23,933 nt of DNA, from positions 1-23,933 of the IMG/VR virus record IMGVR_UViG_3300037540_000264. The stretch is one strand, 5' to 3'. Under the pieces are notes generated by a model. The model searched no databases. It saw nothing but the letters and a program-made list of their open reading frames with translations, and had not been told where the DNA came from. The translations under genes were made by a program, and so were the position numbers. Source of the DNA: a virus. Numbering within the stretch: position 1 is the first letter of the stretch; every line of letters starts with the position of its first letter. Positions 1 through 23,933 of this stretch are shown piece by piece.

Positions 1-5
1 CTAAA

Positions 6-326
6 ATGATGGATAAGATGATGGACTTCATTATGAATCTTAATACTGAAAGTCTGTCTGAAGATCAAATTGATGAAGTAACTGGAATCATTGATGATAT
101 AGCTGATGATGATATGGATGAAGCTTTCTCTGCTAAGAAGGTTAAAATCCGACCTTCAGATAAAAGAAAAAGAAGAATGGCATATCGTAGAAAAAGAGCA
201 CAAATAAAAATGAAGGCTAAGAAATTTAGAAGGACTACTAAATATAAAAGATGGACACGGATGAAAAAACGAAAGGCTACTTCTGGAAAGACAGCTAGAG
301 GAAAGAGAATTAGGAAATTCTTATAG
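6..326 (+). CDS. Small bipolar acidic/basic protein, possible prohead-core or DNA-binding head protein
   Basis: The 106-aa product has two opposite halves. Residues about 15-42 are acidic (runs such as DDIADDDMDE) and residues about 45-106 are strongly basic, packed with Lys and Arg. Such a charge split would suit a scaffold-core or DNA-condensing head protein, but no family is recognised. The start is uncertain: the window edge hides any ribosome binding site, the frame stays open to base 3, and Met codons at 6, 9, 18 and 21 are all possible, so the gene may be 5'-truncated here. Its stop (TAG, 324-326) overlaps the AGGAG (325-329) serving the next gene, so the two are co-transcribed. It heads the cluster of tagged small proteins and contains an LSE tripeptide near residue 19 that could be a prohead-protease site; this is weak. 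Confidence 0.7.
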   Translation: MMDKMMDFIMNLNTESLSEDQIDEVTGIIDDIADDDMDEAFSAKKVKIRPSDKRKRRMAYRRKRAQIKMKAKKFRRTTKYKRWTRMKKRKATSGKTARGKRIRKFL

Positions 327-337
327 GAGTCAGAGAT

Positions 338-664
338 ATGGATTTAGTTGAAAAGTATCTTGGTGAAGCTACTAATATGCAGGTTGCTAATACCATCAAA
401 AAGCAATTAGGTCATAAAGCACTAGTTATGATGGGGGCAAAGAATCTTGTAGGGGGAGATGATTATTTTTCATTTAGAATTGGAAGAAATTCTAAAGGCA
501 TTAATTATATTAAAATTACTCTTACTTCAATGGATTTATATGATATTGAGTTTGGTTCTATAAGAGGAATGAACTATAAGGTTAAGTATGAAGCAAAGGG
601 CATCTATGCAGATATGATGCATAATGTGATTGAACAGAATACAGGAATGTATTTAAGCTTATAG
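338..664 (+). CDS. Candidate internal head protein with capsid-targeting-type N-terminus
   Basis: The 108-aa product begins MDLVEKYLGE followed by Ala. This 10-residue leader is shared with the genes at 1398, 2227 and 2592, and ends in L-x-E, the form of a T4 gp21 prohead-protease site. The remaining 98 residues look like a compact alpha/beta domain, with LGHKALVMMGAKNLV and later INYIKITLTSMDLYDIEFG. I recall domains of this look in uncharacterised proteins of many phages but cannot give a name or function. AGGAG (325-329) lies 8 nt before the ATG. The stop (662-664) is one base from the gp4-like gene. Inference: a protein packaged inside the head and trimmed to about 98 aa. What is seen is the shared leader; the processing is not shown. 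Confidence 0.85.
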   Translation: MDLVEKYLGEATNMQVANTIKKQLGHKALVMMGAKNLVGGDDYFSFRIGRNSKGINYIKITLTSMDLYDIEFGSIRGMNYKVKYEAKGIYADMMHNVIEQNTGMYLSL

Positions 665-665
665 G

Positions 666-1112
666 ATGAAAAAGTATAAGAGAAGTAAGAATGAAAGAGA
701 ATATGTTCCTTTTAATCCAGAAAAATATTGTGGAACTTATCCCATTATATGTAGGTCTTCTTGGGAATATAGGATGTGTGAATGGTTTGACTATAACAAA
801 GATGTTTTTGATTGGTCAAGTGAAGGGCATAGAATAAGATATTTTGATCCTACCAGTGGAAGAAACAGGATATATTATCCTGATTTTTATGTGAAGTTTA
901 GGAATAAGAGAAAAAAATTTATAGTTGAAGTCAAACCTGAAAAAGACATGAGAATGCCTAAAAGGGGTAAAAAGAGTCAAAAGACTATGATGATACGGGA
1001 ACATACCTTTATGGTAAATCAAGCTAAATTTAAGGCAGCAGAACAATATTGTAAGAAACTTGGATTTGAGTTTGTTATTTTGACAGAAAAAGATTTATTC
1101 AGGAGAAAGTAA
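666..1112 (+). CDS. Head completion protein, T4 gp4-like (PD-(D/E)xK nuclease fold)
   Basis: The 148-aa product matches the T4 gp4 (gp50) head-completion family in length and layout. A C-x-YPIICRSSWEYR segment (residues about 22-36) is followed by DWSSEGHRIRY. A nuclease core follows, with Asp73 in YYPDFYV and Glu88-Val-Lys90 in FIVEVK, the D...ExK signature of the TnsA-like PD-(D/E)xK fold, probably with Glu34 as a further ligand. In T4 this protein acts late in head maturation, before tails join. It is the one gene in this cluster that lacks the shared leader peptide (it starts MKKYKRSKNERE), so it serves as an internal contrast. The start lies one base after the previous stop, suggesting translational coupling, with only a weak ribosome binding site. 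The stop overlaps the next ATG (TAATG). Confidence 0.9.
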   Translation: MKKYKRSKNEREYVPFNPEKYCGTYPIICRSSWEYRMCEWFDYNKDVFDWSSEGHRIRYFDPTSGRNRIYYPDFYVKFRNKRKKFIVEVKPEKDMRMPKRGKKSQKTMMIREHTFMVNQAKFKAAEQYCKKLGFEFVILTEKDLFRRK

Positions 1113-1387
1113 TGGATTTAGGTAAGTTTGATAAATTTATATTGAAAGAAGACTTTATTGATCTATCTCAAGCTAAAGCAAATGTGGATAGTGTTGTTAG
1201 AAATATATCAACTATGGAAGATTGGCTTAATATGGCTAGGTCTCTTGTAGTGAGTGGAAAAAGAGATGATGCAATGAAAGTTTCTGTAGCTATAAATAAG
1301 AAGTCTATTATACTTGCTAAAGAAATTAAAAAAATTCCATCAAGAAGGGTAACGAATATAAGAAATAGAAGAACTAAGATGGTGTAA
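1112..1387 (+). CDS. Small basic helical protein with [L]xE leader, candidate internal head protein
   Basis: The 91-aa product begins MDLGKFDKFILKE followed by Asp. It opens like the shared MDL...KYLGE leader and ends in L-K-E, a form the gp21-type prohead protease could cut. The rest is predicted to be mostly helical and ends in a basic tail (IPSRRVTNIRNRRTKMV), as expected of a protein stored with DNA in the head. AGGAG (1101-1105) precedes the ATG, which overlaps the gp4-like stop. No family is recognised. It has one more internal L/I-x-E-like spot but no enzyme motif. Calling it a head protein rests only on the leader, the charge and the neighbours. Confidence 0.8.
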   Translation: MDLGKFDKFILKEDFIDLSQAKANVDSVVRNISTMEDWLNMARSLVVSGKRDDAMKVSVAINKKSIILAKEIKKIPSRRVTNIRNRRTKMV

Positions 1388-1397
1388 GGAGATTTAA

Positions 1398-1634
1398 ATG
1401 GATGATTTAATAGATAAATATTTAGGTGAAGGTAAGCTTTCTTGGAAAGACGTAAACACTGTATCTAAAAGAGTTGGTGGAAACTTAAGTCCTAGTAATG
1501 AAAGAGGAAAAATGTGGACTGTTTGGACGTTTAAGAATATTGAAAGTTACAGAGAGTTTGCAGATGAGATGCAAAGTAAACATATGACAATAAAAGGAGA
1601 CCCAAAGAAACTTGAGATGAAAGTTTGGTTCTAA
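1398..1634 (+). CDS. Small protein with KYLGE leader, candidate internal head protein
   Basis: The 78-aa product begins MDDLIDKYLGE followed by Gly, one of the four clearest copies of the leader. If it were cut after the Glu, a 67-residue domain would remain, with a beta-alpha-beta look (MWTVWTFKNIESYREFADEM, then KLEMKVWF at the C-terminus). That ferredoxin-like pattern is an inference from strand and helix spacing. An AAGGAG (1386-1391) overlaps the previous stop and is well placed for the ATG. No family is recognised. The mature part shares no visible similarity with its tagged neighbours, which suggests that the leader is a transferable signal rather than the trace of recent gene duplication. 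Confidence 0.82.
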   Translation: MDDLIDKYLGEGKLSWKDVNTVSKRVGGNLSPSNERGKMWTVWTFKNIESYREFADEMQSKHMTIKGDPKKLEMKVWF

Positions 1635-1660
1635 TAGATAAAAAAGGGGAGATTATATAA

Positions 1661-1960
1661 ATGGAACTTTTAAAAAAGATAGAAATGTTTGTTGATGAGT
1701 CAAGTGTTTATTCAACGGGACACCCAAATTTTCCGAAAGAGCAATATGAGGGTGTAAGACCCATTCAATTCATGAATTGGTGGGGAGACTTCAGACCTGG
1801 GGACAGAGTAGATGTAATGTTTGGAGAAGATTATATCAGTTTAGCAGGTACTAATGCAGAAGGTCATTTTGCAGGAATAAAGAAGGAAACTGAACTTGAT
1901 AATCCTGATGAAATTATGCAATTTAAAAATGCTGAAGGAAGAATTTGGAATTTTGTATAA
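1661..1960 (+). CDS. Small acidic protein with VDE leader, candidate internal head protein
   Basis: The 99-aa product begins MELLKKIEMFVDE followed by Ser, a looser version of the neighbouring leaders (hydrophobic/Lys helix ending in x-D-E, with Val in place of Leu or Ile). The rest contains a Trp pair (NWWGDFRPGDRVDVMFG) and a beta-rich look, and it ends in GRIWNFV. No family is recognised. The ribosome binding site AAGGGGAG (1644-1651) lies 9 nt upstream. A 26-nt gap from the previous gene is one of the larger ones in this cluster and holds only that site. Assignment to the tagged set is weaker here than for the KYLGE proteins. Confidence 0.8.
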   Translation: MELLKKIEMFVDESSVYSTGHPNFPKEQYEGVRPIQFMNWWGDFRPGDRVDVMFGEDYISLAGTNAEGHFAGIKKETELDNPDEIMQFKNAEGRIWNFV

Positions 1961-1971
1961 AGGGGGGAGTT

Positions 1972-2214
1972 ATGAGTGTATTAGATAAAATTGAATCAGC
2001 TTTAGATGAAGCTGATTTTGCTAAAGGTAAAAGTGCTATGTACCTAGCAGGTTACTTAGATCAAATGATGGTAAATTGGCAGGGAAATCTTAGGGTTGCA
2101 AAAGCAACAGGAGATTATGGTACAGCAGTTAATTCTATAGTTTCAAGTGCTCTGAATGATTTAGCCAAAATGAAAAAACAATTAGATAAAATGGCTAAGA
2201 CAGGAAAAGTATAG
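1972..2214 (+). CDS. Small helical protein with LDE leader, candidate internal head protein
   Basis: The 80-aa product begins MSVLDKIESALDE followed by Ala, an amphipathic leader ending in L-D-E before a small residue, fitting the pattern of the T4-type protease site. The rest appears all-helical and is rich in Ala, Met and Lys, ending in a basic stretch (KMKKQLDKMAKTGKV). I chose the ATG at 1972 over an upstream in-frame ATG at 1945 because a strong G-rich ribosome binding site (1961-1969) sits just before it, and the earlier start would lie inside the previous gene. No family is recognised. Confidence 0.8.
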   Translation: MSVLDKIESALDEADFAKGKSAMYLAGYLDQMMVNWQGNLRVAKATGDYGTAVNSIVSSALNDLAKMKKQLDKMAKTGKV

Positions 2215-2226
2215 GGAAAATATAAC

Positions 2227-2574
2227 ATGGATTTAATAGATAAATATTTAGGAGAAGGAAGATATCCGGTTGGAAATTCACCATCATTGGATTCACTAAA
2301 ATATGATCCATCTAAATATGCTAAAAATACACCACTAGGACTTGCAGCAACTTTAAGTAAGAAAGCTAAAGAAAGACATGATTCAGGAAGTAAAGATAGG
2401 ATAGGTTCATTTTTAATACAGGATATAGAATCAAGTTTTGGAATACATATCAAAAAGAAAGATAAAGCTATGACGAAAAAGTTAATAGATAAACTTGGAA
2501 AGGATAAAATTGCTAAAAAGATACATGGTGGAATGGATACCATGAATACTATAACTGATTGGATTGAATCTTAA
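2227..2574 (+). CDS. Small protein with KYLGE leader, candidate internal head protein
   Basis: The 115-aa product begins MDLIDKYLGE followed by Gly. Its 30-nt leader differs from that of the gene at 2592 by three bases: two synonymous and one Ile/Val, so the peptide rather than the DNA appears to be kept. The mature part is rich in Lys, Asp and Ser (basic overall), with a probable two-helix region (IQDIESSFGIHIKKKDKAM, then LIDKLGKDKIAKKIH). No family is recognised. A modest AGGGA ribosome binding site (2213-2217) overlaps the previous stop. Internalisation in the head is inferred from the leader. Confidence 0.82.
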   Translation: MDLIDKYLGEGRYPVGNSPSLDSLKYDPSKYAKNTPLGLAATLSKKAKERHDSGSKDRIGSFLIQDIESSFGIHIKKKDKAMTKKLIDKLGKDKIAKKIHGGMDTMNTITDWIES

Positions 2575-2591
2575 GTATAAAAGGGGGGTTC

Positions 2592-3053
2592 ATGGATTTA
2601 GTAGATAAGTATTTGGGAGAAATGATGGATAGTAGAGGTAAGGTGAAAGTTGGTTCAGTAACTTTGAATGCTAATATTGATTTTCAAAGAATGATTTTGA
2701 ATCAACATGAACCAAATATTTCATCCACAGACCCCAAAACAGGAGTAACATATTATGGTGGAAGTGGTATGAAAAATCCATTGACTGTAAAAGAGATTGA
2801 AAAAATATATAAAGAATCAAAAGAATTTTGGAAAAAAGGTGGGAAGTACACTAATGTAGGATCAAAAAAAGTTTTTATATCTATGAATATTATAATACAT
2901 GATCCAAGAGAATCAAAACCTTATTATGGTTCATGGAATTATGATGGATATGTTGGGTCTTCAAAAGGAACGAAAACTCCTAAAGAAGCATTTAAAGAAG
3001 CAGTTGAATCATTATGGTGGAGTATTAAAAAGCATAACTTAGAAGTGAATTAA
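2592..3053 (+). CDS. KYLGE-leader protein, candidate internal head protein
   Basis: The 153-aa product begins MDLVDKYLGE followed by Met, and is the largest of the tagged set. After the leader comes a mixed alpha/beta domain with no recognised motif. It includes a Tyr/Gly-rich stretch (GVTYYGGSGMKNPLTVKEIE), a strand pair (KVFISMNIIIHD) and a C-terminal helix with paired Trp (AVESLWWSIKKH). An AAGGGGGG run (2581-2588) sits only 3 nt before the ATG, an unusually short spacing. If it is processed like T4 internal proteins, the mature form would be about 143 aa. It could be an effector delivered to the host, such as an anti-defence protein, as T4 IPI* is, but nothing in the sequence points to a specific target. 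Confidence 0.82.
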   Translation: MDLVDKYLGEMMDSRGKVKVGSVTLNANIDFQRMILNQHEPNISSTDPKTGVTYYGGSGMKNPLTVKEIEKIYKESKEFWKKGGKYTNVGSKKVFISMNIIIHDPRESKPYYGSWNYDGYVGSSKGTKTPKEAFKEAVESLWWSIKKHNLEVN

Positions 3054-3061
3054 GGTGTTAA

Positions 3062-3571
3062 ATGCCATTAAGACGTGTTTATAAAAAAAGATTTAAAGGT
3101 GTGACTTTAACTACAGGGCATTTTTATACTTTTAAATATCAGGCATGGGAACATGATCCTAAACCTACTATCATTTTTATGTATAGTATTGAGGGTCTTC
3201 ATCCAAATACCGGACACCAATGGAGAATAATACAAGCTATAAACTTTACTTATATTCCAAGGGCAGTAAGAAAAAGATTCTTAAAGCAATGGATGAAGGA
3301 ATTACAAAAACCTGGGGATGTAAAGTTCACATGGCAAAAAGTTCAAGCTAGGTGGCCTTATCTGGAAAGGGCAGTAAGAAGATATTTTTTTAAACCAAGT
3401 TATTATATGAAAAATTTAAAAGAAATTCCATTTGATCAAATTGAAAAGGTAGTCATTTCAACGTGGTCAAAGGATTTCAGCAAGAAGATAACTATTGCTT
3501 TAATAGGTAAATTCAAAAAAGCTATGAAATTCAGATTAGGTAGGAAGAAGAAAAAGAAAAAGAGGAAATAA
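3062..3571 (+). CDS. Basic phage protein of unknown function, probably virion-associated
   Basis: The 169-aa product lacks the leader seen in the preceding genes. It has a conserved-looking core, FYTFKYQAWEHDPKPTIIF, then INFTYIPRAVRKRFLKQW and a WPYLERAVRRYFFKPSYY segment, and ends in a Lys/Arg tail of about 14 residues. The arrangement (short beta opening, 'INxTYIPR', then 'RRYFFKP') reminds me of uncharacterised proteins found near structural genes in T4-like marine phages, but I cannot name the family. The basic tail suggests contact with DNA or with an acidic surface. The stop and the next start overlap as TAATG (3569-3573), which ties it to the Ig-like gene. The ribosome binding site is weak (AAGGTG, 3052-3057). 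Confidence 0.8.
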   Translation: MPLRRVYKKRFKGVTLTTGHFYTFKYQAWEHDPKPTIIFMYSIEGLHPNTGHQWRIIQAINFTYIPRAVRKRFLKQWMKELQKPGDVKFTWQKVQARWPYLERAVRRYFFKPSYYMKNLKEIPFDQIEKVVISTWSKDFSKKITIALIGKFKKAMKFRLGRKKKKKKRK

Positions 3572-3876
3572 TGAGTGAAAAAACCTATATTGAGTTATGT
3601 AAAAATGACATACCTACAGTCCAAATAAATGTTTGGAGAGATAATGGTGAACCTCTTTCTCCTTCAGGAGCATATTATGCAATAAAAGGTTCTAAAAAGG
3701 ATAATATTATCATTCCACGTTCTGAAGCTCAAATAGATGGTAATAAAGTATATACTCAAGTTGGTCTAACTGTTACGGCAAGTGCTGCTGAGTATGATCT
3801 TTATTGGGAATTACAAAAGGATGGTGGAGATGTAGCTAATCATTGCACAAAGGTATTAGTAATAGATACGTGTTGA
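3571..3876 (+). CDS. Small Ig-like beta-sandwich protein, BppU-N-like, probable tail or fibre accessory
   Basis: The 101-aa product is built of beta strands. DIPTVQINVWRDNGEPLSPSG opens it, followed by a 'YYAIKGSK...' strand, 'AEYDLYWELQKDG' and a closing 'CTKVLVIDTC'. This pattern is typical of the small Ig-fold domain found at the N-terminus of BppU-type baseplate proteins and in stand-alone phage proteins placed just upstream of fibres. It has three Cys (residues about 10, 93 and 101), the last at the very C-terminus. It precedes the 2219-aa fibre-like protein with a one-base gap, so a role as adaptor or anchor is a reasonable inference, not a demonstrated one. Confidence 0.75.
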   Translation: MSEKTYIELCKNDIPTVQINVWRDNGEPLSPSGAYYAIKGSKKDNIIIPRSEAQIDGNKVYTQVGLTVTASAAEYDLYWELQKDGGDVANHCTKVLVIDTC

Positions 3877-3877
3877 A

Positions 3878-6800
3878 ATGATAATTAAAGATGGTGATAC
3901 AGAGAAATTATATTTTAGTGTTGAAGTTCAAAGCAATAATATTTTCTATTCTGAAGAAGATAAATTATATTTTACAGTTGAAGTTAAAAATACTAATTTT
4001 TATTCTGATAGAGAAGGGTTATATTTTGATGTTCAAATCAGGTCAAGTTCGTCTAGTTCATCCTCACAATCAGGTTCAAGTTCAAGTTTAAGTTCCTCAA
4101 GTTTTAGTTTGAGTTCTGTTTCAAGTAGTTCTGTCAGTTCTTCAAGTTCAAGTATAAGCTCAAGTAGTTCAAGTTCAAGCTCTAGCTCATCTTCATCTTC
4201 ATCTTCAAGCTCTGTCAGTTCGTCTTCATCTTCCAGTTCAAGTTCTGAAAGTTCATCCAGTTCATCAAGCTCTGTTAGCTCATCAAGCAGTTCAAGTTCA
4301 ACTTCATGCTATGTGTCTGTAAGTGATGATTTTGCAGGAATAGAGTTAAATGTTCATAGATGGGAAGTTGGAACGAATGATATTGGTGTATTTTTCTATG
4401 TCAATAACCATCTTGATTTTGATGCACATGCTTCAGATCAACAAAATTATTTTGCTTGGATTGATTCAAGATATTCTATAATAGGTGATTTTGATGTTGA
4501 TACTGAATATGGACTTCAAACGAATTGTAATCCTACTCCAAGTGTAGATGAGACAAAAATTCTTCTGATTCAGGTTTTCAGAAGAAGTGATAATGCTAAT
4601 CTTGGATATATTGAAAGGGCTAGAAATAGTTTAGGTGAAAATAGATTTAGTGCTAATGGAGTAGATATAGGTTATACTTCTTATTTGGAGACCAATGAGG
4701 AAGAAGATCGTCCTTCAAGTCATGGGACTGAAGCAGGAACTAATTTTAGAATATCAAGAGAATCAGGTGTAATAAAAGTTTATGTTTATAATAATAATCT
4801 GTCAAGATGGGAGTGGAATGGTGATATTAATGGTCTAACTATTGTTAATAGTGAGACAAATGATGTTTATTTTAGAATTGCATTTGAACAGGAGTTAAAT
4901 AGTACTTTACATTCTCATGTAAATTATTTTAATGTTACTTATGATGATGTTGATTGTGCTGATAGTTCAAGCTCAAGCTCAAGTAGCTTCAGTAGCTCAA
5001 GCGAAAGCTCAAGCTCAAGTAGCTCAAGTGTATCTTCAAGTTCAAGCTCAAGTTCAGAATCAAGCTCAAGTTCAAGTTTGAGCAGTTCAAGCTCAAGCAG
5101 TTCGGTTAGCTCAAGCTCAAGTAGCTCATCAAGTTCCGAAAGCTCAAGCTCAAGTAGTTCAAGTTTGAGCAGTTCAAGCAGTTCCAGTTCCGAAAGCTCA
5201 AGCTCAAGCTCAAGTTCCGTAAGCTCAAGCTCATCCAGCAGTTCCAGTTCCGAAAGCTCAAGCTCAAGTTCGTCAAGCGAATCCTCAAGCTCAAGCTCAA
5301 GTTCAAGTTCCGAAAGCTCAAGCTCATCCAGTTCAAGTGAGAGCAGTTCAAGCAGTTCCAGTTCTGAAAGCTCAAGCTCAAGTTCAAGTTCTGAATCAAG
5401 CTCAAGCAGTTCCAGTTCCGAAAGCTCAAGCTCAAGTAGCTCAAGCGAATCTTCAAGCTCAAGCTCAAGTAGCTCAAGTTTGAGTAGTTCAAGCAGTTCC
5501 AGTTCCGAAAGCTCAAGCTCAAGTAGTTATTCGGGAAGCTCAAGTAGTTATTCGGGAAGCTCAAGCTCAAGTTCAGAATCAAGCTCAAGTTCAAGTTTGA
5601 GCAGTTCAAGCAGTTCCAGTTCCGAAAGCTCAAGCTCAAGTAGCTCAAGCGAATCTTCAAGCTCAAGCTCATCCAGTTCAAGTGAGAGCAGTTCAAGCAG
5701 TTCCAGTTCTGAAAGTTCAAGCTCAAGTTCAAGTTCCGAAAGCTCAAGCTCATCCAGTTCAAGTGAGAGCAGTTCAAGCAGTTCCAGTTCTGAAAGTTCA
5801 AGCTCAAGTTCAAGTTCCGAAAGCTCAAGCTCATCCAGTTCAAGTGAGAGCAGTTCAAGCAGTTCCAGTTCTGAAAGCTCAAGTTCAAGTTCAAGTTCCG
5901 AAAGCTCAAGCTCATCCAGTTCAAGTGAGAGCAGTTCAAGCAGTTCCAGTTCCGAAAGCTCAAGCTCAAGCTCAAGCTCAAGTTCCGTAAGCTCAAGCTC
6001 AAGTAGCTCAAGCGAATCTTCAAGCTCAAGTAGCTCAAGCGAATCTTCAAGCTCAAGTAGCTCAAGCAATAGCTCAAGTAGCTCAAGTAGCTCTGAATCC
6101 TGTTTTGTGAATCCATATGCAGATGATTTTACAGGTTCCAATGGAGATTTGCCGAATGTCCATAATTGGTTATCTTTTGGTGATGTAGATATTTTCAACA
6201 ATAAACTTAGAACTATTACTGTTAATGATATATCATATCCAGAAATAGAAAGTAGGTTCGGTATAGATGCAGGTGATTTTGATACTCAAATTGATTGGGA
6301 ATTAGGTACTGTTAGTCCATCAGGTAATACAGAAATAATGCTTGAAGTTTTTATTGATGGTTTTAACGGCATGAGGATGATTTATGAACCTCAAGCAAAT
6401 GAATGGATATCAAGATCATGGGTAGGTGGTACTCCAACAGAAAGCACATTTTCAGAGTTAACAACGGCAGGAAAACTTAGAATTAGAAGAATTGATAATA
6501 ATTGGACAAGCTTTAGATGGACAAGTGGTGGTTCTTGGGAAGCTGTACAGACTGATTCTGTATGTGGTTCAGGTGCTATACCTGTAAATGGATTGGAAAT
6601 ACAATCCAATACTTATGTTCAATCTAATATAACAGTTTACTATGATAATTTTTCATTGACAGCAGAGGATGTTACTTGTGCTCAAAGCTCAAGTAGCTCA
6701 TCAAGTTCCTTGAGTTCAAGTTCTTTGAGTTCAAGCTCAAGTAGCTCAAGCGAATCTTCAAGCTCAAGTAGCTCAAGCGAAAGTAGTTCAAGCAGTTCCA

Positions 6801-9800
6801 GTTCTGAAAGCTCAAGTTCAAGTAGCTCAAGTTTGAGCAGTTCAAGCAGTTCCAGTTCCGAAAGCTCAAGCTCAAGCTCAAGTTCCGTTTCAAGCTCAAG
6901 CTCAAGCAGTTCTGAATCAAGTTCAAGCTCATCAAGCTCCGAAAGCTCAAGTAGCTCAAGCGAAAGCAGTTCAAGCAGTTCCAGTTCTGAATCAAGCTCA
7001 AGCTCAAGCAGTTCTGAATCAAGCTCAAGCTCATCAAGCTCCGAAAGCTCAAGTAGCTCAAGCGAAAGTAGTTCAAGCAGTTCCAGTTCTGAAAGCTCAA
7101 GTTCAAGCTCAAGTTCTTCAAGTACTTCATTTGCTTTTGTTGAAGACCCTGATACTGATGATTTTGATCCTAATTCGAAAAATTATAGAGTTATCATTCT
7201 TAATACAGAAATAACAAATGATGGTAGTCAACCATTTACAAGGGTTCTTTTTAGAGGGCATTCTGCTCAAGATACTATCATAACAGGAGCATCAATTCAA
7301 AAGAGAAAGAATGCAATAGAAGATTATTTAATTGATCCTATAAGACTTACATTTGATAATGGGAGTGATAGTACAATAATATCAGGTGGAGTTGATAAAT
7401 GGTCTGATTGGTCAACATTTAGTTTACAACCTTCAGCAGATCATTTGATTCATGTATTTCAGGAAGGAAGTCCACATTACTATAAATTTAAGACTAAGAG
7501 TTCATCCACATATATTTTACAAGCAGGTGTGGATAATACAATGACCACTTCAATTAGTGCAAGTGGGTATTCTCTTGATAATAAGCATTATCATGTTGTA
7601 GCTATTGATACCAGTTCAAGTAGCTCATCCAGTTCTGTTAGCTCAAGCTCCGAATCAAGCAGTTCTGAAAGCTCAAGCTCAAGTTCAAGTTCTGAAAGCT
7701 CAAGTTCGTCAAGTTCAAGTGAGAGCAGTTCAAGCTCATCCAGTTCTGAAAGCTCAAGTTCAAGTTCAAGTTCTGAAAGCTCAAGTTCGTCAAGTTCAAG
7801 TGAGAGCAGTTCAAGCTCATCCAGTTCTGAAAGCTCAAGCTCAAGCTCAAGCTCCGAAAGCTCAAGTTCGTCAAGTAGTTCTGAAAGTTCATCTTCAAGC
7901 TCAAGTTCTGAATCTTCAAGCTCTGTGAGTTCAAGTTCATCAAGTTCTTCAGAATCAGAAGGTGGGATTGTTACAACTTGGTTTGGTGTTTCGGGAGCAT
8001 CAATTGATGAAGATAATGCCTTATCATTTGCAGGAAATTGGACTGTAAATAATCTTTCAATTTCAGGTTCAGGGCTTAATGAAGTTATACGGAATATATG
8101 TCCTATTTCAAGTGGATCAGCTATATCGGATGCATTCTTTACAGGAGAATTACATGCAGCAATCGGTACTAATAAATATTTGGGTTCATCTTGGCCTGTG
8201 GGTTTATTAGTGCAATATAAAACTGCAACTACTGAAAGTGGGGTAACTTCAGCGTCATTTGCTAATTATGATAAAAGAGGATTTATTAGTAATGGATGGG
8301 TACAGCTTAGAGTTGTGCTTTCAGGGACATATTCAAGCTCATCAAGTTCTGTTTCAAGTAGTTCTGAAAGTTCATCAAGTTCAAGTTCAAGTTCTTCAAG
8401 CTCTGAAAGTTCAAGCTCAAGTTCTAGTTCTGAAGCTTTTGGAACATGGTTTCAAGATAAAGATTTGGCAGCAGAACCTAATGATCAAAGAGCAGTATAT
8501 ACTGCTGCTTATGACTCAATTAATGGTAATTTAATTATAGGCACAAGAGGGGATGGTTCTACTACGGGTGCTCAAATATGGAAAAGTACAGATGGGTCTC
8601 TAACATGGACGAAGAAGAAAGAACTTTTCTTTGAATCACCATCACAAAATCAAATAGATACAATATGTTTTGCACCTTCTGGAAGTGGAATTTTGTTAGC
8701 AGGTAGTGCAGGTGATGCTCAAGTATGGAAAAGTTTGGATAGTGGGGAAACATGGGTTAAAAAGGCAGATTTTTCAGAAGAAATACCTATTGCTTCTACT
8801 CTATATCAAATTGTATATGATTCTTATAATAAACGATTTGTTGCAGGTACGGGGCATAATGATGGATTGATTTATACTAGTGATGATGGTGGTAATACAT
8901 GGACATTTAGATATAATTTTCCAGATGCTAGTATTAATAGAACTACAAAACTTCTATATATTCCTTCAGGAACAGGAATTCTATTGGCAGGAATCTCAGA
9001 TAATAATGTAAGTGAAATATATAAAAGCTTGGATGGTGGTGAATCATGGACTCAAAAGAAAGTTTTTGATTCTCCATCACAACAATTTATTTGGAGTTTT
9101 GAATATATTCCATCAGCATCATATCCATATCCTGCTTCAGGGGCAGGTGTGGCTCTAGCTGGTACTACTAGTGTAGGAGAAATTTGGAGAAGTGTGGATG
9201 GTGGTGAATCATGGACTAGAGTAAAACAATTGCTTTATGAAGCAACAGCAGAAACAACAGTTTATTCTATTGGTTATAGTCATAAACGTAATATGTGTTT
9301 TGTAGGAACGGCACAACATTCACAAGTATGGGTAAGTACTGATGGTGGCAAAACATGGACACTTGATCAAGAAATAGATGCTATTGCTACTTCTTCATGG
9401 GTAAAAGATTTAGTATATGATGTTGATCATAATAGGATGATTGCAGCTATTGGAGCAGGTGTAACTGATAGTGCTGAAATTTGGTCAAGAGGATTTTTAC
9501 CAAGTAGTAGTTCAAGCTCTCAATCATGGGAGGGGTGGAGATATGATGATACTGCTACTGATGAAGTAATGATTAATAATATTGTATATGACTCAATTAA
9601 CGGCTATTTAATTGCAGGTACATATCATAATGCAAAGATATATAGAAGTACAGATGGGTCTACAACGTGGGTAGATCAGGAAGTTGCAATTTCAGAAACT
9701 AGAATTGAGGGTCTAGGATTTTCTCCATCAGGAACGGGCTATTTAATTGCAGGTACACAAAATAATGCTCAAATATGGAGAAGTTTGAATGGTGGTGCAG

Positions 9801-10537
9801 ATTGGACAGAGATAGTAGATTTTTCAGATGCATCTCCTACTTCCCAATATGTATTTGATGTGGCATGGGATTCTTATAATAAGCGTTTTCTTGCATGTAC
9901 AGGGGAGACTGCTGGACTGATTTATAAGAGTGATAATGCAGGAGAAACATGGACTCTGCAAAAGAACTTTGCAAGTGAGACTCCATCACAAAATTCTATA
10001 TATGCACTTCAATTTTTTCCTTCAGGAAGTGGAATTTTATTTGCTGGAACAACAAATGGCACAAAAGCAGAAATATGGAGAAGTTATGATGGTGGAGATA
10101 ATTGGAATAGAATATATACATTTAGTTCTCAATCAAGAGTATTTAGTTTTGAGTATATTCCTTCAGCATCATACCCTGCTTCAGGTGCAGGGGCAATACT
10201 AGCAGGTACATATCCACAAGGTGAAATTTGGAGAAGTGTGGATGTTGGAAATACTTGGGTAAAAAAGAAACAATTATCACTAGAATCACCAGGACAAGAT
10301 AGAGTTTATAGGCTTGTTAATTCACCTATTTATGTTTATGCAACTACATTTTCTGATGGACAAGTATGGAAAAGTCCTGATGGTGGTAAAACGTGGTCAT
10401 TAGATAGGGATTTTACCTATAATAATGCTCATGGTTTAATATATGATAGAAAACATGAGAGAATAATAGTAGGTCTTGGTAAAATAGCTGCTGGTAATGC
10501 TGAAATTTGGTCAAAAAGTGGTGCTCCATCAAAATGA
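3878..10537 (+). CDS. Giant 2219-aa virion surface protein: poly-serine linkers, beta-sandwich domains, two Asp-box beta-propellers
   Basis: Probable receptor-binding or decoration fibre. Order by residue: 10-55, three short beta repeats built on LYF-x-V-[EQ]-[VI]; 56-143 Ser tract; 144-360, a LamG-like domain bounded by Cys144 and Cys360; 363-741, a 379-residue Ser tract; 742-934, a second such domain bounded by Cys742 and Cys934; 937-1084 Ser; 1085-1245, a beta domain; 1246-1361 Ser; 1362-1485, another beta domain; 1486-1519 Ser; 1520-1875, propeller 1; SSSSSSQ linker; 1883-2219, propeller 2. Each propeller carries six Asp boxes (S-x-D-G-G-x-[ST]-W type, e.g. KSLDGGESW) and a closing IWS strand, so seven blades are likely. 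No sialidase active-site pattern (FRIP, Arg triad) is seen, so binding is more likely than catalysis. The ATG has no clear ribosome binding site, so coupling to the Ig-like gene is likely. The stop overlaps the next start (ATGA). Confidence 0.93.
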   Translation: MIIKDGDTEKLYFSVEVQSNNIFYSEEDKLYFTVEVKNTNFYSDREGLYFDVQIRSSSSSSSSQSGSSSSLSSSSFSLSSVSSSSVSSSSSSISSSSSSSSSSSSSSSSSSSVSSSSSSSSSSESSSSSSSSVSSSSSSSSTSCYVSVSDDFAGIELNVHRWEVGTNDIGVFFYVNNHLDFDAHASDQQNYFAWIDSRYSIIGDFDVDTEYGLQTNCNPTPSVDETKILLIQVFRRSDNANLGYIERARNSLGENRFSANGVDIGYTSYLETNEEEDRPSSHGTEAGTNFRISRESGVIKVYVYNNNLSRWEWNGDINGLTIVNSETNDVYFRIAFEQELNSTLHSHVNYFNVTYDDVDCADSSSSSSSSFSSSSESSSSSSSSVSSSSSSSSESSSSSSLSSSSSSSSVSSSSSSSSSSESSSSSSSSLSSSSSSSSESSSSSSSSVSSSSSSSSSSESSSSSSSSESSSSSSSSSSESSSSSSSSESSSSSSSSESSSSSSSSESSSSSSSSESSSSSSSSESSSSSSSSSSLSSSSSSSSESSSSSSYSGSSSSYSGSSSSSSESSSSSSLSSSSSSSSESSSSSSSSESSSSSSSSSSESSSSSSSSESSSSSSSSESSSSSSSSESSSSSSSSESSSSSSSSESSSSSSSSESSSSSSSSESSSSSSSSESSSSSSSSESSSSSSSSESSSSSSSSSSVSSSSSSSSESSSSSSSSESSSSSSSSNSSSSSSSSESCFVNPYADDFTGSNGDLPNVHNWLSFGDVDIFNNKLRTITVNDISYPEIESRFGIDAGDFDTQIDWELGTVSPSGNTEIMLEVFIDGFNGMRMIYEPQANEWISRSWVGGTPTESTFSELTTAGKLRIRRIDNNWTSFRWTSGGSWEAVQTDSVCGSGAIPVNGLEIQSNTYVQSNITVYYDNFSLTAEDVTCAQSSSSSSSSLSSSSLSSSSSSSSESSSSSSSSESSSSSSSSESSSSSSSSLSSSSSSSSESSSSSSSSVSSSSSSSSESSSSSSSSESSSSSSESSSSSSSSESSSSSSSSESSSSSSSSESSSSSSESSSSSSSSESSSSSSSSSSTSFAFVEDPDTDDFDPNSKNYRVIILNTEITNDGSQPFTRVLFRGHSAQDTIITGASIQKRKNAIEDYLIDPIRLTFDNGSDSTIISGGVDKWSDWSTFSLQPSADHLIHVFQEGSPHYYKFKTKSSSTYILQAGVDNTMTTSISASGYSLDNKHYHVVAIDTSSSSSSSSVSSSSESSSSESSSSSSSSESSSSSSSSESSSSSSSSESSSSSSSSESSSSSSSSESSSSSSSSESSSSSSSSESSSSSSSSESSSSSSSSESSSSVSSSSSSSSESEGGIVTTWFGVSGASIDEDNALSFAGNWTVNNLSISGSGLNEVIRNICPISSGSAISDAFFTGELHAAIGTNKYLGSSWPVGLLVQYKTATTESGVTSASFANYDKRGFISNGWVQLRVVLSGTYSSSSSSVSSSSESSSSSSSSSSSSESSSSSSSSEAFGTWFQDKDLAAEPNDQRAVYTAAYDSINGNLIIGTRGDGSTTGAQIWKSTDGSLTWTKKKELFFESPSQNQIDTICFAPSGSGILLAGSAGDAQVWKSLDSGETWVKKADFSEEIPIASTLYQIVYDSYNKRFVAGTGHNDGLIYTSDDGGNTWTFRYNFPDASINRTTKLLYIPSGTGILLAGISDNNVSEIYKSLDGGESWTQKKVFDSPSQQFIWSFEYIPSASYPYPASGAGVALAGTTSVGEIWRSVDGGESWTRVKQLLYEATAETTVYSIGYSHKRNMCFVGTAQHSQVWVSTDGGKTWTLDQEIDAIATSSWVKDLVYDVDHNRMIAAIGAGVTDSAEIWSRGFLPSSSSSSQSWEGWRYDDTATDEVMINNIVYDSINGYLIAGTYHNAKIYRSTDGSTTWVDQEVAISETRIEGLGFSPSGTGYLIAGTQNNAQIWRSLNGGADWTEIVDFSDASPTSQYVFDVAWDSYNKRFLACTGETAGLIYKSDNAGETWTLQKNFASETPSQNSIYALQFFPSGSGILFAGTTNGTKAEIWRSYDGGDNWNRIYTFSSQSRVFSFEYIPSASYPASGAGAILAGTYPQGEIWRSVDVGNTWVKKKQLSLESPGQDRVYRLVNSPIYVYATTFSDGQVWKSPDGGKTWSLDRDFTYNNAHGLIYDRKHERIIVGLGKIAAGNAEIWSKSGAPSK
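4043..4300 (+). repeat. Poly-serine tract 1 of the giant protein
   Basis: This stretch encodes residues 56-141, mostly Ser, broken by Gln, Gly, Leu, Phe, Val, Ile and Glu. The interruptions are more varied here than in the later tracts, and one Ser run reaches 19. It links the N-terminal LYF repeats to the first Cys-bounded domain. Confidence 0.9.
4964..6100 (+). repeat. Poly-serine tract 2 (379 residues) of the giant protein
   Basis: Low-complexity DNA built from AGC/AGT and TCA codons. Single Glu, Val, Leu, Phe, Tyr/Gly or Asn residues interrupt serine runs that are almost always 6, 8 or 10 long, giving a dominant 9-residue (27-bp) period. Several codons for Ser are mixed (AGC, AGT, TCA, TCC, TCG, TCT), so it is not a pure microsatellite. 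It is probably a stiff or extended, possibly glycosylated, spacer. Confidence 0.93.
5671..5994 (+). repeat. 81-bp tandem repeat, four copies, inside Ser tract 2
   Basis: The marker ATCCAGTTCAAGTGAGAGC recurs at 5671, 5752, 5833 and 5914, exactly 81 bp apart each time (27 residues, three 9-residue units). The first three copies are nearly identical and the fourth diverges at its end. This indicates recent tandem amplification in frame. Confidence 0.9.
6686..7129 (+). repeat. Poly-serine tract 3 of the giant protein
   Basis: This encodes about 148 residues of Ser runs interrupted by Glu, Leu, Val and a final Thr. A longer internal duplication is visible: the segment starting ATCAAGCTCCGAAAGCTC occurs at 6931 and again at 7033, 102 bp (34 codons) apart. 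Confidence 0.9.
7613..7960 (+). repeat. Poly-serine tract 4 of the giant protein
   Basis: This encodes about 116 residues of Ser runs broken mainly by Glu and Val. A marker TCGTCAAGTTCAAGTGAGAG occurs at 7706 and 7787, again 81 bp apart, so the same unit length as in tract 2 is used in a separate tract. Confidence 0.9.
8333..8434 (+). repeat. Poly-serine tract 5 of the giant protein, before propeller 1
   Basis: A short tract of 34 residues (Ser runs with Val and Glu) joins the last beta domain to the first Asp-box propeller. A further six-Ser linker (codons about 9503-9520) separates the two propellers. Confidence 0.88.
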
Positions 10538-10851
10538 AGAAAATAAAAATAACTATACCTGAAGGTTATGATAAAAGAGTACTAAGGGTTTTTTCAGCAA
10601 GTAGTATGATTGCTGAAAAGCAACCTGAAGCAAATTGGTTTGTTCTTAAAAAGGGATGTGTTAGATGTGGCAAATGTTGTATGGATTTTCCAATAGTTTT
10701 TGGTCATGATGAGAATGGGCATTGTCCATATTTAGAGATTGCTAATGAAATATCATGTACTTTACAGTCTTATAGACCTTTCGGATGCTGTTGTGATAAT
10801 CCTAGAGGAATACCTGAATATTGCTCTATTGAATATGAGGAAGTGAGATGA
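10534..10851 (+). CDS. Cysteine-cluster protein, YkgJ-type (CxxCxxCC), putative metal or Fe-S binder
   Basis: The 105-aa product has ten Cys: C42, C45, C48, C49, C64, C75, C85, C86, C87 and C97. The core GCVRCGKCCMDFPIVFG, then HCPYLE, a CTLQSYRPFGC stretch and a late Cys match the layout of the YkgJ/UPF0153 'C-x2-C-x2-CC ... C ... C-x-(I/L)-Y-x-x-RP-x-x-C' family, thought to bind zinc or iron. The first 36 residues are an extra N-terminal piece. I chose the ATG at 10534 rather than 10507 because it forms an ATGA overlap with the stop of the giant gene. Its own TGA again overlaps the next ATG (10848). This tight coupling between two propeller proteins suggests joint production, perhaps as an assembly, modification or virion component. 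The function is unknown. Confidence 0.85.
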   Translation: MKKIKITIPEGYDKRVLRVFSASSMIAEKQPEANWFVLKKGCVRCGKCCMDFPIVFGHDENGHCPYLEIANEISCTLQSYRPFGCCCDNPRGIPEYCSIEYEEVR

Positions 10852-12923
10852 GAATAATATGTTGTAAGTGTAATAGAGAATATGATTTCAGACCTTTTGA
10901 AAGTAAAGAACATGATGCTGTTATAGCATGTCCTTATTGTGATGAAGTTCATTCGATTAAATTTGATACTATAACTCCTATTGATTTTAAAGTAGAAGAT
11001 CAAAAAGATTTAGAAACCATAAAATTAGTAACATATTACTATGATTCATATGTTACGGGAACAAGATTTGCTAATGCTACAGGGGGAAATGAATCAGCTT
11101 TCGATAATGCGACAACTCCTAATTGGCCTAGATATGATCAAATATGCATAGCTATTCATTTTTCATCATCTAAAGACCCTGTTCCTGCTTCATGGGAATT
11201 AGATTGGAATGATGATACAGATAATCCAACTCCCTCATGGACAGCAATAGGGTCAGCAACAGAGATTGCCTATGGGGTATCTTCTGGTATCATATCAGAT
11301 GATCAATCATGGTCAACTACTAATTTTATTTGTGATTCGACTTATACAGAAACTAATGGATATGCTAATGTAGGAGATAATACCCTTCCTGATGCTGGTA
11401 CACTTGATCCTATACCTGATGCTTCAAATTGGGATACTGAAATTTGGTTTGTTCTTGATACTTCAAGAGCAGATTGGGGGCATACTTATTCTTTTAGATT
11501 AAGAGATGAAAATAATACTAGGAGTGTTATTCTTGGTGGACACCTTAGTATTGAGAATTCAAGCTCTAGCTCATCAAGTAGTTCAAGCTCTAGCTCATCA
11601 AGCTCTTTAAGTTCAAGCTCTGAAAGTTCAAGCTCAAGCTCTAGTTCAAGTTCATCAAGTTTATCATGTGTTGATATAATTCTTTATGATATAGGATTAA
11701 AATCAAGTTCAAGTTCAAGTATAAGCTCAAGCAGTTCATCAAGCAGTTCATCAATTAGTTCATCAAGCAGTTCACAAGCTTTTGAAACATGGATATTGGA
11801 TGTAGCTAATGAAGATACAGCTTATAATTTAGCTATTTTTGGTACAATAGAGTATGATCCTACTAATGAAGTTATGCTTGCTGGTTGTCGGACTAGTCCG
11901 ACAGGTCATACATTCAGAAGTTATGATGCAGGGGATTGGGTTGATTTAGGTGTAATTGAAGACCCTAATGATAATGATGCATTTTCAATTGAAAAAATAA
12001 TATATATTCCAGGTATAGATAGGGGTGGGGTTTTACTAGCTGGAACATATTACGAAGCATCATTATTTAAAAGTGTTGATGAAGGAAGTACTTGGAATTG
12101 GATAGAAAATCTGATAAATGGATATGCTGAAAAGGGACTTTATGATCTTGCATATGATGGATATAGAGATAGAGTATATGCTTGTACAGGAGAGAATAGA
12201 GGTCATATATGGTATAGTGATGATGATGGTGATAATTGGACTGTTCAAGCTGGTGAAGGTGTTGGAGGGCTAAATGGTCAAGCAAATATTACAGCTTTGG
12301 AGTATATGCCTTCAGGTACAGGAATTGTAGTAGCTGGAACTAATCCACATGGAGATATATGGATATCAACAGATGGTGGTGTTAATTGGGATCAAAAGGC
12401 AGAATTAAATGATGAAACTCAACCACAATATACTATTCAAACTCTATGTTATGTTCCTTCTGCTGCACCTTCAGCAGCAGGGTACATAGGTGATCTTCTG
12501 TATCCATCAGGAGCAGGAGTATTACTAGCTGGTACTCTGCCAAATGCACAAATTTGGAGAAGTGTTAATGGTGGATATACTTGGACATTGGCAGTTTCTG
12601 CTATGGCTAGCGTTGCCCTTGGTGGAACTGTACATGATCTTTTTTATGATAAATATAGAGGTTGGGTATGGGCAGCAGTATTCGATTCACAAGGTGAAAG
12701 AGGGCCACAACCTTATATATTTTATAGTAAAGATGCAGGAAAAACATGGATTTTTGATTCGATGGTTGGTAGTCAAAGTTATAGTCAATATTATTTGACT
12801 GGATTGAGTCATAATCTTCTCCAAGATAGAATAAATGTTGGTCATGGGAAAGCAGCAGCAGCATATCATGGAGAAATTTGGTCAAGAGGATTTTCTCCAT
12901 CAGCTAGTGATTGGTGGATTTAA
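10848..12923 (+). CDS. 691-aa zinc-ribbon / poly-Ser / Asp-box propeller protein, paralogue of the giant
   Basis: Order by residue: 1-40, a zinc ribbon (Cys5-x2-Cys8 and Cys28-x2-Cys31); about 55-236, a beta domain without a recognised family; 238-273, Ser tract; 274-285, a short insert beginning CVDIILYDIGLK; 286-309, a second Ser tract; 311-680, a seven-bladed-type propeller with six Asp boxes (e.g. FKSVDEGSTW, ISTDGGVNW, RSVNGGYTW) closed by GEIWSRGFSPS, the same closing strand as propeller 1 of the giant protein (AEIWSRGFLPS). It is probably a second surface adhesin or fibre subunit. GAGG (10837-10840) precedes the ATG, which overlaps the stop of the Cys-cluster gene. An N-terminal zinc ribbon on a virion adhesin is odd. 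No terminator follows; the next promoter starts 9 nt after the stop. Confidence 0.9.
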   Translation: MRIICCKCNREYDFRPFESKEHDAVIACPYCDEVHSIKFDTITPIDFKVEDQKDLETIKLVTYYYDSYVTGTRFANATGGNESAFDNATTPNWPRYDQICIAIHFSSSKDPVPASWELDWNDDTDNPTPSWTAIGSATEIAYGVSSGIISDDQSWSTTNFICDSTYTETNGYANVGDNTLPDAGTLDPIPDASNWDTEIWFVLDTSRADWGHTYSFRLRDENNTRSVILGGHLSIENSSSSSSSSSSSSSSSSLSSSSESSSSSSSSSSSSLSCVDIILYDIGLKSSSSSSISSSSSSSSSSISSSSSSQAFETWILDVANEDTAYNLAIFGTIEYDPTNEVMLAGCRTSPTGHTFRSYDAGDWVDLGVIEDPNDNDAFSIEKIIYIPGIDRGGVLLAGTYYEASLFKSVDEGSTWNWIENLINGYAEKGLYDLAYDGYRDRVYACTGENRGHIWYSDDDGDNWTVQAGEGVGGLNGQANITALEYMPSGTGIVVAGTNPHGDIWISTDGGVNWDQKAELNDETQPQYTIQTLCYVPSAAPSAAGYIGDLLYPSGAGVLLAGTLPNAQIWRSVNGGYTWTLAVSAMASVALGGTVHDLFYDKYRGWVWAAVFDSQGERGPQPYIFYSKDAGKTWIFDSMVGSQSYSQYYLTGLSHNLLQDRINVGHGKAAAAYHGEIWSRGFSPSASDWWI
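11559..11774 (+). repeat. Two poly-serine tracts of the 691-aa protein
   Basis: Residues 238-273 (Ser runs of 16, 4 and 12 broken by Leu and Glu) and 286-309 flank a 12-residue insert. The same TCAAGC/AGTTCA codon texture as in the giant gene suggests shared origin or exchange between the two genes. Confidence 0.88.
11886..11903. other. Perfect 18-bp palindrome within the propeller gene
   Basis: TGTCGGACTAGTCCGACA equals its own reverse complement. It is codon-aligned, encoding Cys-Arg-Thr-Ser-Pro-Thr with CGG and CCG, codons uncommon in this AGA/CCA-rich sequence. It could be a protein-binding site or chance. Confidence 0.6.
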
Positions 12924-12931
12924 AAAAAAGA

Positions 12932-12960
12932 TTAACAAATTTAAAAATCTATGATATAAT
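12932..12960 (+). promoter_or_regulatory. Sigma70-type promoter for the glycosyltransferase gene
   Basis: TTAACA (12932-12937), a 17-bp spacer and a perfect TATAAT (12955-12960). The ATG at 12969 begins 9 nt after the last base of the -10 box, so the predicted transcript start falls at or within a few bases of the start codon. Confidence 0.75.
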
Positions 12961-12968
12961 GTTTCATT

Positions 12969-13622
12969 ATGATTAAAGTCTATATAAGTTGTTTAAATCC
13001 TGAAATTTTGGTGGTGACTCCCTTATTACCGAATCATAAGGTAAGCAAGATTACCAAGAAAACTTTGAATAGAAATAAAACTCCTATCTATTGGTTATCA
13101 AGTTCAGGGAATAATAATATTCCTACTAATGCTTTAGAGGGAATAAAGTGGTATAAGAATGAATTTGGTAAATTGCCACCATACTATATTATGATTGACA
13201 GGGATATAGAAATAGGCAGGGGAATGTTAGACCGTTTGTATGAAAAGTTAAGAAAAAATCCTGCTATTGGATATTGCTATGCAACTTTTCAATTCAAAGG
13301 TCATTTAAATGTGGATTTTCCTGCCATGCCATTTGATATAAATAGATTGGTTCAATGTAATTATATCAGTTCGAATTCATTGTTTAGATCAAATGTGATT
13401 GAGCAAGTGGGCCTTGTAACGGATAATAAATACAAAAGGCTGTTGGACTATGCATTTTTATTAAAATGCTTTAAAATGGGATATGTGGGCATTCCTGAAA
13501 ATAATGCATGGTTTATTGCACACTCTACTAAAGACGATATATCAGCAGGGTCTCAAGAAGATTACAGAGAAAAATACATGAGAGTATATGAAGATTTTAT
13601 TAGACCATTATATCAAGGATAA
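12969..13622 (+). CDS. Family-2 (GT-A type) glycosyltransferase-like protein
   Basis: The 217-aa product shows the GT2 pattern: SSSGNNNIPTNALEGIKW (residues 44-61), corresponding to the 'N-x-G-x-x-x-A-R-N' sugar-nucleotide region; PPYYIMIDRDIEIG with the metal-binding DxD at Asp77-Arg-Asp79; then MLDRLYEKLRKNPAIGYCYATF. A later acceptor-side segment includes NSLFRSNVIEQVGLV and LLDYAFLLKCFKMGYVGIP. It lacks the usual 'VSVIIPTYN' opening, replaced by VYISCLNPEILVV, and is short for GT2 enzymes. It has no membrane segment and should act in the cytoplasm. The promoter lies directly upstream and there is no ribosome binding site, so translation would be leaderless; a downstream in-frame start is the alternative. 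Its position just after two poly-Ser virion proteins makes them possible substrates, though cell-surface glycans or DNA are also possible. Confidence 0.8.
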   Translation: MIKVYISCLNPEILVVTPLLPNHKVSKITKKTLNRNKTPIYWLSSSGNNNIPTNALEGIKWYKNEFGKLPPYYIMIDRDIEIGRGMLDRLYEKLRKNPAIGYCYATFQFKGHLNVDFPAMPFDINRLVQCNYISSNSLFRSNVIEQVGLVTDNKYKRLLDYAFLLKCFKMGYVGIPENNAWFIAHSTKDDISAGSQEDYREKYMRVYEDFIRPLYQG

Positions 13623-13650
13623 CAATTATTTAAGGCATTGAAAAAAAAGG

Positions 13651-13679
13651 TTGACAATTTCTTTTTTCGATGATATGAT
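13651..13679 (+). promoter_or_regulatory. Consensus sigma70 promoter for the 53-aa gene
   Basis: TTGACA (13651-13656), a 17-bp spacer and TATGAT (13674-13679). It lies 28 nt after the glycosyltransferase stop, with no terminator in between. The leader of about 40 nt carries AAAGGAG (13711-13717), 7 nt before the ATG at 13725. This is the strongest promoter visible in the window. Confidence 0.85.
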
Positions 13680-13724
13680 ATGATTTGAAAATGGAATTAA
13701 ATTTAAACATAAAGGAGTTTAACA

Positions 13725-13886
13725 ATGCCATTTGATGATTTGTTTTCAGAAGATGAATTTGTGATTGATCCTGAAGATTTAGAACTTCAAACTGAAGAAA
13801 AATGGGATACAGGCATTGCACCTGATATCTTTGCTTCTGGTTCTGAACCGGATATTTTCAATACCAAAGGCATAGTAGAAAACTAG
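13725..13886 (+). CDS. 53-aa highly acidic protein with its own promoter and terminator
   Basis: The reading frame starts ATG CCA TTT GAT and ends TAG (13884-13886). The product begins MPFDDLFSEDEFVIDPEDLE and holds 16 Asp/Glu against 2 Lys, so its net charge is about -14. A short internal duplication, PDIF at residues 33-36 and 42-45 (APDIF...EPDIF), marks the C-terminal half. A consensus promoter, a textbook ribosome binding site and a strong terminator make it very likely to be expressed, probably early or constitutively and at a high level. No family is recognised. Small acidic phage proteins often bind host enzymes (DNA mimics, RNA polymerase or restriction inhibitors), but that is only an analogy. 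It is too short to appear in many automated gene lists. Confidence 0.8.
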   Translation: MPFDDLFSEDEFVIDPEDLELQTEEKWDTGIAPDIFASGSEPDIFNTKGIVEN

Positions 13887-13900
13887 CAGACTCTTAGATT

Positions 13901-13924
13901 CACTTCACTCCACTTCACTCCACT
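13901..13924 (+). repeat. Decamer direct repeat before the terminator
   Basis: CACTTCACTC occurs twice in tandem (13901-13910, 13911-13920), followed by a partial third copy CACT. It lies in the 3' untranslated region of the 53-aa gene. No function is evident. Confidence 0.7.
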
Positions 13925-13928
13925 AAAG

Positions 13929-13960
13929 GGGGATGGGATTTTTCCATCCCCTTTTTCTTT
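13929..13960 (+). terminator. Strong rho-independent terminator
   Basis: GGGGATGG (13929-13936) pairs perfectly with CCATCCCC (13944-13951) across a 7-nt loop and is followed by a T-rich run (TTTTTCTTT). It closes the glycosyltransferase/acidic-protein unit before the baseplate operon. Confidence 0.92.
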
Positions 13961-14001
13961 TTCTTTTTTCCCCTTCCTTATCAAAAAATCTAATTAAATT
14001 A

Positions 14002-14009
14002 TATAAATA
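14002..14009 (+). promoter_or_regulatory. Possible T4-late-type promoter (TATAAATA) for the baseplate operon
   Basis: TATAAATA is the -10 consensus recognised by the T4 late sigma gp55. Here it lies 78 nt before the first baseplate-operon start and just after a terminator, where a promoter is needed. The motif is all A/T and also occurs by chance elsewhere (1291, 17475), so only its position supports it. A TATAAT at 14044-14049 is an alternative but lacks a -35 partner. The rest of 13961-14086 holds nothing else recognisable. Confidence 0.4.
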
Positions 14010-14086
14010 GTAATTAGTAGGATTTTTATATCTTGTGGATTTTTATAATCTTTTTTTATTTTATGAAAAAAAGGGGGAATTTCTCT

Positions 14087-14413
14087 ATGGCAACTTCAGA
14101 TCAAATGGAAAAATATCTAAATAAAAAGGTTACTTATAAAGAAGTAGAAACATTGGATAAAGTTTATGCTAGAGCTTTATCTAAATCGGATAAGGATCAA
14201 AAGGGATATAGCAAAAAAATGGATAAGATGCTGATAAGGGATCAAGATGGAAATATATCAGAATTAGAAGATGTTAGAATCACTGAATCTGAAGATGGTG
14301 TTGGAACTATGACTTATACAGCAATGCATCCTCATGGGGGGAGAGGTAGAAAGGGTCTTAATAAGGGTTTGACTTGCCCTCATTGTGGCAAGACTATTGA
14401 TTTAAGGAGATAA
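14087..14413 (+). CDS. Unknown 108-aa protein with C-terminal CxxC zinc knuckle
   Basis: The product begins MATSDQMEKYLNKKV, is charged and probably helical at first, then carries a beta-like stretch (LIRDQDGNISELEDVRITE). It ends with a Gly-rich segment and TCPHCGKTIDLRR, where Cys97-x2-Cys100 gives half a zinc ribbon. Two subunits could share a metal ion, or a partner could supply the other half. I chose the ATG at 14087 over 14033 because AAGGGGG (14071-14077) lies 9 nt upstream, and the earlier start would add an unlikely Phe/Ile-rich leader. The last codons double as the ribosome binding site of the next gene (TTTAAGGAGATAATATG). It is first in the baseplate operon, so a structural or assembly role is likely; the family is unknown. 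Confidence 0.8.
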   Translation: MATSDQMEKYLNKKVTYKEVETLDKVYARALSKSDKDQKGYSKKMDKMLIRDQDGNISELEDVRITESEDGVGTMTYTAMHPHGGRGRKGLNKGLTCPHCGKTIDLRR

Positions 14414-14417
14414 TATG
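14401..14417 (+). promoter_or_regulatory. Stop/ribosome-binding-site module TTTAAGGAGATAATATG, copy 1
   Basis: These 17 bp encode the last residues (LRR), the stop and the AAGGAG of the next gene. They recur identically at 16111-16127. Both upstream proteins therefore end in L-R-R. Confidence 0.85.
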
Positions 14418-14801
14418 TCAGTTACAACCTATGATGAGCAAAGTTTTTTTGAGTTAACGGGTGTTGAGAAAAGTTCTTTTAGCTTTTTACGTCTTTTTAA
14501 TGTTTTACTAGATGAAGATAGAGAAACTAAATTTCTAAATATCTTTAGAAGTTATATTGCTAATGAAGATGTTTTTACTGATGTGGCATTTTTTGAAACA
14601 TATGAAGTGTCTAATGGAGAGTATTGGGATAATGTTTCATTTAATCTTTATCAGACACCTTATTTATGGTGGGTAATAGCATTGCTAAATAATATAGTGA
14701 ATCCATTTGAAGAACTAGAAAATGGAGATCAACTAAATGTTTTAAGGGATGAATATGTCTATACTCTGACTTCAGACCTTGAAAAAATTGCAGAGGATTA
14801 A
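14415..14801 (+). CDS. Baseplate wedge protein, T4 gp53-like
   Basis: The 128-aa product carries the gp53 signature region: YWDNVSFNLYQTPYLWWVIALLNNIVNPFE followed by LENGDQLNVLRDEYV (given here as two parts of residues about 75-120). In this family the 'ELYGTPDLWWLIA' stretch is followed by a Leu/Val strand that caps it. T4 gp53 helps join the wedges around the hub; this copy is shorter than the 196 aa of T4. It is preceded by a strong AAGGAG (14404-14409), and its TAA overlaps the next ATG (TAATG, 14799-14803). Neighbours hub, spike, gp25 and gp6 support the call. Confidence 0.85.
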   Translation: MSVTTYDEQSFFELTGVEKSSFSFLRLFNVLLDEDRETKFLNIFRSYIANEDVFTDVAFFETYEVSNGEYWDNVSFNLYQTPYLWWVIALLNNIVNPFEELENGDQLNVLRDEYVYTLTSDLEKIAED

Positions 14802-16123
14802 TGACTCAAACAGACTATCAACAGGCAGATACAGCTTCATTAAAGAAACAGATTTTTTCTGTTATGATTATTACGGAGAATAAAAATCTAGTTTTGAATA
14901 ATGAAGATATTACCAATTTATATTTCATTGAAGACATATTCAAATTTTGTATAACAGGTACTATGACTTTCAATGATAGATATAATATTTTGGAATATGG
15001 GCCTTTTACAGGAAATGAAAAGATAGCTTTAATTTATTCAGTTGAAGGGAGTCCCAAGACAAATATTAGAAGGGAATTAATTTTTGATATTTGGAAAATA
15101 GGTAGAATTCAGCAGTTGGGGCCGGGGATAAAAGAAGAAAATGAAAATCTTATTACAATGTATTTTGTTGATCCTTTTTTTTCAGGGTTTAATTTAAGAA
15201 AGTATAGTAGAAGTTGGACAGATGAATACTATTCTACCATTATGAAGGAAATATTGAACAATATGGTATTTTTTAAAGAAGGTGGTAGAAAATTTTATAT
15301 AGAAGAAAGCTCAAATAAGACTGATTTTGTTATTCCATATTGGAATCCTCAAACTGCTATAAGATGGTTAATGAGAAGGGCTGAAGGTAAAGTTACAGGA
15401 ACAAGTGGATACTTATGCTTTAATAATACTAAAGGTGGGTTTTCACATAATCTTGTGACATTAAATTATTTGTTAGCAGATGTAGGAAAGACGATTGATA
15501 AAGATTTATATCAATTTGCTAGTGCTAAAATATCATCAGATAATAAAATACTTGAATGGTGGATAAGTGGTCTTGATAGAAATTCGAATGCAATGTTAAG
15601 AGGTGGGGTATGGAAAGGATGGAATTTTAAAACAAAGAAACTTATGAACAGTGAATTCACCTATTCTAATGGTGCTGATAATACTGTTATGTTGGGTAGA
15701 AAGACTTTATATAATCAAATGGATGATACTTTATCTTCTAATGTAATGGTAGGAGAGTCAGATTATAATCTTCTCCAAAATATAGCTTATAATGATTGGG
15801 CTAAAAGATATAATATGCAATTTATTGTTAATTTTATTGTTGAAGGGCATGAGAAAAGACATGCAGGACAGCAAATAGAAGTGGAATGGCCTAGTTGGGC
15901 AAAAGCAACAGGAAATAATCTACCATTCAATGATCTTTTGAAAGGTAAATATCTTATCAAGAGTGTAACACATTCATTTAATCCGGGATCGTCCTTTTAC
16001 TATAAGCAAAGATTGGTTTTGATTAAGAATGCATATAGTAATATCAAAAGCAAGATTCTTTATACTTCTAAAATAACTAATTTATATCAAGATAAGAGTC
16101 AAAAGACCATTTTAAGGAGATAA
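14801..16123 (+). CDS. Baseplate hub protein (gp27/gpD-like)
   Basis: The 440-aa product lies directly before the spike gene, the usual place of the hub on which the spike sits. The N-terminal half is beta-rich (KQIFSVMIITENKNLVLN, then FIEDIFKFCITGTMTFNDRYNI), resembling the tube-like first domains of gp27-type hubs. The middle has 'YWNPQTAIRWLMRRAEG', close to the 'KPVDAISWLASRA' region typical of such hubs in other phages. The C-terminal part includes 'GQQIEVEWPSW' and 'LLKGKYLIKSVTHSFNPG', matching the last domain of tail-hub proteins where the linear peptide ends in a beta strand. Similarity is by pattern and position only. It starts by overlap with the gp53-like stop and ends LRR before the duplicated ribosome-binding module. 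Confidence 0.8.
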   Translation: MTQTDYQQADTASLKKQIFSVMIITENKNLVLNNEDITNLYFIEDIFKFCITGTMTFNDRYNILEYGPFTGNEKIALIYSVEGSPKTNIRRELIFDIWKIGRIQQLGPGIKEENENLITMYFVDPFFSGFNLRKYSRSWTDEYYSTIMKEILNNMVFFKEGGRKFYIEESSNKTDFVIPYWNPQTAIRWLMRRAEGKVTGTSGYLCFNNTKGGFSHNLVTLNYLLADVGKTIDKDLYQFASAKISSDNKILEWWISGLDRNSNAMLRGGVWKGWNFKTKKLMNSEFTYSNGADNTVMLGRKTLYNQMDDTLSSNVMVGESDYNLLQNIAYNDWAKRYNMQFIVNFIVEGHEKRHAGQQIEVEWPSWAKATGNNLPFNDLLKGKYLIKSVTHSFNPGSSFYYKQRLVLIKNAYSNIKSKILYTSKITNLYQDKSQKTILRR

Positions 16124-16127
16124 TATG
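16111..16127 (+). promoter_or_regulatory. Stop/ribosome-binding-site module TTTAAGGAGATAATATG, copy 2
   Basis: Identical to 14401-14417. It places AAGGAG across the end of the hub gene, giving the spike gene a strong ribosome binding site. Confidence 0.85.
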
Positions 16128-17468
16128 TTTAAGAGTCCACCAAAGGATTTAAGGATAGAAGTTGAAAGGATAACCGGATTCTATAGGGGTGTTGTGGAAG
16201 ATAATGTAGACCCTTTGAAAGCAGGAAGGGTTAGAGTGAGAATTCATGGTTTGCATACTCCAAATATAATTAAAAGTGAAACAGAAGGAATTCCTGTAGA
16301 TGAATTGCCGTGGGCTGAACCATGTTTGCTTATTCATGAAGGTTCTGTAAGTGGGTTTGGAGTATGGAATGTTCCACTTCAGGGTTCTCATGTGATGTTA
16401 TTTTTTGAAAATGGGAATGTATTGGAACCAAGATATTTTGCATCAATGCCGGGGATACCGGAAAGTAAAGAAGCATATTCCAATAGTAACAGAGTTACGA
16501 GTAAAAATGATGGATTTAAAGACCCTAAAGGAGAATATCCCACAAAATATAGGCTAGGTGAACCTGATGTACATAGATTGGCAAGAGGGAAATCTGAAGG
16601 CACGTTAGTTGAGACAAAGAATACTGAGAGAGATATAGGAGTCCCTACAGCTTTAGGTAATAGTTGGTCTGAACCTGAATCACCTTATGCAGCAAGATAT
16701 CCACACAATCATGTAATAGCTACTCATGGGGGAATTACAATTGAATTGGATTCTACTCCTGGGGCTACAAGACTAAATATTTATCATCCATCTAATAGCT
16801 TCATTGAAATTGATAATGAAGGGAATATGGTGATTAAGAATGGTGGACAGAAATATGAGATAGTAACACAGGGTAAAAATATTCATATAAAACAGGATAG
16901 GAATCTTACTATTGATGCAAATCATAAAAGAAAAGTAAATTTAGATGAGCAGATTGAAATAGGTGGGGATAAAGAAGAAGAAATTGATGGAGATATGTCT
17001 CAATCTATTCGTGGGAGTAAAACTGAAGATATAGATGTAGATAAAAATGAAGAAATAGGTGGGGATAAAAGTATTGATATTGTTGGAAATGAAACAAAAA
17101 ATATAGGTGGTAATAAGACAGATGATATTACTGGCAGTAAAACAAAAGATGTAGGTGGTAATGAAATAAATACGATTATTGGTAATAAAATAGAAAATAT
17201 AGGTGGAAATTTAGTGGTAACAGTAGTCGGAACGTCTACATTAACTGCTCCAACAATAAATTTAGTTGGGCCTGTTTATATATCAGGATTTCTATCAGTA
17301 GCAGGAGATGGTGGTGGTGAAGGTGGAGTAATTACAGGAACTATAAGATTAGAAAGTGGTGATATTATAGTTACAGGTGGTGATGTGATAGCTGATGGAA
17401 TCAGCTTGAAGACTCATATTCATGGTGGGGTTGATTCAGGTAGTAGTAATACAGACCCACCTAGTTAA
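16125..17468 (+). CDS. Baseplate central spike, gp5/gpV/VgrG-like, with HxH tip
   Basis: The 447-aa product has the spike layout. An N-terminal OB-fold domain (residues about 18-115) opens with 'GVVEDNVDPLKAGRVRVRIHG', has 'LPWAEPCLL' and ends in 'GSHVMLFFENGNVLEPRYFASMPG' (each a known OB-fold signature of gp5/gp138-type spikes). A linker region follows, then about 280-366 a run of short repeats (GGDK, IGGNKT, IVGNE) of the triple-stranded beta-helix type. The tip ends KTHIHGGVDSG, where His431-x-His433 matches the iron-binding HxH motif of P2 gpV and phi92 gp138 tips. No lysozyme domain is present, unlike T4 gp5, so cell-wall cutting must come from another protein. The self-contained tip suggests no separate PAAR protein is required. 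Confidence 0.88.
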   Translation: MFKSPPKDLRIEVERITGFYRGVVEDNVDPLKAGRVRVRIHGLHTPNIIKSETEGIPVDELPWAEPCLLIHEGSVSGFGVWNVPLQGSHVMLFFENGNVLEPRYFASMPGIPESKEAYSNSNRVTSKNDGFKDPKGEYPTKYRLGEPDVHRLARGKSEGTLVETKNTERDIGVPTALGNSWSEPESPYAARYPHNHVIATHGGITIELDSTPGATRLNIYHPSNSFIEIDNEGNMVIKNGGQKYEIVTQGKNIHIKQDRNLTIDANHKRKVNLDEQIEIGGDKEEEIDGDMSQSIRGSKTEDIDVDKNEEIGGDKSIDIVGNETKNIGGNKTDDITGSKTKDVGGNEINTIIGNKIENIGGNLVVTVVGTSTLTAPTINLVGPVYISGFLSVAGDGGGEGGVITGTIRLESGDIIVTGGDVIADGISLKTHIHGGVDSGSSNTDPPS

Positions 17469-17481
17469 GGGGAATATAAAT

Positions 17482-17730
17482 ATGAAAATGCAACAATATC
17501 TTACAGAAGCAGTTGATAAAGAAAAACTTCATGATCAATTATATAAGAGATTCAGAAAAGCATATGATAAATTACCTAAAGCAAGAGATACTATCATGAG
17601 TGTAAAGGATGAAATAGAGAAGGTTCAGGTAAAAATGAGAAGACATGGAATTGATGAATTAGTTAATCCTCAAGGAAATGCTATGTTGAATGCTGATGAA
17701 GATTTTTCTGTTTGGGATGCAATGGCATAG
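17482..17730 (+). CDS. Small tagged protein in the tail operon, candidate internal head protein
   Basis: The 82-aa product begins MKMQQYLTE followed by Ala, very close in form to the T4 internal-protein leader MKTYQEFIAE-Ala: a Met-Lys start, Gln-rich middle and [LI]-x-E before Ala. The rest is basic and helical (EKLHDQLYKRFRKAYDKL, then VKDEIEKVQVKMRRHG) and ends in an acidic DEDFSVWDAMA. I chose 17482 over 17422 because AAGGGGA (17467-17473) is well placed, and the earlier start lies in the spike gene. Finding a head-targeting-like leader here, far from the cluster at 338-3053, is unexpected. Alternatively it is a baseplate chaperone or small structural protein and the match is chance. Confidence 0.78.
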   Translation: MKMQQYLTEAVDKEKLHDQLYKRFRKAYDKLPKARDTIMSVKDEIEKVQVKMRRHGIDELVNPQGNAMLNADEDFSVWDAMA

Positions 17731-17758
17731 ACATACCAATATAGGAGAGATAAAAATT

Positions 17759-18484
17759 ATGGGAAATTGTGATGCAGGTGCAGGAAATAACTTAGACCCT
17801 TTTCAGATCATATTGGATGCACTTGATAAGACTGTTGGTACTCTTGAGAAACAATCAAGGACTATACTACCATTTGTTGCATCTTTCAGGGAACAAGGGC
17901 TTGCTTTTCTTCCTGAAAATATTTCACCTTATAGTCAAATTGAAAGTGCATTATCGGCATTTACCAAGGAAGCTATATGTGCAAGCAAGACAGACCTTGA
18001 ACCTATTAATGATTTTGTAGAAGATTGTTTAAATGATGCTTTGAGGGGAGTATTGAGATATCTTAGGGATATACTTGGAAATCTTGAAGATGCAATGGAT
18101 TTGATTGCAGAGATTTTAGCTTTGGCTGAATATCTTTTAATGAAATTACTTCAAAAACTTTGGAAACTTTGCAGGGATATTTATAGGTTAATAGGTGGTA
18201 TAGATGGGAAGATTCAATGTATTACTAGTTTGGATGGTACGGGAAAGTATACTGCTCAAGTGGATGCATTGGAACAAAGAGTTGATACAGTTATAGATGA
18301 TTTGTATTTGGCTGAAGATGGAAGTTTTGATCATCAAAGGTTAATGACAGGATTTAATGGAGATTTAAATACTAATTTAGATGCTTATAAACAAAGGTCT
18401 GATGCACTTCAATTAGAAATTCAAGCAGATGTTGATGAAGTAATAAATTTACCTGCTACGGTAAATCCGAAAAATAAATACTAG
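17759..18484 (+). CDS. Helical structural protein of unknown function in the baseplate operon
   Basis: The 241-aa product begins MGNCDAGAGNNLDPFQIIL and is mostly helical, with a strongly hydrophobic middle (about residues 115-140: LEDAMDLIAEILALAEYLL) that is amphipathic rather than a clear membrane span. Cys occur at 4, 76, 91, 138 and 150. The C-terminal third is acidic and likely coiled-coil (ALEQRVDTVIDDLY, later ALQLEIQADVDEV). I chose 17759 because TAGGAGA (17742-17748) precedes it; the upstream alternative at 17690 lies in the previous gene. It sits between the spike and gp25 genes, so a role in baseplate assembly or tail structure is likely. No family is recognised. Confidence 0.8.
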   Translation: MGNCDAGAGNNLDPFQIILDALDKTVGTLEKQSRTILPFVASFREQGLAFLPENISPYSQIESALSAFTKEAICASKTDLEPINDFVEDCLNDALRGVLRYLRDILGNLEDAMDLIAEILALAEYLLMKLLQKLWKLCRDIYRLIGGIDGKIQCITSLDGTGKYTAQVDALEQRVDTVIDDLYLAEDGSFDHQRLMTGFNGDLNTNLDAYKQRSDALQLEIQADVDEVINLPATVNPKNKY

Positions 18485-18498
18485 AAGGAGAAAGAAAA

Positions 18499-18879
18499 AT
18501 GAAAAAAAAAGGTTCAATGATATTAGCAATCGTTTTATTATTATGTTCACCTGTATTTGCAACAATGTTTGCATGGGATGAACATACGGACACTTCTGTA
18601 ACAGGGTACTTGTTACAATGGGCTGAAACTACTAATCCACCGGAAATTTTTAGTATGGATGTTCCGGGGATTACTTCAACTCAAAAGGAAATACCGGATA
18701 ATTATTTCAAGCTGAATATTCAATATGATATTTGGGTTAAGGCATACAATACTGTAGATGCAAGTGGTAAATCAAATACAGTAAATGTAACTAGGCAACT
18801 ATATGTTCCACCTGCTGATAATATACCAACTCAAACATATGATGCTCCGGGTGCAGTGATGAATTTTACTAATCAATAG
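18499..18879 (+). CDS. Exported fibronectin type III domain protein
   Basis: The 126-aa product has a clear Sec signal peptide: MKKKG basic start, a hydrophobic stretch SMILAIVLLLCSPVFA, and probable cleavage after Ala21. One FN3 domain follows, opening FAWDEHTDTSVTGYLLQWAE, with a central 'YDIWVKAYNT' strand and a closing 'SNTVNVT'. The last part is Pro-rich. A good ribosome binding site (GAAGGAG about 18484-18490) precedes the ATG. Phage structural proteins are seldom secreted, so it may act in the periplasm or at the cell surface during infection, e.g. in superinfection exclusion or lysis, or be a lipoprotein-like factor (no lipobox fits well). It lies within the baseplate operon without its own promoter. 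The export prediction is strong; the purpose is not known. Confidence 0.83.
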   Translation: MKKKGSMILAIVLLLCSPVFATMFAWDEHTDTSVTGYLLQWAETTNPPEIFSMDVPGITSTQKEIPDNYFKLNIQYDIWVKAYNTVDASGKSNTVNVTRQLYVPPADNIPTQTYDAPGAVMNFTNQ

Positions 18880-18883
18880 AGAG

Positions 18884-18919
18884 ATATCTTGTGCAAGAAT
18901 GATATCTTGCACAAGATAT
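18884..18919. repeat. Perfect 15-bp inverted repeat with 6-nt loop
   Basis: ATATCTTGTGCAAGA (18884-18898) pairs with TCTTGCACAAGATAT (18905-18919) around ATGATA. No T-run follows, so it is not a standard terminator. The right arm contains the first bases of the ATG at 18918. It could cap an mRNA end, block translation of the next gene, or serve as a protein-binding dyad. Confidence 0.92.
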
Positions 18920-19313
18920 GAATTATTTAAAGATGAAAAAGATATGTATATGTTGTGGTAGGAATAGAAAGATAGGTAAATTCGGAAAACTCTCAAGAAC
19001 TTTTGACAGTAAAAATTATTATTGCAGAGATTGTATGAGAGATATCAGAAGTGGATATTCTTGTACTTTAAAAGGAAATAAAGCAACTAAGAAAGCAATA
19101 GAAAAATGGAAGAAAAAAAATAATTTTAAAGTAAAAGAATATAATAAAGAGTACTATCAGAAGAATAAAGAAAGAATTTTATTTTCAAGAAAAATTACTA
19201 AACCTACATTAATTACTGAAAAATTTGAAAATAATAGTAATCCAAATATAAATAAGAATAGAGAAATATATTTAATTAAAATAAATCCAAAGAGGAAAGA
19301 AGATGGCAGATAG
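18918..19313 (+). CDS. Lys-rich zinc-finger protein, possibly HNH-endonuclease remnant
   Basis: The product (131 aa from 18918, or 126 aa from the ATG at 18933) opens with Cys pairs, CICCGRNRKIGKF then YYCRDCMRD, giving a C-x2-C ... C-x2-C zinc finger. A long basic stretch follows with KEYNKEYYQKNKERI, a phrase common in phage HNH-type homing endonucleases ahead of their catalytic part. No His-Asn-His core is present, so this may be a decayed or truncated nuclease, or a separate DNA/RNA-binding protein. No ribosome binding site is visible for either start, and the perfect hairpin just upstream includes the first ATG. The gene is more AT- and Lys-rich than its neighbours, which may mean later insertion. 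It overlaps the gp25 start by 11 nt. Confidence 0.7.
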   Translation: MNYLKMKKICICCGRNRKIGKFGKLSRTFDSKNYYCRDCMRDIRSGYSCTLKGNKATKKAIEKWKKKNNFKVKEYNKEYYQKNKERILFSRKITKPTLITEKFENNSNPNINKNREIYLIKINPKRKEDGR

Positions 19314-19683
19314 AGTTTTTTGGAGTGACTATGATGGCAATTTTGAAAAACAGCCTGATGGAGATATCCAAAGGGATATAGATGTTAATGCCATTTTCAA
19401 TAGTATAAGTAATATAATTTTGACAATACAGGGGCAAAGACGAATGTTGCCTACTTTTGCTTCTAATATATCCAGATTATTATTTGAACCTATTGATGAG
19501 ATTACTGCAAGGTTGATTGCTGAAAATTTACTTTCTGCAATTAGAATTTGGGAAACAAGGATTGAAATAACGGGATTTGATATTGAACCAGTACATGATC
19601 AAAATTTGTATAGATGTAAACTGAAATTCACGATTACGGGAAGTGATGATGTGGAATCTATAGATTTTATATTAACAAGGTAA
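19303..19683 (+). CDS. Baseplate wedge protein gp25-like
   Basis: The 126-aa product matches the gp25/GPW family in length and core: GQRRMLPTFASNISRLLFEP followed by IDEITARLIAENLLSAIRIWETRIEI (residues about 45-92). In T4, gp25 forms the wedge core complex with gp6 and gp53 near the inner edge of the baseplate and helps trigger sheath contraction. The E-x-R core typical of this family is seen in WETRIEI. GAGGAAAG (about 19290-19297) precedes the ATG, which lies inside the end of the zinc-finger gene. The gp6/J-like gene follows directly. Confidence 0.92.
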   Translation: MADRVFWSDYDGNFEKQPDGDIQRDIDVNAIFNSISNIILTIQGQRRMLPTFASNISRLLFEPIDEITARLIAENLLSAIRIWETRIEITGFDIEPVHDQNLYRCKLKFTITGSDDVESIDFILTR

Positions 19684-19693
19684 GGAGTACATT

Positions 19694-21424
19694 ATGGCAG
19701 AATTTACACCTGAATACTTATCAATAGACTTCCTTTCTTTGATTGAAAAGTTCAAGGAGGAACTTAAAAATAGTGATATTTTTAAGGATTATGATTTTGA
19801 AGGTTCTAATATTTCAATCTTAATGGAATTGAATGCCTATGTAAGTGAACTAAATACTTTTTTCATGAACAAAGTTGCAAAGAATACTTTTCTTGAAACG
19901 GCTGATGTTTATGAAGCTGCAAACCGATTAGCAAGACAAGTTGGTTATGAACCTAAAGGCACAAGATCAGCTAGATGTACATTGCAGGTATCAGTATCAG
20001 GTACACAAGCAGGAGATGTACTTAGAGTCTTACCTTGGAAACAGTTAAATTCGGGAAGACAAGATGCACAAGAAGGCAATGAAATTTTATTTGCTACAAC
20101 AGCTTCAGTTCAAGCTACAGCAAGTGGAAATTGGGCAACAATTGCAGTTCCAGTAAGGCAAGGACAGATAACCGATATAACGGGATATACAGGTGATGAT
20201 TTAATTGATAATGAGTTAATTCTTCCCACAGAATATTCATATGATGATGATCTAACAGATGCATTGCCAAGTATTAGAGTAACGATAAATGATACTGAAT
20301 GGACTAGATTATCAGATTTTTATTTGGATGTAATTCCTGAAATATCAGATAATGTTTTTATGTTTGTCTATGATAGGTATAGAAGAAATAAAGTAGTTTT
20401 TAATTCATCAAGAAATGTTCCTACAGTGGATGATAGTATAGATGTAAGAGTCATAGATAGCTTGGGAACTAATGGAAGCATTGGTGCTGATGTTGATGAG
20501 ACATGGACTATTGTAGATGATGAATTAATTACTCTGACTAGGGTAGGATATGACGGAGGGAATGGGGCAGGAAATCCATTTAATCTAAGTAATGATGTAA
20601 TAACAATATCTTCAAGTGCTGCTAGCATCGGGGCTGATGCACCTGAAACTGTAGATGAGATAAGATTTAATTCTGCTTCTGCTTTGAGGTCTCAATTTAG
20701 AGATGTGAATTCAGTGGCATATAATTCTTATTTATCTGCAAGGTCTGATGTGGTCAAAGCAAATGCATATGGAGAACAAGATTTAGTTCCTTCAGGGGCA
20801 GGAGACCCACAAGAGTATAATATTGTTCATATCAGTGTTATTCCTGAAGAATATGGAAATAATACTTTACAAACTTCATTAGGAACTATGACTACTGATT
20901 GGGGTAATACTGATAACGGTATTTTAGTTCCTACAATTTATTCTACTTCATGGGAAACAGAGTTGCTTGAATATTTAAAATCAAGGAAGATGATTTCAGC
21001 TTATGAGATTATGGAAGTTCCTGATTTGGTTTATTTTACGTTTGAAATTGGGGTTAGGAAGAAAAGAATATTTGAGTTTGTAGATATAGCAAATGACGTT
21101 AAAAATAAATTGATTTATTACTTCAGACCTGAAAACCAGTTGTTTAATAGTGAAGTAGATTTTAATGATATTGTTGAATATTTATTAGATACAAGTAATG
21201 TTTCCCCTGATGATAATTTTGATAATATCAAGGGTATAAGAAATCTAAATATAAGAGATATCAATAGTAATAAGACAATTTATAATTATGACTCTAAATT
21301 TTATCCAAGATGGGTTGATCCACCTTGGACAGATAGAGACAATAAGTTAAGACCTGTTAAGTTAGGGCTTAATCAGTTTCCATATCTATCAGAAGATACA
21401 GTAAAGATTTTAGAGGAATATTAA
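19694..21424 (+). CDS. Baseplate wedge protein gp6-like (baseplate J family)
   Basis: The 576-aa product follows gp25, as gpJ follows gpW in P2 and in many contractile-tail clusters. The N-terminus (LSIDFLSLIEKFKEELKNS, then SNISILMELNAYVSELNTFF) with 'TFLETADVYEAANRLARQVGYEP' is the typical opening of gp6/J proteins. A beta-rich domain follows, and then the C-terminal helical pair ('ELLEYLKSRKMISAYEIMEVPD', later 'IANDVKNKLIYYFRPEN'). In T4, six gp6 dimers form the inner ring of the baseplate. It has a good AAGGAG (19682-19687) and is followed by a TTG-start gene 3 nt on. Confidence 0.9.
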   Translation: MAEFTPEYLSIDFLSLIEKFKEELKNSDIFKDYDFEGSNISILMELNAYVSELNTFFMNKVAKNTFLETADVYEAANRLARQVGYEPKGTRSARCTLQVSVSGTQAGDVLRVLPWKQLNSGRQDAQEGNEILFATTASVQATASGNWATIAVPVRQGQITDITGYTGDDLIDNELILPTEYSYDDDLTDALPSIRVTINDTEWTRLSDFYLDVIPEISDNVFMFVYDRYRRNKVVFNSSRNVPTVDDSIDVRVIDSLGTNGSIGADVDETWTIVDDELITLTRVGYDGGNGAGNPFNLSNDVITISSSAASIGADAPETVDEIRFNSASALRSQFRDVNSVAYNSYLSARSDVVKANAYGEQDLVPSGAGDPQEYNIVHISVIPEEYGNNTLQTSLGTMTTDWGNTDNGILVPTIYSTSWETELLEYLKSRKMISAYEIMEVPDLVYFTFEIGVRKKRIFEFVDIANDVKNKLIYYFRPENQLFNSEVDFNDIVEYLLDTSNVSPDDNFDNIKGIRNLNIRDINSNKTIYNYDSKFYPRWVDPPWTDRDNKLRPVKLGLNQFPYLSEDTVKILEEY

Positions 21425-21427
21425 AAT

Positions 21428-21778
21428 TTGTTTACTAAAAAATTAATGACAACCTTGGGAGTAATTGCAGCAGTTCTTTCTTTGCTTGGTGGTTTATGGG
21501 CATTTGAAAGTCATTATGCAACTAATAAAAGGGTCAATGGTGAAATCGAAAGAGTTGAAATAGAAGTTGCAGGTGCAATACAGAGCATTCAGATAAAGAA
21601 TGACTATAAATTTTATGTATTTATGTATGATAAGCTTACAAGTGATATTACTTCTTTAAGAAGACGAATGAGAGTGAATCCTTCTGATAGAGATTTGCAA
21701 AGAGAATATGATGAAGTTGTAAAAGAAAGGAAGGAAGTCAAAAAAAAGATGGATGAGTTATTGAGGAAGATAAATTAA
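21428..21778 (+). CDS. Small one-TM coiled-coil protein with TTG start
   Basis: The 116-aa product has an N-terminal hydrophobic span (MTTLGVIAAVLSLLGGLWAF, residues about 7-26) and then a long charged helix, probably coiled-coil, ending KKKMDELLRKIN. The shape fits small phage membrane proteins such as inner-membrane spanins or holin partners. Similar one-span/coiled-coil proteins occur near tail and lysis genes, but I cannot assign a role. I prefer the TTG at 21428 because AGAGGA (about 21413-21418) is 9 nt upstream; the first ATG (21446) would have the site too far away and would cut the Lys-rich start (FTKKL) that orients the span. It sits between two baseplate genes. Confidence 0.75.
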   Translation: MFTKKLMTTLGVIAAVLSLLGGLWAFESHYATNKRVNGEIERVEIEVAGAIQSIQIKNDYKFYVFMYDKLTSDITSLRRRMRVNPSDRDLQREYDEVVKERKEVKKKMDELLRKIN

Positions 21779-23933
21779 ATGGGAAAGTTTAGTGATCCTA
21801 ATTATAAGTTACTTTCTGATTATTTTGATATATTAGTTGCTGTAAGAGCAGGAAATCAAAAATCGTTTCTGATTGGGCCAAATAAGACAGTTGTTTCTGA
21901 AGGTGGTCTATGGTCTATATTATATGAAAACAATGCCACAAGGGGATATGTAGGGCATAGATTTAAGATTAAAGAGATAACGGGAAATAGATTCAAAATG
22001 ACGTATGAAGGACTTGAATCTACTTTTTCAGTTGCTTCTAGTGCTTTTGAAATCGGAAATGAAATGTATTTTAGGAAGGATTCTTTCTTCCATTATTGGT
22101 TGGCAAGACCTGAACAGGATGATTCATATCACGATTATACCAATCAAGAAAAAACTTTTATGTTTTTTGGTAAAATTTGGCCTATAAGCAATGAAATTAA
22201 TACTTATTCAATTGAGTTTGAAGGGTTAAAAGATTTTACTCTAGCTGGTCTTCCTACTCATAATCAGACAATTAATATGGCTGAATGGTTGAAGGTATAC
22301 TTCGATCAAATTCATCATGAAATGTACAATATGACTAAAACTTTCTGGTCTATGCTAGATGCTAGAGAAATAGACCTTAGATGGTTAGGTTATATGTCCA
22401 ATACTTACGGTATAGAAGTTAGTGAAAGCATTCTTAATGAACTACCTTTAAGGGAATGGGTAGAAAATCTTCCATATTTTTTAAAAAGAGTAGGAACATA
22501 TAATGCCTTATATATCATATATAAGGTTTTCTTATCTAACACAAAAAACAAACTGAATGTATTTGAGAGATGGGGGGAATGGTGTTCTCAAAATCTTGAT
22601 GATGTTGTAGATGATTTTGAAGATCATCATTTCTTAGAGTTCTATGGTACTCAACCTAGTGGTGGAGCAGGAGATTTATGGTATTCTCAATATGATCCTG
22701 CTAATTATCCTGTTCATGCTTTGGAAGCTCCAACAGGGGTATGTGGGACATATGAATGGACTACGGGACTAGGAGAAAATTATTTATTATTTGAAAATAT
22801 AGTTTTGAATTGTTCTGTAGGAGATATAAGAGAAGATGAAATTAATATAACTGATTATGATCCTCAAAGATTATCACTTCAAGGAATGGTTACTAGTGCA
22901 AGTTCATTTAGTGGAGATTTTGTTCATTCAACGGGATTTGAGGTAAGTTCTTTAGCAGATGATCCAAGTAATATTGTATTTTGGGGTTTGAGTAATGAAC
23001 TTGAAATGATATCCGATCATACAAGTAATTATCTTGTATTACAGGCAAAACAAGATAGTGCTTTGACCATTAATGTCATTGAAAGATTTCTTGGATTCAC
23101 CTATACAACTTCATCCACATATGCATATGCTGTTGATACTCCATACTATCTTATTATAGAAAGGAACGGGGCAACTCTGACAGTCAAAGTCTATAGTAAA
23201 AAAAGAAGGTGGGATGAGGATTTACTAGAGACTATTACACATATAACAGTTTCATTTGCAGTGACTTTTAATTATCTATGGGCCTTAAATGGTATAAGAA
23301 CAGGGGTTGTAGGTCATTTTACGGGAAAGGTTCTTGGTCTTTCCATTAATAATGTAAGTTATACTCAAACAGTTGCCACTTCTGGATATCCTGTCATAAC
23401 TCCCCACTATAAAGTAGAAATTGATCTATCAACAGAACCTTTAGGTGACTTATATGAAGATCAAAATTTTATAATCAGTGAAGATTTGATTGATGAACTT
23501 GTTAGAAATTGGGAGTATGTCAGACCTGTTTCAAAATATGCTCGTTATCAAGAATTAATTGCTCCAAAGGCAGTAATTGACAGAGTAGGAAATTCAATTC
23601 CTTTATATGATTTATCTTTTGCAGGGTACTTTAATACATTTTTTACGGGGTCACAATATATTTCAGCAGGGGGAAGTGGGGCAGAAAAAACTTATTCTCA
23701 TTTTCAACAATATGCATCGAAAACATGGACGATTACACATAATTTGAATAGTCCTTATGTACTGGTTCAACCTTGGATTTTTGATGGTTTAACTTCTGAA
23801 GGAGCAAAATTACATCAACCTGAAACTGTATTGATAGGAAGTAATAATACGGTACAGCTAACCTTTAATGAGTCGGTAAGAGGGGTTGCTACTGTTGCAG
23901 GTTCAGCAACTTCAGCAGGGATTAGTTTCATAG
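21779..23933 (+). CDS. Large baseplate/tail protein, gpI/gp7-like, cut by the window end (3' partial)
   Basis: The reading frame from the ATG at 21779 (overlapping the end of the previous gene's TAAAT) stays open to the last base: 718 codons and one extra base. The last TAG in the window is out of frame. The N-terminal ~180 residues are a beta domain. Residues about 185-265, with 'FWSMLDAREIDLRWLGYMS', 'LPLREWVENLPYFLKRVGTYNALY', match the tail protein I / gp7 pattern in which a Leu-Trp motif is followed by the 'K-x-K-GT-x-x-A' helix. A LamG-like region (about 365-530) follows. Near residue 650 is WTITHNLNSPYVLVQPWIFD, a C-terminal domain type common at the end of phage tail fibres. It probably joins the baseplate wedge to fibres. 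It follows gp25 and gp6/J in the usual order. Confidence 0.88.
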   Translation, partial: MGKFSDPNYKLLSDYFDILVAVRAGNQKSFLIGPNKTVVSEGGLWSILYENNATRGYVGHRFKIKEITGNRFKMTYEGLESTFSVASSAFEIGNEMYFRKDSFFHYWLARPEQDDSYHDYTNQEKTFMFFGKIWPISNEINTYSIEFEGLKDFTLAGLPTHNQTINMAEWLKVYFDQIHHEMYNMTKTFWSMLDAREIDLRWLGYMSNTYGIEVSESILNELPLREWVENLPYFLKRVGTYNALYIIYKVFLSNTKNKLNVFERWGEWCSQNLDDVVDDFEDHHFLEFYGTQPSGGAGDLWYSQYDPANYPVHALEAPTGVCGTYEWTTGLGENYLLFENIVLNCSVGDIREDEINITDYDPQRLSLQGMVTSASSFSGDFVHSTGFEVSSLADDPSNIVFWGLSNELEMISDHTSNYLVLQAKQDSALTINVIERFLGFTYTTSSTYAYAVDTPYYLIIERNGATLTVKVYSKKRRWDEDLLETITHITVSFAVTFNYLWALNGIRTGVVGHFTGKVLGLSINNVSYTQTVATSGYPVITPHYKVEIDLSTEPLGDLYEDQNFIISEDLIDELVRNWEYVRPVSKYARYQELIAPKAVIDRVGNSIPLYDLSFAGYFNTFFTGSQYISAGGSGAEKTYSHFQQYASKTWTITHNLNSPYVLVQPWIFDGLTSEGAKLHQPETVLIGSNNTVQLTFNESVRGVATVAGSATSAGISFI

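Follow-up and report, generated by a model that had tools for sequence, protein, structure and literature searches.

The long tail fibers of phage T4 are built from several proteins that form rigid trimers rich in beta structure, whereas the serine-rich-repeat adhesins of Gram-positive bacteria carry SxSx-type repeats, are anchored to the cell wall and are secreted via an accessory Sec system. The poly-Ser linkers of polysaccharide-degrading bacteria are short, extending over tens of residues. In Saccharophagus degradans (PMC2386152) and Teredinibacter turnerae (PMC2699552), Ser runs are reported to link carbohydrate-binding and catalytic modules in surface or secreted proteins, and a survey of prokaryotes associated poly-Ser tracts with polysaccharide-binding proteins (PMC6821194). 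Poly-Ser linkers in bacterial polysaccharide-degrading proteins and concanavalin A (ConA)-like modules in phage tails are both already known. A 2019 analysis covering 102 phage proteomes found no low-complexity region longer than 115 residues (PMC6821194). Our literature search found no paper on poly-Ser phage fibers, which is weak evidence, subscription journals having been largely outside the search.

The record analyzed here in full, a linear fragment of 23.9 kb (the window), contains a gene for a 2,219-aa protein of which about one third is poly-Ser. We consider it likely that this protein is a modular host-adhesion (receptor-binding) fiber of a T4-like contractile phage in which the binding domains are held on disordered poly-Ser tethers.

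Genomic setting and relatives

PHROG profiles identified a gp4-type head closure protein (666-1112, E=1e-44), a gp2-type DNA end protector (3062-3571), a gp53 wedge protein (at 14415), a hub protein (at 14801), a gp5 spike (at 16125, E=4e-76), gp25 (at 19303, E=1e-34) and gp6 (at 19694, E=4e-36). The ordered gp6, gp25, gp53, hub and spike genes are those expected of a T4-like contractile phage, and tblastn with gp6 led to T4-like cyanophages. Judged by its gene content, the window is the region of a T4-like myovirus in which head-completion and baseplate genes cluster. To trace the host, a gp6 profile was run against 84,980 genomes; it gave only remote matches, in three unrelated MAGs.

Relatives were collected by gp6, which is 74-96% identical to that of the window, and by a glycosyltransferase-like (GT) gene. 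The order gp2, 101-aa gene, poly-Ser gene or genes, GT, gp53, hub, gp5, gp25, gp6 is kept in G005, G008 and G014, and the same gp2-to-gp6 order is found in G003 and G015 as far as their contigs reach, that of G003 covering only the GT side of the poly-Ser spot. Relatives have one to three poly-Ser genes between the gp2/101-aa genes and GT. A second poly-Ser set follows gp6, and its first gene is fused to a conserved tail protein of about 1,000 aa. There are eight poly-Ser ORFs in G005 (132 kb) and seven in G014 (107 kb). G001, with a gp6 96% identical to that of the window, encodes poly-Ser proteins of 1,355 and 1,647 aa, and the window probably continues past its end as G001 does. The string of domains joined by poly-Ser, which the preliminary description had implied to be singular, is by these comparisons a trait of a whole phage clade. 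Poly-Ser proteins also occur in a second, unrelated phage family (G022, G024, G025, G026), with 1,751 Ser in an open-ended ORF of 2,122 aa and the N-terminus MAEPNVKFEDTGAVTFEDTDAVEWW; G024 carries a tail sheath gene. Across IMG/VR, a pattern of ten alternating Ser codons was found in more than 119 stretches, with a poly-Ser ORF at 48 of the 80 loci read, so shorter poly-Ser forms are widespread. The exact S8E DNA pattern was absent from the bacterial genomes searched.

Other features of these fragments were recorded in passing. G005 and G014 carry 20 and 13 tRNA genes, and no tRNA-Ser was found in either fragment despite the demand for Ser; one tRNA of G014 has a CUA anticodon and is a possible amber suppressor. 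Small ORFs at 338-3053 of the window and near 17482 begin with MDLVDKYLGE, MDDLIDKYLGE or MQQYLTEA and contain an L-x-E motif. In these features they resemble the internal head proteins of T4, with their capsid-targeting sequence and prohead-protease site, and the ORFs may be a set of such proteins. Tandem 24/48-bp repeats at 17014-17210, in the gp5-type spike gene, are probably the beta-helix repeats of the spike.

Architecture of the 2,219-aa protein

The ORF is a single uninterrupted frame and encodes 829 Ser (37%) and 131 Glu. Its layout is tag, S94, ConA-like 1, S379, ConA-like 2, S148, segment 3, S115, segment 4, S37, propeller 1, propeller 2, as follows (basis of each assignment in parentheses):

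3878..10537, + strand: 2,219-aa poly-Ser-linked multidomain protein, proposed receptor-binding fiber (open frame, composition)
3878..4042, + strand: N-terminal tag, three repeats of ~18 aa leading straight into Ser (motif count across Ser runs)
4043..4324, + strand: Ser tract 1, 94 aa, spacers mostly V/L (composition)
4325..4963, + strand: ConA-like domain 1, aa 150-362 (same BLAST cluster as domain 2)
4964..6100, + strand: Ser tract 2, 379 aa, mainly (S8E)n (composition, codon analysis)
6101..6685, + strand: ConA-like domain 2, aa 742-936, Cys near both ends (model pLDDT 88.6, fold matches)
6686..7129, + strand: Ser tract 3, 148 aa (composition)
7130..7612, + strand: segment 3, 161 aa, unclassified (no relative found)
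7613..7957, + strand: Ser tract 4, 115 aa (composition)
7958..8320, + strand: segment 4, 121 aa, unclassified (no relative found)
8321..8431, + strand: Ser tract 5, 37 aa (composition)
8432..9526, + strand: Asp-box beta-propeller 1, 29 modeled strands, consistent with seven blades (Pfam, profile, model)
9539..10534, + strand: Asp-box beta-propeller 2, 46% identical to propeller 1 (Pfam, pairwise identity)

The five tracts (aa 56-149, 363-741, 937-1084, 1246-1360 and 1482-1518) sum to 773 residues, a figure that depends on the cut-off used and is close to the 765 of the preliminary description. The longest has exactly the 379 residues given there, and the order of four non-Ser segments followed by two propellers, read as beads on a string, was likewise borne out. 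This one tract exceeds the 115-residue maximum of the phage survey (PMC6821194). Glu is the commonest spacer within the tracts (55 single-residue spacers), with Val and Leu next.

The AlphaFold model of domain 2 (pLDDT 88.6, pTM 0.87) is a two-sheet beta-sandwich jelly roll, and Foldseek matched it to ConA-like structures in the PDB with E-values of 1e-6 to 1e-8, among them ConA-like lectins, carbohydrate-binding modules (CBMs), lyases, CBM66, GH43 accessory domains and the CBM of the Lactobacillus phage J-1 Dit (5ly8). Matches in BFVD were to tail spike, minor tail, BppU-type and tail-fiber proteins. Botulinum-toxin entries also appeared among the PDB matches, at 10-14% identity, and reflect the common jelly-roll fold of the toxins' binding domains, nothing more. 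We confidently predict a concanavalin A-like lectin/glucanase fold for domain 2; the ConA-like domains may bind carbohydrate. Clustering of the non-Ser segments gave a ConA-like family of 15 members in nine contigs, including the more remote G019 and G024, and placed Asp-box propellers at both poly-Ser loci of the clade.

The two propellers show SxDxGxTW boxes and a propeller fold of the Asp-box, GH74/YCF48/Vps10 type. They match Sortilin-Vps10 in Pfam (E=4e-28) and, by profile, GH74 xyloglucanases best in the PDB (E=6e-19); the model (pTM 0.85) has fold matches to YCF48, GH74 and sialidase proteins at 12-17% identity. The profile alignment to the GH74 structure 2cn2 covers the fold; a GH74 xyloglucanase would in addition carry a catalytic Asp pair in the cleft between its two propellers. 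A glycosylhydrolase model of NCBIfam was matched below its cut-off. The two propellers of the preliminary description are thereby upheld, while of its "at least four beta domains" structure prediction and comparison account for at least two, one a confidently predicted ConA-like fold; segments 3 and 4 had no relative or class in Pfam, PHROG or the segment clustering.

PHROG gave no match at a useful E-value for any segment of the protein, no known tail-fiber family in PHROG or Pfam was matched by the protein itself, and domains 1 and 2 and the propellers had no match in 50,697 sequenced phages, so no characterized protein anchors the role. The preliminary description had proposed a search of metagenomic phages for the same domain order; a pattern search of IMG/VR with domain 1 and the propellers found no relative having it. 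The poly-Ser proteins of the relatives contain Laminin_G_3, SPRY, F5/8C and RCC1 modules and match tail and tail-fiber families of PHROG. The predicted module set of the window and its relatives is that of adhesins, and sequence comparison indicates that modules have been shuffled between the two loci.

The tag at the N-terminus comprises three tandem repeats (KLYFSVEVQS, KLYFTVEVKN and GLYFDVQIRS). A corresponding motif, (L/A/I/W)x(F/Y)(Y/F/D)(V/I)x(I/V/F)R with Ser directly after it, is found at locus A, the gp2-side locus, in the window, G005, G008, G014 and G015, and precedes eight of 562 Ser runs, all at locus A. It is usually N-terminal, lying once near the C-terminus, in a 1,529-aa protein of G005. 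The tag may thus serve as an anchor or assembly tag. The G008 gene at locus A begins with LDPSPPLSGGEAFEIVQQIGSYKITLDQIKAFVL, which resembles known phage fiber N-termini; in the 2,219-aa protein, no trimerization motif or known fiber N-terminus was recognized.

Coding and maintenance of the Ser tracts

All six Ser codons are used in the tracts (TCA 223, AGT 181, AGC 163, TCT 51, TCC 49, TCG 9), and the 35 copies of the unit ESSSSSSSS are encoded by 22 different 27-mers. A Ser codon is followed by itself less often than expected (21/582, z -12.7), neighboring codons switch between the TCN and AGY families in 470/584 cases where 292 would be expected (z 14.7), and codon identity at lag 2 is enriched (z 7.5). 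Tandem arrays with periods of 27, 54, 81 and 204 bp are present, and no exact internal repeat is longer than 138 bp, a length reached at an offset of 81 bp (5659/5740). Ser runs are mostly of even length, with even:odd ratios of 92:1 in the window, 92:12 in G014, 98:26 in G005, 66:8 in G008 and 72:17 in G003, while odd lengths prevail in the unrelated G022-G026 family (35:224 in G022). Six-base slippage accounts for part of this parity but not for G005 genes without codon alternation; in G005_54839 even runs predominate (34:10) with alternation below chance, and hexanucleotide slippage was set aside as an insufficient cause.

A chance origin of the tracts is excluded. That they were inflated or invented by the assembler is hardly credible: the 138-bp repeat is close to short-read length, and broken frames in the G022-G026 family suggest assembly trouble in that family, but the frame stays open through 773 tract residues, the Ser codings are varied, and similar proteins come from several independent metagenomes. 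Given the length of the longest exact repeat, the one doubtful point is how many copies of the 81-bp unit tract 2 contains; that number could be slightly misassembled, the tracts as such hardly. Selfish expansion by slippage of hexanucleotide and 27-bp units, leaving tolerated filler without a role, is improbable too, if less so. It would fit the tandem arrays, the codon-family alternation and the enrichment at lag 2, but no single silent substitution converts TCN to AGY, and because the families are more than one silent step apart, copying of one unit alone cannot give the alternation. Expansion is also at odds with the varied coding of one nine-residue unit, with the even runs of the G005 genes that lack alternation, and with the fact that many different genes across the clade contain long Ser tracts, which mostly separate folded domains. 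The 22 codings of one unit and the avoidance of codon repeats argue for maintenance of poly-Ser by selection at the protein level, and against an artefact. Selection, proposed as strong in the preliminary description, is supported in this form, by codon scrambling, and not in its derivation from coding cost: the 28% share of coding capacity overstates the cost because the window is a fragment, and the gene would amount to about 5% of the 132-kb relative G005. The scrambled tracts provide a natural example of a very repetitive protein encoded by less repetitive DNA.

Neighboring genes and proposed function

Four genes adjoin the 2,219-aa gene or follow closely:

3571..3876, + strand: 101-aa protein directly upstream of the poly-Ser gene (conservation in relatives)
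10534..10851, + strand: 105-aa CxxCGxCC protein (ATGA overlap with the poly-Ser genes on both sides)
10848..12923, + strand: second poly-Ser protein, 691 aa, with an N-terminal region, Ser tracts and one Asp-box propeller (sequence comparison)
12969..13622, + strand: probable GT2-type glycosyltransferase (weak Pfam match, E=0.029)

In each of the four relatives covering the spot, the 101-aa protein is conserved ahead of the poly-Ser genes (48-59% identity); it had no match in Pfam, PHROG or NCBIfam. The propeller of the 691-aa protein shares 32-34% identity with the two propellers of the larger protein. The GT2-like gene has a DRD motif and scores 14.8 bits, below the Pfam cut-off of 23.3, with no match among PDB profiles or in cultured phages. 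Its family lies between the poly-Ser genes and gp53 in the clade and near recombination genes in the more remote phages G019-G021.

The proposed fiber would be anchored to the particle, most likely at the baseplate or tail, by its short, beta-strand-like N-terminal tag, synteny suggesting that the protein is located in the virion. Long, hydrophilic, disordered (S8E)n tethers would hold out two ConA-like sandwiches, two small domains and the propeller pair, and the C-terminal Asp-box propellers and lectin-type modules would bind surface glycans or other polymers. Reach and rotational freedom given by the tethers would allow weak binding modules to act together, and tether length may drift as repeat units are added or lost, with selection maintaining the Ser-rich character of the tracts. 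The fully extended contour of the tethers, by arithmetic about 280 nm at 0.36 nm per residue, is an upper bound only, and hence the "great length" of the fiber in the preliminary description stays a proposal; as a random coil the tethers would be much shorter, and a disordered Ser chain may be compact. The poly-Ser genes of the clade are probably an uncharacterized class of long, flexible host-binding fibers.

The tethers might instead be O-glycosylated by phage glycosyltransferases into stiff, mucin-like bottle-brush spacers, with the CxxCGxCC protein aiding modification or assembly. We regard this as unlikely, though it is the strongest competitor. The GT2-like gene directly follows the poly-Ser genes in the window, G003, G005, G008, G014 and G015, and in G024 the poly-Ser genes come after three glycosyltransferase-like and four methyltransferase genes; but the GT assignment is weak, and members of the family are also found with no poly-Ser gene next to them (G016-G018, G020, G021), for which reason a dedicated Ser-glycosylating role was downgraded. 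The CxxCGxCC gene is ATGA-coupled between the poly-Ser genes of the window, and in G023, G024 (39326-39685) and G026 (3441-3806) a homologue (29% identity, E=6e-9) lies 4-8 bp downstream of giant poly-Ser genes. This adjacency amounts to only two independent cases, since those three contigs are close kin, and in a wider search most copies in viral contigs had no poly-Ser neighbor, so the protein was dropped as a general poly-Ser partner. Less probable still is a non-virion protein made in infection and acting at the host surface as a secreted decoy, exclusion factor or polysaccharide enzyme. The GH74 and NCBIfam glycosylhydrolase matches of the propellers and the adjoining GT and CxxCGxCC genes would suit such a role, and the two propellers could have a catalytic rather than a binding role; however, the gene sits co-oriented among late structural genes, its N-terminus has no hydrophobic signal-like stretch, and at the second locus a protein built in this way forms part of a fusion with a tail protein. 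A receptor-binding fiber thus remains our preferred reading. A bolder extension of it, which we advance as speculation with a low chance of being right, is a distinct adhesion organelle of environmental T4-like phages, with up to eight poly-Ser-tethered lectin/propeller fibers per genome, tethers quantized in length by even Ser numbers, and modification or maturation by the linked glycosyltransferase and CxxCGxCC proteins. If the preferred reading is right, these phages would hold their hosts by long, floppy tethers rather than rigid fibers, altering the view of adsorption by multivalent weak binding.

Comparison with known systems

Like the serine-rich-repeat adhesins of Gram-positive bacteria, the 2,219-aa protein combines Ser-dominated spacers with predicted binding domains and has glycosyltransferase genes nearby; no SxSx-type repeat, cell-wall anchor, signal peptide or accessory Sec gene was found within the window. 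Compared with bacterial poly-Ser linkers, its tracts are of 379 and 148 residues, have a regular S8E rhythm and lie at a phage structural locus. The propellers share Asp-box repeats and fold with GH74 xyloglucanases, YCF48 and sortilin-type proteins, and a tandem pair with GH74, but differ in sequence (12-17% identity in the fold search) and in being parted by a short Ser linker. The ConA-like beta-sandwich is similar in fold (TMq 0.64) to the CBMs of phage tails and baseplates (such as J-1 Dit 5ly8, BppU, tail spikes). Sequence identity to them is only ~10%, and unlike those CBMs, which are packed on the baseplate, the domains of the window would be carried on disordered Ser tethers. The long tail fibers of T4 (gp34-gp37) are comparable in phage type, given the T4-like baseplate genes, and in proposed function; unlike them, the window protein would be a flexible string of domains.
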